Below are positions 1 to 64,000 of a stretch of DNA of 64,000 nt, piece after piece. Origin of the DNA: Archangium sp. Lineage in GTDB: Bacteria; Myxococcota; Myxococcia; Myxococcales; Myxococcaceae. The stretch is taken from the NCBI GenBank assembly GCA_030695565.1, contig JAUYRZ010000063.1, forward strand, positions 1-64,000, read 5' to 3'. A model generated the notes under the pieces. The model was not told where the DNA came from. It made no database searches and saw nothing but the letters and a program-made list of their open reading frames with translations. The first letter of the stretch is position 1. Every line of letters begins with the position of its first letter. The position numbers were made by a program, and so were the translations under genes.

Positions 1-2331
1 AATGCGATCGGCCGCGTCGAACAGGTTCTGCGCGCGGCGGTTCCGCTCGTCGACCAGCACCTGCTTGCGACGCCCGAAGGCCTCCAGCAGCTCTTCACGG
101 CGAGTGGTCAGCTCGGCGGCGAACTCATCGAAGTCCGAGAACCGGCCCTCCATCTCCTCGAGCTGCAAGGTGAGCTTGGTGAGCTGCTCGTCACACTTCT
201 CCGGGCTGTCCACCAGCGACAAGGCGCTGTCGATGCTCTGCGCGAACAGCTTGAACTGGCTGGCGAACTCGCCACGTTTCTCAGAGCCGGTGAGCTCCTT
301 CTTCTTGGCCTGCACCGTGGCGCGCGCGCGGTTCAGCTTCGAGAACACCTCGGAGATGTCTTCGAGGATCTTCGCCTTCTGCGTGGGATCGCCCGCATTG
401 AGACCACCCACCACTTCGCCCAGCAACGAGAGACCCGCGCTCAGCCGCTCCACTTCGGTGACCAGGGGCGCGAGCTCGACGGTCTTGGCGACCTTGTCGG
501 TCTGCACCGCCACGCTCTGAACACCCGCGTGCAGCGGCTCGAAGGCCTTCGGAGTGAGCAGGAACTCGACGCACCGCTTCGAGACGTCCTCGAAGGCCTG
601 GCGCACTTCGTTTTCCATCGCCTCGATCTTCGGCAGCTCGATGTACCGAACCTCGCGCACCGTGATCAGGTGACCGAGCTGTTTGCGCAGCTCGGCCAGC
701 GTGTCCATGAATGCGTCGGTGGTGGAGAGGTCGTCGGTGGTGACCTTCGAGAGCAGCGTCTGCTGCGTCGTGGTGGCCTGACCGAGCGCTTCGGCCGCGC
801 GGCGCTGCATCGCCAGCACCTTCTCGAACTCATCGACGATCAGCTCGGCGTTCTTCTTGAGCTCACCGATGATCGGCAGCAGCGCGACTTCGGCGTGACC
901 CAACCAGTGAAACTGGTCGCTCACCCGCGTGCAGGCCGAGATCAGCGCTTCATAGCTGCGGCGGGTCACCTGCTGCGCTTCGGCCAGCCGCTGCAGCGTG
1001 AGCACCTCTGAGATCCCGCGCACCAGCTCGGCGTTCCCCAACTTTCCCAGCGCACCTTGAGGTGTCGGCGCGTTCGCCGCGAACTCGGCCGAGACGAACG
1101 GCGTCTGCCAGACCTGCACGGGATGAACGCGCGTGGGCTCGTCGGAGGCAGTGCGAATGACCACCATCTGCCCATCGGGAAAAATCGAATACCCATGGCA
1201 GGTGATGGGCGCTGCGATCTCCTTGCGCACCTGGTTGTACGGAAAGAGCACGTACTTGCCCTGGGCACGCTCGAAGAAGACGTAGAGCACGTCTTCGCCG
1301 TTGGGGCTGACCACCTTGCGCTGGAAGACCAGGCCACCGACGTCGGCCTCGAAGACCTTCGCTTCGCCCGTCTGCAGCACGAAGCCGCCGGGGAAGATGA
1401 TGCCCTGCTCTTCGGGCAACGAGACGCACGACTGACCAATCGCGTCAGCGCGGGTGACCTGGCGGGTGCGGGTGTTGAAGACGAGGTAGCGGTACGCGTC
1501 CTCGCGGAACGGCAAGACCTTCAAGAGGATCAAGGCGCCGATGCGCACGAACCAGAACTCGGCGTCATCGAGCGACTGGATCGCCTCGTGAACGGGCTCG
1601 GCGTAGATGCCCTGCCCCGTCTCGGTGTTGTTCTCGATCTTGATGGTGAGATCGCCACCCACCGTCTCGATGAACAGCTCATCGAGGATGTTCACGTGCG
1701 GGTGCCGGCCCAGCACAAAGTTCTCGCGCGTGGCCCGGGTGTATTCGAAGTCGTGCGTGGGCGGGATCACCACGTCGGCGTCGCCGCGGTTGTCGAGGTA
1801 GGTCAGCCGCCCCGAGGTATCGACCCCGAAGCGCAGCACCTTCACGTCGCGCAGCGTGTGGCCCGTCTTGAACGTGGCCAGCAACCGCGCCTCGTTCTTC
1901 TCGAGGTGGTTGAGCCGCGCGTCTTTGTAGAAACGGAAGAGCTCTTCGAAGTCCTTCACGAAGCCGCGCTCTTCCAGGAAGCCGTGGCCCTCGCTGCGGG
2001 GCAGCTCGCCGAAGTCGAAGGTGCCGTCGGCCCCGCGCGCGAACTTGTGCAAGGAGAACGCGTCCTTCACCGAGCGATCCTGCTTGAGCCCCATGAACAC
2101 GTTGAACCCGAGGAGCAGGTGCTGCCCCACCGGCACGATGTCGCGCGGCACGCAGTTGTGCTCGGTGCGCACCCGCTCAGTGGCGAGCACGGCGAGCTCC
2201 TGCCCGCCGAACTCATTGCGGCGCCGCGTGTTGAGCGCGTTGGTGCGCTCGCCCAAAGACTTGGCGGTCGTCAGGAGGCGGCCACGAATGACCTCGTAGC
2301 TGCCCCCCGCCATCGAGGTTGAATCGGCCAC
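1..2331 (-). CDS. DUF3686 'DNA repair ATPase' (partial, N-terminal part)
   Basis: Reading frame open from a GTG at 2331 (directly after the flotillin stop; alternative ATG at 2313) to the left edge, 777 codons. The protein begins VADSTSMAGGSYEVIRGRL and carries conserved stretches of the DUF3686 family, such as ERVRTEHNCVPRDIV, LGRHPHVNILDELFIETVG, FPYNQVRKEI and HPVQVWQTPF. Those motifs are recalled from the family annotated as 'DNA repair ATPase'; full members are about twice this long and end in an AAA-type ATPase module, which would lie outside the window. Residues from about 600 on look like a long charged coiled coil. It is the last gene of a yqiJ-yqiK-like-ATPase set on one strand, so a membrane-linked role is plausible. 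The DNA-repair label is an inherited family name, not shown here. Confidence 0.82.
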   Translation of the reverse strand, partial: MADSTSMAGGSYEVIRGRLLTTAKSLGERTNALNTRRRNEFGGQELAVLATERVRTEHNCVPRDIVPVGQHLLLGFNVFMGLKQDRSVKDAFSLHKFARGADGTFDFGELPRSEGHGFLEERGFVKDFEELFRFYKDARLNHLEKNEARLLATFKTGHTLRDVKVLRFGVDTSGRLTYLDNRGDADVVIPPTHDFEYTRATRENFVLGRHPHVNILDELFIETVGGDLTIKIENNTETGQGIYAEPVHEAIQSLDDAEFWFVRIGALILLKVLPFREDAYRYLVFNTRTRQVTRADAIGQSCVSLPEEQGIIFPGGFVLQTGEAKVFEADVGGLVFQRKVVSPNGEDVLYVFFERAQGKYVLFPYNQVRKEIAAPITCHGYSIFPDGQMVVIRTASDEPTRVHPVQVWQTPFVSAEFAANAPTPQGALGKLGNAELVRGISEVLTLQRLAEAQQVTRRSYEALISACTRVSDQFHWLGHAEVALLPIIGELKKNAELIVDEFEKVLAMQRRAAEALGQATTTQQTLLSKVTTDDLSTTDAFMDTLAELRKQLGHLITVREVRYIELPKIEAMENEVRQAFEDVSKRCVEFLLTPKAFEPLHAGVQSVAVQTDKVAKTVELAPLVTEVERLSAGLSLLGEVVGGLNAGDPTQKAKILEDISEVFSKLNRARATVQAKKKELTGSEKRGEFASQFKLFAQSIDSALSLVDSPEKCDEQLTKLTLQLEEMEGRFSDFDEFAAELTTRREELLEAFGRRKQVLVDERNRRAQNLFDAADRI

Positions 2332-4431
2332 TTACTTCTTCTCTTTGCCGGCGAACTTCGCGAGCAGCGCAGCAGCCGCCAGGTTCTGAGCGTCAGCGGT
2401 GATGCCAGGCTTCGAGAGCACGTCCTTGATGTCTTGCGGCAGCTCGCGCTCGCCCGTGAGGTACGGCTTGAGCAGGGTCTTCATGGTGTCGGTGCTGGTC
2501 GCCGTCGCTTCCACGCTGTGCGAGAGCGTGACCGCCTTGACGAACTGGTCGAAGAACTGACCGTCGCCGCCCACGATGTTGATCTTCGCGTTGGCGAGCG
2601 CCGCAGACATGGTCTGCGCCTGGCTGGCCGCGATGTCCTTGCGCACGTGCAGCGTCTCGAGCTCGATCTGCTTGTCCTTCTCGAGGCGCAGGCGGAACTC
2701 TTCGTGGTCCTTGGTCGCGCCCTGGAGCTGAGCCATCGACTTGGCCTTCTCCGAGAGCCCCTTCGCTTCGGCGAGCAGCTTCTCCTGAATGCCGAGCGCT
2801 TCGGCCATCACCTTCGAGCGGGTCGCCTCGCCATCGGCAGCGCCCTGCTTCTGCGTGGCTTCGGCCTGCGCCTCGAGCACCTTGGCGGCAGACAGACCCT
2901 TCTGCAGATCGCCTTCGGCTTCGGCCAGCATCTTCTGGCGCAGCACGTTGGCGGTGGCCTGCCCCTGCTTCTCGGTCGCGATGGCATCCGCTTCACGCAC
3001 GCGGGCCTGGGCGAGACCCTGCTTCTCCTGCGCCAGCGCGGTCGCTTCGAGTACGCGCGCCTGGGCCAGACCTTCTGCCGCCGCCTCGGCTTGCGTGCCT
3101 TCCGCCATGCGGATCTTCGCGCGCGCTTCCTTGTCGGCCGTCTCGAGCTGCGCGTCGGCGACGATCAGCCGCTGACGGGCTTCGTGCTTGGCGACTTCTT
3201 CGGAGGCCTCGGCCGCCTTGATGCGCTCGATCGACAGCCCCTGCGCCAGCGCCTCGGCGTCGATGATCGCGGCGTCCTTCTTGCGCTGCGACTCGGCCAC
3301 CATGCGCAGCTGCTTGATGCTCTCTTCTTCGGTGGCGACCTTCTTGTCGACCGCGATGCGGGTCGAGATGACGTCGGCGATCGCCTTGCGCTCGATCTCC
3401 AGCGCCTTCTCCTTGCTGATGCGCATCAGCTCGACTTCGCGCTCACGCGAGATGGCCTCGAGCGCACGATCTTTCGCCACGCGCTCGGTCTCGATGCCCA
3501 CCACGCGCTCGCGGTTCTTCTCGGCGACCTGCACCTGGCGCTGCTTGTTCTGCTCGTTGATCTGCAGCTCTTCTTCCGAGCGAACGCGTGAAAGCTCGGC
3601 CTTGAGGTGCTCTTCCTGCTGCACGCGCTGGGTCTCGGCCTGCTCACGCGCCTGGATGGTGTCGATCTCCCGCTTCTGCTTGGCGGCGGCTTCCGCGCGC
3701 TGACGCTCGAGCGCGAAGACGGCTTCGTCGGCCTCGACGTTCTGCTTGGTCATCTTCTTCCGCTCGTCCTGACGGAAGTCGTTGGTGAGCACGTTCTGAA
3801 TGGTGGTCAGCTCGGTGATCTTCCGGATGCCCTGGGCATCGAGGATGTTCTCGCGATCGAGCATCTCGATGGGCGTCTGCTCGAGGAAGTCGATGGCGAC
3901 GTCTTCCAGCATGTAGCCGTTCAAGTCCTTGCCGACGACCGAGACGATCTGGTCCTTGAAGACTTCGCGCTCCTTGTAGAGATCTTCGAAGTTGAGCCGC
4001 TTGCCGACGGTCTTGAGACCTTCGGAGAACTTGGCCTCGAACAACTCCTGCAGCGTGGCGAGGTCAGAGGCGCGCACGCAGCCGACGGCGCCGGCCACCT
4101 TGAGCACGTCTTCGACGGTCTTGTTCACGCGCACGAAGAAGCTGACCTTGATGTCCGCGCGGATGTTGTCGGCGCAGATGAGGCCCTGCTTGCCGTGCCG
4201 GTGGATCTCGATGGTCTTCAGCGAGATGTCCATCACCTCGGAGCGGTTGATGATGGGGATCACCACGGCGCCGGTGAACGACACCTTGGGCTCGGCCTTC
4301 ATGGTGTTGACGATCAACACCTGGCCTTGCGCCACCTGCTTGTAGAAACGCGCCAGCACGAAGCCGATGGCGAGGAGCAGCAGGAGGGCAATGGCGATGC
4401 TGGTACCAATCGCGATGAGTGTGGATTCCAT
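2332..4431 (-). CDS. yqiK: Flotillin-like SPFH/band-7 protein (YqiK type)
   Basis: A 699-residue protein with one N-terminal membrane helix (about residues 5-28, rich in L/I/A), then an SPFH/band-7 domain (about 30-220). A very long Ala/Glu/Lys/Gln coiled coil follows (about 220-600), with repeated KQGLAQARVLEA-like heptads, and then a flotillin-type C-terminus. Flotillins form large membrane-bound oligomeric rings that organise membrane microdomains. This one is longer than E. coli YqiK (about 550), mostly because of the coiled coil. It follows the yqiJ-like gene after 47 bp and its TAA abuts the GTG of the DUF3686 ATPase, so the three are probably cotranscribed. The repeated coiled coil makes many overlapping spurious frames on the other strand. 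Start ATG at 4431; no strong ribosome site is visible. Confidence 0.9.
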   Translation of the reverse strand: MESTLIAIGTSIAIALLLLLAIGFVLARFYKQVAQGQVLIVNTMKAEPKVSFTGAVVIPIINRSEVMDISLKTIEIHRHGKQGLICADNIRADIKVSFFVRVNKTVEDVLKVAGAVGCVRASDLATLQELFEAKFSEGLKTVGKRLNFEDLYKEREVFKDQIVSVVGKDLNGYMLEDVAIDFLEQTPIEMLDRENILDAQGIRKITELTTIQNVLTNDFRQDERKKMTKQNVEADEAVFALERQRAEAAAKQKREIDTIQAREQAETQRVQQEEHLKAELSRVRSEEELQINEQNKQRQVQVAEKNRERVVGIETERVAKDRALEAISREREVELMRISKEKALEIERKAIADVISTRIAVDKKVATEEESIKQLRMVAESQRKKDAAIIDAEALAQGLSIERIKAAEASEEVAKHEARQRLIVADAQLETADKEARAKIRMAEGTQAEAAAEGLAQARVLEATALAQEKQGLAQARVREADAIATEKQGQATANVLRQKMLAEAEGDLQKGLSAAKVLEAQAEATQKQGAADGEATRSKVMAEALGIQEKLLAEAKGLSEKAKSMAQLQGATKDHEEFRLRLEKDKQIELETLHVRKDIAASQAQTMSAALANAKINIVGGDGQFFDQFVKAVTLSHSVEATATSTDTMKTLLKPYLTGERELPQDIKDVLSKPGITADAQNLAAAALLAKFAGKEKK

Positions 4432-4478
4432 GTGTGCGTGCGATCCCTTGTGGGTGTGAAATTCGTGAGAGCGACGGC

Positions 4479-5264
4479 TCAGCGCCGTCGGACCCGACCA
4501 GAGATGATCTGCGCCGCCCGGGCCGGGTCGTTCAGCGCTTCGATTTCTTGAGGCATGAGCCAGTCGACAGGCTCGATCTCGTAGGTGTCTCTGGAACTGT
4601 CGAAGTCGACCAGGATCGCCCGGTCGCCCTTCTTCAAGGTGTTCGTCTTCGGGCAGATCACGTGCACGTTGAGGCCCGCCGCACCGTCGTCGACTTGAGC
4701 GGTGCCGAAGCTGCCATCGACCCGGCCCGAGGTGATGGTGCAGATCTGCCCGAGCGAGTCACGGCGACGCGCGGGCTTGCTCTGATCGAGCGCCTTGCCC
4801 AACGGCCGCAGCAACACCGCTGCGCCAAGCAGGCCGCCCACCAGCGAGATCAGCAGGAGCGCAGACTGAAAGAGGATGTTCGCCGGCTCGAGGATCAGCG
4901 TGGTCAGGGTGCTCACCGTCCACGCGACGAGCGCGATGACGCTCAAGGTAATGGTGATGGGCACCTTGCCCAGACCCAGCGTGCCCAGCAGCCCCGCTTC
5001 GGCCACATCACCGAGGTCAGCGTCGTGGTCACCGGCGACCGCCTCGACCGTGCCCTTGAGCGCACCCGCGACCGCTTCGCCTGCACCCTTGATGGCGCCG
5101 CTGGTGGCGTCCCCGACGGCCTTCACGCCGCCGGCCATCGCATCACCACCATCGAAGGCGGCGCCCGTCACGAGCGCGAAGATCCAATACCCCACCACGA
5201 CACCCAAGAGCACGGTGAGGGGCACCGTGGGGAAGCTCGTGATGGCCTGAAGGAACGGGTCCAT
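4479..5264 (-). CDS. yqiJ: YqiJ-like membrane protein with C-terminal OB fold
   Basis: A 261-residue protein. An N-terminal membrane segment (VPLTVLLGVVVGYWIFAL, about 14-32) is followed by an Ala/Gly-rich stretch (about 40-85) and two more hydrophobic helices (about 95-150). A C-terminal beta-rich OB-like domain (about 165-245) contains LGQICTITSGRVDGSFGTA. This is the architecture of YqiJ/NfeD-like partners of flotillins. In E. coli yqiJ sits next to yqiK, and here it is immediately upstream of the flotillin gene. E. coli YqiJ is about 210 residues; the extra length is mainly the Gly/Ala-rich insert. Inferred role: inner-membrane partner that anchors or regulates the flotillin assembly. Its 5' neighbour region (5265-5451) holds no gene and no promoter I can support. 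Confidence 0.8.
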   Translation of the reverse strand: MDPFLQAITSFPTVPLTVLLGVVVGYWIFALVTGAAFDGGDAMAGGVKAVGDATSGAIKGAGEAVAGALKGTVEAVAGDHDADLGDVAEAGLLGTLGLGKVPITITLSVIALVAWTVSTLTTLILEPANILFQSALLLISLVGGLLGAAVLLRPLGKALDQSKPARRRDSLGQICTITSGRVDGSFGTAQVDDGAAGLNVHVICPKTNTLKKGDRAILVDFDSSRDTYEIEPVDWLMPQEIEALNDPARAAQIISGRVRRR

Positions 5265-5451
5265 GAAGTGGGCGGACTGGACCAGTCACCGGGTCAAAAC
5301 TCAACCTGATCCGGCTCGAATTTCCGCGCGAAAGTTCCGCATTTTCTCGACGGAGCGCGACAGCCTTGAGGCGTTTCGGCGCTCGGCTGAAGCCCACTGT
5401 CCATCTTGCCAGGTCGCTCCGCCTCGGCGCATCTACGGCTCCGCTCGAGAC

Positions 5452-6009
5452 CTACTGAGCGTCGTCGCGGCTCAAGGAAACGCTCAGGTGATTGCCTTCA
5501 CGGTGCACCTGCACCTCCCAGGGCCGGCAACACACCGGGCAATCTTCGATGTAGTGCGCGTCTTCGGCCTCTTCCGGGGCCACGCTCACCATCACCGGCT
5601 CTCCGCAGTACGGGCACCGCGCTTCGTGATCGAAGCTCTCACCTGCGGTCAGCGAACCGTTCTCGGGCCACAGCGGCCGGGCCTCGTCACTCCACGGCCC
5701 CTGCGCGTGTTCGAGGCTGGTGACCAAACGTTCGCGCAGCCCGTCGACGTCGATGCCGTCGAAGGCGTCACCGACTTCCCCGAGGCGCTCCAGCGCGCGC
5801 AGCAGGAGCCGGTTCGCGCCGAGCTCCTTGCCTCGCGTGTGGTGATGAATCGCCGCCGACCAGAGCACCAGCACCTGCAGCACCCGTTTTTCCGAGCCAC
5901 GGGTCTGCCGCCAGCCCGACTCCCACGCCTCGTGGGCGGCGAAGAACGAGCCTGCTTCGAAGCGCTTGCGGCCCTCGTCGAGCGAGGCAGTAAAGGTCGG
6001 TGAGGCCAT
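5452..6009 (-). CDS. DUF309 domain fused to Cys-rich CPXCG zinc-finger domain
   Basis: A 185-residue protein. Residues about 5-95 match the DUF309 pattern (RFEAGSFFAAHEAWE, then LQVLVLWSAAIHHHTRGK), a small helical domain of unknown function. Residues about 130-175 are a CPXCG-type domain: CPYCGEPVMVSV followed about 25 residues later by CPVCCRPWEVQV, giving two CPxC pairs suited to bind zinc. CPXCG proteins are normally stand-alone proteins of about 60 residues, so the fusion is unusual. The start is the ATG at 6009, which gives a clean DUF309 N-terminus, although no good ribosome site precedes it. It lies 31 bp downstream of the BKACE-type gene on the same strand and could share its transcript. 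Function unknown; a structural or regulatory Zn protein is only a guess. Confidence 0.8.
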   Translation of the reverse strand: MASPTFTASLDEGRKRFEAGSFFAAHEAWESGWRQTRGSEKRVLQVLVLWSAAIHHHTRGKELGANRLLLRALERLGEVGDAFDGIDVDGLRERLVTSLEHAQGPWSDEARPLWPENGSLTAGESFDHEARCPYCGEPVMVSVAPEEAEDAHYIEDCPVCCRPWEVQVHREGNHLSVSLSRDDAQ

Positions 6010-6040
6010 GGCGGAGGGATAACGCGGTCAATCCCCAGAA

Positions 6041-6913
6041 TCAGCGCGCTCGCAGCCCCAGGATCTGCCGGGCCTCGTCGGGCGTGGCCACCACCCGGCC
6101 CGACTCCACCGCGATCTTCGCCATCGCCTCGATCAGCTGGCCGTTGCTCGAGGCCTTCGTTCCGTCGGGCAAGTAGAAGGTGTCTTCGAGGCCCGTGCGC
6201 AGGTCGCCGCCCAGCTCGGCGCAGCGGCGGTGCAGCGACCAGACCTCCTGACGGCCGATGCCGATCACCTGCCAGTGCGTGCCCGGCAACATCTCTTCGA
6301 GCAGCAACGGCAGCCACTGCGGTTTGTTGGGCATGCCCGACTCGACGCCCATCACCAGCGAGACGTGCGGCGGGTTGGGCACCATTCCTCGTTTGGCGAA
6401 CATCGTCACGCTGCGCAGGATGCCGGTGTCGAAGCACTCGCACTCGGGGACGATGCCGTTCGCCTTCATCACCTGGGCGAAGGCTTCGATCTTCGAGACC
6501 TGGTTGTCGAACAGCAGCGGCGACCAGGCCCACTCGTTGTTCGACCTCAGCTTCAGGTAGTTGAGCGAGCCCGCGTTGAGCGCGGCCATCTCGGGCTTCA
6601 CCGCCTCGAGACAGGCCACCGGCGCGCTGATGTCGTCGCCCATCACGCCCGTGGAGAGGTTCAAGAGAATGTCAGGCACCTCGGCACGAATGGCGTCACA
6701 GATGTCGCTGGCGACCTTCGGATCCCACGAGGGCATGCGGCCGTTGCCCGGCTCCTGATCGCGGAAGTGCACGTGCACGATGGAGGCGCCGGCATCACGC
6801 GCGCGCCGCGCCTCTTTCGCCATCTGCTCCGGAGTGACCGGAACGTGGTGCTGCTCGGGATCGGTCAAGACACCGGTCAACGCACAGGTGATGACTGCCT
6901 TCTTCGTGGCCAT
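6041..6913 (-). CDS. BKACE-family beta-keto acid cleavage enzyme (DUF849)
   Basis: A 290-residue TIM-barrel protein of the DUF849/BKACE family, whose founding member is 3-keto-5-aminohexanoate cleavage enzyme (Kce). Visible motifs are TCALTG at the N-terminus and VHVHFRD (about residue 45), whose two His residues are the expected zinc ligands. NLSTG, LNAGSLNY and the late GLEDTFYLPDG segment also match. The family condenses a beta-keto acid with acetyl-CoA to give acetoacetate and a CoA ester; the exact substrate cannot be read from sequence. Start: ATG 6913, chosen over the in-frame upstream ATG at 6955 because GGAGG lies 8 bases before it and the family N-terminus begins there. It is divergent from rarA, and the 68-bp space between the two starts should hold both promoters. 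Confidence 0.88.
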   Translation of the reverse strand: MATKKAVITCALTGVLTDPEQHHVPVTPEQMAKEARRARDAGASIVHVHFRDQEPGNGRMPSWDPKVASDICDAIRAEVPDILLNLSTGVMGDDISAPVACLEAVKPEMAALNAGSLNYLKLRSNNEWAWSPLLFDNQVSKIEAFAQVMKANGIVPECECFDTGILRSVTMFAKRGMVPNPPHVSLVMGVESGMPNKPQWLPLLLEEMLPGTHWQVIGIGRQEVWSLHRRCAELGGDLRTGLEDTFYLPDGTKASSNGQLIEAMAKIAVESGRVVATPDEARQILGLRAR

Positions 6914-6981
6914 GGGTGACGCCTCCGGTGGGGACGATATTGATTCCTGAGTCAACGCGCACGCCTGTTAGAGAACTGGTG

Positions 6982-8307
6982 ATGGATCTGTTCGATCGTG
7001 CCGCCAGCGTCGAGGCCGAGGCCCGGGCGCCGCTCGCCGAGCGCATGCGGCCCCGCACGCTGGAGGAGTACGTCGGGCAAGAGCACCTCACCGGCACGGG
7101 CCGACTGTTGCGCAAGGCGATCGAGCTCGATCAAGTGCCCTCGATGATCTTCTGGGGCCCCCCCGGAACCGGGAAGACCACGCTCGCACGCATCATCGCG
7201 AAGGCCACGGGCGCCCACTTCGAGGCGGTCTCCGCGGTGCTCAGCGGCGTGAAGGATCTGCGCGAGGCGGTGGCTGCAGCGGAAGAGCGGTGGAAGATGA
7301 ACCGCAAGCGCAGCATCTTGTTCGTCGACGAGATTCACCGCTTCAACAAGGCCCAACAAGACGCCCTGCTGCCGCACGTCGAGAAGGGCACCCTCACCCT
7401 GCTCGGCGCGACGACGGAGAACCCTTCGTTCGAGGTGAACGCGGCGCTGCTCTCCCGCATGCGCGTGCTCACCTTGCGCGGGCTCGAAGAAGACGAGCTG
7501 CGTGATCTGCTCAGGCGCGCGGTGGCCGACCCGCGGGGGCTCGATGGCAAGGTGACCATCGATGACGACGCGTTGTCGTTTCTGGCGATGATCGCCTCGG
7601 GTGACGCGCGCAAGGCACTCACCGCGCTCGAGGTCGCAGCGAAGTACGGCGGCACCCACGTCGATCGCCACGGCGCGGAAGAGGCGGTGCAGCAGCGCAC
7701 CCTGCTCTACGACAAGGGCGGCGAGGAGCACTACAACGTCATCTCCGCTTTCATCAAATCGATGCGCGGGTCAGACCCCGATGGTGCGGTGTACTGGCTC
7801 GCCCGAATGATCGAGGCCGGGGAAGACCCCCGGTTCATCGTGCGGCGCATGGTGATCTTCGCGAGCGAAGACGTGGGCAACGCCGACCCTCAGGCGCTCG
7901 GGGTGGCCACCAGCGCGCTTCAAGCCGTCGAGTTGATGGGTTTCCCCGAAGGCACGTTGCCGCTCACGCAGGCCGTCACGTACCTCGCGATGGCCCCCAA
8001 ATCGAACACCGCGCTGACCACCTATGCGAAGGCGCGCGAGGCGATTCAGAAGCACGGGCCCTTGCCGGTGCCGATGCACCTGCGAAACGCACCGACGAAG
8101 TTGATGAAGTCACTCGGCTACGGCGGCGGGTATCAGTACCCGCACGACTTCGAGGGCCACTTCGTGGTCGAGAGCTACCTGCCGGAAGGCCTGCGCAACG
8201 AGAAGTTCTACGAGCCCAGCACCAACGGCTTCGAAGAGCGTCACCGCAAACGCATCGACGACATCCGGGCCCAACGAGCGCCCAAAGAACCGGGCGAAGA
8301 CGGCTAA
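6982..8307 (+). CDS. rarA: Replication-associated recombination protein A (RarA/MgsA)
   Basis: A 441-residue AAA+ ATPase, close to the usual 440-450. It has [14 protein letters not shown] near the N-terminus, Walker [10 protein letters not shown] at about residues 58-66, Walker B/DExH-like [15 protein letters not shown], sensor-1 [12 protein letters not shown], and the C-terminal oligomerisation and substrate domains ([31 protein letters not shown]). RarA acts at stalled replication forks, opening DNA ends and interacting with SSB. Start: ATG 6982 (MDLFDR). Upstream in-frame codons only extend into the divergent promoter region and are not family-like. It converges with the sigma54 activator gene, with only 18 bp between the two stop codons and no obvious hairpin there. 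Confidence 0.95.
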
Positions 8308-8325
8308 CGAAACGGGCGCTGAGAC

Positions 8326-9794
<1,469 letters not shown>

Positions 9795-9798
<4 letters not shown>

Positions 9799-11363
9799 GG
9801 ATTTCCTCCCCCGTGCTGCACGGGAATCTGGACTTCGAAGACGCTGCCGACGTCGAGGGTCGACTTCACGTCGAAGTGCCCGCCGTGGTCTTCGACGATG
9901 CGATAGGCGATGGACAACCCCAGCCCCGTGCCTTCGCCCGGCGGCTTGGTGGTGAAGTGCGGCTCGAAGATGCGCGTCAGGTTCTCCTCGGGAATGCCCG
10001 AGCCCGTGTCGGTGACCCGGAAGAAGCTGGCGCCTTCTTTGGTCAGCCCTGTCTCCACCGTGAGCGTGCCTTCGAAGTCTTTGAACGCCTGCAGGCCGTT
10101 GTGCAGCAGGTTGAGCACCACCTGGCCCAGCTGCGAGGGGTCGCCGTAGACGTTGAGCGCGTTCGTGCTCATCTTCAGCTCGAGCTTCGCCCGCGGGTGC
10201 TTCTTGATCTGCGCGCGGAACAACACGGCCGCGTCTTCCACGCACTTGCTCAGGTCGAACGCGCGGCGATCCTCCACCTTCGAGCGGCGGCTGAACTTGA
10301 GCAGGCTCTCCACGATGCGCTTGCACCGCATCGCGCTCTCTTCGATCAGATCGAGGGCCTCGAGATCTTGCGGCGTGCGGCCCGCATCGCGCTTCATCAA
10401 CTGCGAGAAGGCGAGAATGCCGCCCAGCGGGTTGTTGATCTCGTGCGCCACGCCGCCCGCCAGGTTGCCGATGGCGATCATCTTCTCGCTCTCGATCATC
10501 CGCTTGGTGAGCGCGCGTTCATCGGTGACGTCGCGGTAGTGACACACTGCGATGGGCTCGTCGTCCATCGGGTAGACGTTCGCCACGTAGGTGCGCGGGC
10601 CGTGCGCGATCTCGAGGGTCTCCGGCGCCTTCAGCGTGGGGCTCACCGGGCAGCCGGGGCACAGGGTGTCGCGGTTGAAGAGGAACTCGTGGCACCTGAG
10701 CCCTTTGTTGAGCTCCAGCACGTCGCGCTTCGAGACCTTCGCCGAGGCCCGGTTCGCCCGCCGGATCACCAGGTCATCGGTGCTCACCACGACCAGCGGG
10801 TTGTCGATGGTGTCGAACGAGAGCTCCCACTCCCGCTTGGCCCGCGAGAGCATCAATGTGCGTTGCTGCACCCGCTGCTCGAGGTCGGCGTTGAGTTGGC
10901 GAAGGTCGGTGTTTTGCTGGTGGGTCAGCTCAGCCAGCCGCTGGTTGTCGGTGACCAGGTAATGCTGCTCGAAGGCGCTCTTCACCGTCAGCAGCAGCTG
11001 CGCGTCGTTCCACGGCTTACTGATGAAGCGGAACACCTCGGAGCGGTTGATCGCCTCTTCGATGGCCAGCTGGTCGGCCTGGCCGGTCAGCATGATGCGC
11101 TGCGCGTGCGGCATCAGGTCTTTGACCCGGGCCAGAAAGTCGACCCCGTTCATGCCCGGCATGCGGAAGTCGCTGATCACCACCCCGGGCTTGAAGCGGT
11201 CGAACAGCTTGAGCGCTGTCTCGGCGTCCGGGGCCGTCTCAATCTCCCACTCGCCGCGACGCAGCACCCGGCGGAGCGACCGAAGGATGTTCTCCTCGTC
11301 GTCCACCAGGAGCAGCTTCCCAGGCGTCGAATGCTCAGTGTTGAGGTTGGCTGCCGTGTCCAC
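9795..11363 (-). CDS. Hybrid sensor: receiver-PAS-histidine kinase
   Basis: A 522-residue soluble kinase with no membrane helices. An N-terminal receiver domain (about 15-130; Asp near 65 in [13 protein letters not shown] near the end) leads into a coiled coil (about 140-185). Next is a PAS domain (about 190-290), a HisKA dimerisation domain with [13 protein letters not shown] (His near 305), and a HATPase domain with [21 protein letters not shown] and [10 protein letters not shown]. The PAS domain contains [16 protein letters not shown], three cysteines in all with the preceding C, which suggests a metal- or redox-sensing site (inference). The start is GTG at 11363 with no clear ribosome site. 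It overlaps the downstream sigma54 activator by 4 bases, so that activator is the obvious output partner. Confidence 0.92.
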
Positions 11364-11510
11364 GGGTCAGCTTGCTGAGCAAGCGCATGGCCAACCCATG
11401 AGTCGGAACAACCGCTTGATTTGAGTCAATTTTCTGAATTGAGGACGCGAACACACCGGGTCAGGAGTAACCCACTGAGTGGTATTCGGGGTCAAGTCGA
11501 CCCAGGGGGC

Positions 11511-12464
11511 TCAACTCGCCGAAGCGTGGGCCGTGGCCTGGAACAGGCTGATTTTATTACGTCCTTCGCGCTTCGCCCGGTAGAGCGCCTCATCCGCCGT
11601 TCGGACGAGCTGCTCTGAGGTGTTTACTGACCTCCCCGGGAAGCCGGAGATTCCGAACGAGGCAGTGACCTTCAGACCCAAAGGACCCGCCTTGATCCCC
11701 AGCATTTCCGCGGTGATACGTTCGGCGACGGTCAAGGCGCCGGCGAGGTGGGTCTTCGGCAGGAGCACGGCGAACTCTTCTCCTCCGTAGCGGGCCACGA
11801 AGTCGGTCTCTCTCACGGCGGCTTTGACGCAGGCGGCCACGGAGAAGAGCACCGCATCGCCCACCTGGTGGCCGAAGCTGTCGTTCACGTTCTTGAAGTG
11901 ATCGAGGTCGACCAGGATCAACGCGAGCGGGTCGTCGTAGCGCTGGGCGCGGCGGAACTCTTCGCGCAGCCGATCCTGGAAGTGACGGTGATTGGCGACC
12001 TGGGTCAGCCCGTCGGTGACGGCCAGTTCGTGCAGGCGCTCCGACTCGGCCTGGGCCGCGCGCAGGGCCTGGTGCACTTCCATGCGCCGCAGGGCTCGCG
12101 CGGCCACTTCGCCCGCGGCCACCGGCTTGACGAAGTAGTCGTCACAGCCCTGGCCGAACGCCGACGCACGCACCACGGGGTCGTCGGTGTTGGAGACCAG
12201 GAGAACGGGCGTCTGCCCGCCTTCAGAACGGAAGTGATGCAACACGCTCAGCCCGCTCTCGGCGGCCAGCTCCGCGGAGACATCGAGGTCGACGATCGCC
12301 ACGTCGATGGGCCCGTCGATCAGGTGACCAAAACCCTCGGAGGCCGTGCGCGCGGTGAGCACTTTGGCCCCTGCGTCTTCGAGCTCACGGATGAGCGCGT
12401 CGCCTGACGAGGTCGCGTCACTGACGACGAGCGCTGTCCAGCGAACCCCCATGCCGGGTGGCAT
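11511..12464 (-). CDS. Response regulator with GGDEF diguanylate cyclase
   Basis: A 317-residue protein. Residues about 5-125 form a receiver-like domain with a likely phospho-acceptor in AIVDLDV, although the usual N-terminal acidic pair is reduced to one Asp (VVSDAT). Residues about 145-310 form a GGDEF domain with active-site GGEEF and an RETD inhibitory site exactly five residues before it, so product feedback inhibition is expected. It makes cyclic di-GMP in the cytoplasm. Start: ATG 12464 with AGAGG just upstream; ATG 12452 is an alternative. The longer frame further upstream overlaps the divergent glycosyltransferase gene and is not family-like. It is head-to-head with the glycosyltransferase gene, with 61 bp between the chosen starts. 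Confidence 0.88.
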   Translation of the reverse strand: MPPGMGVRWTALVVSDATSSGDALIRELEDAGAKVLTARTASEGFGHLIDGPIDVAIVDLDVSAELAAESGLSVLHHFRSEGGQTPVLLVSNTDDPVVRASAFGQGCDDYFVKPVAAGEVAARALRRMEVHQALRAAQAESERLHELAVTDGLTQVANHRHFQDRLREEFRRAQRYDDPLALILVDLDHFKNVNDSFGHQVGDAVLFSVAACVKAAVRETDFVARYGGEEFAVLLPKTHLAGALTVAERITAEMLGIKAGPLGLKVTASFGISGFPGRSVNTSEQLVRTADEALYRAKREGRNKISLFQATAHASAS

Positions 12465-12525
12465 ACCTCTGTTTTGTCCCCGGCGCATGCTTGGCGCTGT
12501 GGAAGAGGTATGGGATACGCGGAGC

Positions 12526-13308
12526 ATGGCCCGCCCAAGCTTGAGCCTGTTCTTCCCCGCCTGGAACGAGGAGGAGTACGTCGAGCGCGCGGTGAGCCGC
12601 GCCAAGACCGTGCTCGATCGCCTCACCGACGACTGGGAAATCATCGTCGTCAACGACGCCTCCACCGATCGCACGAAGGCGATCGCGGAGGGGCTCAGCC
12701 GGCGAGACGCGCGCATTCGCTGCGTCTCGCACGAGGTGAATCAGAAGCTCGGCGGCGCGATGAAGACCGGCTTCTCGTCGAGCACCAAAGACGTGGTCAT
12801 CTATTCCGACATGGATCTGCCGTTCGACTTGAACGAGCTCGAGCGCGCGCTCCATCTGATGGAGTACCTGGAGGCCGACATGATCTGCGCCTTCCGGTTC
12901 GACCGCACCAGCGAAGGCCCAAAGCGGATCTTGTATTCGTTCGTCTACAACGCGCTGATCAGCTCGGTGTTCGGCGTGGCGATCAAAGACATCAACTTCA
13001 GCTTCAAGGTCGTGCACCGCCGCGTGCTCGAGTCGATCGACCTGAAGGCGCAGGGCTCGTTCATCGACGCTGAGCTGGTGGTGAAGGCCATTCGCAAGGG
13101 CTTCAAGGTCTTCCAGATGGGCGTCGACTATTTCCCGCGCACCCGCGGCATCTCGACGTTGGCCAGCCCGCAGGTGATCGTGAAGATGATCAAAGAGCTG
13201 GGCGCGCTGTTCGAAGACACGCGCAACCCGAAGAACCCGGCCCGGCCGGTGCGGCTGCCTCCAGACGTCGCGGCGTTCCCGTCGAAGAAGGCGTCTGGTT
13301 CTTCGTGA
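12526..13308 (+). CDS. Family 2 glycosyltransferase, dolichyl/polyprenyl-phosphate hexose synthase type
   Basis: A 260-residue GT-A glycosyltransferase. It has SLFFPAWNEEEYVERAV at the N-terminus, VNDASTDRT for nucleotide-sugar binding, and a DxD-type metal site in YSDMDLPFD. DINFSFKVVHRRVLE and YFPRTRG follow in the C-terminal half, all typical of DPM1-like enzymes that load a hexose onto a polyprenyl phosphate. No C-terminal membrane helices are present, so it should be peripheral. The start ATG 12526 places the catalytic fold at the N-terminus; ATG 12487 is possible. The TGA stop overlaps the GTG start of the next gene (GTGA), so it is translationally coupled to the YdjC-type deacetylase. 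A role in making or remodelling a lipid-linked sugar or glycolipid is inferred. Confidence 0.88.
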   Translation: MARPSLSLFFPAWNEEEYVERAVSRAKTVLDRLTDDWEIIVVNDASTDRTKAIAEGLSRRDARIRCVSHEVNQKLGGAMKTGFSSSTKDVVIYSDMDLPFDLNELERALHLMEYLEADMICAFRFDRTSEGPKRILYSFVYNALISSVFGVAIKDINFSFKVVHRRVLESIDLKAQGSFIDAELVVKAIRKGFKVFQMGVDYFPRTRGISTLASPQVIVKMIKELGALFEDTRNPKNPARPVRLPPDVAAFPSKKASGSS

Positions 13309-14129
13309 TCAGGCTGGTCATCAACGCTGACGATCTCGGGCTGCACCCGCGCATCGACGAAGGCATCTTCGCGGCGCACACCGATGGCGTGGTCACCAGC
13401 GCCACCGTGCTGGCCACCGGGCCCACCGCACCCGAAGCGATTCGCCGCGCGGGCAAGACGAAGCTGGGGCTGGGTCTTCACCTTTGCCTCACCACGCACC
13501 TGAGCCCTGCGGCTCCCGCGCGTGACGTGCGCTGGTTGGCCCCGGGTGGGCGGTTTCGCAGCAACTGGACGGAGCTGTCGGCCGCCTGGCTCGCGCGCCT
13601 GATTCCCGCCGAAGAGATCGTCACCGAGTTCCGCGCGCAGGCCCGCCGCGTTCAAGACCTGGGCGCGCAGATCGATCACCTCGATACGCACCAGCACCTG
13701 CACTTGCTGCCGGGCATGACTTCGATCGTGGAAGTACTCGCCGCCGAACTGGGCCTGCCGATGCGCTGGCCCTCAGAGCGCCCGACCGCTCACTGGTTGG
13801 TGCACCCGCGCTCTGCGTTGAAGTCGGCGCTGCTGGGGGCTCTCGCCAGAGCAAAGCAGCCTCGCGGCGTGAAGCGCGTGCGCGCGGTCGGCGTGTTCGA
13901 GTCAGGCCGGCTGAATGAGAAGCGGCTGCTCCGGCTGATCGAGAACCTGCGTGACGGCGACAACGAGATCGTCACGCACCCGGGTCTCGAGCCGGGCGTG
14001 GTGCCGCAGGATCCGAGCTGGCGCTACCAGTGGGAAGAAGAGCTGGCCGCCGTGCTCAGCCCGCGGGTGCGTGACGCGATCGCCAAGCGGGGCATCGAGT
14101 TGGTGAACTACGCGCAGCTCAAAGCCTGA
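13305..14129 (+). CDS. ChbG/YdjC-family carbohydrate deacetylase
   Basis: A 274-residue YdjC-fold enzyme. It has the metal-binding NADDLG near the N-terminus, LGLHLCLT, the HLDTHQHLHLLP signature (about residue 125), and late THPG. These residues bind the catalytic metal and act as acid and base in removing acetyl groups from amino sugars. Relatives include ChbG (chitooligosaccharide deacetylase) and HpnK of hopanoid loci. No hopanoid genes are near, so the substrate is probably the product of the coupled glycosyltransferase. The start is GTG 13305 inside the stop of the preceding gene. It is followed after two bases by a strong inverted repeat at 14131 that can terminate transcription. Confidence 0.87.
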   Translation: MIRLVINADDLGLHPRIDEGIFAAHTDGVVTSATVLATGPTAPEAIRRAGKTKLGLGLHLCLTTHLSPAAPARDVRWLAPGGRFRSNWTELSAAWLARLIPAEEIVTEFRAQARRVQDLGAQIDHLDTHQHLHLLPGMTSIVEVLAAELGLPMRWPSERPTAHWLVHPRSALKSALLGALARAKQPRGVKRVRAVGVFESGRLNEKRLLRLIENLRDGDNEIVTHPGLEPGVVPQDPSWRYQWEEELAAVLSPRVRDAIAKRGIELVNYAQLKA

Positions 14130-14130
14130 T

Positions 14131-14157
14131 CTCCCTCTCCCCACCGGGGAGAGGGAG
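14131..14157. terminator. Bidirectional hairpin; copy of the palindromic repeat family
   Basis: Perfect 12-bp inverted repeat (CTCCCTCTCCCC / GGGGAGAGGGAG) with a 3-base loop, between the convergent ends of the deacetylase and the TSP3/VWA gene. It is a minimal copy of the repeat family also seen at 17424, 21474, 30062, 50818 and 60525. There is no T-run, so its role as a terminator is inferred from position and stem strength. Confidence 0.7.
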
Positions 14158-14165
14158 TTGATGAG

Positions 14166-16694
14166 TCACCCGATCTCAGGATCGCAGCTGCACGTCGCCT
14201 GGTTGCAGATGAACCCAGAGCCGCACCCGCCGCAGTTGCTCGAGCACACGCACGACTTCTGACCCGGATCACAAACCAACGGAGCCACGCACGTACCACC
14301 GCACGCGTCGCCGTTCGGATCCGTCGAGTTCTCGATCCAGTACTTGTAGCTGATGGCCACCTGCACACCCGCCGCGCTGGGGATGCAGTTGCCGAAGAAC
14401 ACGATGCGGCGGGTCGCGGGATCGATGTCCCAGCCATTGGTGCGATCGCGCGGAACGTCAGCCGTGTTGCAGGTGCCGCGCGTGGTGGCGACAGCGACCT
14501 TGATGGTGGCGGAGATGGGTGGACGCTGCAGCTGGGTGCCCGTGCCGCCGATGACCGCCGTCAGAATGGCGTCGATGGTCGCCGCCTGTTGCGCCGTCTG
14601 CTGCGCCGTGGGGTTGGCCGGGTTGAACAGGCGGATGTCGCCAATCACGCCACCCGTCGCGCGAATGAGCTGGTGGTGCTTGCCCGGGTTGGTCTCGCTC
14701 GCCGGGTCGCCGCAGTTGCCACCCTCGTTGCAGACGATGCCGTGAGCCACCGCGCGCGTCGTGATGCGCTGGTTCAAGTACGTCTGCATCGCAGCCGCGC
14801 TGATGTTCGACTGCTCGCTCGTGTCGGTGAGAAAGATGTAGTGCGCTTGGGCATCGGCCCGGAAGGGACCGCCCACCCGTCCTGCCACTCCGCTCATGAA
14901 GGTCTGCACGCCGGCAAACCCCTGCTCGCTCCCGTCACCAGCGACGCCAAACGCGCCAGCGCCACTGAACCAGGAGTTCATCATGGCGAGGTCGTTCGTC
15001 CATTCCCTCTTCGAGCCCGTGTAGTTCGACGGAAACCAGCCGGTCGACACACCGGCGGCGCGCCAATCAAGACCCGCGGAAGCCAGCTTGTTGCCGAACA
15101 GCATGCCTGCGTTGGCGACGGCCGTCTGAGACGTCTCCATGGAGCAGCTGTCGTCGACCACCCACAGGAAGTCGACCTTCTGATTCACCGCGGCCGCAAA
15201 GACCTCGCACTGCGTGTTGGCGAAATCTCCCAACTGCGCCAGCGAGGTGCCATTCGCCGTGTCATCCACTCGGAAGATCGCCTGCCCGGTGTAGAGGCTC
15301 GCCGGGATGATCGCGATCACCACGACCGCGCGCGTCGACGTGCGGCGCACGTACTCGGCCACCACCTTGAACGGCCCGTTGACGCCCGCCATGCCCTGCA
15401 GCAGCCCGGTCGCGTTCATGCCCAGGTAGTTCTGCACGATGGTGTTGATGCGCGCCTTCGCGTCGGCCGTGCCGCTGACGTCGTAGGTGGCGCGCACCGA
15501 ACCACCGAAGCCATCCCAGGTCGTGAAGGTCTGGGTCAGCGCCCCCGAAGTGCCGGTGATCTTCGCTCGGCCATCCGCCTCCTCGGCGCTGCCGTCGGCG
15601 CCCGCGGGAACCTTCGAGATCGCGATGCCGGCAACCCTGGTCATCGCGTCATAGAAGACGAAGCCCGCTTCCTCGCTGCCCGTGCCGGTCACCCGCGAGA
15701 TGCGAGAGACCTCGGCGAACTCGGGCACGAGCGCCAACTGCACGTCACTCGCGCCGCTGGTGTGGAAGGTGATCGGCCGGAGGTTCTGCGTCGCGCAGGC
15801 CTGCTGCGCCACGCCCATGCCGTCGGCCATGTTGGTGGGGTTCAGCTCGCCCATGTCGACGCGGCCGTTCAAGTTGGTGTCTTCGGCGCCGTCCTGAATG
15901 CCGTCGCCATCGCTGTCGGCGTTGCACGCGTTGGTGGTGACGCCGTTGTCTGCGTCGTAGGTCGCCACCGTGTACATGCAGCCCGTGGGATCCGCTCCGA
16001 CCGGCTGCAGGCCACCCTCGACGCCATCGGGCAGACCATCACCATCGGTGTCGCGCTTGGTGCCATCGGTCACGCAACCGCCGGCCATCATCAGCTCTTC
16101 ACCGTCGGAGTACCCGTCGCAGTCGGTGTCTTTCTTCACCGGGTCGGTCTCGGTCGGCTGCCTTCGCCCGTCGTGGTTGGCGTCTTCAGCCCCATCGCCC
16201 ACGCCGTCGCCGTCGGTATCGGCCACGGTGGGGTTCGACTTCGAGTTGGGGTCCGCGTCGGCCACGAAGGTCGCGCCGCACGTGGTTGAGACCGTCATCG
16301 TCTTGCCCATCTCCACGCCGTCAGAGACGCCGTCGCCATCCGAGTCGGAGTTGCAGGGATTGGTCTTGGCCCCGTTGCCGTAGTCGGTGCCGTACTCTTC
16401 CGCGTCGGACAGGCCGTCGCAGTCGGTGTCGCGCCCGAGGTTCGCAGCGCCCAGGTTCGGATCGCAGCCGGTGGTGACGTTGCCGCCACCCGCGCCCGTG
16501 CCGCCGCCGTTGCCCGTGCCGCCCCCTGCGCCGACGCCGCCGCCGCTGCCCGTGCCGCTCGTCGCGCGGCATTCACCCATCGTGCAGACCTGACCTGTCT
16601 GACAATCGGTGAAAGTGGTGCACTTCGTAGCCGTCGTGCAGGAACACGCCGAGACGAACGCGCTCGCAAGCGCAACCCAGAACAATCGAACCAT
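14166..16694 (-). CDS. Surface lipoprotein with thrombospondin type-3 repeats and VWA domain
   Basis: An 842-residue protein. It has a lipoprotein signal (hydrophobic 3-15, lipobox VSAC), a short Cys-rich segment, a Gly/Thr linker (about 45-75), then at least six calcium-binding type-3 repeats (DTDCDGLSDAEE, SDGDGVSDG, DTDGDGVGDG, DTDGDGLPDG, DSDGDGIQDG). A beta-rich middle region follows, then a von Willebrand A domain with MIDAS-like DDSCSMETS (near 510), and a Cys-rich tail. Such proteins are common on myxobacterial surfaces and likely act in adhesion or scaffolding; no enzymatic motif is seen. Start: ATG 16694 with GGAGG 10 bases before it. Repetitive Asp/Gly codons create long false frames on the opposite strand. 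Confidence 0.88.
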   Translation of the reverse strand: MVRLFWVALASAFVSACSCTTATKCTTFTDCQTGQVCTMGECRATSGTGSGGGVGAGGGTGNGGGTGAGGGNVTTGCDPNLGAANLGRDTDCDGLSDAEEYGTDYGNGAKTNPCNSDSDGDGVSDGVEMGKTMTVSTTCGATFVADADPNSKSNPTVADTDGDGVGDGAEDANHDGRRQPTETDPVKKDTDCDGYSDGEELMMAGGCVTDGTKRDTDGDGLPDGVEGGLQPVGADPTGCMYTVATYDADNGVTTNACNADSDGDGIQDGAEDTNLNGRVDMGELNPTNMADGMGVAQQACATQNLRPITFHTSGASDVQLALVPEFAEVSRISRVTGTGSEEAGFVFYDAMTRVAGIAISKVPAGADGSAEEADGRAKITGTSGALTQTFTTWDGFGGSVRATYDVSGTADAKARINTIVQNYLGMNATGLLQGMAGVNGPFKVVAEYVRRTSTRAVVVIAIIPASLYTGQAIFRVDDTANGTSLAQLGDFANTQCEVFAAAVNQKVDFLWVVDDSCSMETSQTAVANAGMLFGNKLASAGLDWRAAGVSTGWFPSNYTGSKREWTNDLAMMNSWFSGAGAFGVAGDGSEQGFAGVQTFMSGVAGRVGGPFRADAQAHYIFLTDTSEQSNISAAAMQTYLNQRITTRAVAHGIVCNEGGNCGDPASETNPGKHHQLIRATGGVIGDIRLFNPANPTAQQTAQQAATIDAILTAVIGGTGTQLQRPPISATIKVAVATTRGTCNTADVPRDRTNGWDIDPATRRIVFFGNCIPSAAGVQVAISYKYWIENSTDPNGDACGGTCVAPLVCDPGQKSCVCSSNCGGCGSGFICNQATCSCDPEIG

Positions 16695-16758
16695 GAGTGA
16701 AGTACCTCCGAAGAGAGCCGACCCGAGGTGACCCGGGCCCCCTTTTGCGGAGCCGAGC

Positions 16759-17412
16759 CTACACGCAGTCCGCTACGAAAAGCACATGCGCAGTCGTGCT
16801 GCCCTTCTTGAGCGAGATCGTTTCACGCACATGGAAGCCTGCGCGCGTGAGCAGCTCCTGCGTTCTCTGCCGCGTTGAGAAGCCCAGACCGCCGCTGCCT
16901 TTGGTGCGACCGAGCAGTCGCACCATCACCTGCTCCTGCAGCAGGGCTTTGCGGGTGCGCCAGCCGCCGTCGTCTTCTGCTTCTTTGAGCAACAGCCGGC
17001 CGCCCTTCTTGAGCAGCTGATGACAGGCCGCGAGGAAGTCGGGCCAGTCGCTCTCGGGCAGCAGGTAGAGCACGTCGCTCACGGTGACCGTGTCGAAGGT
17101 GGCCGCCTCGAGTGAAGCAAGGCGCTCGACGTTCATCACGTCGAAGCGCGTGTTGCCGAGCTTGCCGATGGAGCGGCGGGCCCAGTCGATCTTCTTGGGA
17201 TCGGTGTCGATGCCCACGATGGAGCGATCGGGAAAACCGACGGCCATCAACGAGCAGAGCAGGCCATGACCGCAGCCCACGTCGAGGATGCGATCCCCTT
17301 TGATGCGTGCGGTGAGTTCTTCGAGCGGCGCGGTGAAGAGGCGGGCGCGAACGAAGAGCCGCTCAGGCAAAGGAAGGTCTTTGAAAACCGAAAGCGAAGG
17401 GTGCGTGATCAT
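16759..17412 (-). CDS. Class I SAM-dependent methyltransferase
   Basis: A 217-residue Rossmann-fold methyltransferase. Motif I is LDVGCGHGLL (about 42-51), the acidic motif II is VGIDTDPKKI, and FDTVTVSDVLYLLP is motif IV. LLKKGGRLLLKEAEDDGG completes the core, and a short C-terminal segment ends KGSTTAHVLFVADCV. The pattern resembles UbiE/Coq5-like and lipid methyltransferases, but no substrate can be assigned. Start: ATG 17412, with GAGG close upstream. It lies 53 bp downstream of fadJ on the same strand, separated from it by a palindromic repeat that probably attenuates or ends fad transcription. Confidence 0.85.
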   Translation of the reverse strand: MITHPSLSVFKDLPLPERLFVRARLFTAPLEELTARIKGDRILDVGCGHGLLCSLMAVGFPDRSIVGIDTDPKKIDWARRSIGKLGNTRFDVMNVERLASLEAATFDTVTVSDVLYLLPESDWPDFLAACHQLLKKGGRLLLKEAEDDGGWRTRKALLQEQVMVRLLGRTKGSGGLGFSTRQRTQELLTRAGFHVRETISLKKGSTTAHVLFVADCV

Positions 17413-17423
17413 GATTCCTCATT

Positions 17424-17460
17424 CCCTCTCCCTTTTCGGGAGAGGGTCAGGGTGAGGGCC
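17424..17460. repeat. Palindromic repeat copy (fadJ-methyltransferase gap)
   Basis: CCCTCTCCC - TTTTC - GGGAGAGGG hairpin followed by TCAGGGTGAGGGCC. This is the fuller form of the repeat family: a palindrome plus a GGGTGAGGG tail. It fills the 53-bp space between fadJ and the methyltransferase gene and may act as a terminator or mRNA stabiliser. Confidence 0.75.
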
Positions 17461-17465
17461 GAAAA

Positions 17466-19670
17466 TCAGTGGAACTTGCGACCCGTCTTCACCGACTCGA
17501 GCAACAACGGAGCAGGCGTGAACCTTCGCCCCAACTTCTCCTGATAGTGCTCGGTGCGCTCGAGGATCTTCCCGTGGCCTTGCGCATCCGTGTACCGGAA
17601 CGGCCCGCCCAGGAACGGAGGGAACCCGAGCCCGAAGATGGCGCCGATGTCGCCATCGCGAGGGCTGCGCAGAATCCCCTCACCCAGACACCGAATCGCC
17701 TCGTTGATCATCTGCAGCGCACATCGCTCCGCCATCTCGTAGCGGTCGAAGCGCTTGCGGTCCTTGCCCTGCGGCGTGAGCGCGTAGATCGACGTGTCGA
17801 CCTCGGTCTTCTTGCCGTTCTCGTACAGGTAGAAGCCCTTCTGCGCCTTGCGGCCCAGGCGGCCGTCTTTCACCAGCGCCTCGGTCGTATCGGGTGCGAG
17901 CATTCGTTCACCGAACGCCGCGTGCATGATCTTCGAGACCTTCGCGGCCACGTCGATGCCCACTTCATCGAGCAGCGTGATGGGGCCCACCGGGAACCCG
18001 AAGTCCACCAGCGCCTTGTCGAGCTCGGCGATGTCCGCGCCCTCCGAGAGCAGGAACGCCGCCTCGTTCAGGTACGGAGCAAGAATGCGTGAGGTGTAGA
18101 ACCCCACCCCGTCGTTCACGACGATCACCGTCTTGCCCTGCTTCTTGCCGACCTCCACGCAGGTGGCGGTGACCAGATCGCTGGTGCCCTTGTGGGTGAT
18201 GATCTCCAGCAGCGGCATCTTGTTGACCGGGCTGAAGTAGTGCATCCCGATCACGGTCTGCGGGTGCTTGCTGGCCTTGGCGATGTCGGTGATGGGGATC
18301 GACGAGGTGTTCGACGCGAAGATGGTCTCCGGGCCGCACACGCTCTCGATCTCCTTCACCATCTGGTGCTTGAGGGCGAGGTCTTCGAAGACCGCCTCGA
18401 TCACCAGGTCGACGTTCTTGAAGCCGGAGTAGTCGGTGGTCGCGGTGACCATCGCCATCTGCTTCTCCGCTTCACGCCAGGTGAGCGAACGGCGCTTCAC
18501 GCGCTCGTCGTAGAGCCCCCGCACGTGCGCCATCGCGCGGCCGGCGCCCGCGTCGTCCTTGTCTTTGATGCGCACGGGCACACCCTGGAGCGCCGAGCTC
18601 ACGTACGCGATGCCCGCGCCCATCAGGCCGCCGCCGAGCATGCCGATCTTCCGCACCTCGCGCGCCTTCACCTTGGGGTCGTTGACGCCGTTGTCCTTCT
18701 TCATCGCGGTGGTGGCGAAGAAGATCTCCACCAGGCGCTTGCTGACGTCGTTCATCACCAGCTCGCCGAACGCAGCGGCTTCAGCCTCGAGGCCCGCCTT
18801 CATGCCCTTCTCGAGGCCGACCTTCACCACCTCGAGCGCACGCTCCGGCGCGGGGTACTTGCCGCGGGTCTTCTTGAGCAGCTGCTTCTTCGCTTGATCG
18901 AACAGCAGCTTGCGGCCCAGCGGGTTGTCTTCGAGCGCGAACTCGGCCCAGGCCTCCTTGTTGGTGAGCCCTTTGAGGATCTCGGGGATCGACTTGCTGT
19001 TGGTGAGCGCCGGCGTGATGCCGCGGCGCCGCTCGATCTTCAGCTTGCCGCTGGCCAGCTCGGCCGCGCGGGTCAGCGCGATCTGCCGGAGGATCGGCGT
19101 GGGCACCACCTCGTCGATGACGCCCAGCTTGAGCGCCTTCTTCGCCTTGAGGCTCTTGCCGGTGAGGATCAGATCGAGCGCGGCCTGCGCGCCGATCAGC
19201 GCGGGAAGTCGCTGCGTGCCGCCTGCACCGGGAATGAGCCCCAGCTGCACTTCGGGCAGACCGATGGAGGTCTTCGGGCTGTCGGTGGCCACGCGGTAAT
19301 CACACGCCAGCGCCCACTCCAGCCCGCCCCCCAGACACGCACCGTGAATCGCCGCCACCACCGGCTTCTCCAGCGCGTCGAGGCGATCGAACCCGGCCTG
19401 ACCCTGGCGAGACAACGAGCTCGCTTCGGCGGCCGTGGTGATGGTCTGCAGGAAGTCGATCTTCGCGCCAGCGATGAACGTGTCTTTCTTGCCTGAGATG
19501 AAGACGATCGCCTTCGCGCTCGAGTCAGACGCAGCGCGCGTCATGAGCGACTCGAACTCCTGGCTGATCTGCGGCGCGATGGTGTTGACCGGCTCACCTT
19601 CCATGTCGAAGGTGATGACGGCGATTTCGTTCTCCACCGCGTACGAGAAGTTCTTCGAAGGGGTGCTCAT
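17466..19670 (-). CDS. fadJ: Fatty acid oxidation complex alpha subunit (enoyl-CoA hydratase / 3-hydroxyacyl-CoA dehydrogenase)
   Basis: A 734-residue bifunctional beta-oxidation enzyme. The N-terminal crotonase domain (about 10-200) has the oxyanion region ACLGGGLEWALACDYR and the catalytic Glu segment GLPEVQLGLIPGAGG. The dehydrogenase domain (about 310-720) has the NAD-binding GGGLMGAG, ASNTSSIPIT and catalytic HYFSPVNKMPLLEII. It hydrates trans-2-enoyl-CoA and oxidises L-3-hydroxyacyl-CoA. Length fits FadB/FadJ (714-730). It lies immediately after the thiolase gene (stop TAA directly followed by ATG), in the thiolase-then-alpha order typical of fadIJ. No epimerase or isomerase activity can be judged from sequence alone. 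Confidence 0.95.
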   Translation of the reverse strand: MSTPSKNFSYAVENEIAVITFDMEGEPVNTIAPQISQEFESLMTRAASDSSAKAIVFISGKKDTFIAGAKIDFLQTITTAAEASSLSRQGQAGFDRLDALEKPVVAAIHGACLGGGLEWALACDYRVATDSPKTSIGLPEVQLGLIPGAGGTQRLPALIGAQAALDLILTGKSLKAKKALKLGVIDEVVPTPILRQIALTRAAELASGKLKIERRRGITPALTNSKSIPEILKGLTNKEAWAEFALEDNPLGRKLLFDQAKKQLLKKTRGKYPAPERALEVVKVGLEKGMKAGLEAEAAAFGELVMNDVSKRLVEIFFATTAMKKDNGVNDPKVKAREVRKIGMLGGGLMGAGIAYVSSALQGVPVRIKDKDDAGAGRAMAHVRGLYDERVKRRSLTWREAEKQMAMVTATTDYSGFKNVDLVIEAVFEDLALKHQMVKEIESVCGPETIFASNTSSIPITDIAKASKHPQTVIGMHYFSPVNKMPLLEIITHKGTSDLVTATCVEVGKKQGKTVIVVNDGVGFYTSRILAPYLNEAAFLLSEGADIAELDKALVDFGFPVGPITLLDEVGIDVAAKVSKIMHAAFGERMLAPDTTEALVKDGRLGRKAQKGFYLYENGKKTEVDTSIYALTPQGKDRKRFDRYEMAERCALQMINEAIRCLGEGILRSPRDGDIGAIFGLGFPPFLGGPFRYTDAQGHGKILERTEHYQEKLGRRFTPAPLLLESVKTGRKFH

Positions 19671-20954
19671 TTATGCACGCTCCAGAACGACCGCTGCACC
19701 CTGACCACCCTGGGCGCAGACCGTGACGAGAGCAGTCCCCAGGTTGCGTCGTTTCATCTCACGCAGGGACTGATGAAGGATCCGCGCGCCGGTCGCGGCG
19801 AACGGGTGACCGAGGGCGATGGAGCCCCCGTTGACGTTGAGCCGCTCGCGGTTCACCTCGCCCAGCGGCGCCTTGCGGCCGATCTTCTGCGCGAACGCCT
19901 TCGAGCCGAACGCCTGGATGTTCGAGGCGATCTGCGCGGCGAAGGCCTCGTGCATGTCGATGAGCTCGATGTCGGAGAGCTTCATGCCCGCGCGGTCGAG
20001 CGCGATGGGCGCGGCGTAGGCAGGGCCCTGCAGCAGCTGATCAGCCGGGTCGGTCGCGGCGAACGCGTACGACTTGAGGAAGCCCAGCGGCTCGTAGCCC
20101 AGCGCTTTGGCCTTCTCTTCACTCATCAAGATGAGCGCGGCGGCGCCATCGGTGAGCGGAGAGGCGTTGCCTGCGGTGACCGTGCCGTAGCGGCGATCGA
20201 AGACCGGCTTGAGCGCGGTGAGCGCCTCGAGCGAGGTGTCTTCACGCACCAGGTTGTCAGTGGCTGCGATCTCTTTGTACTTCGGAGGCACGGGCACGGA
20301 CATCACCTCGTCCTTGAAGTACCCGGCCTTCCACGCGCGCGCGGCGTTGTGGTGCGAAGCGAGCGAGATTTGATCCTGCTCCAGGCGCGAGATGCCGTTC
20401 TCCTTGGCCATCTTCTCCGCGGAGTCGCCCATCGACATGCCGGTGGTGTACTCGGCGATCGCGGGCGGCACGGGCAGCAGGTCGCGGCCCTTGAGGCGCT
20501 GGAAGGGCTTGAGCCGCGCACCCAGGTTCTTCGCCTTGCTGGCGCTGACCAGGGCGTGCGCGAGCGGGCGCGAGGTGAAGATCGGCGGGTCTGACATCGA
20601 CTCGGTGCCGCCGGCGATGCCCACGTGGGCGTGGCCTTCGGTGATGGAGCGCGCCACGTCGACGGTCGCCTGAATCGAAGTGGCGCAGGCGCGCATCACG
20701 GTGTGCGTCTCGATGCGCCGGGGCAGACCCGAGAGCAGCACCAACTCACGCGCGATCGAGGAAGCAGTCATCGACGGCACCACCTGGCCGAAGACGAGCT
20801 CGTCGATCTGCTCAGGGTCCAGGTCGTAGCGCTGCACCAGTTCCTGCACGACGATGCGACCCAGATCGAGGGCCGTGAGATCGTTGAAGACGGTGTTCGC
20901 CTTCACGAAGGGGGTCCGCAGACCTCCGATGATCGCTACCCGACGGTTGCCCAT
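19671..20954 (-). CDS. fadI: Acetyl-CoA C-acyltransferase (3-ketoacyl-CoA thiolase)
   Basis: A 427-residue thiolase. The nucleophilic Cys is in MRACATSIQA (near 95), the conserved NVNGGSIALGHPFAATG gives the His, and the second Cys is in VTVCAQGGQG. It cleaves 3-ketoacyl-CoA to acetyl-CoA and a shortened acyl-CoA, completing the beta-oxidation spiral together with the FadJ-like protein encoded directly downstream. Start: ATG 20954, preferred over the upstream in-frame start at 20966 because GGAGG lies 6 bases before it. Length fits FadI (about 436) better than FadA (about 390). No FadR-like or PsrA-like operator could be identified in the 205 bp upstream, which is shared with the divergent cspA gene. 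Confidence 0.94.
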   Translation of the reverse strand: MGNRRVAIIGGLRTPFVKANTVFNDLTALDLGRIVVQELVQRYDLDPEQIDELVFGQVVPSMTASSIARELVLLSGLPRRIETHTVMRACATSIQATVDVARSITEGHAHVGIAGGTESMSDPPIFTSRPLAHALVSASKAKNLGARLKPFQRLKGRDLLPVPPAIAEYTTGMSMGDSAEKMAKENGISRLEQDQISLASHHNAARAWKAGYFKDEVMSVPVPPKYKEIAATDNLVREDTSLEALTALKPVFDRRYGTVTAGNASPLTDGAAALILMSEEKAKALGYEPLGFLKSYAFAATDPADQLLQGPAYAAPIALDRAGMKLSDIELIDMHEAFAAQIASNIQAFGSKAFAQKIGRKAPLGEVNRERLNVNGGSIALGHPFAATGARILHQSLREMKRRNLGTALVTVCAQGGQGAAVVLERA

Positions 20955-21057
20955 TGGAGCCTCCAAACGAAGTCAGCTGCCCCGGCGGAATAGGGCTGGC
21001 TGATTCACGAGTCAACGAGAAATGACGCAAGGCGTCAGTCGATCTCGGAGGGGGGGC

Positions 21058-21086
21058 TTGTGCAGTGTAGGCAAAGCAGGTATTCA
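21058..21086 (+). promoter_or_regulatory. Possible cspA promoter
   Basis: TTGTGC, 17-base spacer, TATTCA, about 75 bp before the cspA start. Each hexamer is a weak sigma70 match. The transcript would have a leader of about 65 bases containing short GTC/GAC complementarity, in keeping with the structured leaders of cold-shock genes. The rest of the 205-bp fadI-cspA gap shows nothing further I can name. Confidence 0.3.
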
Positions 21087-21159
21087 CCCTTTGCCCCGTC
21101 CACAAGACGGAGCCGAGTACCCCCTTTTCGGGTCTCGATAATGAAAGCAAATCAAGTCA

Positions 21160-21366
21160 ATGGCACTCGGTACTGTGAAGTGGTTTAACGATGCGAAGGG
21201 TTTCGGATTTATCAGCCAGGACGGCGGGGGCGACGACGTGTTCTGCCACCACACCGCGATCTCGGCCGACGGTTTCCGCACCCTCGCTGAAGGTCAGAAG
21301 GTGGAGTTCGACGTCAACAAGGGTCCTAAGGGCCTGCAGGCTGCGAACGTCCGCGTCGTCAGCTAA
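21160..21366 (+). CDS. cspA: Cold-shock domain protein
   Basis: A 68-residue single cold-shock domain. It has [16 protein letters not shown] with RNP1 (KGFGFIS) and RNP2-like DVFCHHTAI, and ends in ANVRVV. It binds single-stranded RNA or DNA and acts as an RNA chaperone. The Cys in RNP2 replaces the Val more usual in E. coli CspA; I recall Cys in other myxobacterial homologues but cannot check it here. Full length for the family. The ATG at 21160 is the only sensible start even though no Shine-Dalgarno sequence precedes it. Monocistronic, with a strong terminator 25 bp after the stop. Confidence 0.96.
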
Positions 21367-21390
21367 GCCAACCGCTTTCTGATGAACCTT

Positions 21391-21426
21391 CTGAGGCTCA
21401 GTCTCTTCACCGAGACTGGGCCTCAG
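21391..21426 (+). terminator. Rho-independent terminator of cspA
   Basis: A 15-bp stem (CTGAGGCTCAGTCTC with GAGACTGGGCCTCAG, one G-T wobble) with a 6-base loop, followed by a short T-rich run (TCATTTTC). Located 25 bp after the cspA stop. Confidence 0.88.
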
Positions 21427-21473
21427 TCATTTTCAGCACCTTCATCATCCTTCTGTCTCGACCTCATCTGTCT

Positions 21474-21496
21474 CCTTCTCCCCGAGGGGGAGAGGG
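21474..21496. repeat. Palindromic repeat copy downstream of the broken barrel gene
   Basis: CCTTCTCCCC / GGGGAGAGGG with a 3-base loop: a 10-bp stem with one wobble pair. Same family as the hairpin at 14131. It lies between the cspA terminator and the 3' end of the minus-strand barrel gene and could terminate that gene. Confidence 0.6.
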
Positions 21497-21510
21497 CTTA
21501 CCCCACTGGA

Positions 21511-22476
21511 TCAGCGGTCGAGCCACATGCGGTTGAGGCGCCCGTCGGTGCGGAACCAGACCGACAGAGTGCCTTCCCATGAGTTGGCGTTGATGCTCGC
21601 GGACCCGATCACGTGGCGGCCGCACATGTGGCCCAACGTCATGGTGACGCCGAAGTTCTCCGTGAATGCCCAGCTTCCGAACAGGGAGCCGTGCACGTCG
21701 AGCGCGCTCCATTGAGGGATGACCACAGCACCTTCCGGGCTCGCCGAAGCGTTGACGTACCGACCCAGGTCCTCTTCGCGAAGCTCGGCCCCGACGCGCG
21801 CACCGACCGAAAGCCCCCGCCACGCCCAGAACTCCCCCTGGAGCGAGAGCCCGAGTCGCCAGTGTTCCCGCCCTACGGGCATTCGGCAGCGCGTCGCATC
21901 AGGCAGGCAACGACGCGGCACGAAGGTCTCGTCGTCCTGCGGGCCCCAAAGCGTCACGATAGGCACGTTCAGGAACGCGGCAGCGCCGAACAACAATGAG
22001 CCGGTCTGCGCGCGGACTCACACCTGCGGTTGCAGCGTGATGACCGGATCAGAACCGAAGCCATCCCGGGTCGGCAAAGTGACGCCGAGCATCGGAACGA
22101 GCACGAGGCCGTCGAAGGGCAACGTCATCGCGGTTGTGATCAGCAGCGGAGCCACATCGTGCCGGGGTGTTCGACTGAACCCGTCAGTCAAATACGCATC
22201 GCTCACCACGCCCGTCCCGATCAGCGCGGCGGTGAGCGAGAGTCTGCGGTTCAAGACGCGAAAGCCCCAGCCTCCGAACAGCTGACCTTGCCCCAGAATC
22301 GACCATCCGCTGGCGAACATGCCCGCAAGAGGGAGGAAGGACGCGGGAGCCTCCGACTGAATTGACGTCACCGCTGCAGAGCCACGGGCATCCATCCAGA
22401 TGAACGGGCCATCGACCGAGCCGACCGATTCCGCATCGGGCGCAGCCGCCAGCAACAACATGAGCATCGTGATCAA
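21511..22476 (-). pseudogene. Outer-membrane-barrel-like gene interrupted by an in-frame TGA
   Basis: One continuous frame (about 320 codons) is split only by TGA at 22018-22020. The 5' part begins at TTG 22476 (overlapping the amylase stop as TTGA, with GGAGG 10 bases upstream) or ATG 22467. It has a short hydrophobic signal (MLMLLLAAAPDAES) and ends with DPVITLQPQV. The 3' part resumes in the same frame with VRAQTGSLLFGAAAFLNV and ends RMWLDR. Alternating amphipathic strands and Gly/aromatic residues throughout suggest one outer-membrane beta-barrel or transporter-like protein. The family is not recognised. It is translationally coupled to the frameshifted amylase gene. Either the stop is a genuine nonsense mutation, a sequencing error, or the TGA is read through. 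Confidence 0.72.
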
Positions 22477-24453
22477 AGCGAGACCGCCTCCGTCGTCTCG
22501 GTGACGAAGAGGATCCTGTTGGGGCCGGCCTCCCATTCGCCGTCGATGATGCGCTTGAACTCGAAGACGCCGCTGAGCGGCAGTTCGACGGTGAGTGGCA
22601 GAGACCGCGCCCTGCTGCGATCCCAGTCACCGAACTCAGGCCCAGAACCCACGACCGAGCCGGTGCCGCTCAGAGTGACCCGCCTCGTGGCCCTGGGCGC
22701 CTGAGAACGTGGCGCGTCTTCGAGCGTCACCCTGCCCGCTTCGACTTTTACGTTCACCGTCGAGCCATCGGGCGCAATCCGCGCGATCACCACGCGGTCT
22801 TTCGTCACCTCCACCGGCACTGCCACTCCGTCACGAAGCGCAGCTGAGTTTGAACGCAGCTTCATCCACTTCGCGATGTGCCCCTTGAGCGGGTGCTCGA
22901 CGAAGCGCATCGATTGCCGGTTGTCCGGCTCCTTCGCGCCTTCGAAGCCCGCTTCGGTGCCCCAGATGATCGACGGCGTGCCGCGCATTGCGATGAGAAA
23001 TGAGAGCGCTTGCTTCACTTTCTCCACGTCACCGCCGCACTGACTCAAGATTCGCGGCAAGTCGTGATTGTCGACCAGCGTCACCAGCGCAGATGCATCG
23101 GGGTACCGCCGATCATTCGTGAGCACCGCGGCGAGCTTCGCGGGTGACTCGCCCCGGCAGAACACGTCGGCGATCGCAAAGCCCAGCGGGAAGTCGAACA
23201 TCGACGTGAAGCGGCCCTCCTTCCACGTCTTGGCCACCACGCCGGGATCGCCGTCGAGCAGCTCACCCAGCAGCATGAAGTCGAACGAGCCGTTGAACTT
23301 CGCCCAGAACTCCAGCGGCAGGTGTTTGACGGCGTCGAGCCGGAAGCCGTCAGGTCGAGCGACCCGGAAGCCACCTCCGGGCAGCGCCGAGTAGATACGC
23401 GAACACTTCATCCTGCTCGGTCGCGAAGTCCGGCAGACCGTGCACGTCGTTCATCACCAACTGGGTGGCGTCGTTCCAATCGGTCACCCCGCCCCTCTTG
23501 TGAAACCAGCCGGGCTTACTCGTCAGCAGCGGCGCATCAGGCCCCACGTGATTGAGCACGAGGTCGAGCATCAGCTTCATGTTCCGGCGATCCAGCTCAG
23601 AGCGAAGCTGGGCCAGCAGCAACTCGCCACCGAACCTCGGCTCGAGCGCAGCCAGATCCCACGTCCAGTACCCGTGGAAGGCGCCGAAGCCGTGCCACTT
23701 CTCGGTGCGCATCTTGAAGATCGGAGAGAGCCACACGGTGTCGAAGCCGAGCGATTGGATCCAATCGAGGTGCTCGATGAGACCCTTGAGATCACCGCCG
23801 TGAAAGCCCTGCGGATCTTCGACTGACGCGGCACCGTCGTTGCTGCGATCGCCGTTGGCAAACCGATCGACCATCACGAAGTAGATGCCGCTGGGCCGAG
23901 CCGCCGCCGCCTTGGGAACTGGCGACGCACCCGCCATCACCCCATCCATCAACACGCCCACCCGGTTCGAGATGTCGCTGGCCGCCGCCGCGATCGCCTC
24001 GCGCTCCTTCTCGTGATCGAACAGGAGGATCACCGGAATCTCGAAAGGATCACTCGCCCTCGCGCCATCGGCCCGCGCCGCGGTCAACGTGGTGGCCACT
24101 TCCCACCGGTACCGGCCGTCGAGCTGCGAGAAGAAGTGCACCCGCTGCTCCACCAGCAGCACGAACGGCGCTTCGCCCGACACCTTCTTGAGGGCATCGA
24201 AACGCGAGTCGGTCAGGCGCTGCGCAGAGATCGCCTCGAGCGGCACCTCGACCACCTCCAGGTTGTGATCATCGAGCTCCGCGGTGATCGCCTTCTTGAG
24301 CGCGTCGGGCGGCGTGAAGGGCTGCCCCGCGTACCCAGGGTCGACGATGTACGCGACCGAGACCTTCGCTCGCTCTGCCAGCCGTTGCCGGGGAACCTTC
24401 GGAATGCAGCCCAGGCACGTGACGATCAGCACCAACGAAAAGAACGCGCGCAT
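22473..24453 (-). pseudogene. Surface alpha-amylase lipoprotein (GH13) with a frameshift
   Basis: The 5' frame (24453 down to about 23350) encodes a lipoprotein signal with lipobox-like CLGC, an N-terminal domain of about 180 residues, then the GH13 barrel start: GIYFVMVDRFANGD, WLSPIFKMR, region I DLVLNHVGPDAP. It stops after AARRWLPGRST. The 3' frame (about 23411 to 22473) continues with PDGFRLDAVKHLP (region II, catalytic Asp), GELLDGDPG (likely catalytic Glu), TLVDNHDLPR (region IV) and a C-terminal CBM20-like starch-binding domain (EFGDWDRSRA, EWEAGPNRIL). Removing one base near 23365-23375 would give an uninterrupted WLPGARPDGFRLD, so the lesion is a +1 shift. The start ATG overlaps the porin stop (TGATG), with GAGGGG upstream. 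Confidence 0.85.
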
Positions 24454-25943
24454 CAGAACCACCCCTCAGACTCCAACGACACCAGGTGATGCCACGAGAT
24501 GGTCCCTGTCGGCTTGAACGCGTCGAACTGATCGAGCCGCTCCACGAACGCGTTGCCGAACGCGGCGTGCTGGCTGGAGAGCTGAAAACCGTACAACAAC
24601 CGGATCGACGGCCGCGCGTAGATGCCGAAGCCGGTGGGGTTGAGCACGATGCCGGTCTTCAGCTGCCAGTTGTTGCGCACCGCCGCGTCACCGAACTCGA
24701 GGCCCCGGGTGTCGGGCACGCCCGCGCTGTTCTGGAAGATCGACTCGAAGGTGCTGCGGAACAGGTTGCCGTTGAGCGAGCGCTCCTGGCTGATGGAGTT
24801 CTCCAACAACCAGTGCACCGTCTTCGTGAAGTAGAGCTGCAGCCGCAGCACGGTGGAGATGTACGTGCGGTTCGCTTCGCTCGCGACGATGGTGTTCGCC
24901 AGGTCGCGATCCTGCCCGTAGAGCGTCGACCACACCGCGTCGAGCCGGTTGGGAATCAGCTGCAGCTGCATCTCATTGCCCACCTGCAGCGCGTAGCGAT
25001 CACGCGTGAGATCGGCCGTGTAGACCTGCACCGAACGGCCCTCCCACGAGTCGGTGTACGAGTTCTGCGGGTGCAGCCGCTGGTAGCGCGCGAAGAGGTT
25101 GTTCCAGCGAATCGGCCCCAGCTTGCCGAAGCCCAGGTACCCCACCGCGCGCCACGACACGTTCATCTGCGCGGAGGCCTGAGGGAGCGGGAACTGCTCC
25201 ACCTCGGCCATCGGGTTGTTCTCGACGAAGCGGCGCAGCACCTCTTTGCGCGCGAAGTCTTCGTAGCCGACCGAGGGCGTCACGTACGACGAGTTGCGAT
25301 TGCCCGCGATGAACGGCTCGACCGCGATCTGCCCACCACCACCCAGCTCGAAGTGTTCTCCCAGGCGCACGCGCACCGCGCCGCCCGCGGTCATCAACGG
25401 CACGTACGACAGCCCGCGCACGAAGAACCCGGAGTCACCCACGCCGATCAACGCGTCGAGCGCACCCGACGAGTACCGCGCCGACAGACCCACCGTGTCT
25501 TCGAACAGCTGCGCAGGCCGCGTGTCGTAGAGACCCAGGTCACCGAAGAAGTACTGCAGCGTGCCGAGCTGGAAGACCACGTTGGGCGCGAGGATGTTGC
25601 CGGCGCGCGCATAGAGCTGGCTCAGGCGGAAGTTGATCAGGTTGCCGTTACCGGAGTCGGCCGTGGCGACCGAGCCGCCTTCGACGCGCGCGTGCAGGCT
25701 GGCCCAGATGTCGGTGGTGCCGGGTGGCGCCTGCAGCAGATCGAGCTTCATCTCGAGCGCGGCGTACGGCCCTTCGTTCATCAACCGGCCGTTGATGTTC
25801 CAGTAGCCGAGCCGACCGTTGCCGCCCTGAAAGTCGGGGCGAGCCATGATGCGAAAGTACCCACCGGCGCTGAAGCGGCTGTCGGGAGCCTGCGCGAGAG
25901 CGAGTCCGGGGAGGAGCAACACCAGCAGGGAGAGGGCGCGCAC
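24453..25943 (-). CDS. Outer-membrane beta-barrel, probable maltooligosaccharide porin
   Basis: A 496-residue secreted protein. The signal peptide has core LSLLVLLLPGLALA and cleavage before QAPD. Many amphipathic strands with aromatic girdles follow, and the protein ends in Phe (ESEGWF), the usual outer-membrane insertion signal. No domain was recognised with certainty. Position supports a LamB-like role: it is translationally coupled to the starch-active amylase lipoprotein and lies in a locus with an isoamylase and an ABC importer of the maltose type. Start is GTG at 25943 with a weak ribosome site. Its gene is intact, unlike the two genes downstream of it. Confidence 0.75.
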   Translation of the reverse strand: MRALSLLVLLLPGLALAQAPDSRFSAGGYFRIMARPDFQGGNGRLGYWNINGRLMNEGPYAALEMKLDLLQAPPGTTDIWASLHARVEGGSVATADSGNGNLINFRLSQLYARAGNILAPNVVFQLGTLQYFFGDLGLYDTRPAQLFEDTVGLSARYSSGALDALIGVGDSGFFVRGLSYVPLMTAGGAVRVRLGEHFELGGGGQIAVEPFIAGNRNSSYVTPSVGYEDFARKEVLRRFVENNPMAEVEQFPLPQASAQMNVSWRAVGYLGFGKLGPIRWNNLFARYQRLHPQNSYTDSWEGRSVQVYTADLTRDRYALQVGNEMQLQLIPNRLDAVWSTLYGQDRDLANTIVASEANRTYISTVLRLQLYFTKTVHWLLENSISQERSLNGNLFRSTFESIFQNSAGVPDTRGLEFGDAAVRNNWQLKTGIVLNPTGFGIYARPSIRLLYGFQLSSQHAAFGNAFVERLDQFDAFKPTGTISWHHLVSLESEGWF

Positions 25944-25981
25944 GAGCGCCGGGTTCTACCCAATGCTGGCACCATCCACGA

Positions 25982-26329
25982 TCAGATCCGCTCGAAGTCC
26001 TGGCGGATTCGGTACACCAGATCGGTCACGCGAGGGTCGGTCTGCTCGAAGCGGATGCCCATCATGTGATCGGTGGCCCACATCACGCGGCCCAACATCT
26101 CCACGGCTTCGACGCCGTGAGGCAGGTCGAGCCGCATGGAGACCAGGGTCATCGGAGGCAACGGGCGCGGCGTGAGCACCCCGATGCCTGCCTCCGAGAT
26201 GTCATTGACCCGATCATTGACGCGCAGTTCGTTGCTTCGAACGTGCACGACGAAATCGGTGGGCAAGCGCAAGTACCGACGCGCCTGCGTGTAGCGGTGT
26301 CTCTTCGTCGTGAAAAACTCAGTTTCCAT
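25982..26329 (-). CDS. PilZ-domain protein
   Basis: A 115-residue protein made almost only of a PilZ domain. It has RRYLRLP near residue 20 (the RxxxR-like c-di-GMP contact is incomplete, as the arginines are adjacent), NDISEAGIGVLTP for the (D/N)xSxxG motif, and GRVMWATDHMMGIRFE. PilZ domains sense cyclic di-GMP. Start: ATG 26329; the longer in-frame start at 26362 adds a proline-rich stretch unlike the family. It sits between the porin and the isoamylase genes on the same strand, 38 bp before the porin start, so it may be cotranscribed with the glucan genes. Whether it has any role there is unknown. Confidence 0.85.
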   Translation of the reverse strand: METEFFTTKRHRYTQARRYLRLPTDFVVHVRSNELRVNDRVNDISEAGIGVLTPRPLPPMTLVSMRLDLPHGVEAVEMLGRVMWATDHMMGIRFEQTDPRVTDLVYRIRQDFERI

Positions 26330-26406
26330 ACGGCCCCCCGGCAACGGCAATGGTGACACCACACTGCTCCGCGCAGCGTGGAGGCTGCAACTCCCCTCCT
26401 GACTAT

Positions 26407-28848
26407 TCAGTTGGACGCTTCGAGGACCGTCACCGTTCGTGGCTTGGCCGTGTAACCGGTTGTGGTGATCGGCTCTGGGCTGGAGAGCCAGATGTTGTTC
26501 GAGGCCCGCTGCGGCTTGTTCTGCATCACCAGCGTTTCAGGCAGGTCGAAGTAGGACTGCGTGTCGATCAACCGTCTCCACGAGCGGCCCTGCGGCAACG
26601 TGAAGGTGACGTCGCCCGCTTCGCCGTTGATCAAGATGGCCAGCTCAGGCCCCTTCGACGGATCGTAGAAGTGCATCATCAGGTTCTTGCCGTTCCACGT
26701 GGTGCCATCGGCCGGGTTGTTCTGGGCGTTCTTCCAGGAGAACGGCGCGGCTTGCCCGTACTCCAGGGGCGCGAAGGCGTACTGGTGCGACTTGCGGAAG
26801 GCGATCACCTGCTTGACGAAGTCGTGCATGCGGTGGCGCGGGTCCTGCGCCTGCCAGGTGCCCCAATCCATCCAGTTGTACGAGTTGTCGGCGAGCGTCG
26901 AGTAGGCGTTGTTGTTGCCCAGCTGCGTGCGCATCCACTCGTCGCCCGCCCAGAGCAGCGGCGTGCCCTGGCTGATCATCAACGCGACGAAGAGGTTGCG
27001 CATGAGCTGGCGCTTCATCGGCTCGTCGTTCCAGTTGCGCGAGCGGTTGTTGTCTTCTCCAGAGACCTTCTCGCACCACGCGCTGGTCGGCTCGGTGCAG
27101 CAGATCTGGTTGAGCGGGCCGCAGCCGTTCTGTTTCTGGTCGTAGGAGAACAGGTCGTACATGGTGAAGCCGTCGTGCACCGTGACGAAGTTCACCGAGT
27201 GGTACGGCTTGCGCGTGTTCCACTCGTACCAATTCGAGCTGCCGGTGAGGAAGAAGCCGCCGTCTTTCACCTCGGTGCTGTTCAGCTTGAAGCCGTCGTT
27301 GTTCTGAAACGCGCGCCACCAATCGCGGAAGCGGCCGTTCCACTCGCCCCAGCCCGTGCCCGGCTTGTTGGTCGCCGCGGGAAAGAGGCCGATGCGGGTG
27401 CCGTAGCCGTTGCTCAGCTCGTTGTTGCCGGGCCCGTTGAAGGATCGCGAGAGATCGTAGCCACCCGCAGCCCACGGCTCCGACATGACGCGCGTGTTGT
27501 ACTTCTGGAGCAGCGGGTCATCGATGATGTCCTGGAGCACGGTGTTCTTCGGGTCGTCCCAGACCACGTAGTCGAGGTCTTTTTCACCGAGCACCGGGGT
27601 GAGATCGAAGCGGAAGCCGTCGACGTGCATCTCTTCGACCCAGTACCGGAGCGAATCGACGATGTGCTTGCGGAACGGCTTGTGGTTGCAGCGCGTCTCG
27701 TTGCCCACGCCCGTGTTGTTCCAGAACGTCTGCTTGTCGGCGCTGAGCGCGTAGTACGCGTGGTTGTCGAAGCCGCGAAAGTTGTAGAGGCCCACCACTT
27801 CTTTGGGATCGAAGTTGGTCAGCTGCGGCGTGATCGACGGGTCGGGGTTGAAATCGAACTCGAGCCGCTCGCGCCAGAAGCCGCCTTCTCCGGTGTGGTT
27901 GTAGACGACGTCGAGGATCACCTCGATGTCCGCCTGGTGGAACTGGTCGACCATCCACTTGAACTCGTCGATGATCTCCTGCTGATCCTTCCGGAACGAA
28001 TAGGTGTTCTCGGGAATGAAGAACGAGAGCGTGGAGTAGCCCCAGTAGCCGCCTTCAGAAGGTTTCTCGAACGGGGGCATCAGCTCGACCGCGGTGACGC
28101 CGAGCTCCTTGAGATACGCCACCTTCTCGCCCAGGCCGCGCCAGGTGCCGGGGTGATCGACGCCCGACGCCGCGCTCGCGGTGAAGCCCTTGGGGTGCAG
28201 CTCGTAGATGATCGCGTCGTTCCAGCGGTGGCCGGGCGTGTTCTCGTCGGTGCGGCGCGTTCGGTAGACCGACTCGTTCTCGCTCCAGGTGTACTTGCTC
28301 TGCACCACGATGCTTTTACTGGCCGCGGCCCAGGTCGACTCGGCGCGCTTGGGGCCGGTGGCGAGGCTGCCTTTGGCCCAGTCGTGATCGCGGTGAATGG
28401 CCTTGCTGTACGGATCCCACAGGAGCTTGTTGGGGTTGAAGCGGTTGCCGTCGGTGTCGACGTCGGCCTTGAAGCCCTTGATCGAGCCCGGGATCCACTC
28501 GGGATCGTACGTCCAGTTCGGGCCCCAGGCGACGAAGCCGTAGTGCTGGCCGATGCCGATGCCTTCGATGTGAATGTTCCACACGTCGCCGAACCGGGTC
28601 AGCGGGAACTGGCGGGTGGGCAGCGGCGCTTCGGGGTTGTCGAAGAGGAGGATCTCGATGCGCTCGGCGCGCTCGCTGTACACGCCAAAGTTGATGCCCT
28701 TGTCGACGACCGTGGGGCCCAGGTGCTCCAGCCGCTCGATGGCCGCCGGATCCAGAGAGGCTGCGTTCGCAGAGGTCTTGTACAGCCGCGCCGTGTCGGT
28801 GGGACCGCAGGAGAGCAGGACGAGCAAGACGGGGCTGAGTCGGCGCAC
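26407..28848 (-). CDS. Isoamylase/GlgX-type glycogen debranching lipoprotein (GH13)
   Basis: An 813-residue GH13 enzyme of the isoamylase/GlgX subgroup: N-terminal CBM48-like domain (about 45-220), then the barrel with DVVYNHTGEGG (region I), HVDGFRFDLTPVLG (nucleophile Asp), MSEPWAAGGYDL (acid/base Glu) and FVTVHDGFTMYDL (transition-state Asp). It hydrolyses alpha-1,6 branches in glycogen or amylopectin. Unlike cytoplasmic GlgX it starts with a lipoprotein signal (VRRLSPVLLVLLSCGPT), so it should sit on the cell envelope. Start: GTG 28848, chosen because AGGAG lies 7 bases before it and the signal peptide starts there; the longer frame upstream reads into the divergent promoter region. It is divergent from the ABC ATPase gene. 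Confidence 0.92.
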   Translation of the reverse strand: MRRLSPVLLVLLSCGPTDTARLYKTSANAASLDPAAIERLEHLGPTVVDKGINFGVYSERAERIEILLFDNPEAPLPTRQFPLTRFGDVWNIHIEGIGIGQHYGFVAWGPNWTYDPEWIPGSIKGFKADVDTDGNRFNPNKLLWDPYSKAIHRDHDWAKGSLATGPKRAESTWAAASKSIVVQSKYTWSENESVYRTRRTDENTPGHRWNDAIIYELHPKGFTASAASGVDHPGTWRGLGEKVAYLKELGVTAVELMPPFEKPSEGGYWGYSTLSFFIPENTYSFRKDQQEIIDEFKWMVDQFHQADIEVILDVVYNHTGEGGFWRERLEFDFNPDPSITPQLTNFDPKEVVGLYNFRGFDNHAYYALSADKQTFWNNTGVGNETRCNHKPFRKHIVDSLRYWVEEMHVDGFRFDLTPVLGEKDLDYVVWDDPKNTVLQDIIDDPLLQKYNTRVMSEPWAAGGYDLSRSFNGPGNNELSNGYGTRIGLFPAATNKPGTGWGEWNGRFRDWWRAFQNNDGFKLNSTEVKDGGFFLTGSSNWYEWNTRKPYHSVNFVTVHDGFTMYDLFSYDQKQNGCGPLNQICCTEPTSAWCEKVSGEDNNRSRNWNDEPMKRQLMRNLFVALMISQGTPLLWAGDEWMRTQLGNNNAYSTLADNSYNWMDWGTWQAQDPRHRMHDFVKQVIAFRKSHQYAFAPLEYGQAAPFSWKNAQNNPADGTTWNGKNLMMHFYDPSKGPELAILINGEAGDVTFTLPQGRSWRRLIDTQSYFDLPETLVMQNKPQRASNNIWLSSPEPITTTGYTAKPRTVTVLEASN

Positions 28849-28985
28849 GCAGAGACTCCTATCAACTGCCACCGGAGAAGGTCGATACGGGCGGCCCTCT
28901 CTCCTTGGATTGGGGGTTCTTGGCGCAGTGCGGCACGAATTCTCGTCAAAGACAGCGGCCACACATTGGTAGCGTCCGCGCCCTC
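28849..28985. promoter_or_regulatory. Divergent promoter region of the glucan locus
   Basis: 137 bp between the isoamylase (minus) and the malK-like gene (plus), both with outward-facing starts. It must contain promoters for both operons and is the most likely site for a MalR/MalI-type operator. I could not identify a convincing palindrome or -35/-10 pair in it. Confidence 0.5.
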
Positions 28986-30047
28986 GTGAGTGACGTTCGA
29001 CTCGTCGGAATCAAGAAGAGCTTCGGTGAGAACGTGATCGTCCGCGGTGTGGACCTCGACGTGACGCCAGGCGAGTTTCTCGTGATGGTCGGGCCGTCGG
29101 GCTGCGGCAAGACCACGCTCCTGCGCATCATCGCAGGGCTCGAGCAGGCCGACTCCGGCGACATCGTCATCGGTGGGAAAAACATGAACGAGGTGCCTCC
29201 GCGCGAACGCGACGTAGGCATGGTCTTCCAGAGCTACGCGCTCTACCCGCACATGACCGTGAAGGAGAACATGGCCTTCGGTCTCGAGCTGCGAAAGGTG
29301 CCTCGCCCCGAGATCGAGAGCCGCGTCGCCGAAGCCGCCCGCATGCTCGAGCTGGGCCCGCTGCTCGATCGAAAGCCGAAGGCGCTCTCGGGCGGTCAAC
29401 GTCAACGCGTCGCGATGGGCCGGGTGATCGTGCGCCGGCCGCAGCTGTTCTTGTTCGATGAGCCGCTCTCGAACCTCGACACCGCCTTGCGTGTGCAGAT
29501 GCGCGGCGAGCTGGCGCGGCTGCATCGGGCGCTGGGTGTGACGATGATCTACGTCACGCACGATCAGGTCGAGGCCATGACGCTGGCGACGCGCGTGGCG
29601 GTGTTCAACAAGGGCGTGCTGCAGCAGCTGGGGGCTCCGCTCGAGCTCTACAACCGGCCGACCAACGCGTTCGTCGCGCAGTTTCTCGGCTCGCCTTCGA
29701 TGAATCTGATCGACGCGAAGCGCGACGGTGCGAAGTTCGTCGGTGCGGGCTTCACGCTTCCGGCAGTGGGCGATACCAGTGGTGAAGTGAAGCTGGGGCT
29801 GCGGCCGCAGGATCTTCGGGTGGCAAGCGAGGGTCCGCTGCGCGGTGAGGTCGAGGCGGTCGAACGGCTGGGCTTCGATGGGTACGCATTCTTGAAGACC
29901 GCGGCGGGATCGATCGCGGCCCGGTTCGAAGGTGCGGACGTGCAGGTCGGGCAGAACGTGGCGGTTCAGCCGATGGGCGACGTGCTGCACATCTTCAGCG
30001 CGGATGGCGCGAAGGCGCTGCGCCACCCCGAGGCGCGGGGTGCGTAA
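28986..30047 (+). CDS. malK: Sugar ABC transporter ATP-binding protein (MalK/UgpC type)
   Basis: A 353-residue ATPase. Walker A is GPSGCGKTTLLR, Q-loop MVFQSYALYPHMTV, signature LSGGQRQRVAMGR, Walker B LFLFDEPLSNLD, and H-loop VTHDQVEA. A C-terminal TOBE/regulatory domain (about 235-350) contains GSPSMNLI and LGLRPQDL. It powers import of alpha-glucosides together with the two permease genes that follow. The start is GTG 28986 (VSDVRLVGIKKSFG), which gives the standard N-terminus; the longer upstream frame is not family-like. The TAA stop lies just after the GTG proposed for the fused binding-protein/permease gene, so the genes overlap by 8 bases. Confidence 0.93.
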   Translation: MSDVRLVGIKKSFGENVIVRGVDLDVTPGEFLVMVGPSGCGKTTLLRIIAGLEQADSGDIVIGGKNMNEVPPRERDVGMVFQSYALYPHMTVKENMAFGLELRKVPRPEIESRVAEAARMLELGPLLDRKPKALSGGQRQRVAMGRVIVRRPQLFLFDEPLSNLDTALRVQMRGELARLHRALGVTMIYVTHDQVEAMTLATRVAVFNKGVLQQLGAPLELYNRPTNAFVAQFLGSPSMNLIDAKRDGAKFVGAGFTLPAVGDTSGEVKLGLRPQDLRVASEGPLRGEVEAVERLGFDGYAFLKTAAGSIAARFEGADVQVGQNVAVQPMGDVLHIFSADGAKALRHPEARGA

Positions 30048-32247
30048 TCAAACAAAGTCGAGGCCCTCACCCCAACCCTCTCCCGAAGGGAGAGGGAGCT
30101 TTCGTCCCCTTGCCTTCTGCCTGGTGTTCATCTCGCACCTCGCGTTCGCCGACGCGCCGGTGCTCAAGCTCTGGCACGGCTACCGCGGCGGCGAAGAGCA
30201 GGCGATCGAGCAAGCCGCCAAACAATTCACCGCGCTGACCGGAACACAGGTCGAGCTGCTCGCGGTGCCCTACGACGCGCTGAGCTCGAAGCTCACCTCG
30301 GCCATCCCCCACGACGCGGGCCCCGACGTCTTCATCTTCGCGCACGAGCGATTGCGACAGTTTCATCGCATGAAGATCGTCGCGCCCTCAGGCAACGGGC
30401 TCGATCGGTCGAAGTACCTCAAGCCCTCGGTCGATGCGCTCGAGCTCGACGGCGTGCTCTACGGCTACCCGCTCTCCATCAAGTGCCTGGCGCTGTTCAT
30501 GCGCGGTGATCGCGGACTCACGGCGCCCACCACCACCGCTGAGCTCGAGAACGCGCTCACCGAGCGCAGGCAGAACCAGTTCACGCTCGCGTACGAAGCG
30601 GGTGACTTCTACTTCCACGCTCCGATCCTCTTTGGCTTTGGCGGCGTGCTCTTCGACGAGAAGGGTCGCGCGCAGTTCGACACGCCCGCGATGACGAAGT
30701 CGCTGAACTGGGTGAAGTCACTGCAGGATCGCAAGCTGATGCCCCAGGAGGTCTCGGGCGCGTTGGTGAAGACGCTCTTCAACGAGAACCGCGCGCCTTT
30801 CGTGATCACCGGCCCGTGGTTCACCGGCGAAATCGACGGCGTGCCCTACTCCATTCACCCGTTGCCCACGGTCTCGGAGACGGGCCTGCCCATGGCGCCT
30901 TTTCTGGGCGTCGAAGCGGCGTTCGTCTCATCGCGCACCCAACAACCCGAGCTGGCGCAGGCGTTCGCGAAGTTCCTTTCGCTCGGTGACGCCACGATCA
31001 TCCGCGTGACGCTGGGCCGGCAGATCCCCGCTGAGCTCGCCGCGTACGACAACGAGGCCGTCGCGAAGGACCCGATGATCAGCGCGTTCCGCACGGTGGC
31101 CGAACGCGCGACGCCCACGCCCAACACGCTCGAGATGGCACGCGTCTGGGAGCCGATGAAGCTCGCGCTCCGAGCCGTGTTGCAGGGCGGCGTCTCCCCT
31201 GCTGACGCAGGCCAGCTCGCGGAGCGCCGATACCGCGCGCTCAATCGTGAAGCGCCGCCCACCACCACGCCCGTTCCGTGGATCATCGGGCTCAGCATCG
31301 GCCTGGTCACCTTCGGTGGTTGGCAGCTGCGGCAAGGCAAAGGCAAGACCTTCGCGAAGCGCTACCCCGAGGCGGGCCGAGGCCTGCTCTACGTCGCGCC
31401 GGCGGCGACCGGCCTCTTCGTGCTGGTGATCATTCCCTTCGTGATCGGGCTCTCGCTCTCGCTCTTCCACCACGACGCGGGCGAATACACCTTCGTCGGG
31501 TTCGCGAACTTCGCCGACATCCTCACCTCGAAGGGCTACCGGATCACCGAGCCCCTCTCGTTCTACTTCACGCTCGTGGTCACCCTCGCGTGGACGTTGG
31601 CCAACGTGGTGCTGCACGTGAGCATCGGGTTGTTCCTGGCGATCCTGCTCAAGGATCCACTGCTCAAGCTGCGCGGCGTGTACCGCGTGCTGCTGATCGT
31701 TCCGTGGGCGGTGCCCAACTACATCACCGCGCTCATGTGGAAGGGCATGTTCCACCAGCAGTTCGGGGCCATCAACGCGATCCTCGGCCACCTCGGAATC
31801 GAACCGGTGAGCTGGTTCACCCAGTGGTCGACCTCGTTCGCCGCGAACGTGATCACGAACACCTGGCTTGGGTTTCCTTTCATGATGGTGGTCTCGCTCG
31901 GCGCCCTGCAGTCGATCCCCACCGATCTGTATGAAGCGGCTGAGGTCGACGGCGCCTCGAAGTGGACGCAGTTTCGCCGCATCACGTTGCCGCTGCTCAA
32001 GCCTGCGCTCCTGCCCGCGGTGATCCTCGGCAGCGTGTGGACCTTCAACATGTTCAACATCATCTACCTCGTGTCCGGTGGTGAGCCGGGCGGAGGAACC
32101 GACATCCTCGTGAGCGAGGCGTTTCGCTGGGCCTTCCAACGCAACGAGCAGTACGGCTTTGCCGCCGCGTACTCGGTGTTGATCTTCTTCGTGCTCTTCG
32201 CCTGGTCGCAGGTGACGAAACGTTTGTCGGGCGAGGAGTCCGCGTGA
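30040..32247 (+). CDS. Fused sugar-binding protein and permease (MalE-MalF)
   Basis: A 735-residue fusion. A signal segment ending HLAFADA leads into a family-1 solute-binding domain (about 36-425: LKLWHGYRGGEEQAI, GVLYGYPLSIKCLA, FVITGPWFTGE, TAERRYRAL-like end). A membrane helix near 430-450 (WIIGLSIGLVTFGGW) is followed by a short basic loop and a MalF-type permease (about 475-735) with about six helices and the EAA loop YEAAEVDGASKWTQFRRI. The binding protein would be tethered to its own channel rather than free in the periplasm. Start GTG 30040 is the only start that gives a full signal peptide, with GAGG 6 bases upstream. It places a palindromic repeat in the coding sequence (RPSPQPSPEGRG). 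Confidence 0.88.
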   Translation: MRNQTKSRPSPQPSPEGRGSFRPLAFCLVFISHLAFADAPVLKLWHGYRGGEEQAIEQAAKQFTALTGTQVELLAVPYDALSSKLTSAIPHDAGPDVFIFAHERLRQFHRMKIVAPSGNGLDRSKYLKPSVDALELDGVLYGYPLSIKCLALFMRGDRGLTAPTTTAELENALTERRQNQFTLAYEAGDFYFHAPILFGFGGVLFDEKGRAQFDTPAMTKSLNWVKSLQDRKLMPQEVSGALVKTLFNENRAPFVITGPWFTGEIDGVPYSIHPLPTVSETGLPMAPFLGVEAAFVSSRTQQPELAQAFAKFLSLGDATIIRVTLGRQIPAELAAYDNEAVAKDPMISAFRTVAERATPTPNTLEMARVWEPMKLALRAVLQGGVSPADAGQLAERRYRALNREAPPTTTPVPWIIGLSIGLVTFGGWQLRQGKGKTFAKRYPEAGRGLLYVAPAATGLFVLVIIPFVIGLSLSLFHHDAGEYTFVGFANFADILTSKGYRITEPLSFYFTLVVTLAWTLANVVLHVSIGLFLAILLKDPLLKLRGVYRVLLIVPWAVPNYITALMWKGMFHQQFGAINAILGHLGIEPVSWFTQWSTSFAANVITNTWLGFPFMMVVSLGALQSIPTDLYEAAEVDGASKWTQFRRITLPLLKPALLPAVILGSVWTFNMFNIIYLVSGGEPGGGTDILVSEAFRWAFQRNEQYGFAAAYSVLIFFVLFAWSQVTKRLSGEESA
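30062..30096. repeat. Palindromic repeat copy inside the MalE-MalF signal region
   Basis: GGCCCTCACCCCAA, then CCCTCTCCC - GAA - GGGAGAGGG. It is the same repeat as at 17424 in reverse orientation. If translation starts at GTG 30040, the repeat encodes part of the n-region of the signal peptide. Confidence 0.8.
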
Positions 32248-33095
32248 ACAGGCAAATGCCCCGTTGGAAGATGTTCGCGCTTCACGCCGGGCTGTCGCTG
32301 ACGTGCGCAGTGACGCTGTACCCGGTGCTCTGGGTGGTGAAGCTCGCCTTGTCGCCCACGCAGACGCTCTCGATGAGCGCCAACCCGTTTCCTGAAGCGG
32401 TCACGCTCGACCACTTTCGCGACGTGCTGGGCTCGACCGATGCGCAGGGCCGCTGGTTGTTCGGCAGGCAGTTGCTCTCCAGCATCGTGGTGAGCGCCGC
32501 GACCACGTTGGTGGGCCTCACGCTCGCCGTCACCGCGGCGTACTCACTCTCGCGGTTCCGTTTTCCAGGCAAGCAGTCCGGCATGCAGTTGCTGCTGATC
32601 ACCCAGATGTTCCCCGCCACCCTGATGCTGGTGCCGCTGTATTCGATCCTGCAGACGCTCGGCCTGCTCGACTCGATCGGCGGCCTGGTGCTCGTGTACG
32701 CGACGTCGTCGCTGCCGTTTTGCGTGTGGATGCTCAAGGGCTACTTCGACACCATCCCTCGTGAGCTCGAGGAAGCCGCCATCATGGACGGCGCGTCACC
32801 CGCCCAGGTGTTCATCAAGATCGTGCTCCCGCTGGCCCGGCCAGCGCTCGCGGTGACCGCCTTGTTCAGCTTCATGCAGGCGTGGAACGAGTTCATTCTC
32901 GCCGCGACGTTGCTCAACGACACGGCGCGTTTCACCCTGCCGGTCGCCCTCCAGCGCTACGTCGGTGAGTACAAGACCGAGTGGGGTCACTTCGCCGCGG
33001 GTGCGCTCATCATCTCGGCGCCGGTGATGGCGCTGTTCTTCGCGCTCCAGAAGTTCCTCGTCGGAGGGCTGACGGCTGGTGCAGTGAAGGGCTAG
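32244..33095 (+). CDS. malG: Sugar ABC transporter permease (MalG type)
   Basis: A 283-residue permease with about six membrane helices. The EAA loop, EEAAIMDGASPAQVFIKI, contacts the ATPase. It also has the family-typical PLYSILQTLGLLDSIGGLVL and AWNEFILAATLL. It pairs with the MalF part of the fused protein as the second half of the channel. The start GTG 32244 overlaps the preceding TGA as GTGA, so it is translationally coupled. The N-terminus is short, without the extended loop of E. coli MalG. Ten bp after its stop begins the tandem-repeat lipoprotein gene, probably in the same operon. Confidence 0.93.
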   Translation: MNRQMPRWKMFALHAGLSLTCAVTLYPVLWVVKLALSPTQTLSMSANPFPEAVTLDHFRDVLGSTDAQGRWLFGRQLLSSIVVSAATTLVGLTLAVTAAYSLSRFRFPGKQSGMQLLLITQMFPATLMLVPLYSILQTLGLLDSIGGLVLVYATSSLPFCVWMLKGYFDTIPRELEEAAIMDGASPAQVFIKIVLPLARPALAVTALFSFMQAWNEFILAATLLNDTARFTLPVALQRYVGEYKTEWGHFAAGALIISAPVMALFFALQKFLVGGLTAGAVKG

Positions 33096-33105
33096 AAGAG
33101 CCGTC

Positions 33106-35811
33106 GTGAAACGGATCCTCGCGCCCGCTCTGGTCGTTGTGCTCGCTGCTTGCCCTGAACCGATGCCGATGCCCGACGGGGGAACGAACCCGGCACCGAT
33201 CGTGACCTCCATCGCTCCGGTCACCGGCCCCATCGCGGGTGGCACCTCGGTCACCATCAACGGCACGAACTTCGTCACCGGTTCGACGGTCACCTTCGGC
33301 GCGCTCCCGGCCACGGCCACCTTCGAGAGTGAGCGCCGCCTCATCGCCGTCACGCCAGCCTCGAGCGCTGGCGTGGTGAGCGTCACGGTGACCAACCCGG
33401 CAGGCCGCGCCAGCACGCTCGCCAACGCCTTCACCTTCACGGGCACCACCACGACGCTCAGCATCGCCGAAGCGATCCTGCAGAACCCCGCCGACACCAC
33501 GGACACCAGCGGCGCTTCGACCGTCAGCGTGCCGGTGATCGCCCACGTGCAGGTGCCCACCGTCACCAACGGCACGGGACAGGGCATGGGCGTACGCGCG
33601 CAGGTCGGCTTCGGCACCACGGTCGGCGCTCCGCCGGTGGTGGCCGACTTCACCTGGACCGACGCGGTGTACCTGGGTGACGTCGATGGACCTGCGTCGG
33701 GCGACAAGCTGCGCGACTCGTACTCCGGCTCGGTGTCGTTGCCTTCGCCCTCCAGCGGCACGCAGCTCATCTACTTTCTCGCCGCGCGTTTCTCGGTCGA
33801 CAACGGCCAGACCTGGACGATCGCGGACCGCGACGGCTCGGCCAATGGTGTGCTCACCACGCAGCTCTCGCGCGTGACGGTGGCGCGCGCTTCCGTGGAG
33901 TGGTGCAAGCTCGGCGGCGAGGTCGTCGAGGCGCCGCCCAGCGTTGCCCTGCGCGGCAGCGCGATGGGCCCGATCGTCTACGGCCAGGTCTTCAAGACCG
34001 CAGTCACTTCACAGCCCGGTGCAGGCACGGGCATCAAGGGCGCACTCGGGTACGGCCAGGCCGGCACCGACCCCGCCACGTGGACCTGGGTCGCCGCCAC
34101 CTTCAACACCGACACCGGTGGCGGTCAGAACGACGAGTTCCAGGCGCAGCTCCCCAACCCGGGCGACGGCACGTACAAATACGCGTTCCGTTTCAATCAC
34201 GCCGATGGGCCCTGGTCGTATTGCGACGCTGACGGGCTCACCACCAACGGGTTCACCGAAGCCCAGGCCGGAACGTTGACGGTGCAGCCGATCGGCGTCG
34301 ACTCCTGCGTGCTGCAGTTTCCCCCCGCGCTCACCAGCTTCGAAGGTCGGCAGACCGACTTCGTCTACGGCCGCGTGTTCGTGGCGGGCCTCACGGAAAC
34401 AACCGGTGCGGCCGCTGGCATCGAGGGTGAGCTGGGCTTCGGCGCCGCGAGCACGCCTCCCACCGACGCCTCGTGGAGCTGGTCTGCGGGCGCCTTCAAC
34501 ATCGACGTGACCGGTGGCGGCGAAGAGTACCAGGCGCGGCTGACCGGCCCTGCTCCGGGCAGCTGGGCGTACGCGTATCGGTTCAGGGTCTCCGGTGGTC
34601 CGTGGACGTACTGCGACAAGACCGGTTCGACCGACGGCCTGCAGCAGAACGAGTTGGGTGCGCTGACCGCGGCGCCTTTCGACGTGACCAACTGCGTGCT
34701 GGAGAGCACCAACGCAATGCAGACCGTGTTGCCGAACGCGGTGAGCCAGCCGTACACCGTGTTGATCGAGGTGCCGACGCTCACAGAAGGCATGGGTCAA
34801 GGCACGCCGCTCTCCGTTCAACTCGGGTCGGGTGCACCGGGGAGCGCGCCCTCCACGTGGACCAACTGGATGGCTGCCTCGTACACGAACGACGTGACGA
34901 CCGCTGATCGCTACTCCGCCACGCTCACCGCACCGTCGAGCGTCGGCTCAGCCGCCGTCGCGTATCGGGTGCAGGTCGGCGCGAGGGCTCCTGTGTATTG
35001 CGATCTCGATGGCTCGCAGAACGGGTTTCAGCAGGCGCAAGCCGGCCGGCTCGCGGTCTCGAACGCGATCATTCAATCGTGCCGGCTCAGCACGGTGTCC
35101 GGCTCTCCGGTCGCCAGTGGTTCGTCGCTGACCGTCACGGCACGCACCCTGGTCCCCGGCGTCTCCGGCAACGCGGGCGCGTCCCCCAACCTGCGCATGC
35201 AGATCGGTAACGGCCCGGTGAACGACAACGCTTCGACCAGCTCGTTGTGGGGCTGGAAAGAAGCGAGCTTCTCGGCCGACGTCGCGGGCGATGACGAGTT
35301 CACCCTCACCGCGTACCCGGCGTACACCGGCGGCCGCGCCGTCTCTGCGCGCGCCTCACTCGATGGTGTGATCTGGACCTACTGCGATCTCAACGGCTCG
35401 GACGTCGGCGGCTACGAAACGAACCAGCAATTCAACGTCACCGTCACACCCCACATGGAGTTCGACTTCTGCAACCTCCAGGCACCCGCGACTGCTGATG
35501 GGGGGTCGATCATCTACGGGCAAATCTACGAGCCGGGCCTCACGCCGAACGCGGCGACGCCCTTCATCGCGCAGCTGGGGATCGGCAAAGAAAGCGAAGA
35601 TCCCGGCTTCGCGTGGAAGTGGCAGCCGGCGACCTTCAACGTGATCTCGGGCAACAACAACGAGTACCAGAGCGCCCTGCCCACCGATGGCGGCGTCGGG
35701 TTGCGCTACGCCTTCCGCTACAGCCTCGATGCCGGGGTCTGGTGTTACGGCGATCTCAACGGCTCGCAAGACGGCTTCTCAGGCGGCGCCAACATCGGCC
35801 TCATCGAGTAG
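33106..35811 (+). CDS. Lipoprotein with IPT/TIG domain and six tandem YCDxDG repeats
   Basis: A 901-residue protein. It has a lipoprotein signal with lipobox LAAC and a short linker, then an IPT/TIG immunoglobulin-like domain (about 30-118: PIVTSIAPVTGPIAGG, TSVTINGTNF). Six diverged repeats of about 125 residues run from about 125 to the end. Each repeat has an initial Cys (CKLGGE, CVLQFP, CVLEST, CRLSTV, CNLQAP; the first lacks it), a W-x-W-x-x-A-x-F/Y core, a DEYQAxL segment, YAYRF, and a terminal WTYCDLDGSxxG-type motif. I do not recognise a named family for the repeat. The gene is the last of the importer operon, so a surface starch- or glucan-binding role, like SusE/SusF, is a reasonable inference but unproven. 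Start GTG 33106. Confidence 0.82.
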   Translation: MKRILAPALVVVLAACPEPMPMPDGGTNPAPIVTSIAPVTGPIAGGTSVTINGTNFVTGSTVTFGALPATATFESERRLIAVTPASSAGVVSVTVTNPAGRASTLANAFTFTGTTTTLSIAEAILQNPADTTDTSGASTVSVPVIAHVQVPTVTNGTGQGMGVRAQVGFGTTVGAPPVVADFTWTDAVYLGDVDGPASGDKLRDSYSGSVSLPSPSSGTQLIYFLAARFSVDNGQTWTIADRDGSANGVLTTQLSRVTVARASVEWCKLGGEVVEAPPSVALRGSAMGPIVYGQVFKTAVTSQPGAGTGIKGALGYGQAGTDPATWTWVAATFNTDTGGGQNDEFQAQLPNPGDGTYKYAFRFNHADGPWSYCDADGLTTNGFTEAQAGTLTVQPIGVDSCVLQFPPALTSFEGRQTDFVYGRVFVAGLTETTGAAAGIEGELGFGAASTPPTDASWSWSAGAFNIDVTGGGEEYQARLTGPAPGSWAYAYRFRVSGGPWTYCDKTGSTDGLQQNELGALTAAPFDVTNCVLESTNAMQTVLPNAVSQPYTVLIEVPTLTEGMGQGTPLSVQLGSGAPGSAPSTWTNWMAASYTNDVTTADRYSATLTAPSSVGSAAVAYRVQVGARAPVYCDLDGSQNGFQQAQAGRLAVSNAIIQSCRLSTVSGSPVASGSSLTVTARTLVPGVSGNAGASPNLRMQIGNGPVNDNASTSSLWGWKEASFSADVAGDDEFTLTAYPAYTGGRAVSARASLDGVIWTYCDLNGSDVGGYETNQQFNVTVTPHMEFDFCNLQAPATADGGSIIYGQIYEPGLTPNAATPFIAQLGIGKESEDPGFAWKWQPATFNVISGNNNEYQSALPTDGGVGLRYAFRYSLDAGVWCYGDLNGSQDGFSGGANIGLIE

Positions 35812-35847
35812 CGGAACCGATCCAGAAGGGCCCGGCGTCGAAGCGCC

Positions 35848-36528
35848 GTGCTCACGCTCCTCTCACTGGTGCTGGCGGCTGAAGCAGGCAGCCCGCTGCT
35901 CGACTACCAGCGCGCGCGCGCCGACCTGGAGAGCCGCAGAATCGAGCTGGCGACAGACCTGAAGAAGCACCCGGCCCAGGTGCGACAGCAGGCCCGGGCC
36001 GCGCTGCTCGCCTACTTCGAGAACTCCGCCTTCCCCGCGTGGAAGGGCACCACCTGGAACTTCTACGGCACCACCATCACGCCGCGCGAAGGCACCATCG
36101 CCTGCGGCTACTACGTGACGACGGTGTTGGAGCAGGCAGGCTTCCACCTTCAGCGCGTGCGCCTCGCGCAGCAGGCTTCCGCGTACGTGGTCTCGACCCT
36201 GGCCCGGGGAACCCGGGTCGAGTGGATTCGCCCCGCCGGAAACGCCGAAGCGGTCGAGGAGATCCGCCACCGGTTCGGCGATGGGCTCTTCGTGATCGGC
36301 TTCGACTACCACGTGGGGTTCTTGCGGCTCGAGGGTGAACGCGCGGCCTTCTGCCACTCGTCGTTCATCGACCCCGGCTCGGTGACGTGTGAAGACCCGG
36401 TGCCCTCCGGAGCGTTCGTCTCGCGGACCTACGTGGTCGCCGACGCGCTCAACGATCAGGTGCTGGAAGACTGGCTGCTCGGCCGAACCATCCCTTCGCA
36501 GCTCCCGAAGAAGCCGCGAAGGGACTGA
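35848..36528 (+). CDS. Putative secreted cysteine-peptidase-like protein
   Basis: A 226-residue protein with a short hydrophobic N-terminus (LTLLSLVLAAEAGSP). A helical segment follows, then AWKGTTWNFYGT and GTIACGYYVTTVLEQAGF, with Cys at the N-terminus of a helix as in NlpC/P60 or CHAP enzymes. Later IGFDYHVGFL offers a His and FCHSSF a further Cys/His. The Cys-His spacing is compatible with a papain-like hydrolase, but the family was not recognised and no peptidoglycan-binding domain is present. The start is GTG 35848 without a clear ribosome site. It lies 36 bp after the repeat lipoprotein on the same strand, and converges with the delta-60 gene, 9 bp apart. Confidence 0.6.
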   Translation: MLTLLSLVLAAEAGSPLLDYQRARADLESRRIELATDLKKHPAQVRQQARAALLAYFENSAFPAWKGTTWNFYGTTITPREGTIACGYYVTTVLEQAGFHLQRVRLAQQASAYVVSTLARGTRVEWIRPAGNAEAVEEIRHRFGDGLFVIGFDYHVGFLRLEGERAAFCHSSFIDPGSVTCEDPVPSGAFVSRTYVVADALNDQVLEDWLLGRTIPSQLPKKPRRD

Positions 36529-36537
36529 CTCACGACG

Positions 36538-38025
36538 TCAGTGCTCGGCGTGCCCTGCGATGACGATTTTTCCGTCGGCCTGCACCACCACCCAGCGCGC
36601 AGCCTCTTCCGTGCCGCCCGCTTCGGTGACGTTGATGGTCACGATGCCGCCGGTGCCGAACGTCGTGTCGAGCGAGCCGTCGGTGTTGAAGCGCGCCGCG
36701 GCGAACTTCGTGTCAGCGCCTTCACGCACGAAGCCAACGCCGATGATCTTGTTGCCATCCCACGCCACGCCGAAGAACCGATCGTGCGCGCCGGTGGAGA
36801 GCGGCACAGCCTGAGCGAACTCCGCAGGACCGCCCGAGGACATCGGCAGCACCAACAGCACCGCGTCGTCATTCTCAGCCGCCGTGTTCGCAGGGCCGGT
36901 GCGGTAGCCCACCGCTCCGAGCGCCATCCCGCCAGGGCCGATCGCTGCGCCGAAGAAGGCCTCGTCGTTGCGACCGAACGACCAGGTCTTGTATCCGTCT
37001 GCCGCGAAGGTGGTGTCGGCCGCGCCTGCCGAGGTGAGCACCGTCACCATGGCGTCGACGTTGCCCGTCAGCGGCGTGCCGCTGCCCACCGACACGATGC
37101 GGTCGTCTGACAGCGCGAGCACGTGACGGCCGCGCTCATCGCCGCCGACGAGGTTCAAGATGAAGGCTCCGTTGCTCCCCCAGGTGGCGTCTTCTGCGCC
37201 CGTCTCGAGGTAGCGGAAGCTCACCAGGTCGACAGGGCCGCTCGGGGCGATACGGCCGTAGCCCGAGGTCACGTAGTTGCCGGTCGACTGGCGCGCCACC
37301 CCGTACGCCTCGGCCATGCCCCACGGCATCGACGGCACGGCGTTGGCAAACTTGGCCACGCCCACCACACCCGCGTCACCGAAGGTCGAGTCTGCGGCGC
37401 CCGTCGAATCGAGGCGAAACAACACGGGCCGGTTGGCCGTCTGAATGCCTCCGTCGCTGAGCACGACGCCGGTCGGAACGGCGGTGTAGCTCGAGATGAC
37501 GATCTTCCCGTCGGCCTGCACGAAGCCATGCTTGATGGTGTCGTTCCGATTCGCGAAGTCGAGCCGCTGCACGCCACCGGTGGCGAAGGTTCCGTCAAGT
37601 GCGCCGCTGGTGGTGAGCCGCGCCGCGAAACCATCCGTGTCGGTGCGGCCAATCGCCTTGGTGGACCCGAAGAGCACCATGCGCCCCGCGCTGTCCTTGT
37701 CGAAGCCCCAGACCGAGTCGCGCGCGCTGCCCGTGGCCTCGCCGAAGTCGATGCGCGCGATGCCCGCGTCACCGAAGGTCGTGTCGGGCGTGCCGTCGGA
37801 GTTGAGCCGCACCACCACCACGTCGAGGTCGCGAGGCGGCGTCCCCGCGTCGCCACCACCGCCTCCGCCTGCACCGCCGCCCATCGCGCCACCGCCGCCT
37901 CCGGTGTTGCCACCGCCGGTGGTGCCGCCGCCCATGCCGCCATCAGGCATCGGCTCCATCGGGCAACCCATCAGCATCATTGAGACCGTCATCCCCACCA
38001 GCAGGCCATTCCAACCGAGTTTCAC
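36538..38025 (-). CDS. Delta-60 repeat lipoprotein (beta-propeller-like)
   Basis: A 495-residue protein. Lipoprotein signal with Cys in MMLMGC, then a Gly-rich linker (about 30-62), then delta-60 repeats, each carrying the SDGTPDTTFGDAG-type signature: SDGTPDTTFGDAG, TSGALDGTFATGG, STGAADSTFGDAG, TSAGAADTTFAADG and NTDGSLDTTFGTGG, with more diverged copies between. VQADGKIVI appears twice. Such repeats probably build a beta-propeller; ligands are unknown. Start: GTG 38025 with GGGAGA 5 bases before it. The frame extends upstream through the regulatory dyad and the Fur-like site, but that part is not coding. It is divergent from the imelysin gene and could also be iron-regulated through the shared 64-bp gap. 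Confidence 0.85.
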   Translation of the reverse strand: MKLGWNGLLVGMTVSMMLMGCPMEPMPDGGMGGGTTGGGNTGGGGGAMGGGAGGGGGGDAGTPPRDLDVVVVRLNSDGTPDTTFGDAGIARIDFGEATGSARDSVWGFDKDSAGRMVLFGSTKAIGRTDTDGFAARLTTSGALDGTFATGGVQRLDFANRNDTIKHGFVQADGKIVISSYTAVPTGVVLSDGGIQTANRPVLFRLDSTGAADSTFGDAGVVGVAKFANAVPSMPWGMAEAYGVARQSTGNYVTSGYGRIAPSGPVDLVSFRYLETGAEDATWGSNGAFILNLVGGDERGRHVLALSDDRIVSVGSGTPLTGNVDAMVTVLTSAGAADTTFAADGYKTWSFGRNDEAFFGAAIGPGGMALGAVGYRTGPANTAAENDDAVLLVLPMSSGGPAEFAQAVPLSTGAHDRFFGVAWDGNKIIGVGFVREGADTKFAAARFNTDGSLDTTFGTGGIVTINVTEAGGTEEAARWVVVQADGKIVIAGHAEH

Positions 38026-38043
38026 GTCGTTCTCCCTTGAGCC

Positions 38044-38059
38044 CGGGAACAAGTTCCCG
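38044..38059. promoter_or_regulatory. Perfect dyad, possible operator
   Basis: CGGGAAC-AA-GTTCCCG: 7-bp arms with a 2-base centre, in the space between two divergent lipoprotein genes and 12 bp from the Fur-like site. The centre is too tight for an RNA hairpin, so a dimeric repressor site is more likely. The binding protein is unknown. Confidence 0.5.
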
Positions 38060-38070
38060 TAGCCTGTTTT

Positions 38071-38089
38071 GATAATGACAATCAAAATC
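38071..38089. promoter_or_regulatory. Fur-box-like operator
   Basis: GATAATGACAATCAAAATC matches the 19-bp Fur consensus at 16 of 19 positions and stands out as AT-rich in this GC-rich DNA. It ends one base before the imelysin ATG and overlaps a possible -10 (GATAAT). Iron-bound Fur would block the imelysin-HTTM genes and perhaps the divergent delta-60 gene. Confidence 0.75.
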
Positions 38090-39223
38090 ATGTGCGCCTC
38101 AGCGCGTCAAGGGTTGACTGCGATCGCGCTCGTGTTCGCGCTCGGTTGCCCCACGCCCCGACCTGCGCAAGACGCGGGCCCGGTGTTGCTCGAGGACGGC
38201 GGCCTCGCAGCCACGCGGGCTGACTTTCTGGGCGCCGCGGGCACTTGCTCGCTTCAAGCCGTGACGAAGTTTCGCGCTGAGGTCGACGCGCTCAACGCTG
38301 CTCCGACGAAGGACAACTGGAAGCGGGCGATGAAGGCCTGGCAACGCGTCGAGTTGATGCAGTTCGGGCCGACCGGCAGCTCCTCGACCCCGGGCGGGAT
38401 GGACCTGCGCGACCAGGTCTATTCGTGGCCGCTGGTCAGCCGCTGCTCCATCGAAGACGTGCTGGTGAGCAAACGCTACGAGGCGGGTGTGGGTTCGCTG
38501 CTGGTCAACCGCCGCGGCCTCGCCACGCTCGAGTACCTGCTCTTTCACGAGAGCGACGACGTCATCTGCTCCACAGCAGGTTGGGCGGCGCTCTCGGCCA
38601 CCGAACGCACCGCGCAGAAGCAGGCCTACGCCGTGGCGGTGAGCGCCGACTTGAAGGTGCACGCCGACGCGCTGGTGACCGCGTGGGAAGGAGGCTTCGT
38701 GGAGACCCTGCGCACCGCTGGCCCGGGAAACCCGACGTACATGTCCACGGGCGCAGCGATGAACCAGCTGGGCGCGGGCATCTTCTACCTCGACCGGGTG
38801 ATCAAGGATCTCAAGCTCGCAGCGCCCATCGGCCTGCGTGACTGCGCCGCCCCGCCCTGCCTCGAGCTGCTCGAGTCGCAGTACGCGGGCCACAACACCG
38901 CCAACCTGCGCGAGAACCTCGTCGCGCTCCGGCAGCTGCTCGAAGGGTGTGAGCCCGGCTACACCGGCGTCGGCTTCGACGATCTGCTGATCGGCGCGCG
39001 GGCCTCAGCGCTGGCCGATCGCCAGCACGAACTGCTGCTCGCCGCCGAAGCCGCCCTGGCCGCCATCGAAGAGCCCGATCTGAAGGAGGCGTTGGTGACG
39101 GACCCCGCGTCGGTGCGCGCCTTCTACGACGCGCTCAAGGCCATCACCGATCTGCTCAAGAGCGAGTTCGTGACCGTGCTCGACATCGATCTGCCCATGG
39201 GCCTGGAAGGCGACAATGACTGA
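38090..39223 (+). CDS. Imelysin-family (M75-like) iron-regulated lipoprotein
   Basis: A 377-residue protein with a lipoprotein-type signal (ALVFALGC) and two helical halves typical of imelysin-like proteins: WKRAMKAWQRVELMQFGP, RDQVYSWPLVSRCSIED, GLATLEYLLFHES, then LGAGIFYLDRVIKDLK. In imelysins the GxHxxE motif lies where this protein has GLATLE, so the motif His is replaced by Ala while Gly and Glu remain. Proteolysis is unlikely; an iron-related periplasmic role is usual for the family. The start is ATG 38090, because the frame upstream of it is the Fur-like site. This leaves almost no leader. The stop overlaps the next gene's ATG by 8 bases. Confidence 0.88.
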   Translation: MCASARQGLTAIALVFALGCPTPRPAQDAGPVLLEDGGLAATRADFLGAAGTCSLQAVTKFRAEVDALNAAPTKDNWKRAMKAWQRVELMQFGPTGSSSTPGGMDLRDQVYSWPLVSRCSIEDVLVSKRYEAGVGSLLVNRRGLATLEYLLFHESDDVICSTAGWAALSATERTAQKQAYAVAVSADLKVHADALVTAWEGGFVETLRTAGPGNPTYMSTGAAMNQLGAGIFYLDRVIKDLKLAAPIGLRDCAAPPCLELLESQYAGHNTANLRENLVALRQLLEGCEPGYTGVGFDDLLIGARASALADRQHELLLAAEAALAAIEEPDLKEALVTDPASVRAFYDALKAITDLLKSEFVTVLDIDLPMGLEGDND

Positions 39224-40517
39224 GCGTCGTGACGCCGCTGCGCTCGCCGTCTTCCGCATGGCGTTCGGCGCGCTGGTGGCCATTTCCGCGCTGCGTTTCC
39301 TGGCCTATGGCTGGGTCGACACCCTCTTCGCGGTGCCCTTTCGGTTTCAGTACTTCGGCTTCGAGTGGGTTCCTTCTCCGGGCGTGGAGGGCGTGCGCGC
39401 GATGTTCGTGGCGCTGGTGTTGCTCGGCGTGATGGTCGCGCTGGGGGCGTTCTACCGGCTGGCCATCGTCGCGCTGTTCGTCACCTTCAGCTGGGTGCAG
39501 TTGCTCGACGTCTCGAACTACCTGAACCACTACTACCTGGTGTCGCTGCTGGCGTTGTTGATGTGCTTCATGCCGCTGCACCGGCTCTGGTCGGTCGATG
39601 CGTGGTTGCGCCCTGCGCTCAGGGCCGAGACCCTGCCGGCGTGGTGCACCTGGCTGCTGCGGTTTCAGGTGGGCACGGTCTACTTCTTCGCGGCGCTCGC
39701 GAAGTTCAACTCCGATTGGTTGATCCACGGAGCCCCGCTCCACCTGTGGTTGTCCTCTCGCAGCGAGTGGCTCACCAGCCCCGAGGTCGCCTGGTTCGCT
39801 TCGTGGGGCGGCTTCGTCTTCGATCTGACCGCGCCGTTTCTCTTGTCGTTCAGACGAACCCGAAAGTTCGCCTACGTGGCGGTGCTGGGCTTCCACCTCA
39901 CCACCAGCCTGCTGTTCCCCATCGGGATGTTCCCCTTCATCATGATGCTCTCAACGCTGGTGTTCTTCGACGCCAGCTGGCCTCGGCGCTGGTTGCGAAC
40001 GCCGGCTCCTGCGCCGGCTGCAGAACGAACGCCGCGGTGGGTGCTGGTGCCGGTGGCGCTCTGGTGCGTGGTGCAGCTCGCCGTGCCGCTGCGCACCTTC
40101 TTGTACGGGGGCGACGTCTCCTGGCATGAGCAGGGCATGCGCTTCTCCTGGCGGGTGATGACGCGCGAGAAGAACGGCAGCGTCACCTACGTGGTGCGGC
40201 AGCGATCGACCCACCGCGAGTGGCACGTGACGCCCAGCCAGTACCTGACGCCCGTGCAGGAGCGAGAGCTCTCGGTTCAGCCCGATCTGATTCTTCAACT
40301 CGCGAGGCACATCGGCGCCGAGTTCCACGCGCGCGGGCTGAAGGACATCGAGGTACACGCCGACACGTGGGTCTCGCTCAACGGCCGCCCCGCTGTACCG
40401 CTGGTCGACGACTCGATCGACCTGCTCCAGGTGCGCGATGGCCTGGCCCCCGCGAGGTGGATCAACCCTTCACCGACCACCAAGCCGATGGCGCCAGCCC
40501 TCTTCTCGCGCCGGTGA
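39216..40517 (+). CDS. HTTM / vitamin K-dependent gamma-carboxylase family protein
   Basis: A 433-residue membrane protein. The HTTM part (about 1-270) has several helices and the motifs LNHYYLVSLLALL and VYFFAALAKFNSDW. By comparison with human gamma-glutamyl carboxylase (recalled VKKLDADW), Lys163 aligns with the catalytic base Lys218. The C-terminal soluble part (about 290-433) keeps GMRFSWRVM, HADTWVSLNGRP and IDLLQ, as in full-length carboxylases. The enzyme in animals carboxylates Glu using reduced vitamin K and CO2; the bacterial substrate is unknown. It overlaps the imelysin gene and is probably under the same Fur-like control. Ends at TGA 40517. Confidence 0.87.
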   Translation: MTERRDAAALAVFRMAFGALVAISALRFLAYGWVDTLFAVPFRFQYFGFEWVPSPGVEGVRAMFVALVLLGVMVALGAFYRLAIVALFVTFSWVQLLDVSNYLNHYYLVSLLALLMCFMPLHRLWSVDAWLRPALRAETLPAWCTWLLRFQVGTVYFFAALAKFNSDWLIHGAPLHLWLSSRSEWLTSPEVAWFASWGGFVFDLTAPFLLSFRRTRKFAYVAVLGFHLTTSLLFPIGMFPFIMMLSTLVFFDASWPRRWLRTPAPAPAAERTPRWVLVPVALWCVVQLAVPLRTFLYGGDVSWHEQGMRFSWRVMTREKNGSVTYVVRQRSTHREWHVTPSQYLTPVQERELSVQPDLILQLARHIGAEFHARGLKDIEVHADTWVSLNGRPAVPLVDDSIDLLQVRDGLAPARWINPSPTTKPMAPALFSRR

Positions 40518-40627
40518 GGTGGTGCGTCGGGCAGCCCTTCACGGTCTCCGTGCGCGGCCTCTCCTGAAGCCTGACCATGCGGGGGGTGAAGAGCGCGCAT
40601 GGCATGTGCGCTGCAGTTCATCGCTGC

Positions 40628-42067
40628 ATGGCAATCCTGACGGCGTTGCTCAGTGCGTTGTCGCGAAAGATCGGTTCGTTGATCCAGGCCTTGATGGGCT
40701 GGTCGGTGGCTGCGCTCTTCGGCCGGCTCACGCCGCGCAAGCGCCTGATGGTTTCCATCGCGATGATCCTCTCGGTGCTCTGGCCCCTGTTCGTGATCGG
40801 GGTGTTTTTCCCGGCCGCGGCCGCGCTGGTGATCGCCTTCGTGCCGCTCCAAGACGGGTTCAGCCAGGGCCTCATGCGCGCGGTGTGGATCGCGTTGGCG
40901 GTGCTCGCGCCGATCATCGTGGCGCTGCTCACCCGCGCCGCCGCGCCCGACGCGCAGACCAGGACCCTGACCAAAACCCTGCTCAACGCGTACCCGCTGA
41001 CCCTGGGCTTCGCGATCTCCTTCTTCGTCACGCTCGTCACGGTGCCGGCGATCAAGATCGCCTCAATGGCCCGTGGCTGGATGGACGAGCACCTCTACGT
41101 GCAGCCCAAGCCCCACCGGTACCAGGCCGCGCTGCACGATCTGTGTGAGGCCTGCGTGCTCGCGCAGCTCAGCCCCGAAGTGGGCAAACCGCCCGGGGCG
41201 ATGTTGATCTCCACCCGGGTGATCAAGTTGTTCGCGCGCGGGGCCATCGACGCGCTGGTGGAAGACGACCCCAGGGTCATTCGCGCCGAGGGCATCGAGC
41301 TCTACCTGTACCCGGGTGACCTGCTGCTGCGCGGTGAGAAACACAAGGTGGCGCGGGTGCGTGCGCTGATGGGCAGCACCATGCTCGAACGAGACGCGTG
41401 GCTGGTGGAGGGCCCGCGCGCACAACAACTCCAGGACGAGTTGGGCCGTCTCTGGGAAGCGATTTCGCGGCACGAAGTTCTGGCCGACGCCGCGAACGGC
41501 CTCGAATCACGGCTCAAGGAGATCGCCGCTGATTCAACCAAGCCAGACATCACCTACGAGGACTGGGTCATGGTCGATCGAATTGCACGACGCATCGAAG
41601 GCAAGCTGCAGAACACGAAGAGTGTCATCGACGAAGACACCGTCGAACGAGCGGCGCAGGCCGCTTCACGCCGGGAGGTCGTGACGGCCACCAGTTCGGA
41701 TTCAGCCGACCACTCCACGGCCAGGCTGCTGGAGTCGGCGCTCAAGGAAACCAAAGAGCTGGTGCGTCTGGAGATCGAGCTGGCCAAGGTCGAAGCGAAG
41801 AAGCAGGTCAAAGGCGTGGTGCGCGCGGGCATCGGCTTCGCCGTGGCGGCCGTGCTGGGCGTGATCGTTCTGGCGTTGATGGTGGTCGCGCTGGTGCTGG
41901 CGCTCGGGGGCACGGCGCTCGCGGCGTTCGGGGTAGCGCTCTTCATGCTGGCGCTGGCCGGTGGTGCCGCGTTCTTCGGCTACGCGTCGTTGCCGAAACA
42001 CCCGCTGGAGAGGACGCGTCACCACATCGAAGACGACCTCAAACAACTCAGGGAGCACGTCGCGTGA
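40628..42067 (+). CDS. Polytopic membrane protein fused to phage-holin-like (DUF1469) domain
   Basis: About 479 residues. The N-terminal half has about four membrane helices (near 35-60, 85-105, 125-145) and a cytoplasmic domain of about 190 residues with no recognised family. The C-terminal part (about 365-479) matches the DUF1469/holin-superfamily pattern: LLESALKETKELVRLEIELA followed by two closely spaced helices (AAVLGVIVLALMVVALVLAL; FGVALFMLALAGGAAFFGYA) and an amphipathic end. DUF1469 proteins are usually alone and about 120 residues. The start is uncertain: ATG 40628 begins the likely protein, ATG 40577 and 40604 are in frame, and none has a good ribosome site. Stop overlaps the next gene (GTGA). 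Likely an envelope-stress or membrane-organisation protein; function unknown. Confidence 0.7.
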   Translation: MAILTALLSALSRKIGSLIQALMGWSVAALFGRLTPRKRLMVSIAMILSVLWPLFVIGVFFPAAAALVIAFVPLQDGFSQGLMRAVWIALAVLAPIIVALLTRAAAPDAQTRTLTKTLLNAYPLTLGFAISFFVTLVTVPAIKIASMARGWMDEHLYVQPKPHRYQAALHDLCEACVLAQLSPEVGKPPGAMLISTRVIKLFARGAIDALVEDDPRVIRAEGIELYLYPGDLLLRGEKHKVARVRALMGSTMLERDAWLVEGPRAQQLQDELGRLWEAISRHEVLADAANGLESRLKEIAADSTKPDITYEDWVMVDRIARRIEGKLQNTKSVIDEDTVERAAQAASRREVVTATSSDSADHSTARLLESALKETKELVRLEIELAKVEAKKQVKGVVRAGIGFAVAAVLGVIVLALMVVALVLALGGTALAAFGVALFMLALAGGAAFFGYASLPKHPLERTRHHIEDDLKQLREHVA

Positions 42068-42504
42068 GCACGCCCACTCGAGAAGAGATCCTGGAGCGCC
42101 GGGCCACGTTGGCCCGCGAACGTCTGCTCGCGGTGGTCGATGAGCTCGACCGCAAACGGCACGAGTTCACGCACCACATCGCGCACCCGCGTCAGCTCGT
42201 CTCTGAGCAACTGGCGAAGCGGCTGATGCCGAAGCTCGATGCGGCGGCAGGGACCATCGCGGCCATCAGCGGCACCGTGCTGATCGCGGGCGGGGCGATC
42301 GGCTACCTCGTCTACCGGCGCAACCACACCTGGAGCCGGCGGCTGCTGGCCCGGTTGCCCAGGCCCCAGCCGAAACCTTCCTTCTGGGGCGACGTGTTCA
42401 GCCGCTCCGCCAAGGCGCTGCTGGCGTTTGGGCTCGTGCAGGGCCTCAAGTACGCCATCCGCGAAGGCGCCAAACGAGCCAACGCCCAGATTCCCGCGCA
42501 ATGA
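42064..42504 (+). CDS. DUF3618-like membrane protein
   Basis: A 146-residue protein. It starts with a charged helical segment (EEILERRATLARERLLAVVDE) of the kind found in DUF3618. A membrane helix (GTIAAISGTVLIAGGAIGYLVY, about 65-87) follows, then a basic loop, and a second weaker amphipathic helix (SRSAKALLAFGLVQGLKYA). DUF3618 genes commonly follow DUF1469 genes, as here, where the GTG start at 42064 overlaps the preceding stop. The product probably works with that protein at the inner membrane. Followed by a strong hairpin that mainly serves the opposite-strand tRNA operon. Confidence 0.75.
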   Translation: MSTPTREEILERRATLARERLLAVVDELDRKRHEFTHHIAHPRQLVSEQLAKRLMPKLDAAAGTIAAISGTVLIAGGAIGYLVYRRNHTWSRRLLARLPRPQPKPSFWGDVFSRSAKALLAFGLVQGLKYAIREGAKRANAQIPAQ

Positions 42505-42527
42505 ACTCAGCCTTCGGAAAAACAAAA

Positions 42528-42555
42528 CCCCCGGAGACCTTTCGGCTTCCGGGGG
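42528..42555 (-). terminator. Terminator of the tRNA-Val/tRNA-Asp operon
   Basis: Inverted repeat CCCCCGGA / TCCGGGGG with a 12-base loop. On the minus strand it is followed by TTTTGTTTTT, a classic intrinsic terminator for the tRNA transcript. On the plus strand there is no T-run, so it would be weaker for the DUF3618-like gene. Confidence 0.87.
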
Positions 42556-42567
42556 CTTCGTTTCCTG

Positions 42568-42641
42568 CGAGGAGTAGGGGATTTGAACCCCTGACCTTCG
42601 GCGTGACAGGCCGACGTTCTAACCAGCTGAACTAACTCCCC
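42568..42641 (-). tRNA. tRNA-Asp (GTC)
   Basis: 74-nt cloverleaf with acceptor GGGGAGT/ACTCCTC (one G-T pair), D-stem GTTC/GAAC, anticodon stem TCGGC/GCCGA with loop CTGTCAC (anticodon GTC), T-arm AGGGG-TTCAAAT-CCCCT, discriminator G. The 3' CCA is not encoded. It lies 40 bp downstream of tRNA-Val on the same strand. Confidence 0.97.
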
Positions 42642-42681
42642 ATATGTGTGCTGCACCAACGGTCCTACAACTGCACCAGCT

Positions 42682-42753
42682 TAGGCGGAACAGGTTTCGA
42701 ACCTGTGACCCTCGCCGTGTAAAGGCGACGCTCTACCGCTGAGCTATCCGCCC
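42682..42753 (-). tRNA. tRNA-Val (TAC)
   Basis: 72-nt cloverleaf with acceptor GGGCGGA/TCCGCCT (terminal G-T pair), D-stem GCTC/GAGC, anticodon stem TCGCC/GGCGA with loop TTTACAC (anticodon TAC), T-arm ACAGG-TTCGAAA-CCTGT, discriminator A. No encoded CCA. It is the first gene of the two-tRNA operon. Confidence 0.97.
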
Positions 42754-42776
42754 AGACGCCGCGTAAGCGGTGAGGA

Positions 42777-42806
42777 CTGATACGGGATTTCGACGAAAGG
42801 TGTCAA
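42777..42806 (-). promoter_or_regulatory. sigma70-type promoter of the tRNA operon
   Basis: TTGACA (perfect -35, positions 42806-42801), 18-base spacer, TATCAG (-10, 42782-42777). It would start transcription near 42770, about 17 bases before tRNA-Val. A short inverted repeat (CGAAAGGTGT / ACACCTTCG, with one bulge) overlaps the -35. Confidence 0.7.
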
Positions 42807-42899
42807 CACCTTCGTTTGCTGAGGCGCATTTTCCTGTCGGCCTGACCGCGTGCGCCCTTCGCTTCCTTCTGCTCCGGGTTTGGTCGAGAGTCGCGGGGC

Positions 42900-44126
42900 G
42901 TGAGCGAAAAGAAGAACGGCACGGAGTCCACGCTGTTGGGCCTGCCCGAGGTGGGCAACAGCTCCACGCAGGTGATCGACTCGCCGGTGCCCAGCGAGCC
43001 CACCCTCGAGCTGGCCCCGATTGGGCCCACCACCGCCCCGGTGCTCGACCAGATCACCGCGCCGTCGTTGCCACCCGTGCTCACCCCACCCCGCACCAAG
43101 ACCGCGGGCGCCATGCGCGGAGCCGTGCCCAAAGAAGAGAGCGCACCCCGCAGACCCAGTCGCGTCGCCCAGGCCCTCCCTGTCGATGGCGCGACCGATC
43201 CCAGGATCACCAAGCCCGTTCCTGAAAAGGAGGCCTTCGAGTGGACCATGCCGAAGGTGGCGGGGCTCTCGGGGGCGGTGGGGCTGCTCTTCATTCTGGT
43301 GTGGGTCTTCTGGCCGTCGGGCGAAAAACGCGTGCGTCCCGTGGTGGCCAGCCCCGAGCCGGTGGCCGAAGCGCCGGTGGTGGCCACTCCGAAACCCAAA
43401 CCCGTGCAGCCAGTCACCCCCGTGGTGGTGGCGCCCCGCAAGCCCGTCTTCAAGCTCGATGTCAGGGCGAACGTGATCGACCCCTTCGGCGTACACCTGC
43501 CCGATCTCGAGCTCGACCCGGCGCACAAGTACCGGCTGCGCATCGAACGCGACGACTCGAAGCTGGGTACGGCGCTGGCCCGCCTCGATGAGAAGGAAGG
43601 CTGGGGCATGATGCGCAAGATGGCCAGCCACGCGGTGCTCCAGTTCGGAGGCGCGAAGGCGCTGCGCATGCACTGCGATCCCGGGTCCACCTTTCAGGAA
43701 GGCCAGACCTTCCCGCTCGAGCTGGTCGATCTGGCCACCAAGAAGAAGAGCACCCTGGCCCTGAACCCCGCCACGCACTGCTGGGACTTCGAGGTCGCGC
43801 GCGTGATGGAGCTGGGCGAAGGCGTGAAGAAACGCGTGCGGGTGCCTACCGACACGAAGCTGGAGCTGGGCGAGAAGGTGCAGCTGCGCGTGGCCTACGT
43901 GCTGGAGGCGCTGGGCGAGAAGAGGGCCTGGCGCACCGGCGTGTTGTCACCCGGGGAGAGCGTGCTGGCCGAAGGCCGCCTGGCCCGCTTCGCGATCCTC
44001 GATCCCTACGCGGGCGACAACGAAGGTGAGCTGGCGCTGGAGCTGCTGGCCGGTGACACCGAGAGCTCCGGGCTGGTCACGCCGACCGCCGCGCCTGGTG
44101 CCGAGTTCGTTCCCGCGGCCAAGTGA
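42900..44126 (+). CDS. Single-pass membrane protein with disordered cytoplasmic part
   Basis: A 408-residue protein that I do not recognise. Residues 1-115 are low-complexity and Pro/Thr/Ser-rich, typical of a disordered cytoplasmic segment. One membrane helix lies at about 120-140 (LSGAVGLLFILVWVFW). Then comes a Pro/Val linker (about 145-180) and a periplasmic domain (about 185-400) with likely beta structure and two Cys (MHCDPGS, HCWDFEV) that could form a disulphide. The topology resembles myxobacterial kinase-associated or PEGA-like proteins, but no kinase domain is present. Start GTG 42900. Four bp after its stop begins the DUF1571 gene, suggesting an operon through to the bestrophin gene. 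Confidence 0.7.
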   Translation: MSEKKNGTESTLLGLPEVGNSSTQVIDSPVPSEPTLELAPIGPTTAPVLDQITAPSLPPVLTPPRTKTAGAMRGAVPKEESAPRRPSRVAQALPVDGATDPRITKPVPEKEAFEWTMPKVAGLSGAVGLLFILVWVFWPSGEKRVRPVVASPEPVAEAPVVATPKPKPVQPVTPVVVAPRKPVFKLDVRANVIDPFGVHLPDLELDPAHKYRLRIERDDSKLGTALARLDEKEGWGMMRKMASHAVLQFGGAKALRMHCDPGSTFQEGQTFPLELVDLATKKKSTLALNPATHCWDFEVARVMELGEGVKKRVRVPTDTKLELGEKVQLRVAYVLEALGEKRAWRTGVLSPGESVLAEGRLARFAILDPYAGDNEGELALELLAGDTESSGLVTPTAAPGAEFVPAAK

Positions 44127-44130
44127 ACCG

Positions 44131-44886
44131 ATGAACACCGGTCTCATTGCGCTGCTCGTGCTCGCTGGACTTCCGTGGGCGCCCATGTCGGAGGCCGAAC
44201 GCAAGGCCACCGTCGCCAGGCTGAGCCGCGACGAGATCGCCGAAGCGATGCGCAGCACCCCACCCGCCTTGCTGCTGGGCTTGAGCGCACAGGCGATCGC
44301 CGCGATGGGCCCGTACCAATACGTGATGGTCAAGCAGGAGCGCATTCGAGGCACGCTCCAGGGCGAGCAGACGATTCGCACCACCATCCAGGAAGCGCCC
44401 AACGCGATCCGGTTGGAGTACCTCAAGGGCCCTTCGTCCGGTCGCAAGCTCATCTACAATTCGACGGTGAAGAAGGGCGAGTTCCGCGTGAGGGAGCCCG
44501 GCTTCTTGTCGATCGTGGGCCGGCTGTGGATTCCGCTCACCTCCGATCTCGCGAAGAACGACAGCAATCACACGGTGGCCGAGGCCGGGCTGGGCAGCCT
44601 GGTGCGCCGCCTTCAAGCCGATCAGCAGCGTGCGGGTGCGGCCCTGGGCGTTGAGCACGAGGGCTGGAACGCAGAAGGTCACTTCTGCGCGCTCTACATT
44701 CTTCCCAATGGCGGCAAGGGCTTCGACCACGCAAAGACGCGCGTGTGCACCGACCCTCAGGCGGGCGTGCCGATGAAGATCGAGGGCCTCGATGGTGCGG
44801 GCGCCTTGATGGAGCGCTATGCGTTCTCCGACTTGAAACCCATCACCCCCGACAAGAACACCTTTGATCCGGAGACCGGGCTGTAA
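44131..44886 (+). CDS. DUF1571 family secreted protein
   Basis: A 251-residue protein with a short signal peptide (MNTGLIALLVLAGLPWAPM) and a fold like LolA/LolB outer-membrane carriers. Features are YQYVMVKQERIRGTLQGEQ, RLEYLKGPSSGRKLIYN, the RREP-like VREPGFLSIVGRLWIPL, and LERYAFSDLKP-like ending (MERYAFSDLKP). DUF1571 proteins are exported and of unknown role. The ATG at 44131 is chosen because it starts the signal peptide; the longer frame overlaps the previous gene. Gaps of 4 bp before it and 3 bp after it support cotranscription with its neighbours. Confidence 0.82.
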   Translation: MNTGLIALLVLAGLPWAPMSEAERKATVARLSRDEIAEAMRSTPPALLLGLSAQAIAAMGPYQYVMVKQERIRGTLQGEQTIRTTIQEAPNAIRLEYLKGPSSGRKLIYNSTVKKGEFRVREPGFLSIVGRLWIPLTSDLAKNDSNHTVAEAGLGSLVRRLQADQQRAGAALGVEHEGWNAEGHFCALYILPNGGKGFDHAKTRVCTDPQAGVPMKIEGLDGAGALMERYAFSDLKPITPDKNTFDPETGL

Positions 44887-44889
44887 CTC

Positions 44890-45753
44890 ATGATCGACTA
44901 CGATCCGCACAAGTGGCGCACGACCTTCTTCGCCATCAAAGGCTCGATGATCAAAGTGATCGCCTTCCGATCACTGCTCGTCACCCTGGGCGCCTTCCTC
45001 CTCGTCTACATCGACCTCTACGTGGTGAAATTCGAGGTGCCCAACGCCTCGATCGTTCACGGCATGGTCGGTACTTCGTTGGGCCTGCTGCTCGTCTTCC
45101 GCACCAACCAGTCGTACGACCGTTGGTGGGAAGGCCGAAAACTCTGGGGCGGCATGGTGAACACCTGCCGCAACCTGGCCCGCGCGGCCTCGGTGCACCT
45201 GGCCCACGACCCAGCGCGCCTGCGCCGGGTGCTCAAGCTGACCCAGGCCTTTCCCGCGGCGTCGAAGGCGGTGCTCCGGCAAGAAGCGTGGGCGCCCGAG
45301 GGCCTCGAGCCTGACGACGTCGAGGCGATCACCCGGCGCAACCACGCGCCCACCGCGATCTGTCAGCGCATCACGTTTCACCTCGCCGCCGAGTTCAAGG
45401 CGGGCCACCTGACCGACATCCTCTTCACGTCGATCGATCAGAACAACCAACTGCTGGTCGACATCATCGGCGGGTGCGAGCGCATTCATAAGACGCCGCT
45501 GCCCTTCGCCTACGTGGTGCATCTGCGCCGAGCGCTGGTGTTGTACTGCGCGACGTTGCCGCTGGCCCTGTTGCCCAGCTTCGGCCTGTACACGGTGCCC
45601 ATCGTCTACGGCATCACCTACGTGATGCTGGGCATCGAAGAGATCGGCGTGGAGATCGAAGATCCCTTCGAGGGCGACGACAACGATCTGCCCCTGGAGC
45701 GCATCACCGACGGCATCCAGGCGGGCGTGGGGTCCTACCTGCCTCCCGCCTAG
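44890..45753 (+). CDS. Bestrophin-family anion channel
   Basis: A 287-residue bestrophin homologue. An N-terminal helix (RSLLVTLGAFLLVYIDLYVV) is followed by the signature HGMVGTSLGLLLVFRTNQSYDRWWEGRKLWGGMV, cited here only by position 57-89 with key residues RTNQSYDRWWEGR. Then comes a cytoplasmic helical part and a last helical hairpin (LYCATLPLALLPSFGLY). The family forms pentameric inner-membrane channels for anions, or cations in some bacteria. Length matches bacterial members (about 290-300). Its TAG stop shares the palindrome CTAG with the TAG stop of the convergent TonB receptor gene. Confidence 0.92.
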   Translation: MIDYDPHKWRTTFFAIKGSMIKVIAFRSLLVTLGAFLLVYIDLYVVKFEVPNASIVHGMVGTSLGLLLVFRTNQSYDRWWEGRKLWGGMVNTCRNLARAASVHLAHDPARLRRVLKLTQAFPAASKAVLRQEAWAPEGLEPDDVEAITRRNHAPTAICQRITFHLAAEFKAGHLTDILFTSIDQNNQLLVDIIGGCERIHKTPLPFAYVVHLRRALVLYCATLPLALLPSFGLYTVPIVYGITYVMLGIEEIGVEIEDPFEGDDNDLPLERITDGIQAGVGSYLPPA

Positions 45754-47993
45754 CGGAAGGCGTACTTGAAGCCCGCCTGAAACAGCAGCGGCGCCTGCGG
45801 CCTTGCACCAAACGGCCTCCGGGCGACCAGCGCCGACTGATTCGTGAGGTTGGTGGCGGTCAGGTAGAAACGCGCCGCGCCGAACTCCACCGAGGCGGTG
45901 GCATCCAGCAACACACGGCCGGGGATCACCACCGACGCGTTCGGCTCACCCACGCCGGCCAGCTCCCGGCTCTGGCCGTAATAGACCGCGCCCACGCCGA
46001 GCTCGACCGGGCCCTTCGACGCGCGCACCCGCAGCTGGCCCTGGTGCGCGGGCACGTAGGGCAGCGCGGCCCCGGCGACCACGTTGCCCCAGCTGGGGTT
46101 GGCCGATTGGAAGTCCGAGAGGAACTGCGCGCTGGTGAAGGTGTACGCGAGTTCGACCGCGCCCGTGGTGCCCCAGCCCAGCTTGCCCTTGACGCTGCCG
46201 AGCACCTCGGCGCCCAGCAGCCGTGCCGCGCCGCCGTTGAACTGCTGGTTGAGCGCGTCGTTGGTGCAACCGCTCGAGCCCGTGCACTCGCCGGTGATGT
46301 TCGAGTACTCGCTCCAAAAGCCGATCGCCTCGAGGCGGATGCCACGACGCCCGTAGCGGAAGCCGAGCTCCGAGTTGAGCGCCCGTTCGGGCAACGCGTC
46401 GACCTGGCCCGGCGGCGGAGGACTGAAGCCCTGGTTCACGCCGGCGAGCACGGAGAGCCCGAAGTCGAAGGTGTACACGGCGCCGATGCCGAGCAGCGGC
46501 ACCACCTGCAGCGCGTTGCCCGCGGCGCCGCTCAGGCGATCGGACAGCGTGGCGTCGTAGACCTCGACCCGCGCGCCGGGCGCCAGCAGGAAGTGGCCCC
46601 AGCTGATGGTGTCGGAGAGGTTGGCGCTGAAGCTGCGCGTGGAGGCGAGGTTGTCGGCGATCAGCTCGGCCTCTTCTCCGTTGGGCACCAGGGTGCCACG
46701 AAGCATGTCGAAGCCCGACTGGGTGTGACGCCTTCGAATCTCGTCATGATGAAAGCGCAGCCCCAGCTCGAGCTCGTGAGAGATCGGGCCGCTCATCAGC
46801 GTCAACCGCGCCAGCGTCTGAAGGCCCTGCGAGACGAAGGTGCGGCCGTTGTTCACCACCATCAACTGCTGGTCGCGCGAGGTGGTGTCTTCGGCGCCCG
46901 ACAGGATCCCGCGGTAGACGGCGCCCGTGCCGCCGCTGGGGTAGGCGAGCAGCTCGTAGAGCGCCGGGCCCTGGCGGAAGTGATCGAGGCGGTTCCACAC
47001 GCGTTGGAAGTCGTGCCGGTACGCGGTGGTGCTGATCTCGAACTGTTCGCTGAGCGTGAAGGTGTGCGTCAACTCCATCTGGGTGCGCCACCAGTTCATC
47101 TGATCGTTGGCGCTCGCCGCGTAGCGCCGCTGCGGCGTGCGCGCGAAGTCGTCGTTCGAGAGGCCCAGGTACGACTCGTTCGAACGTTCGGTGGAGAGGC
47201 CGAGCTTCAACTGGAACTCGTGGCGGTCCGTCGCCGCGCGCGCCTTGAGCATCAGCTCGTTCTTGTCGAAGCCGGTGTTGCCACCACCATCGAGCTGTTT
47301 GAAACCATCGCTTCGCAGGTGCACGCCCTCGAGCAGCACACCAAAGCGTTCGGTGCCGTAGCCGATCACCCCGTGGCCCTTGGCCGAGCCATAGTTGCCC
47401 AGGGAGATGTCGAGATCACCTTCGAAGGCGCGGGGCGCTTCGCGGGTGCGCAGGTTCATCGCGCCACCGATGGTCTGCGGGCCGAAGCGAATGGAGGCGG
47501 GCCCTTTGTAGATCTCCACCCCCACCATGCGGGTCATCAGGGGCGTGTAGTAGGCGGCGGCCGCTGAATACGGAGCAGGGCCCGAGAGCACGCCGTCTTC
47601 CATCAAGGTGACCTTGCTCGAACGATCCGCGCTGGCGCCGCGAATGCCGATGTTCGGCCGCAGACCGAAGCCATCTTCTTCACGCACGTACACGCCGGGC
47701 ACGCCCTGGAGCACCCGGTGCAGATCGTTGGCTTCCTGCCGCTCGAGCTCTTCTTTGCCGATCACCTGCGCAGAGCCCGCGACCCGGCGTACGTCGACCA
47801 TCTTCCGGCCGGTGACCGTGGTCTCCCGTCCCGCGTCGGGCACTTCGACTGGAAGCAGAACCACGCCCGCGTCTTCTTCGACCGGCAGGCCCGCGTCTTC
47901 GAGCACCCACTCGACGCCCGCATCGGGCACTTCGTCGGGAGACGCCTGGCCCAGGGCCAGCCCCCAGAGGCACACCGCAGCGAGGTGCATCAT
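45750..47993 (-). CDS. TonB-dependent receptor, FecA-like
   Basis: A 747-residue outer-membrane receptor. Signal peptide (AAVCLWGLALGQA), a short acidic Asp/Val-rich segment, a TonB-box-like ETTVTG, and a plug domain (about 65-190: LHRVLQGVPGVYVREEDG, LRPNIGIRGA, VEIYKGPASIRFGPQTIGG). A 22-strand barrel follows. The EEDGFGLRPNIGIRG plug segment is typical of ferric citrate/FecA-like receptors. It imports an iron complex across the outer membrane with TonB energy. The protein ends YAFR, not the usual terminal Phe. A Fur-box-like site lies 11-30 bp upstream of the start. Start ATG 47993 (a second ATG follows immediately). Confidence 0.92.
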   Translation of the reverse strand: MMHLAAVCLWGLALGQASPDEVPDAGVEWVLEDAGLPVEEDAGVVLLPVEVPDAGRETTVTGRKMVDVRRVAGSAQVIGKEELERQEANDLHRVLQGVPGVYVREEDGFGLRPNIGIRGASADRSSKVTLMEDGVLSGPAPYSAAAAYYTPLMTRMVGVEIYKGPASIRFGPQTIGGAMNLRTREAPRAFEGDLDISLGNYGSAKGHGVIGYGTERFGVLLEGVHLRSDGFKQLDGGGNTGFDKNELMLKARAATDRHEFQLKLGLSTERSNESYLGLSNDDFARTPQRRYAASANDQMNWWRTQMELTHTFTLSEQFEISTTAYRHDFQRVWNRLDHFRQGPALYELLAYPSGGTGAVYRGILSGAEDTTSRDQQLMVVNNGRTFVSQGLQTLARLTLMSGPISHELELGLRFHHDEIRRRHTQSGFDMLRGTLVPNGEEAELIADNLASTRSFSANLSDTISWGHFLLAPGARVEVYDATLSDRLSGAAGNALQVVPLLGIGAVYTFDFGLSVLAGVNQGFSPPPPGQVDALPERALNSELGFRYGRRGIRLEAIGFWSEYSNITGECTGSSGCTNDALNQQFNGGAARLLGAEVLGSVKGKLGWGTTGAVELAYTFTSAQFLSDFQSANPSWGNVVAGAALPYVPAHQGQLRVRASKGPVELGVGAVYYGQSRELAGVGEPNASVVIPGRVLLDATASVEFGAARFYLTATNLTNQSALVARRPFGARPQAPLLFQAGFKYAFR

Positions 47994-48004
47994 CGCGCGG
48001 CCGT

Positions 48005-48023
48005 GATTTTGATAATCATTCTC
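48005..48023. promoter_or_regulatory. Fur-box-like operator between TonB receptor and thioredoxin operon
   Basis: GATTTTGATAATCATTCTC matches the 19-bp Fur consensus at 16 of 19 positions. It is 12 bp from the TonB receptor start and 68 bp from the thioredoxin start, well placed to repress both divergent units when iron is plentiful. GATAAT at 48011 could serve as the plus-strand -10. Confidence 0.78.
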
Positions 48024-48090
48024 AACTTACGCGAAGAAATACCTGCAGCCCGCGGGCGCGTCAAGGACGCACCGGTTAACCATCCGCTCC

Positions 48091-48453
48091 ATGGCGATCT
48101 CAGCCGAGGTAGCGACACCGGAGTCATTCGATCAACTCATCGCCGCGCCCGACGCGTTGGTGGTGGTCTATTTCTGGGGCCCGGATTGCCCCAACTGCGA
48201 AGTGTTCGCGCGCGACTTGCCCGAGCTGCTGCAGGCGATCCCCCAGACCGGCGTTCGGGTGGTGAAGGTGAACGCGTACGAACACCCCGAGCTCGCGCGC
48301 CGTTTCGCGCTCTTCGGCATCCCCGGCTTCGTGCTCTTCAAGGACGGAACGAAGCTCGGGATGATGCGGCAGTACAACGGCCGTGACTATTGGACCGCGG
48401 TGGTGACCGAGCACGCGCAAGGCAGAGGGGCGAGGCTAAGCTCGGCGTCGTGA
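48091..48453 (+). CDS. Thioredoxin-family protein
   Basis: A 120-residue thioredoxin fold. It has VVVYFWGPDCPNCEVFARDL with the redox pair C33-P-N-C36 (CPNC in place of thioredoxin's CGPC), VNAYEHPELARRFALFGIPGFVLFKDG with the conserved cis-Pro, and no signal peptide, so it is cytoplasmic. It likely reduces disulphides or transfers electrons. The altered CxxC suggests a specialised partner rather than general thioredoxin duty. First gene of a tight five-gene operon (48091-53507). Start ATG 48091. The stop TGA overlaps the GTG of the metallo-hydrolase gene. Divergent from the Fur-like-controlled TonB receptor. Confidence 0.88.
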   Translation: MAISAEVATPESFDQLIAAPDALVVVYFWGPDCPNCEVFARDLPELLQAIPQTGVRVVKVNAYEHPELARRFALFGIPGFVLFKDGTKLGMMRQYNGRDYWTAVVTEHAQGRGARLSSAS

Positions 48454-49784
48454 TCGTCACCTGGCTGGGACACGCGCAGCTCTTCATCAACGCTGCCGGA
48501 AAGACGCTGTTGCTCGACCCGTGGTTCGCTGAACCGGTGTTCGGTGGCGCCTGGTTTCGCTACCCGCCGCCCCCCTACCCGCGCGCGTCCAGCCTGCCGC
48601 CGCCGTCCTTCCTTCTGCTCAGCCACATTCATCCCGACCACTCGGGGCCGGGCACGCTCGCCCAGCTGCGGAAGACCACGCCGACGCTGGCGATGCCCTT
48701 TCCTTCGGGGGCGATGGAACGCCGACTCCAACGCGCTCAATACACCGACGTGCGGTGGCAGCAGCCGTGGGAGACGAAGGAGATCGCACCGGGTTTGAAG
48801 ATCACCTTCGTGCCTCACGATCGCGGCTGGGAGGTCTCGTCGATCGTGGTCGAAGCGGACGGCGTGCGGCTGTACCACGGCAACGACAACCCGCTGTCCG
48901 TCGACGCCTACCGGGAGCTCGTCAAGCGCCTGGGGCCCATCGACATCGCCTTTCTCCCCTACGCCGGCGCGAGCTCGTACCCGACCGGTTTCGGCGGCGA
49001 CGCTGCGGTGATGAAGGAGCGGTGCGAGAAGAAGAAGCGCGAAGGGCTGCAGCGCTTCGAAGAAGGCATCGTGGGCCTCGAGCCGAAAGAAGCCGTGCCC
49101 TTCGCCTCGAGCTGGGCGCTGCTGGAAGAGAGCGAGCTCGAGAAGAACTTCATGGATCGGCCCACCGCCCTCCAGGCGCTCGCGGCATCCATGCTGGTGG
49201 CGAGTGAACACGACACGCACCTGCTTCACCTGGAGCCCGGTGATCAGTGGAGCCCGGAGACGGGCGCCATCGCCAAGGGCCTCACCACGGGCTGGGACAA
49301 CGACCTGGCGTCCGTGCGCCGCTACGCGCTGCAGGAAAAGGAACGCGTCACCAGGGCGATCGCCGAAGCGCGCAAGGCCACCTGGTCTTTCCCTCCGGCC
49401 ACGCTCGACCTCGCCGTGCGCGAATACTTCGAGGCGATGATCGCGGCGGCCGGGCCCACGTTGACCGAGCTCACCCTGAACGCCGGCTTCGTCGCGGAGG
49501 GCGCCGGGGCGTGGAGCATGCGGTTTGCGCCCGGCCAGCCGCCGCGCCTCGAGTCGCAGCTGCTGGGTGACGAAGACGAGACCCTGGTGCTCTCAGCAGG
49601 CGAGCTGGGGGCCATCGTCGCGGGCCCGGCCACCTGGGAAGACGTCTGGTACGGCTACCGGCTGCAGGTGCGCAAACGCCAGGGCGCCGGCGACCACCGC
49701 GCGTTCTGGGAGATGCTGCTCAACTTCGACGACGAGCAGCTCTCAGCACGACTCGCGGCACGCTTTCCGCTGGCGATCGAGTAG
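48450..49784 (+). CDS. Metallo-beta-lactamase-fold hydrolase
   Basis: A 444-residue protein. The N-terminal MBL domain (about 1-250) has WLGHAQLFINAAGKTLLLDPW and the metal motif SHIHPDHSG (HxHxDH, near 57-63). A later VPHDRGWEVSSIVVE, YHGNDNPLS and LPYAGASSYPTGFGG follow, a pattern like UlaG/CMAH-type MBL enzymes. The C-terminal part (about 290-444) is not recognised and may be SCP2-like in fold (low confidence). No signal peptide. The start GTG 48450 overlaps the thioredoxin stop (GTGA); the upstream frame is inside that gene. Substrate unknown. It is linked to thioredoxin and an iron-type importer, so a redox or metal role is possible. Confidence 0.83.
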   Translation: MIVTWLGHAQLFINAAGKTLLLDPWFAEPVFGGAWFRYPPPPYPRASSLPPPSFLLLSHIHPDHSGPGTLAQLRKTTPTLAMPFPSGAMERRLQRAQYTDVRWQQPWETKEIAPGLKITFVPHDRGWEVSSIVVEADGVRLYHGNDNPLSVDAYRELVKRLGPIDIAFLPYAGASSYPTGFGGDAAVMKERCEKKKREGLQRFEEGIVGLEPKEAVPFASSWALLEESELEKNFMDRPTALQALAASMLVASEHDTHLLHLEPGDQWSPETGAIAKGLTTGWDNDLASVRRYALQEKERVTRAIAEARKATWSFPPATLDLAVREYFEAMIAAAGPTLTELTLNAGFVAEGAGAWSMRFAPGQPPRLESQLLGDEDETLVLSAGELGAIVAGPATWEDVWYGYRLQVRKRQGAGDHRAFWEMLLNFDDEQLSARLAARFPLAIE

Positions 49785-49795
49785 ACGCGCGCTCT

Positions 49796-50812
49796 GTGCG
49801 TTGGCTCCTGATCCTGACGTTCTGCGCTGGCTGCCGGATCGAGACGGCGTCTCCGGGCGGTGTTGCCGTGGCCGCGAAGACCGGAGCGCCCGCGGGCGAA
49901 GTCTGGGTCTACACCTCGGTGTACCGCCACGTGCTCGACGCGCTGGAGCCGCAGCTCAAAGAAGCGCTCCCCGGCGTGACCATTCATTGGTTTCAGGCCG
50001 GCAGTGAGAAGGTCGCCGCGAAGCTGGAGGCCGAGCTCGCCGCCGGTGGCACGCCCTGCGACGTCCTGATCACCTCGGATCCCTTTCTCTATGAGCGCTT
50101 CAAGAACGAGAAGCGGTGGCTGCGCTACGTCTCACCGAACGGGGTGCGCACGCCTGCGCGCTACGTGGATCCCGACGGGCACTACGCAGCGGTGAGGCTG
50201 TCGACGATGGTGCTGGTGCACAAGGCGGGCACGCCGGCGCCGCGGTCGTTCGCCGCGTTGGCCACGCCGGAATGGAAAGGTGAAGTGGCGCTCGGCGATC
50301 CGCTCACCAGCGGCACTGCGTTCACCTGGGCCGTCTCGATGGAGCAGGCGTTGGGCGCGAAGTACTTCGAACAACTGCGCGCGAATGAAGCGCGCGTCGC
50401 AGGTGGCAACGCCGCGGTGCTGCAGAAGATCGAGGGTGGCGAAGCGAAGGTGGGCGTGCTGCTGCTGGAGAACGCGCTGGCCGCCCAGGCCAAAGGCAGC
50501 CCCATCGAGATCGCCTGGCCCTCGGATGGAGCGGTGGTGGTGCCGGGCTACGCCGGAATCATGGGCAGCACGCAGCACGCGGAAGCCGCGAAGGCGCTCA
50601 TCGACACGCTGCTCTCGCCGGCCGGTCAGAAGATCATCGCTGAGCTGGGCGACATGCACGCCGTCGATCCGCGTGTGCCGGGACCACGTGGGTCCGTTTC
50701 ACTCGATGAGCTCGTCACCAGAAGCGCCCCCTGGGGCGAGCCGATCCTCAAACACGGCGTCGAAGACGGTGCGCGCGTGAAGGCCGAGTTCAGCAAGGCG
50801 TTCTCGAAATGA
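49796..50812 (+). CDS. ABC transporter substrate-binding lipoprotein, ferric iron (FbpA/AfuA) type
   Basis: A 338-residue lipoprotein (short signal, Cys13 in FCAGC). It has a periplasmic binding fold like the FbpA/FutA or 2-aminoethylphosphonate group: VWVYTSVYRHVLDALEP, ITSDPFLYERFKNE, LGDPLTSGTAFTWAVSM, GGEAKVGVLLLENAL, VVPGYAGIMGST. Candidate iron-binding Tyr residues lie in VYTSVY and PGYAG. However, the adjacent Tyr pair of Neisseria FbpA is absent, so iron is likely only by context. The start is GTG 49796. Its TGA overlaps the permease ATG (ATGA). It delivers substrate to the permease and ATPase encoded next. Confidence 0.85.
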   Translation: MRWLLILTFCAGCRIETASPGGVAVAAKTGAPAGEVWVYTSVYRHVLDALEPQLKEALPGVTIHWFQAGSEKVAAKLEAELAAGGTPCDVLITSDPFLYERFKNEKRWLRYVSPNGVRTPARYVDPDGHYAAVRLSTMVLVHKAGTPAPRSFAALATPEWKGEVALGDPLTSGTAFTWAVSMEQALGAKYFEQLRANEARVAGGNAAVLQKIEGGEAKVGVLLLENALAAQAKGSPIEIAWPSDGAVVVPGYAGIMGSTQHAEAAKALIDTLLSPAGQKIIAELGDMHAVDPRVPGPRGSVSLDELVTRSAPWGEPILKHGVEDGARVKAEFSKAFSK

Positions 50813-52479
50813 CCGCGCTCCCCCTCCATGCGAAGCGGGGAGTGGGCCGGGGTGAGGGGCCCGCGCGCCTCTTCACGCTCCTGCTGGCCACCGCCCTCGC
50901 GTTCTTCTTCGGCGTCCCGCTCTGCCTTCTCCTCTGGCAAGCCAATGCACCGGGCCTCGTCTGGTCCGAAGTCTGGTTGGCCCCCGAAAGCCTCCAGGCC
51001 CTCGCCGGAACCCTCATCACCTCCATCGGAGCGGCCGCTTTCGCCTTCACGATCGCGGTGCCCCTCGCGTTGTTGATCGCCAGAACAGAGCTGCCGCTGC
51101 GAGGTCCGCTCAAGGCGATCTTCACGCTGCCCGCCGCACTCCCGCCCTTCATCCTCGGCATGGGCTGGGTGTCCCTCGCCAATCCTCGAGCAGGTCTGCT
51201 CAATCTCCTGCTGGGAGCGGGCACTTTCGACATCTACGGCAAGCTGGGGATCAGCTTCGTGCTCGGCACCGCGGGCTTGCCGCTCGTCTTCCTGCCCACG
51301 CTCGCAGCGCTCTCGAGGCTCGACTCCTCGCTCGAAGAAGCCGCGCGGCTCTCTGGCGCATCACCGCTGCGCACTTTGCTGAGCATCTCTTTGCCACTCG
51401 CGCTGCCCGCCGCGCTCTCTGGAACCGCGCTGTGTTTCCTCTTCGCGGCGTCGGCCTTCGGCGTGCCCTACCTGCTCGGGGTCACCGCCAGTCCGCCCAC
51501 GCCCACGCTCACCACGCGCATCTACGGCGAGATCCTCATGGGACAAGGCGGCCTGCCCAGAGCGGTGGTGCTGAGCCTCGAGCTGCTCGTACTCGCCGCG
51601 TTCGTGCTCATCGGCAGCCGGGCGTTGGCAAAACGTGGCGAAGTGCGGCTCTCGAGCGGCAAAGGCAGCTCACTACGCCCCATGTCGTTGGGCCGTTGGC
51701 GAGTGCCGCTGGCGTCGATGAGCGTGGTGCTCGCGGTCGTGCTGGTGGTGCTGCCCCTGCTCGCCGTCGCGCTCACCTCGGTGCAGCCGGTCTGGGGGCA
51801 GCTGAGCGGACTGTCCGCGAAACACTGGAGCGGCGTGCTGGGAAATCCGCGCACCATCGATGCGACGTTGCGCAGTCTTGGTCTGGCCGCCGCGGCAGCA
51901 GGGTTGGTCACGGCCCTGGGTCTGGGCATCGCCACCACGCGCCGCCGCTCGCTCGAGTTGCTCTCGGGTGCGCCCTACGCCATCCCCGGCACGGTGCTCG
52001 CGCTCGCGCTCTTGATCGCCTTCTCGCGCGATCTCCGCTTCGTGCTGTTCGACCGGTTCGCGCTGGTCCTCGCGCTGGGAAACTCAGTCTGGATGCTGCT
52101 CGTGGCGTACACCATCAAGCACCTCGCCTTCGGAGCGAGGAACGCCGCTGACGGTCTGGCCCAGGTCGACGGCACGCTCGCCGAAGCAGCGCGGCTCTCT
52201 GGAGCGAGCCCCTTGCGCGCCTTCTTCGACGCCACCCTTCCCCAGCTGCGCGCCCCGCTGGTGGCGGCGTTCCTGGTCACCTTCCTCACCTGCGTCACCG
52301 AGCTCACCCTGAGCGTGTTGCTCATCCCCACGGGGCGCGACGTGCTCGGCACGTTGTTGTTCGAGCTGCAGAGCTACGCAGACCCCGGATCAGCGGCAGT
52401 GATCGCCTGCGCCTTCGTGATGCTGGTGCTCGTGCTCCAGTTCGCCCAGGCCGTGGTCGCCCGAAAGAGAGCGCACTGA
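50809..52479 (+). CDS. ABC transporter permease, fused two-domain (FbpB/ThiP type)
   Basis: A 556-residue permease with two homologous halves of about six helices each. The EAA loops read EEAARLSGASPLRTLLSISL (about 177-196) and AEAARLSGASPLRAFFDATL (about 460-479), each contacting one ATPase. Such fused permeases are typical of ferric iron and thiamine importers. The start ATG overlaps the preceding stop. The first 18 residues (MTALPLHAKRGVGRGEGPAR) are encoded by a copy of the palindromic repeat found elsewhere in the window, and the first helix follows directly. A strong downstream alternative start was not seen. Two bp separate it from the ATPase gene. Confidence 0.9.
   Translation: MTALPLHAKRGVGRGEGPARLFTLLLATALAFFFGVPLCLLLWQANAPGLVWSEVWLAPESLQALAGTLITSIGAAAFAFTIAVPLALLIARTELPLRGPLKAIFTLPAALPPFILGMGWVSLANPRAGLLNLLLGAGTFDIYGKLGISFVLGTAGLPLVFLPTLAALSRLDSSLEEAARLSGASPLRTLLSISLPLALPAALSGTALCFLFAASAFGVPYLLGVTASPPTPTLTTRIYGEILMGQGGLPRAVVLSLELLVLAAFVLIGSRALAKRGEVRLSSGKGSSLRPMSLGRWRVPLASMSVVLAVVLVVLPLLAVALTSVQPVWGQLSGLSAKHWSGVLGNPRTIDATLRSLGLAAAAAGLVTALGLGIATTRRRSLELLSGAPYAIPGTVLALALLIAFSRDLRFVLFDRFALVLALGNSVWMLLVAYTIKHLAFGARNAADGLAQVDGTLAEAARLSGASPLRAFFDATLPQLRAPLVAAFLVTFLTCVTELTLSVLLIPTGRDVLGTLLFELQSYADPGSAAVIACAFVMLVLVLQFAQAVVARKRAH
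50818..50862. repeat. Palindromic repeat copy inside the permease N-terminus
   Basis: Degenerate palindrome CTCCCCCTCC...GCGGGGAGTGGG followed by CCGGGGTGAGGGGCCC. It is the same layout as the copies at 17424 and 60525 and lies wholly inside the first 20 codons of the permease gene. Confidence 0.8.
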
Positions 52480-52481
52480 CG

Positions 52482-53507
52482 ATGGCCGACGTCCAACTCA
52501 TCGGAGTGCACAAGGCGTACGGCGCCACCGCGGTGGTGAAAGGCATTTCCCTGCGCATCGAGAGCGGTGAGTTCATCTCGCTGCTCGGTCCTTCCGGCTG
52601 CGGCAAGACCACCACGCTGCGCATGATCGCCGGCCTCGAGACGCTGGATGCAGGGACCATCTCGATCGGCGGCGAGCTGGTCGACAGCGAAAAGGGTCAT
52701 GTGCCCCCGGAGAAACGCGCGCTGGGCATGGTGTTCCAGAGCTACGCCGTGTGGCCGCACAAGTCGGTGGCAGAGAACGTCGCGTATCCCCTGCTGCTTC
52801 AACGCAAACCCAGCTCGGAGATCGCTCAGCGCGTGACGCAAGCCCTCGAGTGGGTGCGGCTCGGCGCCTTCGCCCAACGAATGCCGTCCCAGCTCTCCGG
52901 CGGGCAGCTCCAACGCGTGGCGATCGCGCGCGCGCTGGTGGCCAATCCCCGCGTGTTGCTGCTCGACGAGCCGCTCTCCAACCTCGACGCAGCACTCCGC
53001 GAAGAGCTGCGTGGAGAGATCGCCGCGCTGCGTGCTCGATTGGGCACCACGATGATCTTCGTCACGCACGATCAACACGAAGCCCTCGCCTTGTCGGATC
53101 GCGTGGCCGTGATGCACCAGGGCGTGATCGAACAAATCGACTCACCGCAGAAGATCTACCAGTCGCCTTCCACGCCCTTCGTCGCGGGCTTCGTAGGGGG
53201 CGCCAATCGGCTCGAAGGCCGGGTGGAGGGCCGCAGCTTCATCTGCGGAGCCCACACCTTCGAGTTGCCCGAGCGCGTCACCGCGGTCGACGGCCCCGCC
53301 ACGCTGGCGGTCAGAGCCGAAGAGCTCGAGCTGGGCAGCACCGGCCCCTCACTTCCGCTCCTGGCGAGGCTCTTCCTCGGCAGCGCCACCGAGTTCCGCT
53401 TCACCCTGGGAGAATCCGTGCTGCGCGTGGTGGGACCCGCGCGCGACGTGAAGCCCGGCGAATCGGTGCGGGTCGCGCTCCAACACGCCCGGCTGTACCC
53501 ACGCTGA
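52482..53507 (+). CDS. ABC transporter ATP-binding protein (FbpC/PotA type)
   Basis: A 341-residue ATPase. It has Walker A GPSGCGKTTTLR, Q-loop MVFQSYAVWPHKSV, signature LSGGQLQRVAIARAL, Walker B VLLLDEPLSNLD, H-loop VTHDQHEALALSDRVAV, and a C-terminal TOBE-like region (about 240-340). AVWPH and the order of genes match ferric-ion importers more than sugar importers. It is the last gene of the operon that starts with thioredoxin. The start ATG is 2 bp after the permease stop. No terminator hairpin is obvious behind it. Confidence 0.92.
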   Translation: MADVQLIGVHKAYGATAVVKGISLRIESGEFISLLGPSGCGKTTTLRMIAGLETLDAGTISIGGELVDSEKGHVPPEKRALGMVFQSYAVWPHKSVAENVAYPLLLQRKPSSEIAQRVTQALEWVRLGAFAQRMPSQLSGGQLQRVAIARALVANPRVLLLDEPLSNLDAALREELRGEIAALRARLGTTMIFVTHDQHEALALSDRVAVMHQGVIEQIDSPQKIYQSPSTPFVAGFVGGANRLEGRVEGRSFICGAHTFELPERVTAVDGPATLAVRAEELELGSTGPSLPLLARLFLGSATEFRFTLGESVLRVVGPARDVKPGESVRVALQHARLYPR

Positions 53508-53701
53508 ACCGCTTCGTGCGGGCGCTGCCGCTCCAACGAGCTGGAGAGAGGTCAGGCGCAAGACCAACGACGCCCCGCTGGTGACAACCGAGAAGCGCTA
53601 CGGGCACTTCGCCGAGGTGAAGTACCAGCCGGCCCCGGGGATCCCCTTCACGACGCGCGCTGAGTCTCGACTCGGAACGGGTGTGGGTTTAGACGGGCGG
53701 C
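53508..53701. other. Spacer with coding-like remnant
   Basis: 194 bp between the ABC ATPase and the M61 peptidase. From about 53540 to 53680 one plus-strand frame reads KTNDAPLVTTEKRYGHFAEV and onward with nearly all codons ending in G or C, as real genes here do. It has no full-length start-to-stop gene and then runs into the peptidase gene out of frame. It may be the scrap of a decayed gene. Confidence 0.35.
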
Positions 53702-55471
53702 ATGTCGGATCCTGTTCGCTACCGCGTCTCGATGTCTCGGCCGCACGCCCACCTGTTCGAAGTGGAGGCCACCTTTCCCGGCATCGCCGATGAGCTCATC
53801 GTCTGCCTGCCAGTGTGGACTCCCGGCAGTTACCTGGTGCGCGAGTACAGCCGCCACGTGCAGGAGTTCACCGTGGTCGACGCCGCGGGCAACCCGGTGC
53901 CCTTCGAGCGCCTCGACAAACGCAGCTTTCGCATCTCGGCCAAGCACCAGTCGGTGCGTTGCCAGTACAAGGTCTACGCGAACGAGCTGACGGTGCGCAC
54001 CAGCCACCTCGACGGCACGCACGGCTACTTCAACGGCGCGACCCTGTTCTTCTACGCAGAGAGCCTCCGGAAACGCCCCTGCCGGGTGACCATCGACGCG
54101 CCCAGCGGCTGGGGCACCACCGTCTCCCTGCCGCAGGAAGGCGCGGAGTTCGTATCGGCCGACTACGACGAGCTGGTCGACTCGCCTTTCGAGATCGGCA
54201 CGCACACGCCGATCGCCTTCACCGCCGCCGGCGTTCCCCACGAGATCGTGTTGTGGGGCGAACCGCAGCTCGACGAGAAGAAGCTGGTCACCGATCTGAC
54301 CCGCATCGTGGAGACCGAAGCGGCGTTGTTCGGTGGCCTGCCGATGAAGCGGTACGTCTTCTTCATCTACGGCACCGACAAGGGCCGGGGCGGCCTCGAG
54401 CACAAGGCCTGCACCGCGTTGCTCTACCCGCGCACTGGCTTCAACACCCCCAAGGGCTGGGAGGACTTTCTCACCCTCTGCGCGCACGAGTACTTCCACC
54501 TGTGGAACGTCAAGCGGGTCAAGCCGCTGCGCCTGGTGCCCTTCGACTACAGCCAGGAGAACTACACCGAGCTGCTCTGGTATTTCGAAGGCGGCACCAG
54601 CTACTACGACAACCTGCTCACGCGCCGGGCGGGGCTGATGAGCGGCTCGCGCTACCTCACGCGCCTGGGTGAATCACTCACCGCGCTGCACACCACGCCG
54701 GGCCGCAACGTGTTGCCCCTGGCCGAAGCGTCGATCATCTCGTGGACCAAACACTACCGGCCCGACGAGAACACCCCGAACACCGCCATCAGCTACTACC
54801 TCAAGGGTGAGCTGGTCTGCGCGTTGCTCGATCTCACCATTCGCCGCGCGACCAACGATGAGCGTTCGCTCGACGACGTGGTGCGCCTGTTGTGGACGCG
54901 GTTCGGCAACGAAACCGGCGTGCCCGAGAAGGCGGTGGAGGCGGCCGCGCAAGAAGTCGCCGGCACCTCGTTGCGTGACTTCTTCGCGCACTCCGTTCAC
55001 GGCACGCACGAGCTCAGCTACGAGGTCTTCGATCACGTGGGCCTCGAGGTGCGCTACCGCACGCGCGAGTCGACCAACGACAAGGGTGGCACCCCGCCCC
55101 GCAGCAAGCTGGAGAAGACCGAAGGGTGGTTGGGCGTGCTGCCCCGCTCGGGCAACGTGATCGCCACGGTGCTCGAGGGTTCACCCGCGATGGCGGCCGG
55201 CATCTACGCGGAAGATGAGGTGCTCGCGCTCGACGGGCTCAAGTGCGACGCCGCCGCGCTGCTCAACCGGTGTGAAGACAAGAAGCCCGGCGAGTTGGTG
55301 CGGATCACCCTGTTCCGGCGGGATCGCCTGATGGAAGTGCCGGTCACGGTGGCGCAGAAGCCGGCTGACGGCGTCTGGCTGCAGCGCGTCGAACGCCCCA
55401 CAGAGGCCCAGAAACAGGCCTTCCAGGCGTGGCTGGGCACGCCCTGGATCGCGGGCGAACCGGCGCCTTGA
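53702..55471 (+). CDS. M61-family metallopeptidase with PDZ domain (glycyl aminopeptidase-like)
   Basis: A 589-residue peptidase. An N-terminal beta domain (about 5-170: VWTPGSYLVREYSRHVQEF, HGYFNGATLFFY) is followed by the catalytic domain with zinc motif HEYFHLWN (HExxH, near 261) and the downstream Glu in WYFEGGTSYYDN. A C-terminal PDZ domain (about 475-555: GWLGVLPRSGNVIATVLEG) follows. This matches Sphingomonas-type M61 glycyl aminopeptidases in length and layout. No signal peptide, so it is predicted to be cytoplasmic, as for many M61 members. It cleaves N-terminal Gly or Ala from peptides. Start ATG 53702; no strong ribosome site. Confidence 0.94.
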   Translation: MSDPVRYRVSMSRPHAHLFEVEATFPGIADELIVCLPVWTPGSYLVREYSRHVQEFTVVDAAGNPVPFERLDKRSFRISAKHQSVRCQYKVYANELTVRTSHLDGTHGYFNGATLFFYAESLRKRPCRVTIDAPSGWGTTVSLPQEGAEFVSADYDELVDSPFEIGTHTPIAFTAAGVPHEIVLWGEPQLDEKKLVTDLTRIVETEAALFGGLPMKRYVFFIYGTDKGRGGLEHKACTALLYPRTGFNTPKGWEDFLTLCAHEYFHLWNVKRVKPLRLVPFDYSQENYTELLWYFEGGTSYYDNLLTRRAGLMSGSRYLTRLGESLTALHTTPGRNVLPLAEASIISWTKHYRPDENTPNTAISYYLKGELVCALLDLTIRRATNDERSLDDVVRLLWTRFGNETGVPEKAVEAAAQEVAGTSLRDFFAHSVHGTHELSYEVFDHVGLEVRYRTRESTNDKGGTPPRSKLEKTEGWLGVLPRSGNVIATVLEGSPAMAAGIYAEDEVLALDGLKCDAAALLNRCEDKKPGELVRITLFRRDRLMEVPVTVAQKPADGVWLQRVERPTEAQKQAFQAWLGTPWIAGEPAP

Positions 55472-55504
55472 ACGAAGGGCCCTTGAAGGTGTAGGTCGCT
55501 GCCC

Positions 55505-55885
55505 ATGCGCATCGTCTTCCCCCTGACCGCGATTCTCCTTCTCGCCGGCTGCCCGAACTACACGCCGTACCTGCCGGACGGCGGCCACGCGAAGGTCAGC
55601 TGCGCGACCACCGAGCTCGGCGTGCCGGTGACCGTGCTCGATCGCCTCGGTGACCCCGCCCCGGAGGCGGTCGTCTCGATCGACTACCTGAGCTACGCCG
55701 AGAGCGAGAACCTGATCGCCGACGTGAATGGCCGGGCGGTGATCAAAGAGAAGTACGGCCCGGGCACCGTTCGCGTGCAGGGCGTGGTGAACGACCTCCG
55801 CACCCAGATCGCCGAGCTCTCGTTCGTCGGCACGGAGTGCAGCTCGTCGGTGACGCCCCGCGCGCTCACCCTGCAGCTGCAGTAA
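55505..55885 (+). CDS. Small lipoprotein with Ig-like/carboxypeptidase-regulatory-like fold
   Basis: A 126-residue lipoprotein (TAILLLAGC lipobox). It has PDGGHAKVSC after the signal and a beta-rich core (VPVTVLDRLGDPAPEAVVSI, NGRAVIKEKYGPGTVRVQGV) like carboxypeptidase regulatory domains. Two Cys (SCATTE and TECSSS) may pair. Function unknown. It is 33 bp behind the M61 peptidase and 3 bp before rnhB, so it may be in a transcript with both. Start ATG 55505. Confidence 0.75.
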   Translation: MRIVFPLTAILLLAGCPNYTPYLPDGGHAKVSCATTELGVPVTVLDRLGDPAPEAVVSIDYLSYAESENLIADVNGRAVIKEKYGPGTVRVQGVVNDLRTQIAELSFVGTECSSSVTPRALTLQLQ

Positions 55886-55888
55886 GCG

Positions 55889-56707
55889 ATGGCGAAGCCG
55901 AAGCGATCACCGAGTCTGGGTGAGCTGAGGCAACGGCACCTGATTGACGGCGCCGCGCTCCCTACCGGGTTGGTCGCTTCTCTGGAAGCCGACCCCCGCG
56001 AAGGCGCGCAGCGTCTGGCTGAAGCCCTCAAGCGCCGGCAGGCCGACAACCGCGCCGAAGGGCAGCGGCTGCGGCACATGCTCAAGTTCGAGACCGAGCT
56101 GTGGGAGCAAGGCCACGTGCACATCGCCGGCGTCGACGAAGCCGGCATGGGCCCCTTGTGCGGTCCGGTCTGCGCGGGCGCGGCGATTCTCCCGAAGGGC
56201 TACAAGCTCAAGGGCCTCGACGACTCGAAGAAGATCCTCGATGAAGCGTTTCGAGAAGAGCTCGCCGCCGCCATCAAGAAAGACGCGGTGTGCTGGTCGG
56301 TGGCCTGGGCGAAGGTCGAGGAGATCGACACCATCAACATCTACCAGGCTGGCCTGCTCGCGCTGCGCCGTGCGGTCGAAGGCCTGTCGCAGACGCCGGA
56401 CTTCGTGCTGGTCGATGCGCGAAAGATCCCCGGCCTGGTGCCGCCTCAACGAGGGATCATCAAGGGCGACTCGTTGAGCCTGTCCATCGCGGCCGGGGCG
56501 ATCCTCGCGAAGACCACCCGCGATCAGTTCATGGCCGAGCTCGACGCCAAACACCCCGGCTACGGCTTTGCGTCGCACAAGGGGTACTCCACGCCCGAAC
56601 ACCTCTCGGCGATGGAGCGGCTGGGCGCCATCGATCAACACCGCCGCAGCTTCGCCCCCGTACGCAAGGTGCTCGGTCTCGACCCGGTTCAAGTGGAGCT
56701 GTTCTGA
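55889..56707 (+). CDS. rnhB: Ribonuclease HII
   Basis: A 272-residue RNase HII. It has the core [16 protein letters not shown] (Asp-Glu of the active site), [19 protein letters not shown] (Asp), and [23 protein letters not shown] (last Asp). It removes RNA from RNA-DNA hybrids and single misincorporated ribonucleotides. An N-terminal extension of about 70 residues precedes the core, as in the longer Gram-positive enzymes, where it helps bind substrate. Start ATG 55889, 3 bp after the lipoprotein stop. A scrap resembling its [12 protein letters not shown] region occurs at 57437. Confidence 0.95.
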
Positions 56708-57336
56708 GCGCTGACGTCGAGCTGGAGGTCTGGCTCTCCACTGCGGGGTTCGGCTCTCCCGCTGCGAAGACGAGCGCCCGCGCCGTGCTGGAGACCGCCG
56801 GGCTCACCCGGGCCGGCAAGTCCCGCATGAGTCAGGAGAAGGTGGAGCGCGCCACGGTGCTGCTCGAGGAGAAGGTGTTCCTCCACTGCACCAACCCCGA
56901 CTGCCTCACCTTCGCCAAGGCGTCAGGCAAGGAGCCGGTGTCGTGCGAGCCGCGCAACACCTGCCAGCGCTGTTTCGGCTCTGACAACGCCCGCGCGGTG
57001 AAGGACGTGCTGGATGCGTGCCGGAAGCGGGGCTTCTCGAAGCTGGTGATCGTCGGTGGCAGCCCGACCGTGCGTCACGAGCTGGAGCGCCTGGTGCCTT
57101 CAGCGCTCGAGCTGCGCCTGGTCGACGGCACCAAAGCCCGCCCGCTCGATCAAGCGCGCGCGGATCTCGCGTGGGGTGACGTGGTGCTCTTGTGGGGCGC
57201 CACCGAGCTGCACCACAAGGTCTCCAACCAGTACCAGGACACCGCGACGGGCCCGTTGAAGCGCAAGCTGGTGCACGTACCCAGGCGGGGCATCGCGCAG
57301 TTGCTCGCCGGGCTGCTCACGCACCTGCAGCGATGA
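56704..57336 (+). CDS. DUF2325-like protein with zinc-ribbon, probable CTG start
   Basis: About 210 residues. The N-terminal helical part ([19 protein letters not shown]) is followed by a Cys cluster ([18 protein letters not shown]) typical of a zinc ribbon. A DUF2325-like C-terminal domain ([45 protein letters not shown]) follows. The conserved frame extends past the first ATG (56827), and the best upstream start is CTG 56704, overlapping the rnhB stop (CTGA) with GGAG 5 bases before it. The 3' end is duplicated at 58431 (see direct repeat). It converges on what was once rdgB. Confidence 0.75.
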
Positions 57337-57409
57337 GCTGAGGCAACATCGCGCGGACGGCGTGGCCACGATGCGAGAGGGCCGACTTCTCGTCGCGGGT
57401 CAGCTCGCT
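57297..57409. repeat. 113-bp direct repeat, copy 1
   Basis: Identical to 58431-58543 except one base (A at 57371, G in the other copy). It contains the last 40 bp of the DUF2325-like gene (ending [11 protein letters not shown]) and, on the other strand, the last 31 codons of rdgB (from its Ser-Glu-Leu-Thr after the Met) as a truncated fragment. The two copies bracket 1,021 bp of inserted sequence. Confidence 0.95.
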
Positions 57410-57665
57410 GGTACATCGACGGCGTCTACAGCCAGCGATCCGCGCGAAGACGACCACCCGCGATCGGTTCATGGCGCGGGCATCGGCATCGTCCCGACGT
57501 CTTCGAGCGCCGTCGCATGCGCCGAGAGCAGAATTAACGTTCGCAGCAGTGCGGCCGGGTTCGTCGCCCCAGGTCGCGATGCGCCATCAGCCCAAAGGCC
57601 GGCACCCTCACGGTGACGACGGCCGATGGCCCCACGGTGCTGTGGAAGCTGGGCCAGGCAGTGCC
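57410..57665. other. Gene-free part of the inserted segment
   Basis: 256 bp between the first repeat copy and the orphan prodomain-like gene (329 bp of gene-free sequence counting from the DUF2325-like stop). It contains a 40-bp stretch (about 57437-57478) very like rnhB 56500-56539. On the minus strand there is a short coding-like frame reading ATNPAALLRTLILLSAHATA that recalls the end of a subtilase catalytic domain. No complete gene is present. Confidence 0.6.
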
Positions 57666-58346
57666 TCAGAAGCCCCTCATCACGCCGTTGACCTCGGCGC
57701 TCACCACGCCGCGCTTGCCCTGCAGCGCACCAATCGCCTTCAGGGCGCTGTCGGGCTTGCCGGTCGGTGGTAGCTCGACGTCGTAACAATTTTGCGGTGA
57801 GAATCGCCCTGTCACCCGCCCATTCACCGTCGAGATCGTCTGGGTCACCGCTTCGAACGCGACCTTCTCGCCGAAACAAACGATCAGCTCATCGGCCATG
57901 AACTCGGGGCCCTTGCCTACACGAACGATGACGCCTTTCCTCGGAGTCGAAGCGAGCCCAGTCGGCGCGCCCTTCGGCATCACCGGCACTTCGATGATGG
58001 CCGAAGACACTCGAGCGCCTCTCACGTTGGCCACAGCCCGAAGCCGCAGCGGCGTTCGGGTCTTCGCGAGCAACTCGATGCGCGCCCCATAGAGGCCGTC
58101 GCCCGCCCGCGCATCACCATCGAGCCCCGAGTCGTTCAGTTGCCCCACCACCACACCACCATCATCCGACTCGACCCGTTCGACCGAGACCTCGGGCGGC
58201 GGTGCGGTGCGTTCTCCGTAGGAACGCACCTGGAACTGCACGGTCGTCGGCACACCGACGTTGAGCGCAGGAGGATCCGCCATCGGCATCGCGAACGTCA
58301 GCTCGGGGGCCGCAGCCAGGCACCACACTGCAAAGGTCGCGATCAT
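57666..58346 (-). CDS. Secreted protein: Ig-like domain plus subtilase-prodomain-like domain (no protease)
   Basis: A 226-residue protein with a signal peptide (IATFAVWCLAAAPELTFA). A beta-rich domain (about 25-130: VRSYGERTAPPPEVSVERVE, NDSGLDGDARAGDGLYGA) of the choice-of-anchor/NEW-like kind follows. The C-terminal domain (about 145-226: DELIVCFGEKVAFEAVTQ, NGRVTGRFSPQNCYDVELPP, RGVVSAEVNGVMRGF) looks like the propeptide that precedes S8 subtilisin catalytic domains. No catalytic Asp, His or Ser region follows, so it may be a truncated protease gene. Start ATG 58346 with AAGGGGG 5 bases before it. It lies wholly inside the DNA flanked by the 113-bp direct repeats and so was brought in or duplicated here. 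Confidence 0.65.
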   Translation of the reverse strand: MIATFAVWCLAAAPELTFAMPMADPPALNVGVPTTVQFQVRSYGERTAPPPEVSVERVESDDGGVVVGQLNDSGLDGDARAGDGLYGARIELLAKTRTPLRLRAVANVRGARVSSAIIEVPVMPKGAPTGLASTPRKGVIVRVGKGPEFMADELIVCFGEKVAFEAVTQTISTVNGRVTGRFSPQNCYDVELPPTGKPDSALKAIGALQGKRGVVSAEVNGVMRGF

Positions 58347-58430
58347 GAGAACCCCCTTTGGGCCGGGCGGCCGGTCGGAGAGCCGCGCCGTGCGGACTGT
58401 GCGCCTCGTGGCCACCATACGCAACGTTGG

Positions 58431-58543
58431 GCAGTTGCTCGCCGGGCTGCTCACGCACCTGCAGCGATGAGCTGAGGCAACATCGCGCGGACGGCGTGGC
58501 CACGGTGCGAGAGGGCCGACTTCTCGTCGCGGGTCAGCTCGCT
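58431..58543. repeat. 113-bp direct repeat, copy 2
   Basis: Second copy of 57297-57409 (112 of 113 identical). On the minus strand it forms the 3' end of intact rdgB; on the plus strand it carries a 40-bp orphan fragment of the DUF2325-like gene end. Thus each of the two original convergent genes retains one intact 3' end. Confidence 0.95.
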
Positions 58544-59032
58544 CATCGTCTTGCCGTTGGGTAGCTCGAACACCGGGTCGTAACCAAAGCCGTGCGTGCC
58601 CTTGCGGGTCAGGCCGATCACGCCTTCGCAGGTGCCCCTGGTGAAGCGTTCTTCGCCCGAAGGTGACGCCAGACACAGCACGCAGACGAACCGCGCGGTG
58701 CGCTTCGCCGGGGGCACGTCTTTGAGCTCGGCGAGCAGCTTCTCGATGCGCTCGGGCTCGGTGGGGGCGTAACGGGCCGAGTAGACCCCGGGCCGTCCAC
58801 CGAGTGCGTCGACCACCAGGCCTGAGTCGTCAGCGAGCGCCCACAGACCCGTCGCCTTCGCGAAGGTGCGCGCCTTCTTGGCCGCGTTGCCCTCGAAGGT
58901 GTCGGCGTCTTCGTCGACCTCGGGGATCTCGGGGAAGTCTTGGGCGCTCTTCACCAGCCAGCCTTCGCCCAGCAGCGCCTGGAGCTCTCTTAACTTTCCC
59001 GCGTTGCTGGAGGCGAAGACGACGGTGCGCAT
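58451..59032 (-). CDS. rdgB: XTP/dITP diphosphatase (Ham1/RdgB)
   Basis: A 193-residue nucleotide sanitiser. It has VFASSNAGKLREL at the N-terminus, DTFEGNAAKKA, LADDSGLVVDALGGRPGVYS, FELPNGKTMSELTRDEK and SHRGHAVRAM near the end. It hydrolyses dITP and XTP to monophosphates, keeping deaminated purines out of DNA. Start: ATG 59032, overlapping the rph stop (ATGA), so rph and rdgB are translationally coupled, a pairing common in bacteria. Its 3' end is one copy of the 113-bp direct repeat. Confidence 0.96.
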   Translation of the reverse strand: MRTVVFASSNAGKLRELQALLGEGWLVKSAQDFPEIPEVDEDADTFEGNAAKKARTFAKATGLWALADDSGLVVDALGGRPGVYSARYAPTEPERIEKLLAELKDVPPAKRTARFVCVLCLASPSGEERFTRGTCEGVIGLTRKGTHGFGYDPVFELPNGKTMSELTRDEKSALSHRGHAVRAMLPQLIAAGA

Positions 59033-59742
59033 CAGCCGAGCGCCTTCTTCTGGAGCTCGACCAGGATCTCGGTGGCCGCCAGACCCGCGTCGAGCATCGC
59101 GTTGAGCTGCGCGCGATCGAACGATCCGTTCTCTGCCGTGCCCTGCACTTCGACCAGCTTGCCGCCGGCGAGCGCCACGATGTTCAGATCGACCTCGGCC
59201 GTGGAGTCTTCCGCGTAGTCGAGATCGACCGCGACCTCGCCCTTCACGATGCCCACCGAGATGGCCGCCACGTGCTGCATCGGGGGCAGCTGCGTCATGC
59301 CCTTGCCCTTGATCTTCCGCAGCGCCAGCACCAGCGCGACGTAGGCGCCGGTGATGCTCGCCGTGCGCGTGCCGCCGTCGGCCTGCAACACGTCGCAGTC
59401 GAGGGTGAGCGTGCGGGGCCCCAACGCCTTCAGGTCGATGCAGGAACGAAGCGCGCGGCCGATGAGGCGCTGGATCTCGAGCGTGCGGCCCTGCTGCTTG
59501 CCCTGCGAGGCCTCGCGGCGGTTTCGATCGTGCGTGGCGCGGGGCAACATTCCGTACTCCGCCGTCACCCAGCCGCCACCGGTGCCGTACACGTGCGGGG
59601 GCACCTTCTCTTCCCACGAGGCCGTGCAGTGCACCTTGGTGTCGCCGAACTCGACGAGGCAGGAACCTTCAGCGTGTTTGCTGACGTGGGGGGTCAGCGT
59701 GACGGGGCGGGTCTCGAAGAGGCTACGGCTGAAAGAACGCAT
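59032..59742 (-). CDS. rph: Ribonuclease PH
   Basis: A 236-residue RNase PH with the family landmarks [70 protein letters not shown] and a C-terminal LDLNIV-like segment (EVDLNIVAL). It trims tRNA 3' ends by phosphorolysis and forms a hexamer. Length is normal (about 238). Start ATG 59742. It is the gene upstream of rdgB in a coupled pair and lies 13 bp after the amidase gene on the same strand. Confidence 0.97.
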
Positions 59743-59755
59743 GCGGAAGGCTGTA

Positions 59756-60511
59756 TCACGGCTTCACGCCATCTCTTGCTTCGAGCTGAGCGAGGAACTG
59801 CTTCACGCCCGCGGTGATCGCCCGCGCCAGCTTCGATTGGTACTCGGTCTCGGAGAGGTGCCGCCCCTCTTCCGGGTGGGACACGAAGCCCACCTCGACG
59901 AGCACGGCCGGCGCCTCGAGGCCCATCAACACGAAGAACGGGGCCTGCTGAACGCCGCGGTCTTGCGCGCCGGTCTCGCTGATCAACGCCTCGTGCACCG
60001 CGTACGCGAGCCGGGAGGAGTCGACGTGGGTCTCTGAGCGCTGCAGGTCGGCTAGGATGAACGAGAGCGTGTCGCCCGATTGGCCTTTGGGCTGGGTCCC
60101 CGCCTCGGCGTTTTCACGGGCGGCCACCTTCTTTGCTTCTTCGCCTGAGGCGGCGGCAGAGAGGAAGTAGGTCTCGATGCCCTGGTTCAACTTGCGCTGC
60201 TGCGCGGTGGGCATGGAGTTGGCGTGAATGGAGATGAAGAGTTCGGGGCGCTTCTTGTTGGCCAGCACCACGCGTTCAGACAGGTGAACCAACGCGTCGC
60301 GGTCACGGGTGAGCACCACGGTGGCGTGCAGCTCTTTTTCGAGCAGCGCCTTCAGCTTCTTGGCGATGGAGAGCGCGAGGTTCTTCTCGAAGATGCCTTC
60401 GGGACCCGAGGCGCCTTCTTGCGTGCCGCCGTGACCGGGGTCGAGCACCACCAGCGGCCCACCTGCGAAAGCGGGCCAGGCGAGCAGCAAGGTCAACAGG
60501 CCAAAACGCAT
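59756..60511 (-). CDS. N-acetylmuramoyl-L-alanine amidase (Amidase_3)
   Basis: About 251 residues with a signal peptide ([16 protein letters not shown]). The Amidase_3 domain fills the rest: [15 protein letters not shown] (zinc His), [16 protein letters not shown] (zinc Glu), FISIHANSM (zinc His) and [17 protein letters not shown] (catalytic Glu). It cleaves the bond between MurNAc and the stem peptide in the periplasm during cell separation and turnover. No AMIN or SPOR targeting domain is present, so it is a minimal type. Start ATG 60511 (a GTG at 60520 is in frame and nearer to the GGGAG). A palindromic repeat lies directly upstream. Confidence 0.92.
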
Positions 60512-60524
60512 CAGGAACACTGTA

Positions 60525-60570
60525 CTCCCTCTCCTCGCGAAAGCGGGGAGAGGGTCGGGGTGAGGGGCCT
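60525..60570. repeat. Palindromic repeat copy (amidase-selD gap)
   Basis: ACTCCCTCTCC...GCGGGGAGAGGG palindrome followed by TCGGGGTGAGGGGCC. It is the fullest copy of the family in the window. It fills the space between selD and the amidase gene on the minus strand and provides the GGGAG near the amidase start. Confidence 0.8.
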
Positions 60571-60596
60571 TTCGGGCACGGAGCCGAGGCCGAGGC

Positions 60597-61631
60597 TCAC
60601 ACCACCGTCACGCCCTTGCCCTTCTCGAGGTACCCGATGGCCCAGGCCTCGACGCCCTTCTTCTCCAGCGCCCGCATCGCCTTGACCACATCCTTCTCGG
60701 GGATCGCGGCCAGCAACCCGCCATTGGTCTGCGCATCGGCGAGCACGAACTTGATCGCCTCTGGCAGCCCCGCAGGGAACGTCGTGCCCTTCTGAGCGTG
60801 CGCGAGGTTCGTCTTCGTGCCACCGGGAATGACGCCCCGCTCTGCCAGCTGAGCGATCTCCGGCATCAACGGCACACGCTCCAGCTCGAGCACCGCCTTC
60901 ACCTTCGCGCCGCGAGCGACCTCCAGCACATGCCCGAGCAGACCAAAGCCCGTCACATCGGTCAGCGCGTTCACCTTGAACTTGCCGCTGGCGAACACCT
61001 CACCGGCCGCCTTGTTGAGCGTGGCCATCTGCGCGGTGACGAACTTCACCAGCGCCTTCGACGCGAGCTCGCGCTTGAGGGCCGTCGTGGCGATGCCGGT
61101 GCCGATGGGCTTGGTGAGCACGAGCACGTCACCCGCCTTGCCGCCCCTGTTGGTGAGCACCTTCTTCGGGTGCACCGTGCCGGTCACCGCCATGCCGTAC
61201 TTCGGCTCAGGCGATTGAATCGAGTGCCCGCCCAGAATGGGAATGCCGGCCTCTTTCGCCTTCGAAGCGCCGCCCGCGAGGATCTCCTTGAGCATGGAGA
61301 TCGGCAGCTCTTTGGGGAACGCCACCACGTTGAGCGCGAAGATCGCCTTGGCCCCCATCGCCCAGATGTCGCTCATCGCGTTGGCGGCAGCGATCTGGCC
61401 ATACGCAAACGGGTCGTCCAGCACGGGGGGGAAGAAGTCGACGGTCTCCACCACCGCGAGGTCTTGGGTGAGCTGGTAGACGGCAGCGTCGTCGCTGGTC
61501 TCGAAGCCCACCAACGCGTTCTTCACCTTCACGTTGGGAATACCGGCCAGCAGCTCGCCCAGGAGATCAGGGCGGAGCTTGGCGGCGCAACCAGCACAAT
61601 TCGAAAGAGAGGTCAGTCGGGGGGCAGTCAT
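60597..61631 (-). CDS. selD: Selenide, water dikinase
   Basis: A 344-residue SelD. Near the N-terminus NCAGCAAKL gives the catalytic Cys (Cys15 in place of selenocysteine) and Lys18. Further motifs are DDAAVYQL, VVETVDFFPPVLDDPF, GHSIQSPEPKYGMAVTG and LTDVTGFGLLGH. It makes selenophosphate from selenide and ATP, the donor for selenocysteine and selenouridine. No selA, selB or selU lies in the window. The start ATG 61631 overlaps the stop of the FHA gene (ATGA), an unexpected but clear translational coupling. Confidence 0.95.
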   Translation of the reverse strand: MTAPRLTSLSNCAGCAAKLRPDLLGELLAGIPNVKVKNALVGFETSDDAAVYQLTQDLAVVETVDFFPPVLDDPFAYGQIAAANAMSDIWAMGAKAIFALNVVAFPKELPISMLKEILAGGASKAKEAGIPILGGHSIQSPEPKYGMAVTGTVHPKKVLTNRGGKAGDVLVLTKPIGTGIATTALKRELASKALVKFVTAQMATLNKAAGEVFASGKFKVNALTDVTGFGLLGHVLEVARGAKVKAVLELERVPLMPEIAQLAERGVIPGGTKTNLAHAQKGTTFPAGLPEAIKFVLADAQTNGGLLAAIPEKDVVKAMRALEKKGVEAWAIGYLEKGKGVTVV

Positions 61632-62596
61632 GCCCCGCGCAGATAACCCCGCTCGAGCAGCGCGGCTACCGTCGTGGCGATGGCCACGTCATCCTGGCTG
61701 GCGTTGTCGAACACGCCCTGGAGCGATCCCCAGTTGATCACCAGCTGGAGCACGTCGAGTTCTTCGGGCGACAGGTCGCGCAGCGCGGGCTGCAGGGGCA
61801 CCGAGATGGTGAGCGTCTCGTCCATCGGGGGCAACGAGCCCTGAATGCGGCGCAGCTCGTCGAGCTGGCGCAGCGCGTCCATCAACAGGTGCTCGGTCGA
61901 CTCGTCGAGCTCCGTCATGAACTCCTGGTTGTCCGGCGGCCTCAGCTCGAACTCGCCGATTTCCCAGGTGATGATGCGGTTGAAGCTCTTCTGCGGCCCG
62001 AGGTCGTGGTTGTCGTTGATGACCGCGTAATAGACCTTGCCCTGGCGCAGGTAGATCTTGGCTTCCTGCTGGTTGTTCACCACCAGCACGCCGTTCTTCT
62101 TCGACGTGTGGAAGAGCTGCAACAGGTCGGGGAGCGGGACTTCTTCGATCTTCCCGGTCATCGCCGTCTTGGTCTGCCGCTGGCTCTGCACCACGGCGAC
62201 CTGCTCGAGGTTCTGCTTCACCTGAGCATCCGACAGCTCGACCGCGTTGGCGCCGGCCTTGACCAGCTTGAGGATCGACGTGCCGACCAGGATGCGATCG
62301 CCTTCTTTGAGGCGCGAGGTCTTCACCTTCTCGCCGTTGACGAAGGTGCCGTTGGTCGAGCCGAGATCCTCGATGGTGATCTTCCCACCCGAGAGCGTGA
62401 TCTTCGCGTGCTTGCGCGAGACCATGTCTTCCACGAGCACGATGTCGAGCTCGCTGGAGCGGCCGATGATCAGCTGCTTGTCGCCCTTGAGAGGGAACTC
62501 CCCGCCCTGGTACTTGCCGGAGATGAATTTGAGCGCATACACGTCAGACAAGATCGCGACTCCCGGAGGCGCCGAAGCGCGCTGGCCTTGAAGCAT
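61628..62596 (-). CDS. FHA domain plus DUF4388 (PATAN-like) protein
   Basis: About 322 residues. The FHA domain (about 18-100: LIIGRSSELDIVLVEDMVSRKHAKI, GSTNGTFVNGEKV) should bind phosphothreonine. A linker leads to a DUF4388/PATAN-like domain (about 140-230: LPDLLQLFHTSKKNGVLVV, IYLRQGKVYYAVIND, FNRIITWEIGEFEL) and a helical tail. Such proteins are frequent in myxobacterial signalling. The start is ambiguous: GTG 62599 or ATG 62596 after the strong GGGAGGGG, or TTG 62551 with GGGAG 8 bases before it, which would begin exactly at the FHA domain. It overlaps the TPR gene (TGATG). Confidence 0.85.
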   Translation of the reverse strand: MLQGQRASAPPGVAILSDVYALKFISGKYQGGEFPLKGDKQLIIGRSSELDIVLVEDMVSRKHAKITLSGGKITIEDLGSTNGTFVNGEKVKTSRLKEGDRILVGTSILKLVKAGANAVELSDAQVKQNLEQVAVVQSQRQTKTAMTGKIEEVPLPDLLQLFHTSKKNGVLVVNNQQEAKIYLRQGKVYYAVINDNHDLGPQKSFNRIITWEIGEFELRPPDNQEFMTELDESTEHLLMDALRQLDELRRIQGSLPPMDETLTISVPLQPALRDLSPEELDVLQLVINWGSLQGVFDNASQDDVAIATTVAALLERGYLRGA

Positions 62597-63348
62597 CACT
62601 CAACCGCCCCTCCCTTTGCAGCCTCTTTGTTCACCGGAACGGTGGTGCCCATGTCGCGCACCAGGTTCAAGTACATCTCGGCACTCTTGTTACCCGGATT
62701 CCGGCCCAGCACGTCCTCCCATACGAGGATGGCGTCGGCCCGCCGCCCTGCCGCGTAGAGCGTGATGCCGTAGTGCACGCGCCCGGGAAGGTAGTTCGGG
62801 TTCTGCTTCAAGATCTGCTCGAACTCGCTGAGCGCACCCGCATGGTCGTTCAGATCGCGCATCACGTTGGCCAGCTTGAGGCGAATGTCCACGAAGCCAG
62901 GCCCCAGCTCGAGCGCGCGGCGGTACTCGATGACCGCTTCTTCCAGCATGCCCGACGACGCGTAGACGTTGCCGATGTCGGCGTACATGTTGGCGATCTT
63001 CCCCTTCACGAAGGGGTCCATGCGCTGGGGGTTGCTGCGCTGGCGGTTCAAGGCGGCGGCGTAGACCTCCTTCGCCTCCCGGTACCGGCCCATGTCGTTG
63101 TAGATGATCGCGAGGTTGAGGGCCGCGTCGGTGTACGCCGGGTTGATCCGCAACGCCGCTTCGAAGGCCCGCTGCGCCCGGGCGAACTGACCCTGGTCGT
63201 GATAAATCACGCCGAGCATGTTGTAGACGTCGGCGAACGATTGGTTCTGCTCCACCACCTGCGTCAGGTAGCTCTCGGCTTCCTGGAACTGCTTCTTTTC
63301 GAAGTAGCCGCGGCCGAGCGTGAGCAACTGCCTGAGGGCGTCATCCAT
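62596..63348 (-). CDS. TPR-repeat protein
   Basis: A 250-residue protein of about six tetratricopeptide repeats, with no signal peptide. Typical repeats read ADVYNMLGVIYHDQGQFARA, LNLAIIYNDMGRYREA, ADIGNVYASSGMLEEA and RVHYGITLYAAGRRADA. TPR arrays bind partner proteins. It is directly upstream of the FHA/DUF4388 gene with overlapping stop and start, so the two products probably work in one signalling complex. Start ATG 63348. Confidence 0.88.
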   Translation of the reverse strand: MDDALRQLLTLGRGYFEKKQFQEAESYLTQVVEQNQSFADVYNMLGVIYHDQGQFARAQRAFEAALRINPAYTDAALNLAIIYNDMGRYREAKEVYAAALNRQRSNPQRMDPFVKGKIANMYADIGNVYASSGMLEEAVIEYRRALELGPGFVDIRLKLANVMRDLNDHAGALSEFEQILKQNPNYLPGRVHYGITLYAAGRRADAILVWEDVLGRNPGNKSAEMYLNLVRDMGTTVPVNKEAAKGGAVE

Positions 63349-63382
63349 CGGTGCGCTGACCTCGCTAATGAAGGCGGCTACC

Positions 63383-64000
63383 CTACAGGATCCCGTCGGG
63401 AAAGCTAAACAACCCCGTGCTGTCTTCGAGAAGTGACAGCCGCCGGGTGGCCTTCTCGTCGATGGGGCGATCGGGCGCCAGACCTTCGAAGCGAAAGTCT
63501 TCCGAGACGGTCACGTCTTCGCGCTCGCTGCGGATGTACCAGGCCAGCCCCTGGTACTTGCGCCGCGTGACGCCGGGGAACGGAACGCCGCCATCGGGCT
63601 GGGTGTCGCCGCGATCGAGGGCGAGGCGCCGCCGCTCCAGGGTCTCGAGGATGCTGAGCAGCCGGGGGAAGTCGGTCTGCTCCGGGGCCCACTCGCCGTC
63701 CACCAGGCGATAGCGCGCGCGCTCGAGCCCCAGGGAAGAGACGCGGGTGCTCCCACCGCCCGGCCTTCGCACCTCACCGGTGAAGTCGAGCGTCGAAGTA
63801 ACGGTGGCGCCCTGCCCGTCGGCGTCGAGCACCACCGAGATGCGCTCGAACTGGAGCTTCGGGCCCAGCAGCTTGGCCCACGGCAGGTCATGTTCGGCCC
63901 CGCTGCGTTCGAGCCTCTTGAGGTGCGTGATGATCGCGCCGTCAGCGCCGCCGGCCGAGCCAAGAAGACGCGCGCCGTACACGCCGAGGACCAGCACCAG
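63383..64000 (-). CDS. Hypothetical membrane-anchored protein (5' end outside window)
   Basis: Frame open to the right edge, 205 codons plus stop within the window. The first residues in the window (LVLVLGVYGARLL) look like the end of a membrane helix, and the true start is probably just outside. The rest is a beta-rich periplasmic-like domain (KLQFERISVVLDADGQGATV, LTSTLDF-like TSTLDFTGEVRRPGG). No family recognised; the arrangement resembles type II/IV-pilus assembly accessory proteins (PilO-like N-terminus), but that is a weak guess. 34 bp upstream of the TPR gene on the same strand. Confidence 0.55.
   Translation of the reverse strand: MVLVLGVYGARLLGSAGGADGAIITHLKRLERSGAEHDLPWAKLLGPKLQFERISVVLDADGQGATVTSTLDFTGEVRRPGGGSTRVSSLGLERARYRLVDGEWAPEQTDFPRLLSILETLERRRLALDRGDTQPDGGVPFPGVTRRKYQGLAWYIRSEREDVTVSEDFRFEGLAPDRPIDEKATRRLSLLEDSTGLFSFPDGIL

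What the first reader, a model, noticed from the sequence alone, without database searches (positions are those of the whole stretch)
38090..40517. Imelysin-like lipoprotein coupled to a vitamin-K carboxylase homologue that keeps its catalytic lysine
The HTTM protein retains full-length carboxylase features, including Lys163 (AALAKFNSDW) aligned with the human catalytic base and the C-terminal TWVSLN segment. It overlaps the imelysin-like gene. The imelysin GxHxxE motif is degenerate (GLATLE). Possible meaning: an iron-stress-induced oxygenase or carboxylase acting on the partner lipoprotein or on quinones.
Basis: partly seen in the sequence, partly recalled or inferred. Interest (0 to 1): 0.62.

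Follow-up and report, generated by a model that had tools for sequence, protein, structure and literature searches.

The report
Vitamin-K-carboxylase homologue in iron-uptake operon
A bacterial relative of the human enzyme that uses vitamin K to activate clotting factors keeps its complete catalytic centre and is encoded, in several bacterial phyla, in iron-controlled uptake gene clusters beside an imelysin lipoprotein; this makes the unknown job of bacterial vitamin-K carboxylases directly testable.

Summary
Window 38090-39223 (+) encodes an imelysin lipoprotein of the IPPA (GxxxxE) type; 39216-40517 (+), overlapping by 8 nt, encodes an HTTM/VKGC protein. Lys163 aligns with GGCX Lys218. The predicted fold matches GGCX residues 55-523 (Z 31, 418 residues). 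In 80 relatives from several phyla N159, H160, K218, W223, F286 and F299 are invariant. The second half of the propeptide-docking part, the C99-C450 disulfide and K217 are missing. The 'degenerate' GLATLE motif is normal for IPPA imelysins.

The pairing is not accidental: 69 of 88 VKGC hits in Myxococcota, 47 of 64 in Bacteroidota and 76 of 80 scanned loci have an imelysin directly upstream. The only two Fur boxes in the window precede the imelysin and the orthologous TonB receptor; published Riemerella data show the same cluster iron/Fur-regulated. No Glu is conserved specifically in VKGC-linked imelysins, so the Gla prediction has no sequence support. The invariant acidic feature is a C-terminal D-x-D tail, also present in imelysins without VKGC.

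Best reading: a Fur-controlled iron-uptake module whose menaquinol-dependent VKGC-fold enzyme modifies the imelysin; the modification is inferred. The window is one instance of a widespread, apparently undescribed association.

The parts
38071..38089 (+). Fur box GATAATGACAATCAAAATC (16/19 to consensus), directly upstream of the imelysin
   Evidence: one of only two matches in 64 kb, 0 in shuffles; similar box upstream of the first operon gene in many related loci
38090..39223 (+). Imelysin lipoprotein, IPPA-type (377 aa from ATG 38090; start codon not certain)
   Evidence: PF09375 E 5e-26; model pLDDT 89 matches 3pf0/IPPA Z 30.7, 4ecg Z 31.0, 7xrx Z 30.5
38147..38149 (+). Lipobox cysteine (Cys20)
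   Evidence: Sequence LVFALGC; Cys in 74 of 76 linked imelysins
38516..38533 (+). GLATLE, the GxxxxE form of the GxHxxE motif
   Evidence: GxxxxE is the mark of the IPPA family (PMC3143127)
39206..39220 (+). C-terminal tail EGDND; D-x-D end is invariant in the subfamily
39216..40517 (+). HTTM/VKGC protein (433 aa), overlapping the imelysin stop by 8 nt
   Evidence: PF05090 E 4e-76, PF22777 E 6e-45; model pLDDT 93.5, GGCX Z 31.4, rmsd 2.7, 418 aa
39525..39530 (+). N104-H105 = GGCX N159-H160 (Glu pocket / essential His)
   Evidence: 80 of 80 relatives
39702..39704 (+). K163 = GGCX K218, catalytic base
   Evidence: 80 of 80
40035..40475 (+). VKGC lumenal domain (periplasmic side)
   Evidence: PF22777 residues 274-420
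40365..40382 (+). TWVSLN segment, aligned with human IWVSIN
45750..47993 (-). TonB-dependent receptor, orthologue of the receptors linked to VKGC in other Myxococcaceae
   Evidence: PF00593/PF07715; 45-47% identity over ~700 aa to the TBDRs of L033-L036; TBDR profile 485 bits
48005..48023 (.). Second Fur box, upstream of the TonB receptor
   Evidence: 15-16/19

Best explanation
38090-40517 is a Fur-repressed, translationally coupled operon of an iron-uptake module. The imelysin is secreted as a lipoprotein and works with the Fur-controlled TonB receptor encoded 5 kb away in capturing iron. The VKGC-fold protein sits in the inner membrane, takes menaquinol from the membrane, deprotonates it with K163, reacts it with O2, and uses the resulting strong base to modify a side chain of a periplasmic partner, most likely the co-translated imelysin, so that it binds iron better. 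Shown here: gene pair, conservation of the catalytic and quinone-pocket residues, predicted GGCX fold, Fur boxes, constancy of the imelysin as partner. Inferred: inner-membrane location and periplasmic active site (by homology), menaquinol use, that a modification occurs, that the imelysin is its target, and that it serves iron binding.
For: Catalytic and quinone-pocket residues invariant in 80 of 80 relatives (N159, H160, A214, K218, W223, F286, F299; F294 and M402 in 79), with the roles of these residues from PMC12589487. GGCX fold over 418 of 433 residues. Imelysin directly upstream in 69/88 Myxococcota, 47/64 Bacteroidota and 76/80 scanned VKGC loci. The imelysin is the only constant partner: DUF4856-imelysin-VKGC-TBDR, TBDR(-)/imelysin-VKGC, and imelysin-DHOR-imelysin-VKGC all keep it, while TBDR, DUF4856 and DHOR come and go. 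Fur boxes in the window and in relatives. In Riemerella the same cluster (TonB receptor, VKGC, imelysin, hypothetical) rises on iron restriction and is listed as Fur-regulated (PMC5609570).
Against: No Glu specific to VKGC-linked imelysins. The second half of the propeptide-binding part of GGCX is absent, so substrate docking must differ. Glu-pocket residues N158 (Leu in 80/80) and R436 (Gln/Met/Glu) are changed and Y395 is Met in the window. Some imelysin-TBDR modules have no VKGC (L132, L134, L136, L222, L223), so imelysin function does not always need it. Other VKGC copies sit in unrelated contexts such as ribF-VKGC-serS.
Confidence: 0.45

Rival explanations
1. The VKGC protein is a menaquinol oxygenase or epoxidase with no protein substrate: an iron-free way to consume O2 or to make a quinone epoxide during iron starvation, with the imelysin only co-regulated.
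For: Quinone pocket and K218/H160 conserved while protein-docking parts (second propeptide-binding lobe, K217, R436, N158) are lost or changed. Orphan copies without any obvious protein partner keep the same catalytic residues. In human GGCX, K217 matters for substrate binding and K218 for catalysis (PMC12589487).
Against: In GGCX epoxidation is coupled to Glu binding (PMC9146348). The tight one-to-one pairing with one imelysin subfamily across phyla is hard to explain if the imelysin is irrelevant.
Confidence: 0.25
2. The enzyme modifies another member of the module (TonB receptor, DUF4856 protein) or the transported ligand.
For: TBDR within reach in 69 of 80 loci and DUF4856 in 56 of 80.
Against: Loci with the DHOR layout have VKGC and imelysin but no TBDR within the fetched DNA (L050, L057, L062, L066, L075, L078, L081), and Myxococcaceae lack DUF4856 there.
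Confidence: 0.12
3. The VKGC protein carboxylates or otherwise modifies the Asp residues of the D-x-D tail of the imelysin (for example to beta-carboxyaspartate), making a flexible iron ligand. (A special case of the best explanation.)
For: D at the last and third-last position is the invariant acidic feature of linked imelysins (D377 76/76, D375 72/76). The tail of IPPA (residues 384-389) was disordered in the crystal (PMC3143127). Two unrelated lipoproteins encoded directly upstream of other VKGC copies also end in Asp-rich tails: GGGSDSDSD / GGGGGSDFD (L119-L121) and poly-Asp (L246, L247). None of 889 background genes of these loci ends in D-x-D.
Against: The tail is equally invariant in imelysins without VKGC, in VKGC-less Myxococcota (L132, L134, L135, L136) and Gammaproteobacteria (L216-L226). 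About a dozen other orphan VKGC contexts show no Asp-tailed neighbour.
Confidence: 0.12
4. The protein has lost catalysis and acts as a membrane chaperone or anchor for the imelysin.
For: No bacterial activity was tested here; loss of substrate-docking parts.
Against: The catalytic and quinone-pocket residues are invariant or nearly so in 80 relatives and in nearly all orphan copies.
Confidence: 0.06

Closest known systems
Human gamma-glutamyl carboxylase GGCX (PDB 9wfc, 9bvk, 9l6q)
   Same: HTTM fold plus first lumenal lobe (GGCX 55-523), catalytic K218, H160, N159, naphthoquinone pocket F286/F294/F299/W223/V210, tail tunnel A214/G259
   Different: Bacterial protein stops at about residue 523: no further lumenal part or arch; no C99-C450 disulfide; K217 is Ala, N158 Leu, M401 Val, R436 Glu, Y395 Met; partner is an imelysin lipoprotein with no recognisable Gla domain
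Riemerella anatipestifer cluster RAYM_09779-09794 (PMC5609570)
   Same: TonB receptor, VKGC, imelysin lipoprotein, one further gene; iron- and Fur-regulated; R. columbina locus L074 has the order DUF4856-imelysin-VKGC-TBDR
   Different: The paper lists the genes in a table only; the window has no DUF4856 next to the pair and its TonB receptor lies 5 kb away on the other strand
IPPA-type imelysins (Psychrobacter Psyc_1802, PDB 3pf0; PA4372, VC1266)
   Same: GxxxxE motif, canonical imelysin fold, C-terminal D-x-D end (seen in 3pf0), Fur-controlled operons
   Different: Those gammaproteobacterial operons are described with an EfeB/DUF1111 homologue and a second imelysin, and no VKGC is mentioned
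Leptospira vitamin-K carboxylase homologue (Rishavy et al. 2005, from memory, not read here)
   Same: Bacterial VKGC relative of unknown role
   Different: Sequence and gene context not compared here

Membership tests
HTTM / VKGC-fold family (PF05090 + PF22777) | HTTM domain and VKGC lumenal domain over the curated cut-offs | tested here: met
   256.6 and 153.2 bits against 27.7
HTTM / VKGC-fold family (PF05090 + PF22777) | GGCX-like overall fold | tested here: met
   Predicted model: Z 31.4, rmsd 2.7, 418 residues; unrelated rows below 10
[quoted passage not shown]
   K163 and H105; 80 of 80 relatives
[quoted passage not shown]
   F226, F234, F239, W168, V155, H105, A159, G199; M401 replaced by Val
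[quoted passage not shown]
   Protein ends at the equivalent of GGCX about 523; F44 and H365 at the cysteine positions
[quoted passage not shown]
   No VKGC-specific conserved Glu in the partner imelysin; other possible substrates not tested
[quoted passage not shown]
   Needs biochemistry
Imelysin / peptidase M75 (PF09375) | Family profile and fold | tested here: met
   92.3 bits against 23.5; Z 30-31 to 4ecg, 3pf0, 7xrx
Canonical imelysin/IrpA (ICMP type) | GxHxxE motif | tested here: not met
   GLATLE
IPPA-type imelysin | GxxxxE motif and canonical (not permuted) imelysin fold | tested here: met
   family description PMC3143127
Fur regulon | Fur box at the promoter | tested here: met
   binding itself not tested

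The most novel reading that the evidence does not exclude
Bacterial VKGC enzymes form a protein-modification system for lipoproteins with Asp-rich C-terminal tails: a menaquinol/O2-driven reaction carboxylates Asp (not Glu) in the tail of the partner (imelysin, a DUF4382-like protein, and an unnamed myxobacterial lipoprotein), creating metal-binding tails used in iron uptake.
Probability: 0.12. Interest if true: 0.88.

Novelty: new variant of a known kind. Interest (0 to 1): 0.6.

Why it matters
The physiological role of bacterial vitamin-K carboxylase homologues is, as far as the library searched shows, unknown. Here a compact form with an intact catalytic centre is shown to belong to Fur-controlled iron-uptake modules in several phyla, next to one imelysin subfamily. 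That gives a named partner, a growth condition (iron starvation) and simple tests, and could show a non-animal use of vitamin-K chemistry as well as a clue to what imelysins do.

Tried and rejected
1) C-terminal D-x-D tail as a VKGC-specific substrate mark: first looked decisive, then rejected as such because imelysins without VKGC keep it (PDB 3pf0 ends STDGD). Kept only as a low-probability reading because two unrelated Asp-tailed lipoproteins also precede VKGC genes. 2) Tail caused by overlap with the VKGC start codon: rejected, many Bacteroidota genes do not overlap and keep DGD. 3) VKGC-specific Glu in the imelysin: none; caveat, only 13 VKGC-less sequences and partly different phyla. 4) Literature for 'imelysin' with 'HTTM': no paper; 'HTTM domain': two, neither on this; beta-carboxyaspartic acid with vitamin K: none. 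5) Viral contigs: no relative. 6) The window's ABC transporter 49796-53507 as a ferric transporter: substrate class unresolved (best NCBIfam matches are of aminoethylphosphonate type, far below cut-off), so not claimed as part of the module. 8) The Leptospira homologue could not be reached with the scans left.

Full report
OBSERVATION. The two genes exist as described. The imelysin runs from ATG 38090 to the stop at 39221-39223; starts at 38069 or 38075 are also open, and the Fur box lies right against ATG 38090, so the true start is uncertain. It has a lipoprotein signal (LVFALGC, Cys20), matches PF09375 at E 5e-26, and its AlphaFold model (pLDDT 89) matches solved imelysins 4ecg, 3pf0 and 7xrx at Z 30-31 over about 300 residues. 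The second gene, 39216-40517, overlaps it by 8 nt and matches HTTM PF05090 (E 4e-76) and the VKGC lumenal domain PF22777 (E 6e-45). It is the only HTTM gene found in the window's genome.

CATALYTIC LYSINE. phmmer against the PDB finds only human GGCX (E 7e-34), with K163 on the second lysine of GVKKLDADW, K218, and H105 on H160. A MAFFT alignment of the window protein, 80 relatives and the human blocks gives N159, H160, A214, K218, W223, F286 and F299 in 80 of 80, F294 and M402 in 79, D222 in 78; K217 is Ala in 75, N158 is Leu in 80, M401 is Val in 80, R436 is Gln/Met/Glu, Y395 is Tyr in 45 but Met in the window, and the C99-C450 cysteines are absent. Functions of these residues are from the GGCX structure paper PMC12589487 and the review PMC9146348. 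The VKGC model (pLDDT 93.5, pTM 0.91) aligns with GGCX residues 55-523 at Z 31.4, rmsd 2.7 over 418 residues; Foldseek gives 16 GGCX chains and nothing else at E below 0.001. So the protein has the complete HTTM part and first lumenal lobe, and lacks the rest of the propeptide-binding part and the arch.

THE PAIR IS CONSERVED. Of 195 Myxococcota genomes, 72 have the VKGC lumenal domain and 69 of these also an imelysin, against 21 of the other 123; 69 of 88 VKGC hits have the imelysin immediately upstream on the same strand at near-constant spacing. In 247 Bacteroidota genomes it is 49 of 56 against 8 of 191, with 47 of 64 hits adjacent. There the lower-scoring, IPPA-like imelysins occur only in VKGC genomes (judged by profile score; the eight VKGC-less genomes hold only high-scoring ones). 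In Pseudomonadota the gene is rare: 3 of 143 class-level and 2 of 349 phylum-level genomes. P-values are not corrected for relatedness. A scan of 84,980 species genomes gave 80 loci, by record title in Myxococcota, Bacteroidota, Gammaproteobacteria, Bdellovibrionota and Chloroflexi (the hit list was truncated at the best 80). 76 of 80 have the imelysin adjacent; 69 have a TonB receptor, 56 a DUF4856 gene, 9 a di-haem oxidoreductase. Of the four without imelysin, L040 and L094 begin too near the contig start to tell; L054 and L093 look like true exceptions. Three layouts recur: DUF4856-imelysin-VKGC-TBDR; TBDR(-)/imelysin-VKGC in Myxococcaceae; imelysin-DHOR-imelysin-VKGC in Polyangia and others. 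The imelysin is the only constant partner.

IRON. The Fur consensus with up to 3 mismatches occurs exactly twice in the window, at 38071-38089 before the imelysin and at 48005-48023 before the TonB receptor (45750-47993, minus strand); none in 100 shuffles. That receptor is 45-47% identical over about 700 residues to the receptors adjacent to imelysin-VKGC in other Myxococcaceae, so it is most likely the same module component displaced by 5 kb. Fur boxes of 13-17/19 lie before the first operon gene in many related loci (simple base shuffles). In Riemerella anatipestifer the TonB receptor, 'vitamin K-dependent gamma-carboxylase', 'putative lipoprotein imelysin' and a neighbour are listed as Fur-regulated, with ratios 2.1, 2.6, 3.1 and 2.4 on iron restriction (PMC5609570). 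This is the only experimental evidence found for the cluster.

THE IMELYSIN. GLATLE is not decay peculiar to this gene: loss of the motif His marks the IPPA family (PMC3143127), which the authors regard as likely binding proteins, not peptidases. To test the Gla idea I compared 76 VKGC-linked imelysins with 13 from genomes or operons without VKGC: the only strongly conserved Glu, E262, is kept in both (73/76 and 12/13); no Glu is specific to the linked set. The invariant acidic feature is the C-terminal D-x-D end. It is, however, also kept without VKGC and in 3pf0, where residues 384-389 were disordered. It is therefore a hallmark of the subfamily, not proof of VKGC action. What keeps the thought alive: two unrelated lipoproteins directly upstream of other VKGC copies also end in Asp-rich tails (L119-L121; L246-L247), while none of 889 background genes in these loci ends in D-x-D. 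Against it, most other orphan VKGC contexts have no such neighbour. From memory, the mammalian enzyme was reported to carboxylate Asp in synthetic peptides weakly; not checked.

MECHANISM. Shown: gene pair, residues, predicted fold, Fur boxes, constancy of partner. From established knowledge of GGCX: quinol plus O2 chemistry with K218 as base. Inferred: inner-membrane location with the active site facing the periplasm; menaquinol as cofactor (the genome has two VKOR-domain genes, which may serve other ends); modification of the imelysin; benefit for iron binding. A purely quinol-directed oxygenase remains a serious rival because protein-docking parts are missing and orphan copies keep the same catalytic residues. 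Some imelysin-TBDR modules lack VKGC (L132, L134, L136, L222, L223), so the enzyme is an accessory, not a core part.

NOVELTY. Bacterial VKGC homologues and imelysin operons are each known, and one paper's table holds the pair. No paper in the library joins imelysin and HTTM and none found discusses the module. I rate it a new variant of a known kind: a compact VKGC-fold enzyme in an iron-uptake operon. The window itself is one ordinary instance of it.

Noticed in passing
L119:4450-5439 +, L120:4732-5481 +, L121:8034-8756 -: Unnamed myxobacterial lipoprotein overlapping a paralogous VKGC gene ends in a Gly/Ser linker plus DSDSD or SDFD; no Pfam family.
   Followed up: partly
L246:3407-4129 +, L247:3220-3933 +: Weakly DUF4382-like lipoprotein directly upstream of a VKGC gene ends in a poly-Asp tail of about a dozen residues.
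   Followed up: partly
L216, L218, L220-L226, L132, L134-L136: All IPPA-type imelysins examined end in D-x-D at the extreme C-terminus, with or without VKGC; canonical GxHxxE imelysins do not.
   Followed up: yes
L234-L236, L238-L241: A second VKGC clade in Bacteroidota genomes sits in a fixed ribF-VKGC-serS context with catalytic residues intact.
   Followed up: partly
window 48092-53507 +: Divergent from the TonB receptor: thioredoxin-like protein, metallo-beta-lactamase-fold protein, and an ABC transporter (binding protein, double permease, ATPase) of unresolved substrate.
   Followed up: partly
window 29932-32247 +: ABC-type solute-binding protein fused to a permease in one 771-aa ORF.
   Followed up: no
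window 36538-38091 -: Delta-60 repeat (DUF5122 beta-propeller) lipoprotein divergent from the imelysin, sharing its upstream region and possibly its Fur box.
   Followed up: no
window 42568-42641 and 42682-42753, minus strand: Two tRNA genes between the operon and the TonB receptor.
   Followed up: no
L224 (2229-3941 and 3945-5435): Two tandem di-haem oxidoreductase genes between a canonical and an IPPA-type imelysin.
   Followed up: no
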